Positions 1 to 64,000 of a stretch of DNA of 64,000 nt are shown here, piece after piece. The stretch is from Paramyrothecium sp. XJ0827 (Eukaryota; Ascomycota; Sordariomycetes; Hypocreales; Stachybotryaceae). The position numbers and the translations under genes were made by a program. Below the pieces are notes generated by a model. It did not search any database. It worked only from the letters and a program-made list of their open reading frames with translations, and had not been told where the DNA came from. The stretch lies in NCBI GenBank assembly GCA_020881915.1, contig JAJFPB010000001.1, forward strand, positions 4,154,001 to 4,218,000, read 5' to 3'. Position 1 is the first letter of the stretch; each line of letters opens with the position of its first letter.

Positions 1-782
1 GTTAGGACAATGTGCGGTTTCTCGATGCCACAAAGCAGACTCCGTGTCACAGGGCCACGGAGGGTGAGAGTCGTTGAGAGTGTCGGAAACGGTCAAGCAG
101 GAGAAGCATCCGGGAGGATCCGCACGCGAAGTGGGAGGGCAAGGTCGATCTATAAAGTAGTTGATGGTCGTGGAGGCGGAGAGGGCGCGGGAGCGAGGTG
201 AAGCCTCAATGGCAAATGGACCCTGGTCCCAGGAATAAGCGAATACCGACGAGGCTTCTCGTCTGTGCGAATTCTTCTCCGCTGGAGGACATGGTAGCCC
301 CAGGGCTAGCCGGGGGGGGGAAGAGACCAATCGCGCGGCCATCGCATGGTGGGCATCACCAGCGAGACGGATCCGTAGCCTGCTAGGGATGCTCATTGGG
401 AGCCAGGGGGTGTGGGACGGCGAGGGTGTCGTCCTCGGCGACGTCCCAGTGGGGAGGGAGGGGAGGGCATCGAGAATCATCAACGGCAGGGGTGCGATGG
501 GTGGAGCAATCGACCAGTGCATGAAAGGTTGGTAGCACCGACACACTGGTGACAGGGGTCTAGAAACAGCAGAGAAGGGGACCGCAAATGAGGGGGCAAG
601 GACTTGGCTGTGGGTGCGCATGTGTGGGCGTCGCATGAATCGTCAGCTTGGGTATTCCCGTAGGCCCGTGGCCAACCCTGCCAATGCTGGGTGTTGGTGA
701 CGGAGAGAGAAAGAATGCCGAAGGTGATGGATGGGCTGGGCTGGGCTGGGCTGCATGTTGGCTTGGACAAGGTGATAAAGTG

Positions 783-1040
783 GTTAATTACCTTACCTTA
801 AAAGTTACCTCGCTTTCGGGGCAGAAGAGCCTTGCAGCATGTAAGACGCTTTTCAGCACCCAGGGGCCGCCCAACCCGCAGGGCGCGTCCCACTCCAGCC
901 TGCCTCGCCTTACCTTATAGGTGCCTTGCCTTGCCTCCAGACTCCCAGCCGATCACCCAAAAAGTCCTCCAGGGGCTTTTTTGCTAGCCTGCTTACGGTC
1001 TCCATACTGTTTTGTAAGGTACAGGTCTGGTAAGGTAGGG
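783..1040. repeat. CCTTACC / TAAGGTA word cluster
   Basis: Short words of the type CCTTACCTTA, and their complement TAAGGTA, recur several times here: near 785-800, 905-935 and 1015-1040. The same low-complexity words appear upstream of UGP1 (13758-13775), next to the 38.4 kb tandem repeat, and densely in the bZIP leader (57856-57875, 58486-58542 and 58628-58660). They sit in non-coding DNA and look like a dispersed promoter or intergenic motif, not one element. Confidence 0.5.
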
Positions 1041-4000
1041 TACTGTAGCGTGTTAGTTGCCGGCGGAGCCCTTCTACCCCTACCCCTTGCCGCTCTCCTC
1101 TGGCAGCCATTCTCACGACATCAGCATATCCACCGATTACACCCCTGCAATCATCTCCCATCATTGGTGTGGCTGGCTGTCGGATTTGCCCAAGCCCACA
1201 CACACGCTCACACTCACTCCCCCCCCTGTCCCATTCCAGTAGGACTCGCAGTTGCAGTTCCTACGCTCATCACCTCCCCCGTCGGGCAACTCGAAGAGAC
1301 CCTCAAGGAATTGGCCTTGTTCATTCGTCCCCCTCCCCGAAGCAGCTTCTTCTCTGGGAGTTCTTCCGGTAATGACGAACTCTTCCATGCCTCCATTGGG
1401 GAGGACAGCACAGACGCGATAGCAGCTTGTTGATTCCCGAATTACAGAATAGGGACAAAGTGAATAGGGTCTCGCGCTAGTTTCAGCACCAAGTCCATGC
1501 GGTAATCTTGTAGCCCGCTGGCTGGCGCCTGTTCAGGTTCGCACCACGCTGCACTGCGCTGGTGGCGTTGAAGCCATGCTACTCTCTGATTAATCCGTCG
1601 CCCCGAATTTGACACACGGCTAGCCTTGACGAGTCTGGTTGTGACCTTTGGTGTAGCATTCGATTAGGCTCCGGCCGGCGGCGACGATACCAGGCCTTAG
1701 GTGAGCGGGAACCAGAAAAAGAAGTCATGCCAATCAATACTCATCAAGCGCAGTCTATTAATACGTGCCATTTTCAAGAAAGAGGTACAGTCAGAGATTG
1801 CCGTTCTGAGGACAGCCGAAACATCGCGCCTGTCTCCCACGAGGGCGCCATCCTCGCGTGGTCCGTGTGTGCGCGCGTCTGTCTATTCGCAGGCGCCGGC
1901 AGTGCCATCTTGCAACGTGGGATCGCTGCACGCAAATGCAATCTGCTCTCCCACCATAGCAGCGTGGAGGGACGGCTGGTTGAGACATGCATGGACTACC
2001 AGGTGACCTCGCCCCCTGACATTGGTTCGGGCTCGGGTAGGAACCGCTCATGAGACTTGACGTCGCCCAGCAGCATTCATGGAACAAATCCGTCCTCTGA
2101 TTAGCGTTCTGGCTCTAGGCGTCTGAAAACCGTGCTACGGCAGTTGGCTCCAATTAGCTTTGCCGTCAGGCTGCGGTCGTCAGGTCGCGTCGGCTCGCTA
2201 ATCGTAATGTCAACCACCTGCAACGACTAGGTAGTTTCGAGCCAAAAGGTGCGGTCATTTTTACCCTCGCTCGTCCTTGAAATGGACAATGTTGATGCCG
2301 ACGGAATAAGATACCGGTAGTCTGCTGTCTATTCTATGAATCGGCTCAACTCTATTCTGAACTGCCGATCATCACCTTGCAGCCACACTGCTTACTCACG
2401 GTTCCTGTTACACACGGAGACTGGAGGAACGTGCATGATGAGACGCTATTATAGGAATTCTTGTTTCAAACGAGATATTTCGGGAAGCACGTTCCCATAG
2501 GGCATGAATGCAGGCTGTGACGGCTCCTCCATACGAACCGCTCTCCTGGTCCGGACGTGACTGCTGGCCCTTGGGACATTTTCTGAGTCGTCAAGCACTT
2601 AGCTTCTGGCGTCCGGCGACCATGCGACCCATTCCATGGGATCAATTAACGCGGCACACGGACGCTAGTGCAGAGCACCGGAAACCAATGTATCTGTAAC
2701 GCCGGAACGTTGACAGAAGCAAAGCTTCCCGCCAAATCTCCATCCTTTCAACTTTTGCGGGTGGCAGACTAGTGGAGTGTGACGTTTTTTCTTTTGTCCT
2801 CGGTTTCGATGGGCTTTGCTTCCGCAATTATGCTTTCTTGCCGGTTTGATTGCTGGAGTTTTGCTATCCCTAATTTCACCATAGGCACGGTATGGCCGGG
2901 ACGTAGACTAAGTACCTAAGGTAGGTAACATTGGTCCTTTGGAAGAACGCGCCTCATGACGGGTACTTTGGTCTCGGTCGCGCGTCATTGTGTTTGCCAA
3001 TGCCAAAGTACCGAACCCAGAGAACTATTCAGTGTAGAAAATGCGCCCCCAACATGGCGTACCTGAACTGCCTGGAGCAGGCACCCTTGGGAAGGCAGGC
3101 TCAGGCGAGGCGCCTACAACCCTAAAGTACATTCTCCCTGGCTCTTGCTCTTGTACCTTTTCTCCAGTTCATTTGTTGATTCTTGCTGGAAGCCCCATCT
3201 GCGCTGCAACCAACTCAACAAAGGACCATATTCTATTGCATGCATCACGGAAATTTGCTTATACAAAGCTGCTTCTCAGCGGAGAGGTAGCATCATCCCA
3301 ACGCGACACCAGTCACGTTCGCGTCGTGCAAGTTTGGCCGCGAACAAGCCAATCGAGGCCCGGCGATCTTGGATCGCCATGAGGGAGATCCAAGAACAAG
3401 CCCCTGCTGCGGCGCTCAAAGAACAAGGCCAGCTCCTGAGACCACTAGTAGACTGGAGCAAATCCTCGAAAACACCGGCGTCAAAGTCTGGCAGCGACTA
3501 TTTCATTGGTCTAAAAGATGGACTTGGACGACGGTAGGCTGGGCCGCTCTAGTTTGCGTGACCTCGTATTCAACGTGACCTGTTGTGGGTTCAAATCGCC
3601 TCCAGCGCCGTATTTCACCTCCGTTGCCATCGTCGCAAGCTTATAGGAGCATAATGGCTCCCATAGACGCTGTGTGTTGGTGATCGCGTGGTTCATTTCA
3701 GCCTGTTAGGTTTCGAGAAGGCTTGCCGGTTCTGTGACTGGTCTCTCGGCCCGTCTCTGCATACACCCCCCATATCCTGGACAAGCCACACAGCAAAGAG
3801 AGATGACGAGCGCGCGGCTTCGGCCATGGAAACCAGCCAACCCACGCTCAATCAACATTTTCCCTTCTTCTCACAAACCGTGTCGGGTTCTCCCTGGATC
3901 CGATCCCTCAGATTCATGCTGGTTTTGAACAGGCATTTCATACAGGCATTGCTCGCTTCCTTCATGGATCCCTGCCACCCTCGATAACACGGGGTCTGGA

Positions 4001-7000
4001 GCCATCTCTGCGCAATCGCCACCACTCCATCCGCGCCGACTTGCTGTTCGAGAAGCATAGATTATCGGTCTGCTGTGATATCCCCTCACTGACAGGCAGA
4101 CGACCCCTTGCCCTTGCATCGGCCCACATGTGCCTCGACCGAAAAGGTTCCGTCTCACGGGCTGCATGTAGGTTGTCTGCTAAGGAACCCGGCTCGGCAT
4201 CCTCTTTCATCCGGTTGGCTCCATGAGGTCCCTTGCCCACCATTTTCCCCTTCAGCTCCATCGCCCGACGTGCATCCTCCTCCAGTTACCACGCCCGGTT
4301 AATGTCACCGAACCTGCATTCGCTTGGCCTGGGACACGAGAGGTGTGTGTGCGCGCGGGAAAGGATTATGAGCTGCAAGGCACAACAAGCCAGCCGAATC
4401 TGGGGTTAATTGCTCTACATTTGCGAATGCAGTGGGCTTGCTTCTCCGGACACCACTGCCAATTATTGGCTTAGGTTTTTTGCTTTTTCTCATCAATCTC
4501 CGACAAAGCCTCGCCGCTCAGGCTGCATCTAGAAGAACCGGAGGATCAAGCTAATGCAGGTTTCCTTTTCCTCCTCGCGTTCGTCAGGCACGCCTGAAGA
4601 AGCGGCGCCGAACATTCCACGAGCAGTTCGTGCCTCCACGGAAACCTCTTTGGGTTCTAGCCTCCCCTCAACCACGCGCGGCTTGCCTCACACGGAAGAA
4701 GACAATCTCCCAGTACCATGGCGAATTGGTCTGCTGCATTTCAGCCGCCTAGACAGCCCAGGTTAGCTCCCTGCCCCAGCCAACGCCTCTTTACTCTAAA
4801 TCGGCCCTGCATCCTTCTTTGGGAAATGTCTTCCGTAGGGTTGGAAAGATAGTCTGACCGACACCCGTTCTGCTGGGTCCTTGACTGTTGTGCCCCACCA
4901 TAACCTCGAGGATGAGGGGGATGCGAAGCAAAATCTCCATTGAATCCGAGCCCAGGCAGCACATGGGAGAATCAGGATTCAATTCACTAGGGTCATCCTA
5001 TCCTATGGCCATGGCACGATCTTCCGACGCAAACCAGCTTCCAGAACGCGAGCCGTGGCCAATTACTCTGTCAAATGTTTACATGGCAAGTGCCTGCGGA
5101 TCTTCTCTGCTACGTCACGCCATGTGCGTGTGGCCATTGGCACCAACAGATATCGGGCAAAAGAGACAATTCCAATCAGACAGATTGCCAAAGAGTAACC
5201 GGTGGCCTTGAGGTGGACCACGCCCTTCCGCCATCAGTACCTCGCCACCAACGGACGGCATGCTTGGAAGAGCAAGGTAATCCGCAAGCAGAAGCATTAT
5301 TCGAGCCGGTTTAGATTGCCCGTATCGGCCGAACGTGTCCAAACATGCGGCATTATTAGCTTTCGGCCATATCCAGGGTGTCTGGAACACTTGAACTCCC
5401 AGAAGCTGACGGAACCGGCCGTCAGCCACAAGCTCTCAATCCTTGTTTGCATTTCCATGGCATTGGAATGCCTGTCTCCAGCCAGGAACTCGACATGGAC
5501 TCGGCTGCGACTGAACCAGGGTGAGGCATGGGCGTCAGCTATAGTGAAACGAGGTATATTGGGTTGAGCCCTAAACCGTAAGTGAATGAATTCAGTGGTA
5601 CCTCAAGTGAGGCTCTTCAAAAAAGCTCAACCCTACAAAAAGCAACAAGAAAAAAAGTGCCGTTGGTGAAGTCGGTTCTCATCACCCATGATTGTTTGAG
5701 CCCATACCCCCAACAATGGGTCAAGCAATGTTTTCACATCTCTAAGCTGCATCAAATATGCGGCACACGAACAAAGTCGCTTGCGATGTAACCCCACACT
5801 GCAGACAATGTCAGCCGGGGAAATGAGAAAACCACCGTCTCGTCTTGCCAGTATTACCCCAAGGTGGGCCTGGGACTGCCTCTTCTGCTGACGACAGGTT
5901 GTCAACGGGTGTCCTGGTAATCGCAGCATTCCGAGGTGGATATCGATATTGCGACAAGACAGGGAACAACGGGCAGACTATCGACCTCTTCCCCAGACCC
6001 ACCATTCATGTTTTTGGGGCCGGAACTTATGTTGCAGCCGATATCCGCCGGATCCTTTTCTAACACGACCAGCCCGCGTGCATCCTGCTCTTCGCTCGCA
6101 GCCTGAGGAGCCCTCAAACTGAAGATAATCTCAATGACCGGAAATACGGGAGCCCTGCACAGAACCTAGTTGTTTGCTCCCAAGCTCCGGCAGACAACTG
6201 TTGGGGCGTTACCGAATACCCTACTTGCATTGAGCGCTGTGCCAAGCGGGTCGGTTTGCTGTTAGCCCTGCGTCAGCGCTGTAAGTGGTACTGGACATGC
6301 AAGCTATTATCAAGAAAGAACCACTCTGCCAGTCCTCCTGGGAGTAATCCCAGTGGCACTTCTGGTTGCTCCCCGGCACGAGTGAACTATTGTTGCAACC
6401 CCATCCTGCTACCCACACCGGGCCTCAGACAAGAAAGGCTGAGCATCGAACGACAGGATCCACGCACTACCCGTCCTGGTGGGTAAGGGGCTCCGCAACA
6501 CGCACCAAGATGCAGGAGTCTGGCTTCTTGGGACCTCACTAACTGTGTTGAGAGAGAATCCCGATGAAGACCCACCACCAGGAGGTTCCACCAGTTTTTT
6601 GCTTGTTTGAGGTGCTCTGCCCCGTCAGCTTACGCGGTAGCCAGTGGCCGCACCACGCGTGAAAGGCAATTCAAGACGAAACCAACAATCCAATCTGGGT
6701 TTTTTGCTCCCCCCGGAGCCGAGCTTCGGTCTGCGTCACAGGCCTGTGCTTTTTACTCACTGGCAAGGCTGGATGGGCTTTAAGCGTCTTTGCAGAAAAG
6801 CTTGGCTAGAGACTTCTGGGAGGTGGTGACTGACATTTGCTGTAGACAGCTGGAAAGCCTGTGACTAAAACGCACACGGGCAGTGTTCGTCTGCAACAGA
6901 CATCTGCTCCCATACCAACTCGTTGACTTGCAAATAATCTATCACAAACTCTCGCATCACCATAAACACAGGCAATTGCCCAGGGTGTTACAACTAGCAT

Positions 7001-8287
7001 TTAAGCTGCTGTACGTCCTCCAGAATAGGCAAGAGCGCTCTCGTGTGTTGGCTGTTCCTTGCATCCGATGCAAGCAATCAATTTCTAATACACCATGCAG
7101 TGACGCAGGAAATGAACCCAGATGCCGTGTCTCCAAGCTGTTGGCAGCGCAATTTGACAAATCGACTACAGTAAACGGGCTCGGTTAGCTGATTCGGCCC
7201 TAATGCCATTGATCAGCAAGATTTGCAGGCAAATTTGTACGCTTTGCGCGGGTATTTGTGTCCCGGCACCGCAGCCCGATACGGTAAGCCTGACTAGATG
7301 CGCAGAAGAGAAAACATTGATCGCCCCGTTCCACCAGACGATTGTCTATGGCTGGATTGTTCAGAGAGGCCCCAGATACCGGGTAGCGTAGCGGGAACTT
7401 GAATGCGTGCGCTCGGACGTCCTCGAGCAAAAGACGATATGAGTTCTGCCGACACGGTATGCTTCCGCCTATCTAGACCCGGACCCAGCTAAATTCTTGT
7501 TTCTACGTGAAATTTGGAACACGCTAAGATTCTCCTTCGTCTCTTCTGGCGTCCTCGACGAAGATGGGCTCCGTCATTCAACGTTGCCAGATGGCAGCGA
7601 AGGGGAGAACGGCGTAAATATAGCATGTTGCTTCCCCGGTGACATGCAACAATCTACCTGTTTTTTTATGCGTGCCGAGTAGTGATACTAGTTGTATCAA
7701 GCTAGTCGGTTCGAATCTTGCTTGGGGCTAGTCTCAGCAATTGGCCGCCGTGAACTGACCAATGGTTCTTGCGTGACTTGACATAAGGTTTAAGTCCAAA
7801 CAGACACGGAACCATCCAAGCTCATGGTGGTTGTAGTGGAAAGCATGGAGCGAGCTACTTCTGTTGCTTTCGTTGCCTTGGGTGTGAGCCACGAACCGAT
7901 GGCTTTGCCATTAAAGACTTGCGAGGTGAGACTCTGAAACAGTAACGTGAAGCACGGGGCAGCCCATCCGGTTTGGAGCAGCTACGTCGCGGTGGGAGCG
8001 AACCGTGCGCCATGGTCCGGTGAGGGTCGATATCATTTACATTCCAGAGTTTATCGTTCTTTGGTTCACCTGACGCCGGAGCCGGCGCGGCACATGAACC
8101 GGTTAAGATGAAAACCCGGCGACGATGCGTAGTTCAAAGGGGCATGGCTGCGCTTCATATTGGCGGGGGAAAGACGCCCTCGCTTCCAAGCCGTTCGTTG
8201 TTCTGGGATGGGTAGTTGTACCAAGGAGTGTGAAATTACAGTCAACGTTGAGGGTCAAGTTCTGGACTCAACGTTGCGGTGATCCAC

Positions 8288-8334
8288 ATCCATCTCGAGT
8301 GGTAGTAGATCCATCTCGAGTCCAAGCTACTACC
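8288..8334. repeat. 13-bp direct repeat plus 8-bp hairpin
   Basis: The 13-mer ATCCATCTCGAGT occurs at 8288-8300 and again at 8309-8321. Overlapping it, GGTAGTAG (8301-8308) and CTACTACC (8327-8334) form a perfect 8-bp inverted repeat with an 18-nt loop. No gene is adjacent. It may be a regulatory hairpin or chance. Confidence 0.45.
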
Positions 8335-9048
8335 ATGGTCACAAGAAGAGCGAGCATCACTCAAGTTCCAAGGGAACACAGAGGAATGGTGAAGCGAAAT
8401 GGCATCCGAGCCGTCGGCTGGAGTGTCCAACCTAATGTGGTACAGGGTAGGGCTTAGCAAAGCAGGCAGACGAGGCATCGTGGAGCTATAAGACTCGGGT
8501 TTTCGATTAAGATGACATCTTCCGAAAAGTTGAATCATGCGTATATAATCATTGAGATACAAGAAACCGAAGGCCATGTAAAATAACCCAACCATGCCAT
8601 GACACATTCAATAACCTTCAATATTTGTGTCTATGGCTGATGAAAGGTGGTTTTACTTCCAGCCCAGAGAGATGTGAGCGAAGACGAGAAATACCCACAG
8701 AAGTCATCGACGCCCCAGAGACAACAAGACCTTTACCAGATTATTGGGTTGGTCTTCGTTCATGAAATTGTGCGTGTTAAACGACGCCTACACTTGGTGA
8801 TGCGCTCTCCAGTCAGCCTCAATGGTGCCCCACCTCGCAAGAATCAACCTGAATATTGCCCCGAACTGCGGTCTTGTCATCGACATGTCAACGCAGCTCA
8901 TCGACTCTCATAAATACACACCTCATTTGACGACGTATCACAACCAGACGAGCATCCAGAAGCTTCGCGGATTGATCTGACTGCCTGCCTCAACTTCTTA
9001 CAGAAATCCCTCCAGCGCCCCACCCATTCCTTCGGAAACTACATCACA

Positions 9049-9996
9049 ATGGCAGCGCTCAAGTCGGCACGAGAGCTAGAGGCCGCCCTGGGCGATGTAC
9101 CTGCCGTGATACGCGTCAAGAAACTGCAATGTACTATCGAAGGGCCCGGCGATGCATGGGGCAGGCGCGGCAAGCCGCAGCCCATGTACGTGTCGGCCGA
9201 TGTCTCACTGGACAAGCCGTTTGGGTCGTCCTCGTCAGAAGACGCCGTCGCTGCGGACACTGTGCACTACGGGCTGCTAAGCAAGGCCGTCCTCGCGAGT
9301 CTGGGCAGCTTGAAGGAACGGAGCGCCGCGGGCTCCTCGGCCTCACTCTACGAAGTACTGGATCACATATGGCGGGACCTTACCGGGTTCGATCTGTACG
9401 GCGCGCACGAAGCCAACGAGAACAAGGCGCCCTTCCTCCGGCTGGATGCGATTCGCAACCTGCGCATAAAGCTCCAACTGCCCAAGGCCTCGAGGCTGGG
9501 GGGTGTGGTGAGCTTGACCGGCAGCGCGTCCTTCTCCAGCGAGGGCGTCCGCTCCACGATGCACGCCCGTAGTCTTGCCCTGGGCATACACGAGCTCAGA
9601 CTGCCGGTCCTCATCGGCGTCAACGACAACGAGAGACTGGGTAAGCAGGTTGTCGTGGCGAACATCGAGGTGGACAGGTTCGCCGGGTCCACGGACGACT
9701 ACCCCGGGCTTGAAGGGGTGCTTGAGCAGGTAGGTGACAGCGTTGGCTGACAGAACATTTGCTGACTCGGAACATGGCAGGCTATTGACGCATCGTCCTA
9801 CGAGACACTTGAGGCGCTGGCTGCAAAGCTGGCCGAGGTGGCAACGAAGTACTTGAGGTCTGCCAACCTGCTGCCACCCGATGGGACGGGCTCCGAACTC
9901 GCAATCGCCTTGGAGAAACCAATAGCGGTCGCGCTCGCGGAGGCAGTCTGTGTCGAGCTGAGGGCAAACACCAACGAAGTGGCGGATGCAGCTTGA
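9049..9996 (+). CDS. dihydroneopterin aldolase-type (FolB domain) protein
   Basis: Two exons, 9049-9729 and 9781-9996, are joined across a 51-nt GT-AG intron and give 298 aa. The start ATG lies in the context CACAATGGC. The protein resembles fungal stand-alone FolB-domain proteins of the tunnelling fold: an N-terminal V-x-V-K-x-L strand, a core D-T-V-H-Y-G at about residues 66-71, and a C-terminal S-Y-E-T-L-E-A-L helix followed by a strand with L-E-K-P (Lys at about 273). That Lys is the position expected for the catalytic lysine of dihydroneopterin aldolase, which converts dihydroneopterin to 6-hydroxymethyl-dihydropterin and glycolaldehyde in folate synthesis. Fungi usually make folate with a large FolB/FolK/FolP fusion, so this free-standing copy may act on another pterin or be divergent. 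It converges on the next gene, with 131 nt between the stops. Confidence 0.8.
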
Positions 9997-10127
9997 CAGA
10001 GCCGTGGTGACAGTGCTGTACCAGGTCGCTTATACATCTAATCAAGGATTCGACTTGTTTGCACAACTGAATACAGGCACGCCGTGAAGTGGCCATGTTG
10101 ATTGCTCGTCATCTCTAATTATCTATG

Positions 10128-10878
10128 CTACGCGGGTAAGGCTGGCCGATCGCACTGGGCAACGTCGCCATCTGTAATTTCCCTGATGAACGAAGGCTCT
10201 GCATCCAGCAGCATGACGTGGAAATGTTCCACGGCGTGAACGGATTTGAGACCAGCCCAGTTCTTGAACCATTTCAGCTACGGTTGATCGGTCAGTCAGT
10301 CCGCCTGTCCCATGTGTAGCGGGGATGAAGCAGCAGCCACTTACTTGTGATCGAGGCACGTGTTTGCAGAACGTCTGCCCGACGAAGGACTCAATCTCGG
10401 TCCTCGCTTGATCCGTCAAGTCGCCCGTGGCAGGGTCCTCCTCGAGTGCGAACTTGACCCAAACAACCAGGTGGGTGACCCGTGGTTCAATGCCGTAGGG
10501 CCAGTCGTTCAGCAGTATCTTGACGTCGCTGGGCTCCTGGAACGGCCTGCCCTTGGGCTGCAGCGGCGCCTCCCACCCCAGCCGCTGTGTCAAGATGAAG
10601 TTGGCGACGCTGCCGTACCTCTTGGCCAGGCTGTACGTGAAGGCCTTGTAGCGGCGCAGGTCCGATGGCCGTCGCTGGAAGAGCTCGAGGCGGTTTGTGT
10701 TGACGAAGAGGCAGACATCGTCCCACGTCTGTAGTCGATACTGGGAGTCCGGGGTCCCAATGATGCCCCTGTCCTTATCCGTCAGGTTTCTGAGAAAGTC
10801 TGGGCACTCAGCGGTCCTGTCCCCGTCAGGCACATTGACTTGCCAATACGGCAGGCTGGTATCTGTGTACGACCCCAT
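10128..10878 (-). CDS. GIG1: N-acetylglucosamine-induced protein 1-like (DUF3605)
   Basis: On the minus strand, exon 1 is 10345-10878 and exon 2 is 10128-10277, with a 67-nt intron (GTAAGT...GTAG), giving 227 aa. Diagnostic stretches of the family are L-P-Y-W-x-V-N-V-P near the N-terminus, F-L-x-N-L-T-D-K-D, L-x-T-W-D-D-V, the [14 protein letters not shown] segment and the [13 protein letters not shown] stretch. The second exon supplies the conserved end [19 protein letters not shown]. Without that splice the C-terminus is nonsense, which supports the intron. Candida albicans GIG1 is induced by GlcNAc and affects nikkomycin sensitivity. The biochemical function of the family is unknown. No signal peptide or membrane span is seen. 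Confidence 0.85.
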
Positions 10879-13800
10879 TTTCCCCAGAGTCGTCCTCTAT
10901 GCAGAATGATGCGGCAATTACAGACGACACGTATCAGACGTTCGGATACAGGGCAACCGGAGGTTGTTGCTATGAGAATGACCAGAGTTGCGATGACAAG
11001 CTTTGAGTAGTTGGGGCAATTATCTGCAACGTCGAGATATCATGATGCTTGCGTGCGAAATGAGGTCGAGGAATGTTGGCCCCACGAACAGCAGCCCGCA
11101 GCTCCCTCAGTGCTAAAGTCAAAACTTCGCAATAATGGTAGTAGTAATCCGTTCTCTTCAGATGATCTGGGGTAAAGGAAGGGCCAGACACCATGCAATT
11201 CTGGTTATATGTAGGTGCTTGCCCCCAATTTGACTGGTAGAATATGGACCATTTGGCTCGACGACAGCTTCGACTGGAACCACTAACGTTACTGCAGATG
11301 CGGTTTCGGAATTGGCGTAGACGGCGCAGGCCCCGCCACCCAATCAGCTGGCGGGGGTCGCCCAATTTCACGGATCCGGAGCATGTCTCAAGCAGAGAGG
11401 TTTGATCGAGCGTTCTGCATGAGCGTAGAAGCCGCCTTGACATAACATGCTATTCCTTGCAAAGGAAAACCATCATTCATCCGTCACCATCGGGCCGCCA
11501 CTGAAGGTCCTTACAGCACCTTGAAGATCTGGCGCCCGATGACACGGTGTTGGACAGCAATGTAGTGAACGTTCCAGATCCTGAATGTTTCTTAGATGTT
11601 CTTAGACTTTGTCTGTGTTGATTTTACTTGCAGTAGTCCTGCCATCAATTCTATTATTAGTTCCACATTATTTGACTATCATTATTGAAATTTTACTTTC
11701 TTTTTTGCTCTGCTCTTTACCAACCAACGACTTCTAAATGGCGCCATACATGCGCGTAACGACTAACGACGATGGTCTGCTTTGCGACTACCGACGATGG
11801 TGCTTTCAGTTACCGGGCTTAGTGGTAGTGGCGGTCTGTGAACAAACCAGCTTATTAGACCGCATTTTCATCCCTTGAAATATGGATTTTCGCCTGGCCC
11901 ACGGACAAGGCTTCAATATATCGACCACGTTGAATCTCGAAACAGCCAATAGCGTGCACTAGGCCCTGGTACCCTTGCGCTTTGGTACTGTTCGCGGCGG
12001 TAAAGCGCCAGCATGATCCCGATGGGATCGGGCGTCCACGGAATACGGGCTTGACCGTAGAAAGTGCCGTCTCAACCCCTTCAGTGATAGCTTCGCAGGA
12101 ACCTACCTATCTACGTAGACTACTGGGAGTCATGGTCTCTCTCCAGGCTCGTGTCTTTTTGGCTACGGCTTTCATGCCGGACTTGCGAACACTACCACTA
12201 GACATGCCTTTCCTCACGGAGGAGGTGATTTTCGATCAACGAGCGGAAAATTGAAGGAGTTTCTGAGGCCCCAACACGTTAGCGTCCAGGTACTGCCAGG
12301 ATCCCGGTCCGTTGCCACGCCATGCAGCTCGCTACCAAAGCTGGGTGGAGACAAAAGGGGAGAATTGGTTGAGGTTATTTCCGCCATGGCAAACAAGTAT
12401 CCGTGCCGTGGTGTGTGGGAGCTTTTCGCTATCAGAATCGATAAAATGGAACTTTGCAGGCGGGTGCCACTTTTTGAGCCGCCGCTCCTCACCGTAAATC
12501 GCGCGCCACTTTATTGATTCTTGACGGTCCATGTGTCTCGTAACGTAGCTCGTACCGCGATGCATGAGCGCGCATGTTGATGTGCGTTCGCAGACAAAAC
12601 CATTGCTTGGGCCTAGAATGATATGATATCAGATGTGAGGCTGGACGCATGTGAGTAGTCAGGTAGGTAGCACGCAGAAGACTTGATGCATTTTTTTTTT
12701 TTAAAGGTGGGGGTACACACTGCTTGGGCGAACGGGGGTGACGTACGTTCCGTTGGAGGCAAAGGCAAGGTTGTTGGTTGCTACGGATAAATTTTGCGTC
12801 TCGATCCTTCCAATTGCCGATGACAGGCAGTCAGTGAGCGGCATGGGCCTGGGAACATGGAAGGGCGGTGGTTGAGTCAACGTGCTTCAGTCGAGGTTCC
12901 TCACTCGGCAAAGGAAAAGGAGCAAGTGTCGGGGGCAGGCAGCCGTTTCTACAGACAATTCCAAAAGGGTAGTATCTTGACTGGAGCAGAATCCTCGTTT
13001 CTTGCTTTTGCGAATGGACCGTCATTATCAATATTGACACCACCGCCGCCACCCACCACCAGCATCCGCATCATCATTGCCGGGCTTGTCCAGAGTGATC
13101 TCCCACCAGGCCTGTAGCGCTGCCACCCTTGGGGCGCCATTTTGCTTCGTTGCCCCGCTCATCCGTCAACACTGCCCCTCCACACACCGTCTAGCGAATG
13201 AGATGAATCCGTTTCGGGCAACGAGCTGTGCACGCAGTCGTATCCGTGCATTCAGGTTCAGCTAAGGCAAGGTGATATCGTTCCAAACATATCTTTTCAT
13301 CTTGCTTGGGGGAAGGGGGAGGGGATTGAACGTGGTGGCGGCCGGAAATGAGCAATAACTTCGGACCTTGCCGCCAGAGATTGGCTGCCATGGAGGGCTT
13401 GACGTTTTCGTGGTCGCCCCCCTTGGTGCAACCCTCCCGTATTTGCCTGGGTGCGACCGCCTTGCTCCAGAGCTACTTGAAGTCTGCTTCGTCCGCTCTG
13501 TTCGCGCTCTCTCGTTTTCTACCTCAGCTGTAACGATATATATACCATTCACTCGCCCAGAGACGTACAGCACGCCTCGCACTTGGAGCCTCTGCCCGTA
13601 AGTCACCAAGCTCTGCCAAGACGACAGTGTGGGAAAAGCACATAGTCTCTCTGGTGCCCGCCCAAACGGCGCAATTGCAGCGGCCTGACGTCAAGAACAG
13701 GGTGGTCCTGATTGACCAACGACCTTCCTCCATTACCTCACTACCTGTATACTTGGACCTTGCCTTACCTTAGCTGCGCTGTCGACGTACTAGCGAGGGG

Positions 13801-13963
13801 AAGCTCCCAGGTCACCCCACCAAGGACCTCGAGACGCCCCGCCTTCGCTCCTCTCGAGCCAGCGAACTACTTCATCTCCCGTTTCCCTCCTCGACTTCTC
13901 CTGGATTTGCGAAAGCTGCATCCTCAATCAGCTAAACCACACATTTCTCCTCATTCAGACACC
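10879..13963. other. intergenic region upstream of GIG1-like gene and UGP1
   Basis: No gene is supported. The left part is presumably the divergent promoter side of the GIG1-like gene. The right part, from about 13000, is C/T-rich and carries a TATA-like element and a CCTTGCCTTACCTTAG run, as expected for the promoter and long leader of a strongly expressed fungal gene. A run of 12 T lies at 12691-12702. Confidence 0.5.
13537..13544 (+). promoter_or_regulatory. possible TATA element of UGP1
   Basis: TATATATA lies 427 nt before the UGP1 start codon and is followed by a pyrimidine-rich leader. It is assigned by position and sequence only; a long 5' leader or leader intron would be needed. Confidence 0.35.
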
Positions 13964-16227
13964 ATGGCTTCGGCAATCAAGAGTGCCCTGCCTTCGCACC
14001 TGAAGCCTAACAATGGCAAGGACGACCAGGAGGCTACCTTTGAGCGCCGTCACGGCAAGACGCGCAGCCACATGGTACGTTGTTCCCCTTTTCCCCCTTG
14101 TGCCTCGTCGTTCCCAAATTCCCATTACATTTGCCTCTGTTTGGTGGTGATTCCTGGCTCGACCTCGTCAGTTTTGTGAATGCTGGAAGACTAAGTGACC
14201 CTCATTCACCGCTCTCCTTGCGCAAGCCATGCAGTGCCACGGCCGCAGGTGCGTAGTGGAGCTGGTTGGTCACCAGGATGGTTACGCAAATGGCATCCAT
14301 GCCTTTCGTCAAACGGAAAGAAGTGAAGCTGTGCCGACTGGCTGCTTTCTGTCGCTTTCAGTACCAGCTGGCCTCATCGTCCTTCACTCTGTTCAGTCTT
14401 GTCGTCGCCGTCACAACTAGACTCGTCATGGCGTGGCGGCGGCTTCAAAACTGCCCGCATTCGCGTCGGAACTTGACACCACCTACCTTTTCAGCACGGC
14501 ATCATATCCTTGCTTCATCCCCTGCACACCGTCTTCTTCCCTTAGCACCCTACAATACGACACTCCACCCGTCATGTCTCACCAAAAGAGAACAAGATAT
14601 CTTGACCAGGAGAGGCTAACCGGCAATGTACAGGCTTTCGAGAACACTTCGACCAATGTCGCCGCCGCTCAGATGCGAAATGCCTTGACAAACCTTGCCG
14701 AGACCGTCACGGACCCCGAGCAGAAGAAGGTGAGTGTTTCCACTGAGCTGTCCATTCCACTTCGGACATTTGGCTGATCATGCGCTCCTCCACAGCTTTT
14801 CGAGACCGAAATGGACAACTTCTTTGCTTTGTTCCGCCGATACCTAAACGATAAGGCCAAGGGAAATGCTGTGTATGTCCTGCCTGTTGATTTCCCGGCT
14901 ATAGCTTGTGGACGTGGTGCTAACAGACATGTTCAGCGACTGGGATCGCATTGCACCTCCCGCTCAGGGTCAGGTTGTCGACTACGAGGATCTCGCCAAC
15001 TCGGAGTCTGTCCAGTTCCTTAGCAAGCTTGCCGTCCTCAAGCTCAATGGTGGTCTGGGAACCTCGATGGGCTGCGTCGGCCCCAAGTCAGTCATTGAAG
15101 TCCGTGACGGCATGTCTTTCCTCGACCTCTCGGTCCGCCAGATCGAGTACCTCAACCGCACCTATGACGTCAATGTCCCTTTCATCCTGATGAACTCGTT
15201 CAACACAAATGATGATACCCAGGCCATCATCAAGAAGTACGAGGGTCACAACGTCGATATCCTCACATTCAACCAGTCTCGATACCCCCGAATCTACAAG
15301 GATTCGTTGCTACCAGTCCCCAAGAGCATCGACTCCCCCATCACCGAGTGGTACCCACCCGGCCACGGTGACGTTTTCGAGTCCCTGTACAACTCCGGTA
15401 TTCTTGAGAAGCTGCTGGATCGTGGCATCGAGGTTATCTTCCTGTCCAACGTCGACAACCTGGGTGCCGTTGTGGATCTGCGCATCTTGCAGCACATGGT
15501 GGAGACCAACTCCGAGTACATCATGGAGTTGACCAACAAGACCAAGGCCGACGTCAAGGGTGGTACCATCATTGACTACGAGGGCTCTGTCCGCCTGCTC
15601 GAGATCGCCCAGGTGCCCAAGGAGCATGTGAACGAGTTCAAGTCGATCAAGAAGTTCAAGTACTTCAACACCAACAACATCTGGCTCAACCTGCGTGCCA
15701 TCAAGCGTGTCGTGGAGAACGACGAGCTCGAGATGGAGATCATCCCCAACGGCAAGACCATCCCGGGTGACAAGAAGGGAGAGTCGGACATTTCCATCAT
15801 CCAGCTCGAGACGGCAGTCGGCGCGGCGATCCGCCACTTCAAGAACGCTCATGGCGTCAACGTTCCCCGCAGACGATTCCTTCCCGTCAAGACCTGCTCT
15901 GACTTGATGCTTGTCAAGTCAGACCTGTACACACTCAAGCATGGCCAGCTCCAGATGAGCGCGGCCCGCTTTGGTGACGCACCACTCATCAAGCTGGGCG
16001 GTGACTTCAAGAAGGTTTCTGATTTCCAGAAGCGCATTCCTTCCATCCCCAAGGTGCTGGAGCTGGACCACCTAACAATCACTGGTGCTGTCAATCTGGG
16101 CCGCGGCGTCACGCTCAAGGGAACCGTCATCATTGTTGCCACCGAAGGCAGCACCATTGACATTCCTCCCGGTTCCATCCTCGAGAACGTGGTCGTGCAG
16201 GGTAGCTTGCGCCTTCTCGAGCACTAG
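13964..16227 (+). CDS. UGP1: UTP-glucose-1-phosphate uridylyltransferase (UDP-glucose pyrophosphorylase)
   Basis: Four exons (13964-14074, 14634-14729, 14796-14872, 14937-16227) encode 524 aa, the usual length for fungal UGPase. The enzyme makes UDP-glucose from UTP and glucose-1-phosphate in the cytosol, feeding wall beta-glucan, glycogen, trehalose and glycosylation. The nucleotide-binding loop [10 protein letters not shown] is at residues 131-140. The uridine and sugar-binding stretches M-N-S-F-N-T (180-185), P-P-G-H-G-D-V (235-241) and S-N-V-D-N-L-G (265-271) are intact. The C-terminal left-handed beta-helix, with G-x-V-x-L-G-x-G-V and a P-P-G-S-I-L-E-N turn, is complete. Intron 1 is long (559 nt) compared with introns 2 and 3 (66 and 64 nt). 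Exon junctions were set by conserved residues, for example [10 protein letters not shown] across intron 3. No disabling change is seen. Confidence 0.97.
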
Positions 16228-18905
16228 AGTAGGCTGGTGCCTCTCGTTTTGCTTCCTTCTTTCTGGGTCATTAGGCTCCTATTTTTATCTTTGTTCTTCC
16301 GAAAAGGACCTACATGTCAGGACCCGCCTTGACGGCAAGAGTGATACGATATAGCATACAAGCTGGGCGACGAGGAGTAGTGACGCACAGTTGCGATGGT
16401 TGTCGTGCAGTATTTAGTCAGAGTGTAATGAACGAATCAAGAACGGCCTGCGATGGTGTGCACGTGATGATGCATGGACGATGAGGCCCTGTGAAAAACA
16501 TATTACTCTGATACATGAGTCTGAGGTGACTGATTTGGCGGCTGAGTAATGAATAGGGAGGAAGTTGGGGTCGGTGTTTAGCATGAGCTATGCGGGTCCA
16601 TTGTCTTCGTTGCCGTCAAGGCCATCATCGACTGCAGGATTGACGCGTCACATCACAGGGCAGGATACCCAGGCAATTCAGGTCTAGATGATGCCTAGAG
16701 CAGTCTTTCGCATAGCCGCAACATGTCATCGAAGCGGGTGTTTTGTTGGCATCGCGAAGGGGATGAACGTAGTTGCATTTCTCAGGCAGGAGCGTGAGAC
16801 ATGGTGTCAGACCAAGCAGATGTGAGTGTGTTGCACGCCCTAGGAGTGTTGTTATGACACCGGATTGCGAAGCATTCATATTGCGTCACCTTAATATTTC
16901 GTCCATCGCAATCGCAAGGATATCCAGCACGAAGATGGCCACGAAAGGCCGTCATCAATGCACTAACGGGGGCAGGAACACCGGCTATGGCCTCTTGTTG
17001 GTCATGCGTGGACTCAGCAAACCAAACCAAGCCAGCAACCGCAAAGCCTGACGAGAGAGTTCAACGCTAGGTTAGGCGAGAGAATGGAGAAGCAAGCTGG
17101 TGCCATCGTCCAGGAATGGGAGCGTCTGCAGGGGATTGATAGGCTAATCCAGCTGGAGAAATCTTGGCTTCGGTCGAGATGGCCAATGGCAGTCGAGGGT
17201 ATGGAGCCTCGAGCTCTTGACGATTGCCCTTGGGATGCTGTGATTGGCGGGAAGTGCCGCACACTGAGGTTTCTGCTAGTCAGGGGGGAGATGAAATCCA
17301 GAGCAGGCTGCAGGAGCCGAGACCCCCTGTTGAAGGCTGCAGACTTGTCATCTGGAAATTGGGTTGAAGACGCGTAGGCAAGCCAAGCGTGGCGTGGGCG
17401 GCTCAATTGAGGAGCCCCCTTTTTTGTTTTTTCCTCCATTCTTCTCCTTTTTCGGGTCCGAAAGGCGCAGCACGAGGCGCCCAGGTCGAAGAGACCATCG
17501 AATGTGTGGACGGTTGCCACGCAGGTTCTACGCGCTGGGCCGGCGGCCTGAGCACGCACGGGCAATGCAGTACTTTACTAGGCTGAACCGTGCCCTCACT
17601 CGGCCTCTGGCTGGCGGAGCGATTCAAGTGCCTGCTTTGCTGGGCTGGTCACGCCGTGGGAGGGAAATAAGCGGGCGCTAGAACTAGCCAAGCCAAGGCA
17701 ATTTCCTGGGGTTTTCTTCGCCGCTCAGGACAGGCACAGGCAGGGCAGAGGCCCACGGAAAGCCGCGGAGGGGAGGGAGGGGAGGGGGTGCGCGCAGCTT
17801 GTGCGCGGGCGTGACGGCAGATGGAATTGCACCTCTCGCTGCCCGATGTGGAAGCCGAGAGCATCCAACGTGTAATATCCGCCGCTCCCAGGGCCGGACG
17901 GGGGGCGTTGGGTTATCGGGGCTCCTGGGTCCTGAATCTTGTTCCGGGGGTCCGCGCCATAGGGACAATTAATGAAAGCAAACTTGGCTACCGCACCTAG
18001 CAGCGGACGGAGGTGGACGAGGACAAGGACCAAGGGGAAATGGCCGAGAGAGGAGGAGGAGGGCGAGAGAGAGTGTGAGTGAGAGGTACCTCTTATTTAC
18101 CATCGCCATCCCCATCGCTCTGCTTCGTTCCCTCTTCTCCCCTTCTTCTCTCTTCACGCCTGCGCAGTCCATTCGTTCTCACTCCAGACTCACACACTCG
18201 TTTGCCGCCATTTAATTATTCGCGCGCGATCCAACTCAAGCTACAACATCTACTTCCTTCAAGCTAAAAGAGTAAGTTGGGGCACGGATTCCCCGGAAAA
18301 AAGCACTCTACCCTCTACCCTCTACCCCCTCTACCCAAAACCTGCGACACGAACCTCCTACCTCGGAACAGAAACGGCTCGCGGAGGCAAAAAAAGGAGG
18401 AGGAGGAAAAAGAAGCTTTTTTATCGCCTGGTTTCGCATCCCGATTTGGGGGGAGTCTGCGGCACAGTCACAACGAAAAACCCTCGGCTCGCCCGATACG
18501 AACTTTTTTTTGTGTGATCTGCGCGTGATCATTACGTCGCCCGTCCTGTCGACGTCGTTGCCTATCGTTCCTGGGCCAAACACTCTGGGGAAGCAACATC
18601 TCCGTCGATTGGCCCCCCCCTTCTCCATGCCTGTCGGCCGCCAACTGCAGCAGCTGCACCAACTTGAGCCGCACACCATACCTACCACACCACACCACAC
18701 CCACACATCCACACCCACACCCCCCTGCCGCCATCCTCTCACTTTCTCTCTTCTCCCTCTTGCCCAGATACACTGCCACGCCTGACGCGTTCCTGGGCCT
18801 TTTAAGTTTCCCAACGGTGCTGACCATAAAACCTCTATTCAGCCGCTTCTTCTACCCTCTCACGTTTCCACGTCCTCACACGTCTAAACTTCAACAATCG
18901 CCAAC
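16228..18905. other. intergenic: UGP1 3' region and promoter of the GPI-protein gene
   Basis: No gene is supported. The first few hundred bases are probably the UGP1 3' UTR and terminator. From about 18070 the plus strand becomes strongly C/T- and CA-rich up to the ATG at 18906, typical of the leader of a highly expressed fungal gene. Confidence 0.5.
18671..18725. repeat. CA/CCACAC microsatellite in 5' leader
   Basis: This is an imperfect ACACC/CCACAC repeat of about 55 nt, 180 nt before the start codon of the GPI-protein gene. It is simple-sequence DNA inside the probable 5' leader. Confidence 0.6.
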
Positions 18906-19798
18906 ATGAAGACCGCCACTTTCGCCATCCTGGCCTCTGCCACCCTCGCTGTTGCCCAGGAGGTCAGGTTCCTGAACAGCGCCTTCGACGTTGTTCCCGG
19001 CCAGCCCTTTGAGCTCACGTACGTTGGTTCCAGTCCTGTTGGCACGAGAACGCCTTGAAAACATTCGACATGCTGACAGACGCTTTCTTCTAGCTTCGAG
19101 GGCTGTGACAGTGGCTGCACCATCAGCTTGGACAACGGCCCCTCGGACGACCTCCAGGTCTTCGAGACCCTGACTAGTAGGCTTGGCATGCTTTCTACCC
19201 AGAGGCCTTTGACTAACTAGAGTGCCCTACAGCGTCTGCTACCGGTGGATCTTTTATTGTCACCCTGGACGAGGACGTGTAAGTTCTTCTGGTTCACTAC
19301 CTTATATCCCCTCTCGGCCGCTGATTGTCTGTAGTCCTACCGATGAATACGCTTTCCGCATCACGAACAACAGCTCCGGAGAGGTCAACTACTCGGTTCA
19401 ATTCCCCGTCGAGGGTTCCGCTCCTCCCGCTTCCACCAGCGGCCCCGCTACCAGCTCTCCTGCTACCACCAGCTCCCCTGTCACCACTGCCTCTGAGACC
19501 GAGTCTGTCACCAGCGAGACCGAGAGCGAGACCTCCGTCACCACCGTCACCAGCGCTTCCACCGTCACCACGCCTGCCACCACGCCTGCTTCCTCCACCA
19601 GCAGCCGTGCCACCAGCACCAGTATGACTCACGAACCGTTCCCGCGTTCCTTAATCACTTGCTAACATGTTTGCTATAGGGGAGAGCAGCAGCACCAGCA
19701 GCTCTGAGCCTACCGAGATCCCTGAGAACGGCGCCGCCGGCGTCCACGCCCAGCTCGGTTTGATCCTTGCTGCCGCCGCTGCCGTCGCCTACCTGTAA
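18906..19798 (+). CDS. Kre9/Knh1-type Ser/Thr-rich GPI-anchored cell wall protein
   Basis: Five exons (18906-19018, 19094-19176, 19233-19278, 19335-19621, 19680-19798) give 215 aa; every junction restores a common frame. Residues 1 to about 17 form a signal peptide ending A-V-A. A compact beta-domain follows, of the Ser-Thr-rich GPI-anchored (Kre9/Knh1 N-terminal) type: V-R-F-L-N-S-A-F-D-V-V-P-G-Q-P-F, then C-x3-C, S-F-I-V-T-L-D and Y-A-F-R-I-T-N-N-S-S-G. Next comes a Thr/Ser/Pro/Ala-rich spacer likely to be O-mannosylated. The end is a GPI signal: a small-residue site near E-N-G-A-A, then a hydrophobic tail of Leu, Ile, Ala and Val. The protein should sit at the plasma membrane or wall; related proteins influence beta-1,6-glucan and wall integrity. 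Exact function is not shown by sequence. Confidence 0.88.
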
Positions 19799-21245
19799 AG
19801 CAGAAGCCTTGTATAGAAGGGGATGGGAATGTCGCACTTGATTGGCACTTTACGTGTAGAATCATGAGCAACTAGCTTAATAATATTCTAATGCCACGCC
19901 AAACTCCAAACGTAATGTCGTGTCACCTTGGCCCCTATCGAGATTTCCCAGTCCCATTGTGCGACAAGAGATGCTGTCATGTGGGTCGTGTTACCTGGGC
20001 GCATGCTGCAATCACTAATCCAGGTCCCAGAGAAATCATTTGATGGAATATGTTTGACGACGTTCAACTGTTGTAATGGATGCTGGTGCGTTGTGGAGAT
20101 GGGAGCAGCCTTTGCAGATCCCATTGTTAGCGGCTGTCCGTCTTGCGCCTGCAGCCATGGCGTGGCCCTTGGCTTGTGTAAGTTGAGGCTAACGACTGCT
20201 TGTTTGGACGACAATCCTGCAACTTGACTTACACTGCTACCATTACTCTGGGGCCCATTTCTGGGGGTAAAGCAAGCTGTTGACCATATCTTTCAACCCC
20301 TTCTCCCTTTCTTTTCTTTTTGTTCCCTGCCCCCCACCGCCAAGCGTGGTGTTCGTCTGATGTGTTTGTCCCCCCATCGACGGCTCGCCGTGCGACGCCC
20401 ATTCGGACCGTTTTGCCTCGTGGCCGGGACTCTGGGCTTGGGAGGAGGGTGCCAACCGGATGCGTTGTTTGCGACGTTCCTGCACCTTTGGCGGGTCGCA
20501 CAAGCACAAACCTGCGCACTGCAGTGCTTGGGGGCGGGGACGGGAGGGAGCGTTCTTCCTGTGCGACGAAAAGCCGCTGACACTGGCCGTGTTTGCATTG
20601 CGCCCGGGCAGAACATTTTCACTTCTCGGCACCGCTTCTTCGTCGGCACCGATTCTTTGTCGGGATCGATCTCTCGCGCGGCACCGGTATCAATTGACCG
20701 GGCCGCTCGTTCTCCCTCACCAGTCTGCATTCTGAGGGGAAGATCTGTTTGAGATTATTTTCTCTATTTATTGAAATGATATGTTTATAGATCTGTCTCC
20801 ATTTATTCAACCTATTTACTTATATTTTTCGGAAGCCTTCCAGAGACAACTTGATACTCGCCATTTCAGTCCAGTCGGCAAAGTCCGGAATACAATCGAG
20901 CAGTCAATGCTGGCGATCACCGATCTGGCCCTAAACGTCGCAATATCTATTGGCTCAAGCGCTTCAATTGCACGCGAAGTAATCGAGACGGCATACAGAA
21001 CCGAGTAATCTGATTGCAACCGATACGGGTTCACCGAGACCTCATATTATTGATGCATATGTTTCACGTCCTAAAACGGAGGCAATAGTCGTGATTGGGT
21101 TCATGGATGCTATTTCGATTCAAGTGTAGTGACCATGTAGGCATGCCCGACTTGAACAAGACTGAAGCGGCTGGAGCAAGTTGAAACGAATATGAAATGC
21201 TAATGTACAAGATGGCAGTTCTCCGACAATCGGACGTTTCTCCCA
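19799..21245. other. intergenic between GPI-protein gene and family member A
   Basis: This is the convergent 3' space between the GPI-protein gene (+) and gene A (-). Frames on both strands around 20240-20750 overlap each other and look like chance frames. A short frame at 20781-21008 (+) has ordinary composition, but I cannot connect it to any family. Confidence 0.45.
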
Positions 21246-21788
21246 CTAAGAGGAACATTTTGACCTCGAAGTCTTACCATAGGCGACGACATCACCTTGA
21301 GTCCACGCGCCCATGGCCAACAGATCCGAAGGATGATCCGAGGACGAGATATCCGAAACCACGGCCCAAGCCCCGTCAAGTTCTATGCAATCTTCGGATG
21401 TGCAGCGCGATGTGGACTGAGGGTGTACGTAATTGCTATCATTCGATGGCAACCCTACGTCCGCCGCCAAGTAAGTGCTAACGGGCCCAGGGCGGTCCAA
21501 GAAGCTCAGAAGCGCTAGATTTTCGCAATTGAGTTTGTTGATGCTCTCGGGTTCCATGTTGCCCTGGAGGGTCTTGGACGGAGTGGTCGATTCGCTGTTC
21601 TGACTCGTGTTGGGCGTCGAAACGAGAGACCACGATTTATCATCATCGCCGTACTCGCAAGCTTGAGAAGATCGATGTATCGACGCCGAGTTCCGCTCAG
21701 AAGGTGACCGCCGGTGACGCGGGAGGCGGTTTGTTTCCCTCCTCTTGGAACCGTTGGGAGGCTCGTGACTTTGTGCTTGGCGACCCAT
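21246..21788 (-). CDS. member A of a four-copy orphan protein family
   Basis: Single-exon reading frame of 180 aa. I start it at ATG 21788 (context CACCATGG), not at the in-frame ATG 42 nt upstream, because the resulting start M-G-R-Q-A-Q-S matches M-D-H/N-Q/K in the three paralogues. There is no signal peptide or membrane span. The first half is polar and disordered. A short motif S-W-S-L-V-S-T-P-N-T-S-Q-N precedes a 73-residue core from N-L-A-L-L to G-A-W, which aligns without gaps to the other copies (31 of 73 identical to member C, counted by eye). The core includes V-H-P-Q-S-T-S-R-C. The tail contains a GTAAGA just before the stop, so a further C-terminal exon is possible. I do not recognise the family. 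A minus-strand TATA box lies 274 nt upstream. Confidence 0.6.
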   Translation of the reverse strand: MGRQAQSHEPPNGSKRRETNRLPRHRRSPSERNSASIHRSSQACEYGDDDKSWSLVSTPNTSQNSESTTPSKTLQGNMEPESINKLNCENLALLSFLDRPGPVSTYLAADVGLPSNDSNYVHPQSTSRCTSEDCIELDGAWAVVSDISSSDHPSDLLAMGAWTQGDVVAYGKTSRSKCSS

Positions 21789-22055
21789 GGTGCGTTGAGC
21801 GAGGGGCGAGGAAGGTTTGTCAAGTAGCACGACCTTTCGAAGGGGCTGGGCCGACGACTGAATCTAGTGAAAGGGAAGTTTCAAACCGTAGGGGTCGCTC
21901 TTAGGGTTGAGAAAGAAGTGGAAGTTGAACGAGAGGTGTGATGGGTGTGCAGAGTGCATAGAGTAAGTGAGGAGAAGAAGTGATAGAGCTGCTTGTGAGG
22001 GATTGTAAAGTTGGTGTGGAAAGCATCCCTGGTGCAACCGGGGAAGCAGTGGCTC

Positions 22056-22062
22056 TTATATA
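22056..22062 (-). promoter_or_regulatory. TATA box of member A
   Basis: On the minus strand this reads TATATAA, 274 nt before the ATG of member A. It is followed by a C/T-rich leader with ACTTCTTCTCCTC-type runs, typical of fungal 5' leaders. The position agrees closely with the TATA boxes of members B and D. Confidence 0.55.
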
Positions 22063-23823
22063 GGGGGACGAGCTCGGGAGAGGTGACAAGAGGATATCAT
22101 ACTGGGCAAAGGGGCAGTAGGTCGAATGAGCTAGGGTGCAAGAGGGCAAGTATATCCTTGGGACTGACCGCATATGCTATCATGTCACATACATAATGTG
22201 CATCTGCAAGACAGGGACCCCCGAACCACTTGCGACGGGGCGAACTGCCGACAGATTTGGGGTGGCAGACATGGGATCTTGCCCGTTTTGACATGCAGTC
22301 CACTGCTTCGCCTTGGGTGACGCGATCTGCGGCCCCATCGTCACTTCACAAGTTGCGTTGCATGAGCGTGAGCCCCCACAATCCAAGCATTATTTCCATT
22401 TACAGGTTCCCGGCTGCCGCTGAAGGAAAAGGGGGAAGGGGATGTCGAGGAAGAGCGTTGCTAGTGCTCGGCTGGAGCTTGGCGGAGAAAGGCGTGCAGA
22501 ACAGCGAACCTGGAATTTGGAGTAGGCCGGGGGAAAGACGAAGTCCCGAGTGAGGAGAGCCGCGCTTGGACTCGCCGTGGCAGCCACTCGACGGGCGTGT
22601 CATGAATCTTGACGGGTGACGCGGCAGAAGCGGCTCTCATTTTGCAAAAAAGGTTGGGGTATGGGCATTCGATGTCGAGGTAGGGCCAATGGTCCTAGCT
22701 CATCCTCAGGTAAAACCTTACACTCAGCGGCTCTTGGTATGTCTCCGAGTGCGGGTGTTTAGGAGACGGGGGCGGGGGGGGAAGGGGGGAGATGAGGGTG
22801 GATGAGGGAGGACAACTGATCATGAATCAGGTTTCCTCTAATGTTTCCCGTCCTGTCACCAGCCTTGTCGCCGGGTGCGTCTCCCCGTTCCGGGTCGACT
22901 CGAGGCCATGATGCACACCCGATATGGTTGCTTCGCGCCACCGATCCATAGTTGTATGGGCTGTGGGGAGCGGCTCAGGGATGGGGCCACCGCACAGGGA
23001 TCTCCTGGCGAATGGCGAGTCGGGAGACAGGTCGTCTCGCCAGGCGCGCAGAACCCTGACAAGCTTGTCCACCCCGATGGTGGTCATCATCTTGCGGGCG
23101 GGCTGCGCGAATTGCGTCTTCTTACCTGGCTCAGTCCGCAGTATGCCTCGATAAGGCATGGTGCGGAGAAGCCGTAGAGCGGCTCCCCGGGTTCGAGAGA
23201 GGTCATCCGCTGGGCTGGCACCCTGATAACGGGGGCGGCATGTAAGTGATTGGACGTGATCTCTTGATGCGGCGAAGGTCCCTGTGCCTTCACCTAATGA
23301 CCCCTGTTTTAGTGGCTGCTTCCCCATGTCAGCTCTAACCTCGACACGAAAATCACCGTGCATCGCATGGCCTCACCGGTCCTAGCTGTTGTGGTCGAGG
23401 CTGGCACGACACAGCACAGGCATCACGCATTGGACGATGCATACGTGGTGGGATAAAGTAGCTCGGTCTGCTCCAAACGGGTGAACGAAGGAGGCAGAAA
23501 GAAGGGGGGGAAGAGAAGAAGGGGAGGAAGGGGAAGGGAAGAGGGAAGGGGGGGGGGGGTCGGTCGGCAACGAAGGAAGGTAGGACAGATTAAGGTATCC
23601 TGCCTGTAGCCGCAAACCGTAGCGTCGACTCGGCCGGATTCGTTCGAGAAGGTTTCTAGAAGCCCGATCTGCGCGGGCGTCGCCCGGATTGTTTGGCAGA
23701 GTCCTGGACCGGGGCAGCCCTGGAGGGCGCTCAGGGAAACGGCTGCAACTATGGACTACCTTAGCGCGCGACGAGGCCAGGGGACGGACGCCTCTTTCTC
23801 TGTCTTGGACCCCGGCTGTTGCA

Positions 23824-23887
23824 CCACAACCACACGCACACAACCACACACACACACAACCACACGCACACAACCACACGCACACAC
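23824..23887. repeat. CACACGCACACAAC microsatellite
   Basis: Imperfect tandem repeat of a roughly 14-nt CA-rich unit (CCACACGCACACAA and variants), about four copies. Non-coding simple sequence. Confidence 0.75.
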
Positions 23888-23954
23888 CTGCACACGGCAC
23901 GTACAGAGTAAGGTACCGTAAGGCATCGTGGGCTGACACGAGCCAGGCCAGGCC

Positions 23955-23979
23955 GAGTTGAGTTGAGTTGAGTTGAGTC
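23955..23979. repeat. (GAGTT)n short tandem repeat
   Basis: Four perfect GAGTT units followed by GAGTC. A pentanucleotide microsatellite in non-coding DNA. Confidence 0.8.
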
Positions 23980-26900
23980 GTCGAATCATGGTTCGTGACA
24001 CAAAAAGAACTTACCCACCAGCCTCGACCACGGGGGGCCACCTCATCGGCCTTATCTGACGGACAGATGCAATCGGGTACGCGTCACATCCGGTAAAATG
24101 TCCACAGGTCCGCCTTGCACGCACACGCAACCCTCACGTCACGTCACGTTGCGTTCTGCCGAAGTCTTGTTCACTCCCTTGCTCGCTCCCGTCCCGTACG
24201 CGTAGGTGTAGGCTCAAGCGTGCGTCTGGGCGAAGGATCACCATCACCTAGGCCGGCCATCTTTCAACGGGCGCTTGGACCCTGGGGCCGCGTTGAACCA
24301 GTTGCGCTATTTTGTGAAGCCTCATCTGGTTCGCTAGCCACGGCAATGACCTCGCCTGATCATCCAAGCAACCCGGCATATCCATTTTCGCTTGCACCGT
24401 CGTGCGTGCTGTAGGCCATGGGGTGACGGGCGCAGTGTGAGTGTCTCCCTCATCCATCCCTCCCTCCCCCCCCGGCCCCTCTCCATCCAACAGGGATAAG
24501 ACGTCCCCTGCCACCACCCCATGACTTCCAGCCGGCTTCTGGAAGCCCGTTCGGTTGATGCCGCCGACCGTTCCACAGCCTCGACGCGAAGGACGAAAAT
24601 GAAACCCCCAAGTCTCAACGCTGATTTTTCCTTGTGGTGGGCGGGCAGAGCCTCTCCAACTGCAGTCGGTGTTTCCAAACGAGGAACGGATGATGAGTCA
24701 ACCCACCCACCCACACCGCGGACCCCCGAACTAGCAGCCTCACTCATATGACATGCCGCCATGTCATCTCGGGGAACCATCCGCCATGCAGGCTCGTCAT
24801 TGTTTTCCTAGACACGACCCTTCCTGATGACTGTCAAGGAGGGTAAACATAGAAAGATCAACCTCGATTTTAATAGCAGTGCGTGCGCCACTGGCCAGCG
24901 GATGCATTCGCTCGTGTCGACGAGGCCGTCGCTGACGTGCCGCTGAGAAAATGCGTGCGGAGGGTCCCTCAGGGACGATCTAATCCAGGAATTATGCGGT
25001 AGACTTGAAAAGGCCTGTGGTTTGTCGCTTATCTTTCAGCAGCATGTGTCGCTCCTTCCTATTCGTGGTGTTGGAGCCCACACGAGGACTCGGGCCCTCC
25101 TCCGAGAATCACAAACTCTGCTGTGACCCTTTGCGGGCTTTGTGGCCCTTTCCCGGCTTAAGAAGTTAATCTCCACTGAAGGCCCTGAACGGAACTCGTA
25201 AGCAATCTCGTCCCGGGCCCGGGGGGGGGGGGGTTGAAGGCATGCGAGAGATTGGACGGTTTGATATGCTGCATCCGATGGCTCTACTGCTTCGTTGCTT
25301 GTCGTCGTACAATTGATGGGGTGAAAAGTCATACATTATGCTCTCAACCGCCTAGATGTGCCCGAGACAAGTGATGTGGTTGTGAATTATCTTGCAGGTG
25401 TGCTATTCATCGACGCCCCTTTTTTTGAAATCTTCAAAGCGCAACGATGTACGCATTTTCTTTCCAGTTGTTCACGTTCTCTCGCAATTTTCGAACCAAA
25501 ATCGACAAATTTCTATCAATCAAGGAAGCTGGACCTGTCTCTTGGGCCTAGTCAGTGCTACAATCTCAAGCCTTTGTGCTGCCAAACCCCTCATCAATAT
25601 CCTTGTTGTTGAGCTCGTCATCGAGGTCTTGTTGTCATTGGGATCAACATCGCCAGGACTGTGACCCCCGGATCTTGTCATTAGACCTTTAGAACCCGAA
25701 TGACTCGTAGACCTTAGCGGCGGCGCTGCGCTGCGCGGAAGTCGGCGGGTGGCAAGGGTGGATTGAGTGCGCTTCGGGGTCATGCCCGTCACTAAGTAAC
25801 CGTAATAGTAGAATCTGCCAAAGTAGCTGGCTTAGTATCATGCGAGGGTCTTGCTTGATGTGGAAACCGACCTGTGCAGGATGATCAAGCACGTGATGAT
25901 ATCAGAGCCTTAACGTGGCATCCTCCCATGTTGTTGTGACGCCGAAAGGAGAAAGTCTTCCCACTTCCATCCCGAGAATAGGAAGCTTGTTCGGGGCGGT
26001 GATTTGGGCTGTAATCACTATGGCGAGATTTGCGGCAGAAAAGGGGTTGAGTTGGAGAACAACAAATTTCTATGCGTCCCGAGAGATGGAGGAGCTCCAA
26101 TGGAGTATTCGAGCATGAAGATGCTCGGCGTTCAGCTTCTCGAAAGGAGTATCGACTTGTAAGAGTGTTGGCAACGACACGATGGGGAGGCAATTTGGAA
26201 AAAGCATCAAACATCCCCGGCTTACACAGATGATTTGAGCCCTCGTTAGGGTCGCTTGGGGCGACCTCTTGATAAACGCTTATAGCATACAACAACGGGG
26301 AGATCACAATGGACCATGAGCCAGAAAGCTGGACCTGAAATGACTGAGGCCGTGGTACTCCACGGGCAGTGCTCATGTTGTAGTCATTGGAGCTGACGTT
26401 GATGGAGGCTAGCCATTTATCTCCTTGTGACAGCCCTTTTAGGAAAAGTTCGATGCTGTATGAATCGGTGCGAACGGTGAGGGCTGCCGAGAAGGAGGAG
26501 CATTCCCAACACCCGTACCAGCGTCACATTTACGGAGCCCATTAAAATGAGCATCGTAAAGATTGTGATCCCTTCCCAGTAAAGCATTGTCTAATAACCT
26601 CGGTGGCGCACTAGCTATTGCCGCTTGAATCCTTCGACCTGGCTCCGGTAAGCATCGTGGAAGCTTGGGGAAAGCCGGGTGTCTCTCGTCCCAGTGCCTC
26701 AAAAAAGGCCAGCTTCTAGGACTGGGTTCATGTGGAACCCCCGTGAAGGCTCTTGTCATCGGCCAACGTATCTACTCAACACCTTCGTCATCTGTACAAG
26801 TAAGCTCACCGAGCAGTGACCTTACGGAGGCGGACGATGGATCCGCCACCAGATCCGCGTTGGAACCATCTCCGGCCGTGGGCTCCGTCAAGCCAGCATC

Positions 26901-29330
26901 CTCCCACCTTGTCATAGCTTTCGTTCATCAATGTACTCCGAGAGGAGACAACCGAGGTGCATTGATGAGCCACGAATCCGTGCCAAGCTAGCGAGAAGTC
27001 CGACAATGGCCATTCTTGTGTGAGGTCTTCATATACGCTCACAAGAAGTACACCGGCTTTGCTTCCGGAGGGGAGTCTACTTTTCTTTTCTTCCTCTCCA
27101 TTTTTACAAGCTTAAACAAACGCAGAACATGTTGCTTCGTCGCAGAGGTCTCGGTGCACATTCCCGTCAGAAGCTAGGAAAGATCAGGGAAGTGTGTTTC
27201 ATTGGGCAGCAGTTCTGAAGTTAATCTGTAAGGTGTCCTGCGATCACAGTGTCTGAGCCTCGTACCTGAACGACTTGAGTCCTTCACATTTACAACCATA
27301 TGTTCAAATGATCCCCGCCGGGATTCCTCCGTCGAGCCGATCTATCCTCCCTAGTTCATGCCTGATTGTGTGAGAAACATGCAGAAAGAGTCGCAGAATT
27401 GTGGAGGGCACCAACACAGGCTGAGGATTTGCTGCTGGAGGAGGGATCTCACTCGCCTCGGATATTGACCGAAGCACCTTCGAATTTCTTTTTTTTTTTT
27501 TTTGGTGGGGTGCGGTGAGGGTTGCCGAGATCCAATTGCAAATAGACAAGCTGACACTGGGTGTCCCTCATCGTAAGCAAACAGACCCGCAAGCATGCTT
27601 AGCGAGGCTGATCGAAACCATACCGCGCGTCGGAATGGTGGGTTTGAAGGCGTCGGCGAAGAATCGTGGGTCTGGCCGGTACCGACCAGGCGGCTCGCTT
27701 CCGCCTCCTGAGCCCCTTGGGGAGTCGTCTATTGGCGGTGCCTCTAAAGTGGACCGTCAGCATCCCTCCCCATGCTCAAGAGCACATTAACGCCCGATTC
27801 GCAGGTAGCAATAAGCCACGAGTTCTACGGCCATACTGGGGTCATGCCGCACCAGGGCGGATAGATGGCTGAGGTTACGCAGCGGTGCACTGCTCGTTGT
27901 GGTGTGGGATCGCTTGATGTTGTTCGAACAGGGAAGCTTATACAGTCTGGCGGAGTGGAGATTCTTCTTTCCAATCCCCAGGATCGGTGATCTTCCGCTT
28001 CCAAGTCAAGCTAGTTTCTATACCCTCGTCAGATCGCTCATCCGACGTGTCTGGCGATCAGCCGTTAGCCTCAGTCGGCCGGAGGGTCTCCTTGGTCGCT
28101 TGGAACCTGGAACGAGGTCTAGCTAGGACTACTCTGTAGAAGGCTTAGTCCCGAAGATTTGCGAACATACCAACATGCACAATCTCTGAAGGAAGACTGG
28201 CTTGCGGTTCCGTAGCCTCCTTATCCTTGTTCCTCTCCACAGGGTGTCGATGTGGTGCTGGGATTGGGTGTCTTGGCGGACCCTGCTTCACGCAACAGGA
28301 CGCTAACCCTCGCGGGGCGGGAAGTCATTCGGAAGAGGGAGAAACAAAGAGAGAAAGTCCTTGGCCTGGACTATATCTCGCACCGCCTGTCCACGAGAAT
28401 CCTTGTCGTCAATCTCGGTTAACGTAAGTCTAGAGGCTTTAAATCCCGGCTTGCCAGACTGACAACGCATCAACTGCAGGGTTCAACGCCCCGTGTGAGT
28501 CGGTTTGGGAGGATCTGTTCCGGTAGACGTGCTGGGCTTGGTGCTTGCCGAGCAATCGCACGTTCTAATTACAGACCTTGGCTTCCGTAGCGTTTTACAA
28601 GCGAATTTAACGCTTCGGGAAATACCCCATTCAGTTGGAGGTTCGAGCAACTCGTCAAGAAACAAACCCAGATGTTCGAGCACCACGTTGCCCGCATGGG
28701 GTTACCAAGGACCTAAAATAGAGATGGATCGAGAATCACGGTCCGCGCGAAAACGTCTTATTTTTCCAAATTTTCCTTTGTTTTCTCTGTAATTGTTTTC
28801 TCTTATTCTCATCGATTGAGATGTCGGCTCCATTGGATTGGATGGGGCGTCTTCCCCATTCCGTGGGTTTGAATGTGTCGCACGATTATCAACGACCGGG
28901 AGGGGTGGGCCGGAGGGGTGGGGACTCATAAAGAGGGTACGGCTACACCCCTACGCCGACGAGATTGTCATGCATTTCCTGCACTAAGGCAACATCCCTT
29001 ACGTTACCTTACCAAGCCTAAGCCATGTTTTCTTTCGACGCTGTTGGCTTGCTGGTTTACGTCAGGTACACCAGCCCTTCCTCTTCCCGAGGGTGAGCAA
29101 ATCTGATCAATTCTACCTTTGCACCTACAAAGGCCTCCGGTCCTGGTGAGTTGTACCGTCCATGACAACCGCACAGGGGTCATCCTCATGATCCTGGTTC
29201 ATCCCGTCGATTGTACCGAGAAAGGATCAAAACTGCCCCATATTGTTCGTTGCGGCGCTGTTGGTGCCCGTCTTTGTCATGTCACTTCAACATTTGCAAT
29301 TGAGCTCACGTTCTCTCGGCTCGGACCATT

Positions 29331-29426
29331 GATTCGATACAATCGAGTTATTTCGCGTCTGCTAGCTTTGCCATTCCTGCGCTTGGATTCTCTCGCAACT
29401 GCAAAATGACTCGATTGTATCGAATC
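29331..29426. repeat. 26-nt inverted repeat around a 44-nt loop
   Basis: The left arm 29331-29356 begins GATTCGATACAATCGAGT and the right arm is 29401-29426. The arms are reverse complements at 24 of 26 positions; both mismatches are C/T transitions. The unit is 96 nt long. It could be a tiny MITE-like relic or a stem-loop. No clear target-site duplication is seen. Confidence 0.7.
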
Positions 29427-29909
29427 TTGAATCTTTCGTGAGTGGAAGGTGCTCAAGGAAGAGCCACCCGTTTACTCATCTAAAATAACGTCTCATTTTG
29501 GTGCAAACAGTCAGTTCCCTAATTGAGAATGCCAATCGGTTCTTTCCTGGTGATTCCGCCACCACTCACATCGTTCACGCGAACTTGACTGCTTGGACCA
29601 CAAGAAACGAGATAATTTTATTGTAGTGTTGCTGTAGGTAGCTATTATTTGCACTTTATGAATGATAACGTAGCGGTGTATAATCGTGATGGGAAACGAG
29701 AGCCAATGCAGCATCCGTGTCCGCCGCGCATTCGTTGTACAGGAGCACTAATGACAGCCAAGAGATGAAGGGGAAGTAAGTGTGTAATTAATACAAATAC
29801 AGAAACTAGCTACTTGACAAATACGTTAGTATACAAAACCAGATATTATTCCACAAAGACAATGATACACAAGATCACCTTAGGTATTGCTCGAGGTATG
29901 GCGCTCTAC

Positions 29910-30449
29910 TTAAGGCGAACTCATTGACATCGTATGTTCGTTGCCGTCCGAAGCTATTTCCTGGGTCCACGTTCCCACGCCGAACAGGCTGGTGGAAGTG
30001 TCGAGGCAAGAAGCCGAGGGACACACATACCAAGGCTCTCCCAGGTCCACGCTGGCGTCGGACAGGCCCTGCGATGCAGTTGCGTTGTGAACATGTGCAC
30101 TACCGTTCGAAAGGGGGACCTCGTGCCCTATGAACTGTGTATTGATTGGCTCAGTTCTATTCATGCGGTCCAAAAGCGCGAGATTGGACGGGTTGAGGTC
30201 GTGGTCGGGGTTCTGAGTTCGGTGATAGGTCTTGCGTATGTCGTGTCGAGCCTTTGAGTTATCGTTGCTTGCTACTTCGGCTGCTGAGAGGAGGCTAAAC
30301 GTTTCATCCTCGGTCTCGGGGGTTGAGGGTGGTCCGGCATCTATGCCGCGGACGTGAAGAGAGTCAGGCTGAGATTGCTGAGGATCACATTGCGCTGTCG
30401 TCTCCGAAGGAATGTCAGGGGATGGAAGATTGTGCGGTTGATGATCCAT
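29910..30449 (-). CDS. member B of a four-copy orphan protein family
   Basis: Intron-free frame of 179 aa starting M-D-H-Q-P-H-N. The N-terminal third is polar and Pro/Ser/Thr-rich. The motif T-F-S-L-L-S-A-A-E-V-A-S-N aligns with W-S-L-V-S-T-P-N-T in A and W-F-F-V-P-A-P-D-T in C. From there to the end of the core, members B and C align without a gap over about 112 residues. The 73-residue core (N-L-A-L-L-D-R-M-N-R ... V-H-N-A-T-A-S ... D-L-G-E-P-W ... G-T-W) has 29 of 73 identities with C. No signal peptide, membrane span or known catalytic motif is visible, so a soluble intracellular protein is likely. The gene has its own TATA box and pyrimidine-rich leader. Function unknown. Confidence 0.65.
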   Translation of the reverse strand: MDHQPHNLPSPDIPSETTAQCDPQQSQPDSLHVRGIDAGPPSTPETEDETFSLLSAAEVASNDNSKARHDIRKTYHRTQNPDHDLNPSNLALLDRMNRTEPINTQFIGHEVPLSNGSAHVHNATASQGLSDASVDLGEPWYVCPSASCLDTSTSLFGVGTWTQEIASDGNEHTMSMSSP

Positions 30450-33400
30450 AACGAGCGTGGGTAGACCGCGAGATGTTTGGCTTGATACTGCCGTGGTGTA
30501 GAAGGCTTTGACGGTGCATAAAGTGGGCTATGAGAACAGTAGAGACTCTGTGTTCCACCTAAGTCGGCTGCTAAGCAACGTGGGTGCGTTCGAAGTGGGA
30601 ACAGAGGAAGCAAAGAGCTTAGAGTGCGAATGAATCGGTGCTTGGTCTTGATCTCAGGCAAGGCTGGGTGCAAAGGCATGATTTTTGTAAGTAGGGGATA
30701 TGGAGTCTTTATAGAAAAGGTAAAGAAAAGAACAAGAACGAGCGTTCAAAATGACCCATGGAGGCCATGGAGTGAAATACAGTGGAAGGCTGGACAGAAT
30801 CATGTCGACCCAGGGGGGAGTTAGCCCCACTAACCCAACGCAACTTGTACGAGGCTCGCTGCTAGAGTCAAGGTCCTGTGCTGCCATCCACACCCCTTCC
30901 CATCATTTAGACATCTCATCCCATCTTGATATGCTGCAGTGGTGGGATGAGATGCCAAGCATGGGTGGAGTGGATCCATGTGCAGAGAGGGCGTGCGCGT
31001 GGATTCGAGCGTTTCACACCGCAACACGGTATATTTCCGACTTCCAAGAAAGGCCAGAGCTCTGAGGGTTGGGGGTGTGGCTACCCCATGTACTATCTTA
31101 CAGTCCGCCGCATGCCTCGAGATTTTTGTTGCCACCATGCTCATGAAACGGGCCCTCATCTACGGCATCATCGGATCCTACGGACAAGGGCCTTGCCATG
31201 TAGCAAGGCGAGGGTTACACTCCACGGTAGTGTGTGTAAGTAGTGAGAAGCGATTGCCGGTCTCTCCAAGCGCAACCTGGTCTGGTCAAAGGTATCCGAC
31301 TCCCCGCCAAGGCCCGGCCCGGTCGAGCGACAAGCTGCAAGTCCTCCACATGTCGTGGGTCTGGAACAACTTGCAGCTTCTGGCTCACGTTAGTAGCTGG
31401 CTTATCTTGTTGTCACGTATTGTACCCTTAGTTCTTGCTGACGGGCGGCCTTTGTCTCTTTCTCTCCTCGCCTTTTTCTTTATTCCAGTGACCCCTCGTG
31501 ATGATGCGGCGACCCCTGTCTGCAGTAATTTAGCCTGCGCCCCTGCCCTGGATGTCGTAGGGCGAGGCAGGCGGCCCTCTCTCTATTCGGGTTTGATGCG
31601 ATGGCCGCTCGCGCCGGAGCAACTGGCTTGCCTCTCTGCCCTGGAGCGGGTTGATTGGTTTTGGACGAGCCCGGCATCGTTTGAGGTAGGGCACCCTTGA
31701 CGACTGACAAGGCGAGGTACGCACGACATGCCCGAGACTAGGCCCCTGGCTTGGCCTGGACACCAACCCGTTCCGGATCAATTGACAACGACTCCATGTT
31801 TTGTTGCGACAGTTATCTTTTGCCAATGGTCTAGGGGCAAATGTTCCACAGATTTGTGCTCGTCTCGATACTTTCTTGCCTCGCACTGTCCAGAGCGCAT
31901 CAAGTTGTAGGCTGTCTCATTTTTTATCGAGCAGAAGCGACAGCTCCTTTCGCACTGGTGTTTACCCAGTCTCCATACAATCCCCTTAGCTCAAATGTAG
32001 TGAGGGGAGCTACCGCAAGTTCTGGCGGAGTCAAGTGAGTTGATCCCCCGTGTGGGGAACGTGAGTAGGTGGACACACAAAAAGCCAAATTGAACCTCTT
32101 CCGTCCGCCTCACTGGACATCACATCACGTCCCAGGCACCCTGGAGGCCGCACGACGACGCTGTGCGCGGCCGGTGAAGGGATTTTCGAGGCCAAATTTT
32201 CCCAAGTAAGTTGGTCTGATAGTCTGCCTTGCTGCTCGAGCGCCCGTGCTCACGTTGCCGAAAACGCCGACAAGCTCCACCTTGGCACTGCGGACGAGAT
32301 AGATTTGAAGGATGTCTGGATGTAGATTGCATGCGCTGAGCAATCAGGATCGAGAACATCAATCAAGGTCACGACGCTAGAGCAGGACGCAGAGAGTACC
32401 TTAGGTATGCAAAAGGCAAGGTATGGTAGGGAGGGGTAGTTCGATGAAGCGGTGACGCATGTCCATTTCGGTCCCTCCAGACCTTCGTGACGGCGGTAGG
32501 TAGCCCATCTCTCCTCCCCCCTGCCCCCGCCTCCCCTGGCGCGGGAGGGTGGGGGTGGTTGCGCGCATCGCTCATACCACGAGTCACTTGCCCCTGGCAT
32601 GAAAAAGCTTCCAAAGGCAAGGGCCGCGATGCATGCCGAGCGACGCTGCGCAGGGCCCGGGGAGGGGGGCTCGAAGATCACAAGAACAAGGCCCTGACCA
32701 GGGTCCTCTGGCCGATGATACCACGCGCTTACTATGTGTAGCACATAGCAAAGGACATTTGAGGGCCCCAAGTTTAGTCTTTCAGGTATCAGCATCATAG
32801 GTAGTTGGCAAGGATCGTCGTCGTGCCCACGAGCAACAGTCGATTCAGCGGTGTGACCATCCGTAGCAGGTGGCTTCCACACCACCGCTTTTGGTTAATT
32901 TCTTCATACTCGGACATTATACCCACCGCCCTTGGTTTTCTTGCTTACCACGCCAACTCCACAACCCTCGGCAATACGCGTTGTTGTCGTAGTGGGAAAT
33001 GAGAGGGCTTCAAGGCCCCCAAGGCAGTCTTTCTTGATACGCGAACGTCATCTCGAGCAAAGGAAGCACTCTCGACGCGTCAGCTTGTCGCTTTCGGAGT
33101 GCTTGACGGGCAGAGCTGTAGGGCTGGTACCAAGGTCAGGTAAATGGCGTCCTCTGGCAGCCCCACAGTCACAGCGGCGTTGCGGTGCAGATGTGTTCGT
33201 ACCAGTACTGCTGCTTCACGCCCCACCACGTATGGTGTCAAGGACGCACACCATACATACTCGAAGCAGTCTCTGGGCCGCTCTGCTGGGACACGCCGAA
33301 GATAGCACCTAGAAAGGGGGCTTGAACCATTCTCCCTTGCGTTTCGTTTGGAGCGCCTTGCAGACCCGCGCATGCGCCGTGGCCACCACTCGAGATTAAA

Positions 33401-35672
33401 TACAACTCGCCAGGTCCAAACGCATCGGGGGCTACGGAAGATTAATGACTATGTGTTTTGGAAAGCCGCATGGCCTGGAAAACCGTGAGGTATCCCGATG
33501 GTTTTGATGCCTGGTACGCCAAGGCTGTGTCCTCTTTGTAGTAATCGTAGGTCCTCCGCCCTGGAACGAACAGTACTCTGCCCCTGTTATGGTCCGTTGC
33601 ATGGGCTCATACATCTTGCTTACGCCCTCGCCTCCGTCTCTCACTTGCAACCAAGGCTGCTGGCGCAGCCTGTTGTTTCGGGCTTTGATTGATGAGGACG
33701 GGAACCCCACCGTCTCCATCATACAAGCTCGGATAAGGTAACTAACGTTTTCGCAAGCGTAGAAACAGAGGAAGGGAGAAGAGGTGTGGGACTTCGGCTT
33801 CCAATGCCACCGAACAAGGGGAGGTGATGACAGGGGGATCCCTGCGGCCACGTGGCGGCAATAAGGTACAGGACACTTGCTATAGGGGCGCGCGGACGGG
33901 TAATCCGAAAACCAAAAAGTATCCTTCCTTTCGCTGTCCATCAATGTCTCTTCAACATCGATCATGCTCTCAGCCGCAGCGCGCACCACTTGTGCGAACC
34001 ATTTCCAAAGGCGCGATTGTCTCCGTCAACCCACCTCTGATTCCACCGTGCTTTCTTACTCGCCAATGGGCCAAAGACGAAGGTATCAGTGCCATAATTT
34101 GCTTGCTGTGAGGTACTCGAGATCGGGCAAGGGCCAACCTCCGGCTCTTCTCGATCCATCGTTGCCATGTGGCACGAGACTGGGGTAGCTCGGGGTTCTG
34201 CACCGCATCTCACGTCATCGTTGTCTTTGATGAAGGAGATGCCAGCCCTGCGAGGGTTCTCCTTTGCCCGCAAGGACGGCTGTTTCGGTTTTGAAACCAT
34301 CCTTGGTTTGTTTCTTGTTTGAGCCCGTTGGGTTGTTGGAGGTGTAACCAGAGGTGCTCGAAGAAGTAGTCTACAGGCCACTGCCAAGCCATTGTTAATC
34401 GAACCGCTGATCTTTTCAACACGAGAATTGGTCCTCGGGAGACAAGCTACGGGCTACCCAGCCTCAGCCCTCAGGCTCAAGCAAGAGGCAAAAGCGACGC
34501 CATTGACAAGGCTCCCCTGATAAGAGGGCACAGGAATTGGAGAACCCTAACAAATGATCAAGTTCAAGGCACGCGAGGCCTTTCAAAGAAGACCATTTGC
34601 AAGGATCGCAAGGGATTGTCCGGCGGTCACTGGAGTAGTGCTCCCTATTGTGGGTCCCCCCCCGAAGCCGTCTGAATCACCCCAGAGATCTCTCCTTCTT
34701 TACACCTTTGCATGAGAAGGCCTACCGAAGCCGCTCATGGCTCCAGTTTTTGTCGGCTGCTTTGTAGAATTGGGTTCTGCCCACATCTCAGAAGTCATAT
34801 CATGGGAATCCTCCACCTTGGGATTGTATACCACATCCGAAGGACAAGAAGGGGTTCTTTGTGCAACGTCTAGCTCTGCCATGAGGTGCCCTAATTTGTT
34901 CAGGGGAGGGATCACAAGAAAGCCGGCACACTGAATCCTTGCAAAGATGCCGGAGCAAAAAAGTACCTTAGCGCTAGATTCCGGTTGCCAAGTGACGACT
35001 CAAGCGGCGCAGGGCGAGTCGAGGTAGGGTGAGACTAATATGACAGTCCTAGATGCGGTGGCTTCATCTCAACATTTGGACGATTTTCATTATGAATGTG
35101 ACCATGCCAGTATAGTCCAGGGTCGAGTGCTCCAGCAGGCCTAGCATCCATGACACTGGCAAAGGAGCATTGAACAGGCTCCTTTTGACAGTGGAGCCCG
35201 TCTGAGGCAAGCCACACCGTGCTTGTACAGCTGCATTGAGTATGAGTTCCGGCATACATGTATTCCCGAAATACACACTGACCGCTTCCGAGGTAGCGAG
35301 TATTGTGATGTGCTGGCCGCTCTTGAATGTCTACAAAGTCCTATAGCCGCGATCGTTCCACGACCCTTAGTCACAGAGGTCCAAACCAAGAACAGGACAT
35401 TCGTTGTGCAGTGGACTTCGGAGTTCTCAAGGAAGAGCGAGAAGGGAGGTTGCAGGTAAGAATACACAATTGCCTCTTGCTGGGGTTCTAGAATGCAGGG
35501 AGGCATATAGCGCGCCCGGACAGCCTATCGAGATTTTGGAGGTGGGTTGGGCAACGGAACACAATTCACCAAATGCCCCAAGCTCGAACCCCTTTTCACA
35601 GTTTTCAGGATATGGAAGCACCAGTCTGTCAACTTGAGACACGAAATGACGAAACCGCCAACTCCTGTTGCA
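30450..35672. other. gene-poor stretch between members B and C
   Basis: The promoter of B occupies the first 300 nt or so. No further gene is supported. Minus-strand frames near 33432-33989 and 33962-34387 have plausible composition but no recognisable domain, overlap each other and lack a shared start or splice pattern, so I do not call them. Confidence 0.4.
30707..30713 (-). promoter_or_regulatory. TATA box of member B
   Basis: On the minus strand this reads TATAAAG within TATAAAGAC, 264 nt before the ATG of member B. Member D has the same nine bases 265 nt before its ATG. Confidence 0.6.
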
Positions 35673-36254
35673 CTATACGTCAAGAAACTGCACATACTGC
35701 TGAGCGCCGACGATCCAGAGACAACGCGTCAACTCCAGCCCGTCATCACCATTGCATGTCTTTCCCTGTATCCAAGAGCCAAGAGAAAGCAGGTCCGATT
35801 CATTATACGAGCGTGATACTGCGGCGAGCAGACTCCATGGTTCTCCAAGGTCAGAGCAGCTGTCTGATCTGCAGCTTGATGTGGATTGGTGATGAACCAG
35901 AACGCTACCCTTCGGTCGAAGCATTTCGCGTCCCACCAAGTATTGGTTTACAGGATCGGTCCGGCCGAGGCGATCTAGGAACGCGAGATTTGTTCGATTG
36001 AGTTTGTAATCATCGTCCCGTGTTCGAGCGTTTATCCTCTGATTGTCGAATCGGACCGCTGAGGGGTTGTTCTTCGATGTATCTGGGGCCGGGACGAAGA
36101 ACCAACCTTCTGCGTCTAATGTAGAGGCAGACAAACGCGAGGCCCGTTTGTCGGTAGCGTGAGAACCGAGTGACGATGGCTGTTGATGGCCATCGTGGGC
36201 GCACCCCTCCAGGGCGACACTAGAAGATGCATGCCCCTGAGATTTGTGGTCCAT
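35673..36254 (-). CDS. member C of a four-copy orphan protein family
   Basis: Single-exon frame of 193 aa with start M-D-H-K-S-Q-G in good context (CGCCATGGA). After a polar N-terminus come G-W-F-F-V-P-A-P-D-T-S-K-N and the 73-residue core N-L-A-F-L-D-R-L-G-R ... V-H-H-Q-S-T-S-S-C ... D-L-G-E-P-W ... G-S-W, then I-Q-G-K. It is the most central member: 31, 29 and 25 of 73 core residues match A, B and D, with no gaps. The C-terminal tail after the core is longest here (about 30 residues) and is not shared. Unlike A, B and D, no good TATA box is seen about 265 nt upstream. Soluble protein of unknown function. Confidence 0.62.
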   Translation of the reverse strand: MDHKSQGHASSSVALEGCAHDGHQQPSSLGSHATDKRASRLSASTLDAEGWFFVPAPDTSKNNPSAVRFDNQRINARTRDDDYKLNRTNLAFLDRLGRTDPVNQYLVGREMLRPKGSVLVHHQSTSSCRSDSCSDLGEPWSLLAAVSRSYNESDLLSLGSWIQGKTCNGDDGLELTRCLWIVGAQQYVQFLDV

Positions 36255-39200
36255 GGCGAATTTGGGTTTTGGTCGCGGGAAGGAATTTTTGTGTAGTTAT
36301 CCCAATGCCGTATCGATGTAAGCACTTTAAGAGGAAGGGCAACAGTGTGTGAAAATTTCGGCAACTCGGAAGCCTTCGATGCTAAGCATCAAGAGGATAA
36401 TGATCCCATAAAACAGGAATGATGACCGACCAGTGACTCTGCACAATAAGGACACAGGTGATTGCAACGAAACTCAGGGGAACAAAGGAGGAGAGAGGGT
36501 AAGTACCTCCGCCTGTCAACAAGGCGTCATTCACATAGCACGGTCGCGGTGCAAAAAGCACCTGGATGCCCAGAAGGAAACAGACACAGGGGATGCATGC
36601 GTGCTAGACCGGGGAGCCGACTGCAACAGCTCGCCGGTTATATGATAATTCACCTTGCCGCCGAAATTACAGGCGCTCGGATTGTTGCCTGCATACTAGT
36701 CCACTGTCTGCCTAACCAAGTCCCGATGGTAACGAGGCGAAGGGGACCCGGCGAAGGGCCCGTTGGGGGCGGCCAGATTGGGGGGCTGTTCCTGACGAAT
36801 GATTCACACAACGAGAATCAATGAGATGTTTTGCAGCTGTACCTTTTGATCCCTTTGCACAACTATATTAGAAAGCATCGGTAGCTGCCAGAAGGTGGTA
36901 GCGGTTCGAGTCCAGAGGCTCACAATGCTGTAGGGCGATTGATCATTCCCGGCTGGGAAATAGCCTCCCAAGAGCGAGGACAAGGCTCCAGGACGCCCAC
37001 GCTCAGATGATTTCGTAGGCCCTGCACACACACCTGACCGAACTCGACGGGAACAGTTATGAAACAAACCCTGAGCGCCTCTTCCTCGTTCTATCTAGCC
37101 ACCGACGCGCATACGAGGCGCGAGAACTTTCTTTCTTGACAGGTCGAGGGGTAACTATAATCTCCGCGATAGACTGAATTGTAGTTTGTGGCGGGCAGAC
37201 GGCCGAGGCCTTCTCATTACGCGATAGCGTAGGAGGATACGCACAAGCGAATGTGGATGCATTGGGAAGACACCCACCAGCGGCGGTAGGACTGCATTAG
37301 TTTGTGAGGTGGCGTTGGCGGAACTTGGCAAGTCTTGATATTACCATGATGAGAGTGAGACAGAGAGAATGCAATACCTTTTATCAATCACCTTCACTCC
37401 CTGGTTAAGCCCAATGTGGTTCTCTGCGTGTGATGTGGTGTTTTTGTCGGGTTCTCCATGCCAGGACGCAGATAATCGCCTACGCAGCACCGTGCAACCG
37501 ACATCCTTCGGCATGTTCCTCGCTGGGATAGTCATACTGTGGAAATGTCATGTTTGCGACGTCAAACCCCAAGCACGACCGGGCAAAGGCAAGAAATTTT
37601 CAGCTTTGGGGTTAGCTGGGTAGACCGCACAAGCGATGTGTTGGACCCAAAGCTTTCCAAACGGCATAATGTAAGAGTTTCTGAAGAGCAGAGGGTGGGT
37701 GCTCCACCTCGATTTCTCCGACACAATAATGACCGAAGTGGCCAGCCCCTTTACCGTGCTTCAAAGTACCATGGTGACGATTGTTAGCCGTTCAGGAGCG
37801 AGAAGATGAGGGGGGTTGAAAAGCAACAACACAAGCAACCCCTGTTGATCGCTAGAAGCTCAAAACATGCCCTAAAACAGATGCGTGCATGGTCGGGTCG
37901 AAATTGACACAGGACCGGAGAAGGGCGTCGGGACGCACTTGGACACCCAAGTGAATCTGCCCTCATTTCCTAATCGGGCAAATCCTTCTCCATCCCAGCG
38001 TGTCAAAATGCCGGACAAGCTCAAGCTCGGCTCGCCCCGCGCTACCCGAATAAGGGGAGTGGGTATATCAATTGCCAACATTGGGAAACCTTTACAATTT
38101 CTTCAATTCTAATAACACATGCTTGCCGGAAAGGCAGGAAAAAATCCTGAGAAGCCTCATGTCCTCGTGAATGATTAGCGTATTTCCTCTTCAAGCCATC
38201 CGCAACGAAATGAGCGCTCATCACACAAACGTGAGGACGCATCTAAGCCTTGAGGCGGGCGAAGTGGTTCCAGCCACGTTAAACGTTCACCGCCTACTGC
38301 ACCCTACACCAACTCCGAAAGGCTCTGATCTCCTGAGGTGAGGTAGGTAAAGTACCTTACCGTACCTTATGCAATGGAAATTAGACCGTCCCTGGCCACA
38401 GTACTTACATCATAACCACAGTATTTACATCTTACATCGTAACCACAGTCCTTGCGTTGTAACCACAGTACTTACATGATACAATGTAGCCACAGTACTT
38501 ACAACATGACCACAGTAGGTACTTACAATTTGCCACAGTACCTGCATTGAAGCTCTTGCACACAATGAAGAAAACTGACCCCTTTGCGAAATAAGGCAAG
38601 AGGGTTTGGCCTGGAGCAGGCAGTGCGGAATGAGCTCGGCACTCCACATCTGCACCGGCCATCCATTCCCTTGTATCTCAGGACTTGATCCATGCACGAT
38701 CAAGCAGGCCTTGGTGGCGTTGGGGATCTCACAGATAGACGAAAAGCCGTCAGGAAGAAAAAGAAAAGGAAACGGGAGAGAAAGAAAAAAAGGGAAGGAA
38801 AAAGAAAGGGGGAAATGCGTTGCTGCCACACAACATGAAGGTGCCCGAATCCGTTTGGGCATGAGGCAGCGGTTTGGCTGCACATCACTGAGCGTGAAAA
38901 GGTCCACGATGTCTGGTTTCTTTTTCCAGATGTCCTGGCTTACGATGACGAAGTGCACCGATGTCTTGCTCACCCTCATCTCGCTCGTCACTTCTCAAAA
39001 CAGGTCACAGATGGCGGTTGCAAGAGAGCCTGGCGACCGATCAAATTATGCCGGCTCAGCCTTCGGTTCTGCCAATTAGCTCTCCCGGATGGGCCTCGAG
39101 TGAAACATCTCAACACTACGACGGCCATCGTTGCACACTGCTGCTCTGGGCAGCCCTGATTCTCAAGTCAGTGCTTCCTGTGCATGTACGCCCTCTGCGG

Positions 39201-42200
39201 GCGTGGCTTGCAAATCTGCTTGATGGCGATGCGCATTGCAATTTCCGGCCTCTGTCCCGTCTTGCTTAGCCATCGCCGCCTTTCGCCGCCCGCCCGCCCG
39301 CCCACTCCCCTCTCCTGCTGCTTCTTGAAAGCATGTGTGCTGGAGGGAGCGGATATACTATTGGCTGACTTTGCGCTTTGGTGACCTCGCGTCTTTAGGT
39401 TTCGGTGTGGTCGTACCCACAAAGCCAAGAACTTGCAGGACTAGTGAAATTCCCCCAAAATCCTTTTGTAACCTCACGCATCCCGTATTGCGCGCTAGTA
39501 AGTTGACAACCATATGGTTGCAGCGCTAGTCAAATTCCCGTGATGCGCTAGGAAGCTTCCCAGCGTATTCCCGCATTGAACACGGTTAAATGAACCGTAG
39601 TTCTGGCATCGCAGAGGCTTGCGGGCGTTGAGTGAAGCTCGACGGTCGTCAGACCTACCTTCACCAGGTGAGAAACTAAACGGTCAAACTGTGCGCAACC
39701 CGTGAGGCTCGCAAATCTGCCTCAAGGACAGCGAGAATTGTCTCCGTCCTCCCAAGAGGGTTTTCATTGTTCTCACTCGCGTGCGTCTGAAAGACAGATC
39801 GAAAAAGGACAAGTTCCTCAAGGCGGATGTGACTCGCGGTTTTCTCGGCAGCCAGCCCTGCATGCTCGTACAGTACCTGCATCCATGCGCCTCTAGCAAG
39901 AGTCGGTTCGATCTGTTACGGAGATCGGTTACGCCTGGTATTGGACCACCGCTAGCAGGCTGGGTCCGGGGTGGAAGCTTGGCTTGCGTAGAGATGAGCC
40001 TATCGTTGAGGAAAGGATGCCCGCCCAAGTCACGGTGAGAGAGAAAATTTTCTCCAACAAGACGTCTCAGGGCAGCCAACAGTTTCAACCCTTGCGAGCA
40101 TGTCGCAGGCCACGGTACGTACTTTTCATACCATACCCTGGCTGCTACCTGGCGAAACCTCCGATAGAGGTTGACTGTGGATTGCATGAGGTGGCCACGC
40201 TACGGTAAGGTACCAAGCTCAATCTCCGTAGCTCCGGTATTGACGTGGCCAGAGCAATCCATAACAGCAACGCGGGCACTTGACAGTGCTGCAACGATGA
40301 GCAGGTGGACCCCGTCTGTAGCTGCATTGCATTAGGTCCAGTTCCTGCATACACGGAACTCCAAAAAAGACATGACAGTCTCTGAGAAGTGGGCGCCATT
40401 CTTTGCTAACCGTTTCCTTTGACCTTCCCACAGTACCTGCTTACAAGAGATCAACCAATAGTAATAATGGAACCTCAACCCCAGAACACAATGATCTGTT
40501 CTATAGTAAAGACTTGCTACCAAACCCTTTTTTATTTTTTTTCTCTCTTTAATATTCAGACTGGGGCCAAGAAAAAAAGAGTGACACGCAAGGACGACAG
40601 GGAAGAGAAGCTCACAGGGGCCGTGCCGATATCCTGAAATGCCACAAGGGCATCCGACCCTGACCCTTGTGGGGGCTTGAAGATGGAATGGCAACGATGT
40701 AACGGTAACTCGCGCTAGTCACCCATCTTTCTTGCAGGGAAACAAACGGGCAGCCCACCCTCTCATCGGCCATCGAGCCTACTACCAGCTGCCGCGCTTC
40801 TCGCCAAGGGTAGATCTTGCTCCGGGGTTCCATGCTCGACCCATCTTCAGTAGATCAACCATTAGCGTCGCCCACTTCTGTTGACTAACGTTAAAAGCAG
40901 ACTAAGTCTGTCTTTTTGCAGATCTGAGATTTGGCTTTAACCACAAGCCCTCACATTGTCATCCACGTCACATCTCGTTTGGGTTCGCCCGTGGCATCCA
41001 ATCCAGGTTCCACGGAATCAGCGGGCTATCATGAACCTCTAGGTAATTCCAACATGGCCTCGAGCCGGCAATCTCGGTGGCTTCTTGCCTTTGAGTCATG
41101 GGTTTATTCGGTCCAGCAGGGCAAGGGGGCTGGTTCTTATCTTGCTAACGTCGAGGCTCTTGTGTCACCTAGAAGAAGTGGATCTTCCACACAAGGGTAT
41201 CTTACGCTTGCCCTGGTCAGCAACAACAGCTTTGCTTGCGCAAATCATCCGTGTTTTTTTTTAATAGCATGGATACGTGCCGGACCTGGTACTGCAGGGT
41301 ACCGGACTAGAGTCCACGCAGACCACTCGGCCATCCTAGAAATACCGAGATTGGCCACATCATCAGTCAACACCATTCAGCGTGAGAATGTTAGCATTTC
41401 TCTACAAGGGTCTCAACCCTAGGACATCCGCACCACCTGATACATGCGGTCGAGCGAATTTAACCTTTCGGACTGTTTGGCTCGTGGTCACTCAACCCAA
41501 GAGGGCCACCTAGAAGCGAATTCGCCAAGGTGTTGCACCCGTTAGATCAGCTCAATGCAAGGAAAACATGTAAAGCTTGACTTGGCAAGAGTTCTACCAT
41601 AATGACAATTGGGGAGGGGGTCTTCTATTATGCCTGACGGACCCGTTGATTGAACGCCGCCAGCCCGTAGTGCGCTAGTCCCAGTAGCCAAGCTGGCTGT
41701 GTATGGCGCGAACGTTGATCGCCGGCCCCGTTTACTGGCATCAAGATTGTTTGACTTCTGATAAGAAGAGGCCGTGCTGGCATTAGACAGCATTGCCAAA
41801 GACTTCGAGAGGCTGTTGAATGCCCTGTTGGTGGACAACTCCTCGCTGCCATCAGTGCTGATGGCAGATTCTCGACTTTTCCAGGGGCAAACACGCCTGT
41901 GACCTAGTGTCAAGTGTTAAAAACGAAAGTCACTCAGAAGCCTCTATTGAGGTGAACATATCGACTACAGTTAGGATAGGAAGACCATTGGTGTTGATGA
42001 TGGGTATATGCAGTATAACATCGTTGGTTGCGTCAGGAAAAGTAGAGTCAACCGTCGCAAGGGACGTCAGCTCACAGCCTACACAGCTTCAAGGAGACAT
42101 GGGGCGGGCAGAAAACAGTCTAATTCACAGATCAATGTCTGTGTTTGCACCATGCGAAGCTATACTACCCAATAAGCACGCGTCGTCGCCTGTGCTCAAC

Positions 42201-42204
42201 GGCC
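36255..42204. other. gene-poor stretch between members C and D
   Basis: No gene is supported. A spaced tandem repeat lies at 38396-38552, purine-rich simple sequence at about 38745-38815, and another CCACAGTACCTGC word near 40428. Minus-strand frames at 38425-38991 and 39684-40187 run through these repeats and look like chance. A Ser-rich minus-strand frame at 41542-41913, just downstream of member D, is open but unidentified. Confidence 0.4.
38396..38552. repeat. seven-copy CCACAGTACTTACA tandem array
   Basis: Seven units beginning CCACAGT start at 38396, 38416, 38443, 38463, 38490, 38510 and 38533. The spacings are 20, 27, 20, 27, 20 and 23 nt, so the array behaves as a 47-nt higher-order unit of a short and a long copy. 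The consensus is CCACAGTACTTACAT followed by a variable TAA-type end. No gene overlaps that I can support. Confidence 0.85.
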
Positions 42205-42708
42205 TTACATATCCTGATCCGGAACCCATGCACCTATCGCCATGAAACATAACCTCTTGTACGATGCTGATGTTGGTGTCAGTGCAGCCTGGTGCTCTTC
42301 CGCGTCGGGGCTACTGTCTTTTCGGCAAGGTGACGCGTGATGGCGATGAACAGCGACGCTGCTGTTTGGCGACGCGATGTCACGGCCCAGCAGGTGACTG
42401 TGGGCAGTGTCATCTTCATGCAGGCTGTTCAAGATCGATAACCTGGCTTGGCTGAGTGTGAGATCAGCATTTGGAGTGTGTAGGTTCGTGTCTTGGTCGT
42501 TGGCTTGTGCGACGGGGTCGTTGTTGTTGGCGGGTTCGACTACCGCATCGGTGGGTCCAGCCTCGCCGTCGACTTCACGAGCGAGGGGTAGGTCGACGTC
42601 CGCGACAGTAGTACGAGGAGTAGTTGGAGTCGGCAGGTGGGGGCCATCTGGGGCTGTGTTACTCTCGGAGACATCGGTAACCGGTTGATCTTGCGACTGG
42701 TTGTCCAT
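42205..42708 (-). CDS. member D of a four-copy orphan protein family
   Basis: 167 aa from ATG 42708 (context GACGAGATGGAC), start M-D-N-Q-S-Q-D-Q. The frame stays open upstream to 43188, but that part is pyrimidine-rich leader and includes the TATA box, so I exclude it. The N-terminal half is rich in Asp, Pro and Thr. The core aligns without gaps to member C over 73 residues (25 identical): L-S-I-L, L-L-G-R-D, V-H-R-H-H-A-S-P-C and G-A-W. The D-L-G-E-P-W motif of B and C is replaced here by an acidic/Gln stretch, making D the most divergent copy. The protein ends six residues after the core. A GTAAGG overlapping the stop leaves room for an alternative spliced end. Function unknown. Confidence 0.58.
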   Translation of the reverse strand: MDNQSQDQPVTDVSESNTAPDGPHLPTPTTPRTTVADVDLPLAREVDGEAGPTDAVVEPANNNDPVAQANDQDTNLHTPNADLTLSQARLSILNSLHEDDTAHSHLLGRDIASPNSSVAVHRHHASPCRKDSSPDAEEHQAALTPTSASYKRLCFMAIGAWVPDQDM

Positions 42709-42966
42709 CTCGTCAGCAAAAGGGGTTGGAGAGAGGGTGTAGGTATCTAAAGCAGCAGCTGCGTAAAGACTTGTCGGTGAACACAGTAGCTTGGAGGATA
42801 ACAAAAACTCAGGCAGCTTCAGTATGGGCTTTCGAGAGGGACAAAGCCTAGAATAGAGCGGTTGAAGGGTTACAGAAGACCTGTATAAGGGCGATGGGCT
42901 GTTATGGTTGAGTCCATGGAATACATTAGAGGGGGAGAAGACGCGCTTGAGTCCGGAGACAAAGGT

Positions 42967-42973
42967 CTTTATA
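42967..42973 (-). promoter_or_regulatory. TATA box of member D
   Basis: On the minus strand this reads TATAAAG within TATAAAGAC, 265 nt before the ATG of member D. Member B has the same nonamer at 264 nt. A long C/T-rich leader separates it from the start codon. Confidence 0.6.
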
Positions 42974-43932
42974 CGTACAGATGAATTTCGAAAAAAGCAT
43001 ACAGGAACTAAGCGTGAAGGAGAAAAAAGGGACGTCGTGGGTACGGAATTGGTACATCTGTGTACATCTCGTGGACCAGGGCTCGACAACAACAGATGGA
43101 CAAGAAAATGTTTTCGAAACTTGGCACCGGTACTTGGACCTGGTGGCTGCTGTCTGCACACCCTCCCAGATTTAAAGATCTTATCCAATCTGACAAGACC
43201 GAGATTGTAAGGATGAAACCCAGAAGGGAGCCGGCCGATCGCATGTTTTTGGGGGCCTCAACCCTGGAGCTCAGTTCTTAGCAACGGCCGCAGGAAGTGT
43301 AGTTTCGGCTACTGCTCTCTCAGCCTCTCTCTTCTTGTGGATACTAGCTACAATAGCTTGCGTCTCAATCAAGGGTTAGAAGACCAAAGCCTACTATTAC
43401 GCAGAAACACAGAGACAAACCCCATGCCTACGCAGCAAGGCAGAAGAAGCATTCCTCGGTCCCTGACGCTATTCAGAGCGAGTGCCGGTCTATAGATAGG
43501 AACATGGCTCATAGGGCAGTAGCACACATGGGCAGGTGGGTTCAAGGCCAGGCATTCGCCATCCCATCGGAGGCCCATGCGACGCCTCTACAGGATGGCC
43601 CTGGCTTAGGACCACACGTGAGGATCTCTTTCGGCCTTTGCCACCCTTTCGAATTTGTCACACAAGTGCCGAGCAACTAGCGAGTCCAATGATTCTCAGG
43701 TTGTCTGCTGCAGACGCAGGGTCAGCTATCTGATAGGCGGGGCCGAAGTATGCCAGTGGTTGCATGATGCGGTCGGCTCGAGGTGCATCAGCCAAGGAGC
43801 CGGGTTCTTCGTTGAGATGATCGTTGAAGCTCAAACATTACCTTCGACCGACCTGCTAACCGTAAATAAATGTTCCAAGCTAAGCTGGATTCACCATCAC
43901 GCACCACGGATAAGCTGGAGCTTACCTTAGCA
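42974..43932. other. non-coding stretch upstream of member D
   Basis: No supported gene. The left edge belongs to the promoter of D; the rest has only short, overlapping frames. Confidence 0.4.
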
Positions 43933-44484
43933 TCAGAGGCAGCCTTGGGGTCTGGGCTCGAGTCCATCGAGGTAGGACTCCCACATCCTAGTCTTCCCTA
44001 GCGCACACCCCAGAGAGTGAAGCTCCCAAACGGCACGGAAGTAAATATTACTGGAGAGCTGAACTTGCCTGGCTCGGTATATTTTACCGTAGTGGGAGCC
44101 AAGCCCGTCGCCAGCCCGGGATGTAAAGCTCCACTCGGGACGCATTTTTGTTGAGACGCAGCAGAACCTGGCCCGGATTTGATCCAAGTGCCATCTGGAA
44201 GCATTCTCAATCCACAGGGGTACGTTCTGCTGCAAAACGTCTTTTTCAATGTGATGATATGCCCGACTATGTCAGTACGGAGAGGACGACTTCACTGTTC
44301 GTCTCTTTGCCCGAAAGATTGGAAACTTTACCTTGAAGCTTGGGAAGTTCAAAGTAGACTGGTGGAAGTCGATAGCCTCATAGTATTTATCTTATTTAAT
44401 TTTTGCGACAAATAGCCCAAGTAGATATGTGAGTAGCAGCAAGAAGCTTACTTTGCTCACGACGCCAGGAAATGCGTCACTCAT
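43933..44484 (-). CDS. tentative small spliced gene or relic, unknown
   Basis: A possible three-exon gene: 44452-44484 (starts M-S-D-A-F-P-G-V-V-S-K), 44332-44358 (S-T-L-N-F-P-S-F-K) and 43933-44229. The first intron is 93 nt with donor GTAAGC and acceptor CCAG. The second starts GTAAAG and ends TTGCAG. All junctions are phase 0, giving about 118 aa. The last exon contains W-S-F-T-S-R-A-G-D-G-L-G-S-H-Y-G. A second frame over the same DNA (43998-44266, entered through a different acceptor CATAG) is also open, with L-P-D-G-T-W-I-K-S-G-P-G and F-S-S-P-V-I-F-T-S. Having two plausible frames suggests either a frameshifted relic or chance. I cannot name a family. Confidence 0.25.
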
Positions 44485-46695
44485 ACATGCTCGTATGGCA
44501 AGCCACGTATGCTGTTCTTTTTCCTTCCAGTCGTTTTTTTTCGGCTTCGTTCCTCGGTCCGGACAATGGTTTGGTCACTTGCCCTGCATATGTTCATGGC
44601 CTATGTAAGAAGCCATTTGCTCCACTCCACCCCATGAGGGCGGCGTACATGAGTGGTTGCGAAGCTCGAGAGCCTGTCCCTGTGCCTGTTTTCAAGTCGT
44701 TCCTCCTTGGATCAACACGGACGCCAAACACGAACATGTTCCCATTTGCGCGTGGCCATGTTTGGTGACCACGGGGCACCCATGGTTTCATGAGAAGACA
44801 AGAAGGGGGTGCAGCTGACACGAGTCGGCCTCGCGGGAGTAGGCTGCGAATCGTGCGTCCTGGCCTACCTGAACTCGAAAGCATAGTGCTTGAAGGATCG
44901 GGACCCCTGCTCAATTCCGGGTCCGTCCTGGAGCCTTGTGGCAATGACTCGGTTGTCTGCTTCCCAACCGTTCCTTGCATGATGAAGATCTTGGGCCCCT
45001 GTCTACAGAAGTTTGGTTGATTTAGCACATTACGTTAATTTTCAGCTTTTCACCTTTTTGGCCTCGGATATCTTGTCTTTAGGAAGACGAGGCGAGGAAG
45101 ACGAGGCGTGGACAGGATGTCCGCATTGCATACAGCAACAATAGCATACCGCCCTGCTTCTTGACCAAAGATGCACAACTAGTCTTTGATGCACATCTTA
45201 GCTGCGAACGTTGTTCCACTGCGTTAGGTACAACAGGTACCGGACTGATTGCTTTGCAGTCATGCAAAATCAAGGTCCGATGCTCCTTGGATGCGCCTTG
45301 CTTTGCAAACGCCACTCTCCGACTGATAGGGAGAGGCGTGCGCTAGTCCCATGATTATCCTTCCTGCCTTCCGGGCAACGGCAGGCTGCGACCCGGGATT
45401 GGCGACTGGGCAGGTAACGCCATGGCAGGGTGTTGACAACGTTGACAACGCTAGACAAGGACGAGGAGGTGGGGATCGGGCCAAAGTGTACAACAAAGAG
45501 AAAAGAAAAAGGAAAAAGGAAAAAGAAAGGAATGGGAGCCGGATATAGGCACACCGCATTTTACACCCTGGCTGTCCCCTCGACCAGTCTATGTGCAAAA
45601 ACTCTCCAAAAACCAGCTAGGCCTCACCATCATCCTCTTGGTACGCTCCAGGCGATCCGTGCATAGTAGCGTCCGCAGGTTACGGTAGCATCACGCCATG
45701 TCGGAGTGTAGGCCTGGCTCTCCGTCGATCGAAAGGGCTTCGGCGATAGCAGGAAATGAAGGGGACTGTAAGGTGAGATTTGAGACCGGTCGCCCATGCA
45801 CTTCCCTGCCCTCGACTGGCCGATTGAAAGTCAACATGATGGTCGCCGCATTCTTACGATGGGCTTAGCTAAGCACTTTATTGCCCGAGCCGATCCCTAC
45901 TGTCGTGCTTCGGGCCCCTGGCAGTACGTCAACTGTTCAACGGCTGAAACGTCCGTGACGCATGAATGAGAGATGGAAAGCCCGGAAGCGCTCCACAGCG
46001 GCGATTGCCACGGACAACCTCTCGGTGAGGGTGTGGAGACGAGCCGACGTTGACTGAAGCAGGTTGCTCCAGCTCTGTCCGAGCTTGCTTCTCTACCAAA
46101 GATTATGGCAATGCGATCGTCTTGTCAAACCAACCTGTGCGCACGGTTGCAATCAATAGATTAATACACTAGGACCAAGAAGTGTGTGGGGAATTCCTTG
46201 CTGCCACGTGGAGTGGAAATCCGTTGACGAGGAGTGGAATGAACGGCTTAGATTGTCGTGCCCCGGCTATCTTTCGTATTTCCTCTTCTTGGCGGGTGGT
46301 TTGTGCAATCCCTCCCCCATCCCCTGTATACAGTCCAGTAGGAACTTCTGAGCAAAGAAAATCTAGTATTGTTTCCTTACATTCCTAGAAAACAGTTATG
46401 ATAATATTGCTCTTCTGTTTTGTGGTTGTTGTCTCTACAAAGATGAGAAAAAAAACTTAGCATATAATAAAGTTTCTCTGCTATCATACTGCCACGAAAA
46501 TACGCCAGGGGATATTTTGCATGACAGAAAAATTGTTCTTCCCTCCCCCTTGTCCCTGGCCCTGCCCTTCGCACAGTCCCAGAGTGACCTGTCACGCCCG
46601 TTTGAGCCTCAATGCCTATGCGAACCACATTGCCTTATGTGCTGCCTCCAAAGCATCCATGCTTACCAAAAGGTTTGTTTACACAGAAAGGTGTG
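44485..46695. other. gene-poor stretch before the patatin gene
   Basis: No gene supported. It contains short A/G-rich runs (about 45490-45535) and small direct repeats (GACGAGGCGAGGAA near 45085). The 3' region of the patatin-like gene lies at the right edge. Confidence 0.45.
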
Positions 46696-48585
46696 CTACT
46701 TCCCGTTATCATTCGTTGCAGCGATGCTGGCCCTCCTCTTCAGCCCCCCGGCTTTCAGTTTCCGGACCACCTGATACGAGCGGTCCAGTTCATTTTCCAC
46801 CGCGCAGCGAATCCTGAGGGCCGCAACTGCCGGCCACACACTCCTCTCTCCTTTGAGGATCCAGTACTTGAGCGTCTCGCTCGTCGGTGTTTCCAGTAGC
46901 CTCACGAAGTCACTTCCTGACACTTCCGGCACTAGCGTCATGGACGCAGCAGGCACCTGCTCATCGACCAGGAAACGACGTATGCTCGCCGGAAGTAGCC
47001 GTAGTGTGTCAAGCTGACGCAGCCGATGTCTAATCTCCAGTCCCACCATGCGTGCAAGGTACACAGAGAGCTGTGTGGTCTTGCTTCTCGTCTCCACCAG
47101 TGCAGGGCCGTGCATGTCTGACTGCAGGAAAGGTATGAGATATGGTCGAGCTTGGCTCACAATGAAATGATTGACGTTGAACAACTCGGCTAGGCGCCGT
47201 AGAGGAGAATCGCGATCGTTGTAGGATGCATGTGTCCAATGATGGAAGTCGGTCGTGTTTGCTGGGGCCCACGGCACAATGTTTCCGTGGACATCCTTGC
47301 AAAGCACTGTTGCCTTTCGACGGCCATAGAGCGATGGAGAAGAGGCGTTCGAGGCAACCGCCGCCGTCCAGATCAACTAGCAGCGTGCATAAGCGCGTGT
47401 TTCAGGCACGGATTGGAGTGCTTTTCACTTACCACGTTAGGGGCAGTCAGGTAATTCAGAAGGGTGGGCACACCATCTTGTCCCTCAGTGGCCACCGTAA
47501 TGTTGAGCACCCGCTTGCTTCGGTTGTATGCCTCTTCGAATGTCAAATCTCCCACGTTTGCCCTGACGCAATCTTCAAGAACCGTAACATCCAGGAAATA
47601 TCCCTCACGGGTGAATCGCCGGGTGCGCCGCATCAACGTCTCCCAGCTTGACCACAACGTTTGGCCAGCCGACAGCCCGCCCCCTTTATCCGTCTGTCTC
47701 TTCGACGCGAATGCGGAAAGATCAATGCCTTCGCCCTCTAGTACGGCCGGTAGTTCCTCCTCGGTATGAATCGCGACCAACGCCGCGATGAGTGCGCCTG
47801 TCGCCGTGCCCGTGATGATGCGCGGAAGTAAACCCCGCAGAAAGAGAGCTTTGACAACGCCAAGATGGCATAAACCGAAGATGGCACCTCCCTGGAGCAC
47901 AAGTGAGCTTCGTCCGAATGCTTGTCTAGTATCGTGAACAAAGTCTAATTTCATCTGATTTGTTAGTGCGCCGCCGCTGCCGTGCAAGCCAGAAGACACC
48001 GTCGTGGGCAGGGCCCGAATGTCCTCGACCGATTCAGCGACTTGGATAATGTATTCCTCTATGAGGTGCTTCGTCCCCGCAAACGCCCGGTTGTATAGTT
48101 TTGGCGACGACACATTGCCCAGGTTCCGGACAAGACCAGAGCGCAGAAGGTTAACGAGCTGCTGGAAGTTACTCTCCTCCCGAGCAACGATGAGGGAGTC
48201 GAGACGCTCGGTAATAAGCCTCCAGTCATAGTATTTGGAGATTGGATTGTTCCTCCTATCACGACAACGTTAGTTGTTACCGACAATTCACAACCGGCGT
48301 CGTGGACGGATGAGGGCGTACCAGAGGTCGAGGCCGAGGAGGTTGTCCAAATGAAGCGCTGCTTCCTCCCAGTCCTCAAAAGCTTCCGCAGTGCGGAGCT
48401 GCTCGAGCCATAGCTCGACAGGGTTCCGCCTTGAGTACCAACTCCGCAGCTTCTGCAAAAGCATTAGAACAAAAGCAGCTCGAACGCGTGGCAGCTTGTC
48501 ACCGGTAACAAAACAAAGATGGACGGGGGCAGCGTACCTGCTGCCAGAAGCTGGCGACGTCCACGACCACCCCAATCAGCCCCAT
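46696..48585 (-). CDS. patatin/Tgl-like lipase-fold protein, probable pseudoenzyme
   Basis: Four minus-strand exons (48538-48585, 48322-48452, 47433-48255, 46696-47376) give 560 aa; introns are 85, 66 and 56 nt. Residues about 14-75 match the DUF3336 region that precedes the patatin domain in fungal triacylglycerol lipases: V-E-L-W-L-E-Q-L and W-E-E-A-A-L-H-L-D-N-L-L-G. The oxyanion loop Q-G-G-A-I-F-G-L-C-H-L-G is at 181-192. The nucleophile elbow, normally G-x-S-x-G, reads G-T-A-T-G (209-213), so the serine is alanine. At the second catalytic site, where Tgl proteins have W-x-D-G-S before the L-P-x-x-R-L-x-E-L-F block, this protein has W-T-H-A-S (His about 383). The conserved E-L-F-N-V-N-H-F-I-V-S-Q at 398 onward is intact. 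The fold therefore looks preserved while the Ser-Asp dyad does not. It may be a non-catalytic lipid-droplet or membrane lipid protein. The first exon is the least certain part. Confidence 0.85.
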
Positions 48586-49230
48586 GTTGCCGAGGGAGCC
48601 TCGTCGATCACAAGCGACGTCCTACTCGTCGGTGGGGACGTTCTAGGATGCGTGGCCGAGATCTCGCATCATAGAAGTGGTGCCGGCCGGGTGAAGCAGG
48701 GCGCGACAATGCTGCGGCTATGTCATGATCCGATCGCCTTGCGCGAATGAAAGGGTTACGGTTAAGGCCCCGATCTCTTTGTCTACCAGATCTCTTCACG
48801 ACAAATACCACCTGGGATGAATCAGTGATACCATGCGGTTGAGGGAAGGTTGAGGGAAGGGAATGAGCTTGCATGTGATAATGAGATGGGGAGGGGCGGG
48901 TGATGTACCAGCCACAGCGCCACAGGTGTGGAGGATAGCTTCGAAGCCAAGGCACAGCACAACTTGGGGGTGCTTCCAGATGTCGAACAATGGTAGAAAC
49001 ATGTGACTAGAATTCATGAAACCAAACAGCAAGAATCCAGTGTTATCTTGTTGCCTCAAAGGCACCATTGCCAGTAAACCGGGGATTGTTTTCATTATCT
49101 AGTAAGACTCCATCGCCCATCAGTTGATCAACGAACGGTAAATTCGCTTCCTTCGAACCCATTCAATATGCTGCAATTAGATATCATACAATGTAGGCAA
49201 GAAAATCAACTCTCTCTTGGCCTCACCCTC
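48586..49230. other. intergenic: patatin promoter and LEO1 3' region
   Basis: A 645-nt space between two minus-strand genes. It should hold the promoter of the patatin-like gene and the 3' end of LEO1. No gene is seen. Confidence 0.5.
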
Positions 49231-50531
49231 TTAATCCTCCTCATCGTCATCATCATCCCCGATAACCCTTCTGCGGCGGCTCCTACTCGTGCTCTCGGCT
49301 GCGGGCTCCACCTCGTCTCCCTCAGCATCCTCGTCCTCTGACTCTGCAGTCTTTCGTCGTTTGGCACGTGGCGCGCGATCATTTTCTTCAAGGAGGTCAT
49401 CATCGTCTTCGTCTTCCGCGCCGGTCTCGGCCTCCTCCTCCTCTTCATCACTTGGCGCGATGAAGTCATCCTCGACATCGTAGTCCTCGTGGCGACGCAC
49501 GCCCTCGTCGTCGGAATCATACTCAGCATTGTTCCTCCTTGCCCTCGCTCCAGGAGCACCTCTCTTCCGGCCTCCGCCAGTCGAGCGACGACCGCCCTCG
49601 AGATCACCGATCGACAGACCACCCCCCGCGCGCCTGCCCATGCCACCGTCCATCTTGGCGGCAGCATTCTCACGACGTCGCTGGGCCTTCATTCTCTCCT
49701 TCTCAGCCATCTCTGCTCTCCTTCGTTGTAATTCTGGATCCACCGTGGTCTTGACAATGAAATCTCCCTCGCGGGCGGGCTTGCTGGCCTCGGCCATTTT
49801 CATGGCAAGGATCGACAGCGCATCGTCTCCTGCCTGCTTGTTCGGCTTGACGCTGAACTGTTCGGTGATGTGCCCAACGGTCATCAAGATATTGCTGCTC
49901 AACTCCGCTGCCGCCGCGTAGTAGTGCCCATCATGGAGCTCATTGTACGACTCGTCCGGTTTGGGAGCGAGAGACTTCCTCTGAATCTCGAAGTGTTCCT
50001 CACCAACTCCAATTGTCACAGATCCGTCGCTCCAGCGGTAAATATTTGTGTTGCTCTTCAGCTCGCCCGTGTCGTGGTCCCTGGCAGCTCGAGCCACATG
50101 CATGGGTAGCCCAGCCTTAGCATTTAGCAGATCGGTTTGTGACGGCTCGAAAGTCTCAGGATCATATAGAGTCGGCATGAACCTGACAAACTCTGGTACT
50201 CGAAGCACTCGTAGCTAATCGAAGCATCAGTTTGCCATGTCATCACATGAACAATCGCATGCGAAACACTCACTGAGCCGTCCTGTGGCTTGGGGATGCG
50301 GTGGCGGTAGGTTCGCACACCCATCACCACTCGCTCCTGCGTCTCGCGGAATTGTTGAGTTTCCTCGTCATCTTCGTCCCGGCCATAACCATCACCCTCG
50401 CGGTCTGAGGCGAGATCGTCGTCATCTCGCACGTTGACTTTTGGCGACGCGATATCATCGTCCCCTTCGTCTCCGAAGAGATCATCACCGCCTTCGTCAA
50501 TAAGATCAATTGGGTCTTCGGAGTCAGACAT
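49231..50531 (-). CDS. LEO1: Paf1-complex subunit Leo1, transcription elongation
   Basis: Two exons (50274-50531 and 49231-50214) with a 59-nt intron encode 413 aa. Leo1 pairs with Paf1 and rides with RNA polymerase II, supporting histone H2B ubiquitylation and H3 methylation during elongation in the nucleus. The N-terminal 60 residues are very acidic (D-L-I-D-E-G-G-D-D-L-F-G-D-E type). The Leo1 core starts near residue 87 with L-R-V-P-E-F-V-R-F-M-P and contains N-T-N-I-Y-R-W-S-D-G-S and G-E-E-H-F-E-I-Q. A basic, Arg/Lys-rich helix follows (E-K-E-R-M-K-A-Q-R-R-R-E-N). The C-terminus is a long mixed acidic/basic tail with predicted nuclear-type basic clusters (K-R-R-K, R-R-R-R) ending in Asp/Glu. 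The splice joins P-Q-D-G-S to L-R-V-L-R, matching the family. Confidence 0.95.
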
Positions 50532-53500
50532 CGCTGCTGGATTATTTCGCGCTAGAGTTCGTCTCGTTTATGCGGATCGGGCGACTGTTGGAAGAGCCGA
50601 GAGGCAGACGACTGATCTCCAAGGTTTGGTATATTCAATCTTCTCGCGACAGCAAGACACAATAGTCGGGTAGGTGCGGCGCTAGTGCGAATTCAGCATG
50701 AGGTACGTACCTTGCCGGGCCACTCTGTTGCAGCCTCAGGTGTGAGCTTGTGAGCACCAGCCACAGAAAATACTGTGCCTGTTGCGCCACAACTACACTA
50801 CCGTAGGGTAACTTGATCAAGTAGAACATTCACCCGAGAACCTGCATTGTTCTGAAATGAGAGGTACTGCCTCTTTGCATTGCTGGAGAGAAGTGCTGGA
50901 ATATCTAAACTTGATCCAATGGAACTCAAACCTTCTATCTCTCCCCGCGAGCTTTATTGATTCATCATATATTCGTGGCCTCGAGCTAAGCCTTTTGCCT
51001 TCAGCGAGCACCGGCAACAACAACGCTGGTTCGGGGCTCACCACGACATGTTCGCACCAACTCAACGCTCAAAAACAGTGCCTTCACTAGACATACGACT
51101 TCGAATTGCCTAATGTCAGCGGAGTGTTTCGAAGCAGTGGTTTCTCGTCGGAAATACCGTCAGTCTAGGACAAAGTAAGTGTCTGCCGCACCACCTACAG
51201 AACACTCAATCCCGTGTGATCGGTGATGCTCATGGCATTATGTGCACAAGTAGCCTTGTTAATGTTATGGTTCCCAAGCCAATTTATATCTCATGCTTAG
51301 GCAGAATGTAGTAACATACCAACAAAGAACCGTCCCCGAACAACGATCCAACTGGGACGAGCCAGTCGCCCTTGGAGGTCTACCTAAGCACTTCATCTTT
51401 ACTCACCTTGAGTCGTATGGATGGAGTCTTGTCATCCGTGGAACTTGAGTAATTATTATGGAAGGCAGATGTTCCAGTGTTTCCCCTCAACGTTCTGCGG
51501 TTTATAGAAGAACAAGGTAGGTGTCTTCCACAATACCTGCGGTCCCGTCGTTTACAATGGCCCTGCACTGGCTTGAGGATGTTTCTTGGTTCCCTCAAAC
51601 TTCTTACGTCGATGCTATGTTATAAAGAAGCAAGAATTGTATGCCACTGTTCACAAAGCGGCTTTCTTTAGACGGATGTGCCCTTCTGAAACGGTTGATG
51701 GCATGTGCTTGAACCTCAATGACCGGCAACTCGGTCTTTTACATTGTGCCTTTTGAGAGACCTTCATTTCATACCTTGGCTCACAGTCATTTATTTAAGG
51801 TCTTTGGCTTGAGCGAACCAAAGCTCTGGTCGAGGCTCCATGCCCCAGGACACTCAGATATTTGAACAAGCCGAGTCTTACATACAAATCACTAAGAAGG
51901 TGATCAAATTTTGACTCTTATTGCCCCCAATCCCCAAAAGATGCAAAACATTCTTATACCATACCCCAGATTCTGGCCAGATGTTGTTTTTGCATTGCCA
52001 GTGGCAATCAGCGTTTGTATACGAACTCTCGAACCTTATAAATATGTTACATTCCTCACTTGTTGACGATATAGAAGCCAAGAATGTCGCTACACAGCCG
52101 CAGACAGTGTGAACACCTTCCACGCTCAAAAGGGGGGAACTCGTTCTCAGTCAATAGTGGTCAGGAGCAAGAATACAGACAATCAGAGCCGCAATCCTTC
52201 GAGAGATGCGACCCCCGAGCTACACAGCGAGACCAGGTAAACATGTAACTAGTGTTACGGACATGTCGGTGACGCTGTTCTGGTTACATGGAGCAATGGA
52301 TGATCTAATTGATGCCATGAAATGTTCCAGAAGATAGACTTTCACCTCTTAAAACATGTTTCCTCTTCTGCAGCTAGTCACTAGCCAAGAGACATTGGTC
52401 TCAAGAATCTCACGAACACTTATAAACGATCGTGATCGAGCTTAAACAAGATGTGCGATGCGTTTTGAATAGAAAGATGGATGCAGGACCTGAAACTCCA
52501 CGACTGTATGCTGTGGAATAGCCATAATGTGTGGCTTCATTCTTGCACTCGACTTACACCATCCGTCACGCTCACGCAGTCTACTTCATGCCAGTGCTCC
52601 TTTCCACCGCACCTCAAACATCTCCCAGTTCCGTCATCCGTGTCCCGTTGGTTCCAAAAACATTAGACTACAGCTAGGTGGTAGTATAAGGAGATGGGTC
52701 CCTGCAGTATCAATGAAACTGAGCGACGTTACTCAAACGGTTTGTCATTTGTGCGGGCATCCACGTGCCCAGAAACCGCCCAATCAGATATAAAATTTTA
52801 TTATTGTTTACCATAAAAACGGTACGTGTCAGGTTCACTGGAAGCTTAACGCTACATCAACAAGTCCGGCATATGGCAAGCGTTGAAACATAGGTCGTTC
52901 ACGAGAACACTTGGCCGCACAGAGTTATCGCGGCCTGGGTATTCTAATCCGTGGAACCCTTGTGTTATCCAAAGCGCACATATGCATTGCTACCCATGTT
53001 TCAGGTCTGGTATTTTTAGAGAGGCCACTGTATTGGATTGAACAGGCGGTGAGTCCGAGAGCAAGGATGTCAAGCTGTGATCCTCTAATACCAGCGATCC
53101 AGCAGAACAATGGCTCAAGGTTCAATGTAGACCAATGAAACCAGTTGAATCCCACTCAATTCAATTGCCAAGCAGTACGGAATGTGTCTATTATGCATGG
53201 ATTTGACATCAAGTGGGTAGCGAGAGATCACGGACGGCTAGAGACATGATAGATGCTGATGAAGAGGACGAGGAACATATGCCTCTGCCTCGACGATTGG
53301 TAGTTGCCCATATATTGAGCGAATGAAACACAATAGGATTGTGTTGAACTTAGAGGCTTCCTAAATGCTTCGGTAGCTTTAAATCCTTCTTTAGGGTATC
53401 CAGTTCCGGAGACCCCGTAGATAGATTTGCAATCCGCCGACATTGACTCACACATTCAGATTGACCCCTGGCCTGTGGATGCTGGTATCTTCAAGGCTTC

Positions 53501-56500
53501 AACTGCGCTCCCGATCTACGTCCGCGGCATGAAATTAATACCCATCAAGAGTCAAGGCCGAAGTAACCGCTTGGTAAATCGTGATGGCTGGGCCGCGACT
53601 GCTGAAGATAGTGCCAGCCAATGTCAAGTGTAGTCACTCGCTTGGCTGCATATCACATGCTGGAGTTCGGTATACACACATAGCCCCATCCTTACTACTC
53701 TCACTGCCCATCGATCAACTAGGAAGAAGTCTCCAATCTAAGCACAAGCCCAGTCGAAGTGATGACGAGGTACCCGTGGCGGCAACAGCCAGGACCGTGG
53801 GACTTCCACCGCAAGGTCGATCTCATGGTCACCAGGAACAGAGGTTGCCCGGCCAGTTCAGAGAGACCTAAGCAGACTTGGCGTGGCACAGCAAAAACAC
53901 AATGACGCGCGAATCAAGGTTGTTGTGAGTCATTACTAGAGATAGAGCCACCAATCAAGTGCAAAAAGCCAGAGAAGTTTCGTCAAGAACCGGCATGGTG
54001 TGAAGTCTCCACCAAGATGAAGTTTCTGCTGGCGGGAGGTGTCCGACTGGTGTTCGCAAGCGTCCCAGAAAGCTCGGGCTTAGTGGAGTAGAAGCTGAGA
54101 TGCCGTTCGCTCATGGTCACCAAGAAGACTGGATGCTTTCAAGGTTCCCAAGAAAAGAAGCCCACGATTTACTGGGGTGTCGTTGACCGCACATCCTGAT
54201 TACCAGGGGGCCCTGTCAACATTTGGTGGTTGATATGACCCATAAGCACCGGTGCTACTCGAAACTTGGTCCTTACCATCCTCCCCTCAAGAGCATCCGA
54301 TTGTTTCAGTCCGTTTGTCAGATAGCTGGTCGGGATGCCCATCTCTCAATCGCAGTGTATAAGCCATGGGATCCTCACTGGGATGCTATGCAAAAACCGA
54401 CCTAAGCCAAGTTAGGGCACTCCATGGAACGAAAGATCCACTAGCATGGAGTTCAGGGACTAGGGAACCCAGCCATCCATCGAAAAAGACTAAAACATTT
54501 TGTTTCGACCTTGATTGATGAGAACGATGATGCCATGAAACGGCCCAAGCTTGAAAAGTTAAGACATGAAGTGCCAGTGCAAGTCTACTCCAACCATGCC
54601 TTGTGTCGTAAGAGCTGTCAAAGCAGAGCAACTTCAGCTGAGGCTGCGATCTGTACGATAACACATTGGGCAGTCATTCGGGGCCTGCACGTGAAGATTG
54701 TTTGGGTCGCGACACTATTGTTCTCACTAAGCCAAGTAGAACAACAAAAGAAAAGGAGACAACTGCGAGACCGAGCAAGTTTTGTCATACAGAGCGTCTG
54801 AGACGTAAGGACAAGCCAGGGCGGTGTGTTTAGTCAGCGACGCCGGCCCAGTAGGCGAGAACTCCATGTAGCGGCTAGTGGCCCTTCAAAATTGGAAATG
54901 GGTTGTGTGCGTCAGATCGGCTCGCCTCACTCAAGCGATTGGACAAGATTGCAGCTAGAGAGGTTCGGGTTTCTGAAGCAAACTGTTTGGGACCGGCCGG
55001 CGCTTTTCTTGCCGGATACAGAAGCCGGATAGGTCTCGCTATTCGCAGGGGTCGCCTGGCATGTGAGTGAGTAGTGCGGCGGTGCGCTCAGGAGCGTTCA
55101 GCGGAACAAGCGCGACTGAAGCCACAGGAAGATATCACAAAGACAAGGCTTCCCAGACTTGGGACTGAACAGCCATCGGTGCCTGACGTAGAAGCCGACG
55201 GGATGCGAAGACGCGTACACACCCTGCTGAAAGGGGGCACGCGTTTGGGGCCTGGCCGTAGGCTAGCAGCACGAAGCAGCATAGCGAAGCGATCAGGAGA
55301 TGCGCCGGCGAAGCCAAACACGAGGCTCACCTCGGTGCAATGGGAGCCAGTGGTGCAATGGGCCGGCCATATATGCGGCCGTGAAGCACAGTGGATCTAT
55401 GTGATATCAGGCTTGGGAATCTGAACCGTGCGCCCCCCCCTCCAAGTGCGCCACAAAGTCTTCAACTTGGGACGAGCTTCGGGTGGGCGAGACAGGCCAA
55501 GGCGCTCAACCGATCATGTAGCATCCGAAAGAGGGGGGATGGATGGGGAAAGCCGTCATTTTCGGTGGCATGGTGGCATGCGAGTTGGTGTTGAAGGGTG
55601 CTCCGGGTGTGTTTGTGGTAGGTCGGTGGTGACAGCGATTGGCATCAAGCGGCCTACGGGTACATTAGCTCTCGCTATCGACGGTCAGCTGGGCATGGTC
55701 ACTGAGTGGGATGTGACGGGTGCTGATAACACGAAGCACCTAAGGGGAGGCAAGTACCTCGGGCGCACCGATAGCGTGGGGATGTACCTCGAGCCACAGC
55801 AGGGTCCCGGAGAAATAGCCCAGAAGCGGCAGTCAAGGGGCCTCCATGTTCCCCAGGATCGCCAAAAAGATATGCCGCCTGATGGCCCTCGATGCAACCA
55901 ACCAGACGTACATTTATTCACATTATGTCGATGTGCCCGCTCGATGCCTACAGTATTTGTGCCAATCTGTGCTCGCCATCGCCGATGTCATGTTCTTGTG
56001 ATTCTCCTCGGGCCGTGATGAGCGCCGCGTATGCAATTCTCGGTGCTCCCATTAGCCGGCCCTTGGCGAAACAGAATTCTCGAAGTGCGATGAGATGATG
56101 ATCCGAGCTTACCGGCAAGAAAACAACCACGGGAGCAGTACAGGCCTGCGGCCATTGGTGCTTCTCGGTCCTTACATCTTGCTTACGGGAACCTGGGATG
56201 GTGCCGTGCAATAGGAAGCGGCCCGGGATCTGGGTCAGCACAGCACCAGCCACCCGATGGGCTGCTCTGGTCTCTGCTTGTCCAGAAGACCCGCCCCCGT
56301 CGTCAAGCGAAGGACTCCCAGGCCCAGACACCACCTCACGTTGCTTTGGAGTGCTCGCCGTTGGGCGGTGGGGTCATTTGGTGCCCAACCTGCTCAAAGC
56401 CTCCACGGGCACAGGAGCAGTGCGCGGCGCGGCGCTTCGGTTGGCGCAGTAGTTTTCAAATTTTGCACATTTGGCTCGCTGCGCACACACTTCCTACACC

Positions 56501-58485
56501 GCGTGTCGCTTCCGCCCACCGCCTCAACGATGGGCCTCCCCGCCCAGGTCGTTGGCTGGGTCAGACATGGTAGGCTGACCAACAACAGCCCCTTCTGTTG
56601 ACTTTGCGCGTCGTGGGGTTGTGATCAAAAGCTTCCGAGGTTGCGACTGGATACGCGCTGTTGACGATGTTTGAGGTAGAGCCCCTCCCCAGCGATGTCG
56701 GCCAATGTGCGGGCTGTAGATGACTCAAATGGCCTCGGTATCGTTTGACATCGGACTTGATTGGAAAGATGCTGCGAAACACATGCTTGGCAAGTCAGGA
56801 TGGAAATTCGTCCTCATCTTCGCCCTCTAGAAGCAAACTGGCGGAAGTGATGACGGAGGATACCTCGATCAGGAAAGCCACCCTGCACACCACAATCGGA
56901 GTACTGAGATGCCTTTATCGGGCTGCCAAGCTGCCATCGTACCAGGACTACAATAGCGATATTTTGGGTCCGCAGTAAATGACTCCCCTAGACTTGCGGT
57001 GGATGCCACCTGAGGGTGTTTTCCAGCACCGAGATGGTGTGTAGGCGGCTAAGGTCAGGACGAAAGCCCAGGGTACATTTTTGCACTTTTGGCACCACCA
57101 TTTTTGACAGGACGAGCAGAGAGGTCGACATGACGGAGGAACGATGCTCGCCAGTCAGAGCTCGGTGGTGGAGCCGGCCCCATCGTGCCATGCCCACGCC
57201 CATGGCAAGTCGCCCATGACCATGATCATCCTATCCATGCCATGCCCCCCATCCCGAACCCTGACACTAGTGGATAGCTCGCGCCCTTTTTCATGCTCGG
57301 CCTGATCACAGCCTACACCGGGGCCTGAACCAACTAACGGACGAAAGAACAAACAAACGGAGCGTTGTGAGAGGCAACAACAACACGAGGAGGACCCGCG
57401 GTATCATTGCTCGGTCAGGCATGTGCGATGTCCGATAATTGGTTCGTTACGTAGACAAATCCCCCAGCAAGCATGCCTGCCGTACCACAGCCTGGTCAAG
57501 TGCGCGCGATCTGACGCCGGGAACATTAACCTCTGTCGGGCGTGAGCCGCAACACTCAGTGCTACGTGCTCCCTCGAATTCGTCATGACCTGGGACAACA
57601 GCTAGCAGGCACTTGTAGCTTACTCACAACTCAAGGTAGTGGTGGTTGAGGGCGGCATTATCAAGGTTGACGCGGTACCCCGGTCGAGTTTAAAGGCCGT
57701 TGCGGAGGGAAGAAAATGGTCCAGGACTAGGCCCAGGTACCAACGTTAGCATCTCTTGGGGCCCACAGGTACCCGGACCCGCCTTCGCGTCCTTGGATGG
57801 CAGGCTTCTAGCCCAAGAGTACATTAACCAAACGCCATCCTCTCATCCCATCTACCTCACCTTACCTTACCTCGTACGGCTTTGCTATTGCTTCGTGTCG
57901 ACTCTCATCATCTTGGAGTTTTCTTCAGCGACTTTCACTTGATATACGCATTACAGCTATCCTAAATCGCCCTGCGTCTTTTCCACCGAGAACTCTCGCT
58001 ACGTCCAACCGCGCCCAGCCTGGTCTAAAGTTTCGGGCGTTTCCACAGATCGACTAACACCACACGCAAAGCCACACGAAAGCGATTCTGGCGTCTCTCA
58101 CGAAATAATCGATTTGCAGGTAGGCAATGCCCTTTTTATTATGTTATTATTTCTTCTTTTTTTTCTCGCCTTCACCATTACCGTCTTTCCTTATTCTCAA
58201 GCTTGCGAGTCAGCAGGCTGACTGCACTCTTCCCGTTGTTCCGATCCACACTGCAGCACCAGATACATGTACAAGTGTTACCAACATTTGGGCTGGAAGA
58301 AGACTTGGATGCTCGAGCGAGTGCGTGAGCAGGCTTTACCCTCCCAGGTCTCTTTTCTGCGACGCGGGCATGCCGCTATTCCTTGTCCCAAGGGTTGCAG
58401 TCTACCCTACCTTAGCTCCCAGCATTGTGGTGCAGGCACAAACATTTGGCACTGAAACTGTGCTACGCTTCCATGTACCCTCCTC

Positions 58486-58542
58486 ACCTCGCCTTGCCTT
58501 GCTTTGCCCTGCCTTACCTTACCTAACCTACCTTGCCTTAAC
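58486..58542. repeat. CCTTGCC/CCTTACC repeat in bZIP leader
   Basis: Tandem pentameric words (GCCTT, ACCTT, ACCTA) form about 57 nt of low-complexity pyrimidine DNA. A second patch follows at 58628-58660. They lie 500-660 nt before the bZIP start codon, in its promoter or 5' leader. Confidence 0.7.
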
Positions 58543-58752
58543 CGTCAGGATCTGGGCTGCACGTTTCCCAGTTCTCCCCCACTCATCCTACCCACCCACC
58601 TCTCGAGGGTTGGTTACCTTCCCTTCCTTTGCCTTACCTTATATTGGATAAGGTACCTTGTCTTTACCCTGCCGGGTGGTACATACTGCACATTCCCCGG
58701 GCTCACCTCCTCTTTCTGGGCTGCTCCTCTTTTGCTCATCTGCCCTACCCAT

Positions 58753-58760
58753 TTATATAT
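58753..58760 (+). promoter_or_regulatory. possible TATA element of the bZIP gene
   Basis: TTATATAT lies about 390 nt before ATG 59149, with a C/T-rich leader after it. Assigned by sequence and position only. Confidence 0.35.
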
Positions 58761-59148
58761 CTCTTTGCGGTATCCTTCTCTCGTCTTCCCACCACCACAA
58801 CCATAGCCCATCTTCCTATCCCCACGACCCTCTTGTCTCGAGCCCTTCCATCGGACTCCTGCGGTCTTTTCACAGCAAGCGTGTTGCTTCTTCTTGCTTC
58901 CTCTTCTCCGCCCTCTCCTCCCTGCCACCCCAAGCCACTACACGCGGAACCCCACTTGTCGGACCCGGTGCCAAAAATATCGCCTGCCTGGGCCCGTATT
59001 CTCTCTTGACCGCCATATACTGACTACCACCATTTCTCTCCAGCCGTCGCTTATATCCTCAGGCTTGCTCGCGCTCCTCGCTTTTTCTCTATTTTCGCCC
59101 TTCTTACCTGTACACGAATTTGGAGTCAACCCAAGGCTCAAAATTCCC

Positions 59149-61030
59149 ATGCAGTCCTACTACCGCCCACAACACGCCTTGACCGTGGATACTAGCCACG
59201 GTCAGAAGTTCTTTGACGAGACGGACAAGGCCGTACTGGACGAGAGCATCATCGACCACAGCGCTCTCGATTCCGGTCTGGAACTATCACCACCTATGGC
59301 CGACAGCCGAAGAGAGTCCTTCGCTGTTGGTGGATCGGCGCTTTTCTCTCCCAAAACTGAGGACTGGCAATCAGTCGACATGCAGTCGGTGCCATCGAAT
59401 AACCCATTCCTCGATCAACACAGCAACAATCCATTCTTACGCATGGATCACTCGCAGTCATATGGCAGTCAAACGAGCGCGTGGCCCATGAACCATTCTG
59501 CTTCTGTCCCGGCCGGCCTTCAGCACTTTGACTCTATGCAGGGCGACTTCGACGCAAACGCCTCGATCTTTCAGCACTCTATGCAGGGCCAGACTCCATT
59601 TGGCAACGCTGCCAATATCTTTGGTGCCCTCGGTCCTGCCAATCAGTCCATGCCGGCTTCGCCTCAGAAGGAATGGGCGACGTCTGCACAGGCCTTGAGC
59701 AAGAAGATGCGCCCAAGTAGCCCGGCCATTCGGTCTCACAACGACCTTCGCCGGGGTGACGGTATCCGCAAGAAGAATGCACGCTTCGACATACCGGCTG
59801 AGCGTAACTTGAACAACATTGACCACCTCATTTCCCAGTCTACCGATGACCAGGAAATTAAGGAACTCAAGCAGCAAAAGCGACTGTTGCGCAACCGACA
59901 AGCCGCGTACGTAAAACCAACAGCAAACCCTACCATCACCTAAAGATGCTAACATTCGTGACAGTCTTGACTCCAGACAGCGCAAGAAGCTCCACACTGA
60001 ACGCCTCGAAGATGAGAAGAAGCAATACACCGTCATCATTTCCGAAATGGAAGACGAGATAAGCAGCCTCAAGACCAAGATGGAGCAGCTACTCATCGAA
60101 AAGCAATCATGTGTCGACTATATCGAGACCATGACTATGGAAAAGGACGAGATGATTCGTGCCCACACCATCGAGACGGGCGAGCTCAGAAAACGCCTGG
60201 GCGTTCTCACAGAGCACATTCAGCACTACGAAACCACGGCCTCGTCCACCGTTTCTGGAGCGAACGCCTTCCCGGGCGCATTTGATGGCATGGAGGGCAT
60301 GGCAATGGGCGGTCCCTGGGACAACACTGGCATTGTGACCGACTACCATGTTGACCCCGAGCCACCTAAACAGGAGATGTCTCTTGTGCCATCCAAATCC
60401 GAGGACGAGAAGGGAGCTTCCCAGGGTAGCCTTCTATTCATGCTCTTCCTCGTGGGCGCCTTTGTCATGTCGAGTCGTTCGACACCCTCCATCCCAAGAG
60501 TGTCTGAGGATGTCAGAGTGGCGTCGGCAACACTGCTCAACAACGTGCTCAAGGATGCTGGCGTCAACGGTCACCCCAGCGGAGTGCAAGCCCTGGCTCC
60601 ACAGCCCTCGGGTTCTGCATGGATGGAACCATCTGGACCTTCAGTCAGCCATATGCATATGAACGAGATGGGCGTGGACAATGTCGCCCCGTCGATGCTA
60701 GCTGACTTGGGTGATTCTTTGACTCAACCCACCGAAGAGCAAACACACGAGCAAATCTTCTCCATCTCGGCCGCTCAGTACAATGGAGTGAGTGACCAGA
60801 ATTTCATGCAGAACGCTCCTGAGAGGAGCACCAGCCAGGGCCGCAAAAATCTGGCCGACGCACTTGTGGCAATGCGAGCAACTATTAAACAAACCGGCGC
60901 CGCCGATGTATACACCCGTTCCCTTCTCTGGGACCAGATCCCCAGTGATGTGGTCCGAAATTTCGCCAAAATGTTTGCGGAATGCAATAACGTGCAGAAT
61001 GAGCAGCAATGCAATGAAGCGAGGACTTGA
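59149..61030 (+). CDS. bZIP transcription factor with post-zipper hydrophobic segment
   Basis: Two exons, 59149-59906 and 59965-61030, with a 58-nt intron that splits the basic region, give 607 aa. The frame is open further upstream, but that part is Leu/Pro/Ser-rich leader translation, so I start at M-Q-S-Y-Y-R-P-Q. Residues 1-230 are a Ser/Gln/Asn-rich, probably disordered activation region. The basic region has the invariant pattern N-x-x-A-A-x3-x-R with N249, A252-A253 and R257, followed by Q-R-K-K. The zipper heptads run L267, Y274, M281, L288, L295, and the coiled coil extends to about residue 340. At about 407-422 lies a short hydrophobic run (S-L-L-F-M-L-F-L-V-G-A-F-V-M) after an acidic/basic patch. 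A conserved-looking C-terminal block has L-W-D-Q-I-P-S-D-V-V. The order bZIP then hydrophobic segment recalls membrane-tethered ATF6/OASIS-type factors, but the segment is short. The exact 3' end is uncertain (see 61444-61672). Confidence 0.85.
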
Positions 61031-61443
61031 TGACTACACAAAATATCTCACGATTACGACATGTCACGACTTGAATTTCGATGATTTGGCGACTTCCGCT
61101 TTTTAATCGTTCTTTCTTTGGGCAAATTTCTCGGTTTTTTTCTTCTCTTTTGGATCGATCTTCGCACATACACTTTGTTTACGCTCCCGCGTACATCAAC
61201 CGACCGTCTAGCTACAGACAATTTGCTCACGCATCAACCATTTCCTTAATTTCTTTTGTCACCTACCTTTCCTCAATTGTTTTCCTTGAAATTGGTTCCG
61301 GACTTAGCCAGCGAGCGAGCGTTTGCATTTACCGATTATGTCTCCTTCTTCTTTCCTACCATTTTTCCTTCTCTCTCCAACGTTTTTACTAGTTATCTTC
61401 AATTACACGTACTTATTTGGAATGGAAGTGGATGGATGTATAG
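61031..61443 (+). other. bZIP 3' UTR or intron
   Basis: T/C-rich, non-coding in all frames apart from chance openings. This is either the 3' UTR after the stop at 61030 or a 452-nt intron (60992-61443) leading to the pieces at 61444-61672. Confidence 0.5.
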
Positions 61444-61672
61444 CCAGGGTCCGAAGGCATTCTCAGTGAAGCCTTCCGGTCCAGTGAGTTTGTATTCTGT
61501 GTTGGGTTGCTGTGATTTCACTTAATGGCAGTTGCTGTTCTTGTAAGCAGGATTGTCACGGCTTGAGATGATGGTGGCTGGCGTTGGTGCGGGAGGACTC
61601 TCTGGAACGATGGACGCTATGCCCAGCAATGACGGAATGGGCTTATGGAGTCACGACCACATGTCGGTATGA
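61444..61672 (+). other. two exon-like pieces after the bZIP stop
   Basis: 61444-61483 and 61551-61672 join across a 67-nt intron (donor GTGAGT, acceptor AAGCAG) into 53 codons and a stop. The peptide begins P-G-S-E-G-I-L-S-E-A-F-R-S-R-L-S-R-L-E-M-M and ends W-S-H-D-H-M-S-V, with coding-like composition. The first piece starts directly after a possible acceptor (ATAG). It could be an alternative C-terminus of the bZIP gene: a weak GTGCAG donor at 60992 would join in phase 0 and skip the stop at 61030. The alternatives are the end of another transcript, or chance. Confidence 0.35.
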
Positions 61673-62399
61673 ATTATTTGATGACTACGGATGCTTTTTT
61701 TTTTTTGTACAGCGTCTAGCAATGTTCGGACATCCCCAACAATTGCTCAAGCGTTTCTCATATGTCTTTATTCCAGATCGTATTTATGGGAAATAGTAGG
61801 GGGGTTATTCAGGTTGAGCCTGATGTCAGTATCTATAACTATTTTCCAACTTCTTTTGAGATGTCAGATCTAGTTCTCTTCGTGGCGCAAGAAATATTTA
61901 CACAAAGGCTGATTTACGATTGATTCATGACGATCAGATAGAACTGACCGCACCAGATTCACTGACTCGGAACCCTTGTCTCTGCGACCGTCAAGAAAAC
62001 AGATTGTCTTGGCCAACGATATTTCCGAGAACAACGCGAGTGACAGGCTCAAATACTTACCGTTGATTCAGGTCTGGGTAAGGCCGGGTATATAGAGAAA
62101 TCTCGTCTGCTTCCGCTCACACAAATGCTGAAAATTGTTTACGACACTATGGAGGCGGCTAGGACGCTGCACCACAGATATCGTGGGTGGATCGTTATTA
62201 TATCCTCTAAGGTCAAGCCGATAAAGATATCATGAATGACTACCTCGGAAAGTGGGCTTTCTTACGCCGCCTCCTCTTTCACAATCATCGCCGTAGCAGG
62301 TATAAGGCCAGACTATAGCCTGCTCGGGATGTGCCCTGATCGTTTACGGCAGAAGCAGCCTGTCATTAAAATCAGCAATGCATGGTTTTGGCGTCATGG
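61673..62399. other. non-coding between bZIP tail and HET relic
   Basis: No gene seen. Composition becomes more AT-rich. The 3' limit of the HET relic may reach into the right end. Confidence 0.45.
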
Positions 62400-63757
62400 C
62401 GCCTCATGTTGACCTTCCTTCATTATTTTCCAGATATCTGTTTACCGCTTCCTTACGATCTTTCATGCTCATGGACGGCTGCTCAGGAAAACTGTCCAAG
62501 TCTTTCTCCGCTCCTCCGTTTGCAGTAGTCTGCTACTCCAGCCGCCTAAATGACTTAGCCATGAATTCCCCTAATCCTGTCAAGCACCCCATTCTACGGT
62601 CAGCACCAGGGTCGTTGTTGTCGTCTTAGTTAGATTCGTTGCTTTCTTCATCATCAGAAAGACCAGCCTACATTTCCGTCGTTGCAAACAACACCTTGTC
62701 GTCAGGGGATAAGTTCCTCGGTAGTGAAGCAGTTTATGATAGCATTAATAACGTTACCAAACTGCAGCAAGGCAGCACCAGAGCACCTAATACAAGTCTA
62801 ACAACTCAACTTCGCCTAGTCCGTCCAATTATCTTTGCACATGTTCCGAAGATAGGCGGCACGCGTACCGCGTTCCCGATGCGTTGCCCAGAGACCCTAA
62901 TGCTAACTACGAATCCCCCATCTTGCACTATTTCTGGTGTGCGATACATATCAACCTCTGTCGGGAAGTCATCGTTGTTCATCCGTCCCTTCGAGACCAA
63001 CTCGGAATCCATAACGGTTGCGATTAACTGGCTTCGTGAAGCGAACCGAAAAATGCAAGATGTTGGTGGATTCTCACTAAGTTGCCGTATCGTAACAGGC
63101 GGCGTGCAAGAAATGCATAAGTTTCTGCCCGTGAATGTGGTGGATAATCCATAATTGCACTAGTTGAATCGCCATCTTCGACGCATTCCGTCGTAGTGGT
63201 CTCTCTCGAATCGGTAGCGGCCGAAAAGGGAAAAGATGCGAACTCTGGAGTCATGGCAAGCAGTGTTGTGAAACTCCCAGTGCACTTCCAGCATTGGCCC
63301 TGGGTCACGCCGAATGCTTTTTGACACCCGGGTTGCCTCAACGGCTCGCTCATCAAGGCCCAACTCTGACTGGATCTTCTGCAGGATACTGAGGCCGTCC
63401 GTGAAACACGCCTAAGTGATGTCGTCCTCACCACAATGGGCAATGGTCTGTGGCTCAGAGAAGCTTCTTGGATAACACAACGTTGAAGCAGGGATTGTGC
63501 AGGAGTTTCCGGATTTGTTTTGCGCCAGCCTCGCCTCCGTAAATCTTGGAGAAGATGGCCATTACAACTTGAACAAGTTTCTGGGACTGCGTCCGCCGAA
63601 GGGTTATTGTGTGCAGTACTTTGAAGGTGACTGCGATCTACTCTTCGAGCTTGGTTGTAAATGTCGAATATCAGCGGTACTTGGACACTCTTCTCGTTGT
63701 CGTCGGCTGGGTTAAGACAGAGCGGATCGATCCAGAGATCCGACCTACAAGGGATAT
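62400..63757 (-). pseudogene. broken HET-domain (heterokaryon incompatibility) gene
   Basis: Pieces of a HET domain lie in order on the minus strand but in different frames. The order is D-L-W-I-D-P-L-C-L-N ... E-K-S-V-Q-V ... D-I-Y-N-Q-A-R-R-V (63740 downward), K-L-V-Q-V-V-M-A-I-F-S-K-I-Y-G-G (second frame), V-I-Q-E-A-S-L-S (first frame), H-C-G-E-D-D-I-T followed by TAG (third frame), R-I-F-S-L-F-G-R-Y (third), D-Y-P-P-H-S-R-A-E-T-Y-A-F-L-A-R-R-L-L (first), and S-I-R-V-S-G-Q-R-I-G (third). At least four frame changes and several stops, including one where Trp would be expected, make it non-functional. Intact HET proteins trigger cell death on non-self fusion. The upstream (N-terminal) end stops where the AT-rich tract begins. 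The downstream limit is uncertain. Confidence 0.75.
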
Positions 63758-64000
63758 GTTACCTTATTCATTAATATACTAGCTAATAACTTTACTACTA
63801 TTATCTCTAGGGTATAATTACTATCAAATATTAGCTCTAGTACTACCACTAGATAGCAATTAGTTTGCAAACTTATGTATATTTAATATATAATGAGGAA
63901 ACGCAAATCTTAACTTAAAAGAATTAATAAGGCTAAGAAGATAACTAGAAATAAATTACGATACTTCAAGAGCCTGGGACTCAGTTACTGCTATGTATTA
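63758..64000. other. AT-rich, TpA-rich tract, probable edge of a RIP-mutated repeat
   Basis: Composition switches abruptly near 63758 to strongly AT-rich DNA full of TA, TTA and CTA words, with no coding frame. In Pezizomycotina this is the look of transposon copies hit by RIP (CpA to TpA). No terminal repeat or reading frame is left to name the element, and it continues past the window. Confidence 0.55.

Follow-up and report, generated by a model that had tools for sequence, protein, structure and literature searches.

An apparently old, tandemly duplicated and lineage-restricted gene family in a likely gene-poor interval of a Paramyrothecium genome

Orphan gene families of fungi are small, fast evolving and poor in detectable homologues, and homology detection failure is reported to suffice for explaining many lineage-specific fungal genes (PMC7660931). 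The four genes analysed here, A to D, resemble these families in all three respects; unlike them, they are four divergent paralogues in tandem from which a common core can be recovered, and three of them have a TATA position in common. A second likeness, in the manner of working only, is to the LIR/AIM autophagy adaptors, whose LIR core is W/F/Y-x-x-L/I/V and whose LIRs sit in disordered regions, as stated in PMC7297954. In A, B, C and a relative from another species, an aromatic-x-x-aliphatic core follows acidic or S/T residues within a poorly structured region, whereas A-D are without any Pfam domain, the motif is missing in D, and Atg8 binding here is putative. Judged from sequence, A-D are apparently four old tandem-duplicated paralogues of a fast-evolving, lineage-restricted fungal family. 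The whole reading that we favour, at a probability of roughly 45%, is that they are lineage-restricted disordered adaptors or regulators acting through short motifs, whose motifs and promoters have diverged.

The window, i.e., the whole stretch of DNA that was analysed, comprises 64,000 nucleotides of Paramyrothecium sp. XJ0827 (contig JAJFPB010000001.1, positions 4,154,001 to 4,218,000), in which the genes are placed as follows.

21246..21788, minus strand: gene A, single exon, 180 aa; kin of HJFPF1_00904 (Paramyrothecium foliicola)
29910..30449, minus strand: gene B, single exon, 179 aa
35673..36254, minus strand: gene C, single exon, 193 aa; the most central member, with a longer, unmatched C-terminal tail
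42205..42708, minus strand: gene D, single exon, 167 aa; the most diverged member

The coordinates, minus strand and intron-free form given in an earlier, sequence-only reading of this DNA were borne out, each gene running from ATG to stop and all four frames being open from the common start to the stop. The M-D/G start that it described holds for all four, as M-D in B, C and D and as M-G in A alone. Its description of the surroundings as gene-poor is likely correct on a partial check: the interval from the UDPGP gene to the patatin gene contains 17 other ATG ORFs of at least 120 aa, the longest of 240 aa, and none of the 10 scanned had a Pfam match. The frame of D is open for 549 bp upstream of its ATG; a longer D protein was nevertheless rejected because the M-D-x-Q start is shared and the frame of B is closed 78 bp upstream. 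A candidate patatin relic at 41.4 kb was rejected, as it came down to just a 35-bp match, with nothing better seen.

The shared 73-residue core without gaps was reproduced, with exactly the reported identities to C (A 31/73, B 29/73, D 25/73) and the same nine invariant residues (L2, L5, S29, V32, H33, S38, S59, G71 and W73). For the other pairs the identities are 23 (A-B), 17 (A-D) and 16 (B-D) of 73. By MAFFT alignment, the gap-free block extends to 84 residues.

21285..21536, minus strand: 84-residue gap-free core of A (MAFFT alignment)
29949..30200, minus strand: 84-residue gap-free core of B (MAFFT alignment)
35754..36005, minus strand: 84-residue gap-free core of C (MAFFT alignment)
42208..42459, minus strand: 84-residue gap-free core of D (MAFFT alignment)

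The BLOSUM62 scores of this block exceeded 20,000 of 20,000 shuffles in all six pairs (z 6.6-12.9). The sequence-only reading would have fallen had a profile of some copies failed to recover the others; each copy was regained by its leave-one-out profile (A 159.6, C 149.8, B 103.0 and D 59.3 bits), and no other frame among 6690 in 264 kb scored above 7.9 bits. These profiles are mildly circular, their columns being taken from the five-row alignment that includes the left-out copy; with the P. foliicola relative omitted too, A scored 71.6 bits. The sole grouping fixed in the tree joins A to that relative (99/99); any order of B, C and D is tentative, B and D have long branches, and long branches meet. 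When 6-kb pieces round each copy were compared by blastn, the sole A-C match with E <0.01 fell within the ORF. A C-D flank match (35 bp, E 0.007, far upstream in both) was dropped as purine-rich DNA found with the complexity filter off.

Selection on the protein, as claimed from the gap-free core, is supported by the core identity, the leave-one-out recovery, the codon-position pattern and dN/dS. Codon positions 1 and 2 are conserved among A-D and position 3 is near saturation, which indicates an old family under purifying selection. The approximate dN/dS was 0.17-0.39 in four of the six pairs, at high dS (1.38-3.77), and dS was undefined in the other two; pN was lower than pS in all six. That A-D are a real selected protein family is, in our judgement, highly probable. 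On a coding score whose training set was 24 long ORFs from this region, UDPGP included, A-D beat all 16 other interval ORFs tested, A and C narrowly (0.020 and 0.024 vs 0.018). The synonymous-only scores of A-D were -0.001 to 0.017, within 1.4 SD of random frames (mean -0.019, SD 0.026), and the patatin ORF was equally weak (0.006). Codon usage by itself would hardly expose A-D, and standard annotation would barely detect genes that are short, weak in codon bias, without a domain and with hardly any detectable homologues. If the family is real and old, gene-poor fungal DNA can hide a selected array that paralogue comparison alone reveals.

A-D were the sole loci found in their own 51.8-Mb genome. 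The only relative found, in a word-limited search of 5.8 billion proteins, is HJFPF1_00904, a hypothetical protein of Paramyrothecium foliicola with 59% identity to A; because of this relative, the family, as judged by homology, is not private to its own genome but extends beyond it. The A-D profile matched HJFPF1_00904 with E 1.5e-45 and 92% coverage, i.e., as a full-length homologue, and HJFPF1_00904 as a query on the genome returned A (3.7e-60), C (7.8e-21), B (1.3e-11) and D (0.00131). Similar in length to A (178 aa), it has every one of the nine invariant core residues, and it also carries the N-half patch described below; unlike the four here, it is the single member found in P. foliicola by word-limited searches. 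When the core of C was the protein query, there were zero matches and HJFPF1_00904 was missed too, and a search with A and HJFPF1_00904 gave nothing beyond the latter; since these searches require shared 5-residue words, the lack of relatives elsewhere is weak evidence. The view that A-D belong to no named domain held up, with no Pfam-A family in any of the four proteins at E up to 10, and the four-row profile had no match among PDB chains at E up to 10. Signs of transposon or virus genes were not seen, there being four loci only, all here, and no Pfam match. Genome searches with four pieces of flanking DNA returned just the query pieces; a similar partner piece was missed too, so that these searches argue against near-identical copies alone. 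Rfam gave nothing above gathering across the 64-kb window, and a tRNA search found none. A Ysr197 hit at 36290-36344 (Rfam, 34900-43500, E up to 1) scored 20.3 bits against a cut-off of 167 and was taken as chance.

The proteins are rich in serine and threonine (S+T 17-24%) and have negative GRAVY in all five cases (A-D and the relative). The proposed structure prediction was run twice with AlphaFold on the five-row alignment, and the models were too poor for fold comparison: no fold was obtained, with mean pLDDT of 36.7 (A first) and 34.5 (C first), no residue at or above 70, and pTM of 0.15 and 0.14, and such low pLDDT can reflect scarce data instead of disorder. Each model had a short NLALL helix, and the first one had short strands as well. 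An acidic-aromatic patch, [DE]-x-x-x-[WF]-x-x-[VL], is kept in the N-terminal half of A, B, C and HJFPF1_00904 and is lost in D.

21621..21644, minus strand: N-half patch of A, acidic residues then WSLV
30288..30311, minus strand: N-half patch of B, acidic residues then FSLL
36093..36116, minus strand: N-half patch of C, acidic residues then WFFV

The aromatic anchor of the patch occupies the same column in four of the five rows; when the N-half was shuffled within rows, none of 3000 trials brought even three anchors into one column. Counted per protein, motif matches are at shuffle level (P 0.19-0.58), only the common position being unusual, and common descent accounts for part of that shared position. 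D has lost the first two W/F anchors, and the aromatic anchor is gone from both W patches.

We then compared the promoters, of which three have a TATA box at a similar place.

22056..22062, minus strand: TATA box of A, beginning at -274 relative to the ATG
30707..30713, minus strand: TATA box of B, beginning at -264 relative to the ATG
42967..42973, minus strand: TATA box of D, beginning at -265 relative to the ATG
30872..30981, minus strand: upstream element of B, -532 to -423, resembling that of D
43136..43246, minus strand: upstream element of D, -538 to -428, resembling that of B

TATAWAR sites number 54 in 264 kb on both strands, and TATA at three of four promoters within a 10-bp span arose in 0 of 200,000 simulations with independent sites at the average rate; A, B and D quite probably have TATA promoters of their own. 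The B/D element is about 110 bp long and lies at an equal distance from both genes, and C has neither the TATA box nor the element. The B/D match scored 58, the highest value among 12 flank comparisons; 200 dinucleotide shuffles gave no more than 46, and 58 was not reached by any of 1500 random 1200-mers from the genome against B (maximum 56) or by any of another 1500 against D (maximum 50). The best random segment against the B promoter thus came near the score of the B/D match. The element was rejected as an exon, as many short gaps break the alignment and frame scores are low (these without a null). No further copy of the B/D element was found in 264 kb, nor of the C/D block described at the end (best others E 1.4 and 2.3). 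In a new family of disordered adaptors with several motifs, TATA near -265 in three genes and the B/D element near -480 could be an ancient layout that outlived most of the protein sequence, which we consider unlikely. No protein pair is more diverged than B and D, yet the upstream element is kept; if true, regulation would be better preserved than the product.

Transcription of A, B and D would probably start from a separate TATA promoter for each gene and give leaders of some 220-245 nt, and the products would be cytoplasmic or nuclear and largely disordered. They may act as adaptors or regulators via several short linear motifs, namely the N-half patch, the NLALL segment of the core, S-x-x-V-H, the second W patch and the GxW end motif; this multi-motif adaptor role is tentative and falls short of even odds. 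The paralogues would differ by the motifs and the promoter they kept, and since D is without the patch and C without the promoter elements, neither would be required by all members. A-D could also serve as a clean test of whether disordered paralogues diverge earlier in motif content, which D has lost, or in regulation, which C has lost.

A more specific form of motif-based action would be docking on Atg8 by the N-half patch, joined in A and C by the second W patch, with a role in selective autophagy or as its cargo. Such docking would suit the W/F-x-x-L/I/V core, which A, B, C and the relative all carry at one aligned position, preceded directly by acidic or S/T residues. The pattern is loose, however, shuffled versions of A-D and the relative averaging 0.34-1.53 matches each, and its loss in D also makes this improbable. 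There is a minor but appreciable chance that the core is instead a small globular domain whose fold was missed because there were just five sequences: 84 gap-free residues, invariant L, V-H, G and W, and the predicted helix and strands speak for it, while the mean pLDDT of 34.5-36.7 and the hydrophilic, S+T-rich composition speak for disorder.

Small, tandem, fast-evolving, lineage-restricted proteins of gene-poor DNA are often effectors, and A-D fit that profile; secretion towards a host or competing microbes is nonetheless highly improbable, as the N-termini are hydrophilic, a hydrophobic signal segment is absent by inspection, and no cysteine is invariant, though one cysteine column is kept in four of five rows. 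We give equally little credence to A-D being decaying, non-functional relics of one older gene. The long B and D branches, the weak codon bias and the promoter of C would be expected of relics, but the frames are open in all four, pN stays below pS throughout, and three genes retain the position of the TATA box. Disordered adaptors or regulators with diverged motifs and promoters remain the reading we prefer.

Two more B/D similarities were set aside: a second stretch (31183-31280 and 43414-43507) on nearly the same diagonal scored 44, equal to the mean of random segments, and a downstream match (score 42) was equalled by one of 200 shuffles. The null for interval pairs used 12 random segments per comparison, which for some other pairs reached 54-70; the interval with both kept matches was retested against 250 random segments, whose maximum was 56. 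Beyond the 3' ends of C and D lie two similar blocks.

35092..35418, unstranded: block past the 3' end of C, resembling 40186-40515
40186..40515, unstranded: block past the 3' end of D, resembling 35092-35418

From their similarity, these blocks are the probable remnant of an old segmental duplication.

The four ORFs in the interval between the UTP-glucose-1-phosphate uridylyltransferase (UDPGP) gene and the patatin gene are a real, old and unnamed tandem family with one known outside relative, and are of a kind already familiar, i.e., lineage-restricted paralogues without a known domain. Their positions in the sequence-only reading were confirmed by ORF listing:

A: 21246-21788, minus strand, intron-free ORF
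B: 29910-30449, minus strand, intron-free ORF
C: 35673-36254, minus strand, intron-free ORF
D: 42205-42708, minus strand, intron-free ORF

The 73-residue C-terminal core described in that reading, its identity counts to C and its nine invariant residues were reproduced exactly on recount. In the 84-residue gap-free block obtained by MAFFT, all six pairs scored above all 20,000 shuffles (z 6.6-12.9). When the 6690 frames in 264 kb (the window with two 100-kb flanks) were searched, leave-one-out profile HMMs recovered each copy (A 159.6, C 149.8, B 103.0 and D 59.3 bits), and the best non-family frame in these runs reached 7.9 bits. A still scored 71.6 bits when both A and the relative (HJFPF1_00904, a Paramyrothecium foliicola hypothetical protein 59% identical to A) were omitted, and a profile from these two only gave C 89.2, B 59.2 and D 14.1 bits, the next frame being at 8.1. 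The frame of D is open for 549 bp 5' of its ATG (42208-43257).

Codon usage is weak, which counts against the family reading: synonymous choices deviate from those in random frames by no more than 1.4 SD. The coding scores (A 0.020, B 0.071, C 0.024, D 0.070) compare with a best of 0.018 in 16 other interval ORFs and of -0.001 in 500 random frames. The codon positions point to selection on the protein: position 2 is the most identical and position 3 the least in all six pairs, with 50, 55 and 38 identical bases of 84 at positions 1, 2 and 3 for A and C, and 45, 59 and 30 for B and C, the chance level at position 3 being 0.25-0.27. The dN/dS (Nei-Gojobori) is 0.17-0.39 in four pairs and is undefined due to saturated dS for A with D and B with C. 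Using blastn on 6-kb pieces around the copies, matches fell at corresponding places within the ORF for A-C (E 4e-14), B-C (3e-7) and C-D (1e-4); A-B had no match below E 0.1, and A-D and B-D had none at E up to 1. The 100% matches are overlaps of the compared pieces, and purine-rich sequence underlies a single match between the C and D flanks (E 0.007).

Whole-genome searches (51.8 Mb, 15 contigs) with C, B or the relative each returned four loci, all at the four copies, and D returned three of them; such searches score just the top candidates from a first pass. Among 5.8 billion proteins, HJFPF1_00904 was the sole relative found, and the core of C alone had no match in the protein collection. 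The family may be present more widely, because candidates in the protein search need exact shared 5-residue words. Homology detection failure suffices to account for many seemingly lineage-specific fungal genes, according to PMC7660931. No description of the family was found in the protein and structure libraries searched or in the limited literature consulted. A Pfam scan of eight window ORFs gave names to five, namely UDPGP, Leo1, a patatin-like phospholipase, a DUF3605 protein and, slightly below cut-off (31.2 against 31.8 bits), a FolB-like protein; the other three had no match. Together with the Paramyrothecium relative, this gene content suggests a hypocrealean fungus. In a non-overlapping list, there are no ATG ORFs of at least 400 aa in 16228-78295 (from the UDPGP gene to ~14 kb right of the window) and 23 in the two 100-kb flanks.

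The products are probably disordered, as judged from two AlphaFold models (mean pLDDT 36.7 and 34.5) whose only common element is a short NLALL helix; the first adds two short strands. Conserved islands across the five rows (four copies and the relative) comprise the N-terminal start, an acidic-aromatic patch around residue 50, L-x4-NLALL, S-x-x-V-H, another patch with W and a GxW motif at the end. The aromatic anchor of the first patch shares one column in four of five rows (three anchors in one column: 0 of 3000 within-row shuffles), and this patch is consistent with the LIR core as given in PMC7297954. Atg8 binding is only a lead, because LIR-type matches per single protein show no excess over their own shuffles. 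D has lost the aromatic from both patches; in the second patch, B keeps the W and lacks the aliphatic residue required by the LIR core, and the relative has no acidic or S/T lead.

In the 1200 bp upstream of the ATG, A, B and D each have a single TATAWAR site, at -274, -264 and -265 respectively, and C has none; 54 sites occur on both strands of the 264 kb, and none of 200,000 simulations placed the sites of three promoters out of four within 10 bp of one another. Most TATA motifs of Aspergillus nidulans are 30-45 bp 5' of the start site (PMC4046813), and by this analogy transcription of A, B and D would start ~220-245 bp before the ATG. Two flanking similarities were found:

B/D element, ~110 bp: 30872-30981 (-532 to -423 of B) and 43136-43246 (-538 to -428 of D)
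C/D block, ~330 bp: 35092-35418 near C and 40186-40515 near D

The element's score of 58, the top of 12 flank comparisons, was reached in 0 of 200 shuffles; genomic segments drawn at random, 1500 for each gene, scored at most 56 against B and 50 against D. The element was undetected upstream of A and C. The block scored 74, against a maximum of 56 in 250 random segments, although random segments scored up to 70 for some other interval pairs; genome searches with each half of the pair gave no near-identical sequence at another place. Both similarities appear to be remnants of ancient segmental duplication, some of it possibly retained for regulation. A weak match (31183-31280 with 43414-43507), at background level alone, lies nearly on the diagonal of the B/D element. 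Nearby repeats include degenerate short repeats of CCACAGTACTTAC type between C and D (38395-38522), an inverted repeat ~0.5 kb 3' of gene B (29331-29426; 35-nt arms, 83% complementary, 26-nt gap), and an 80% identical 35-bp direct repeat (41427-41461 and 46761-46795) whose second copy is within an ORF adjoining the patatin gene.
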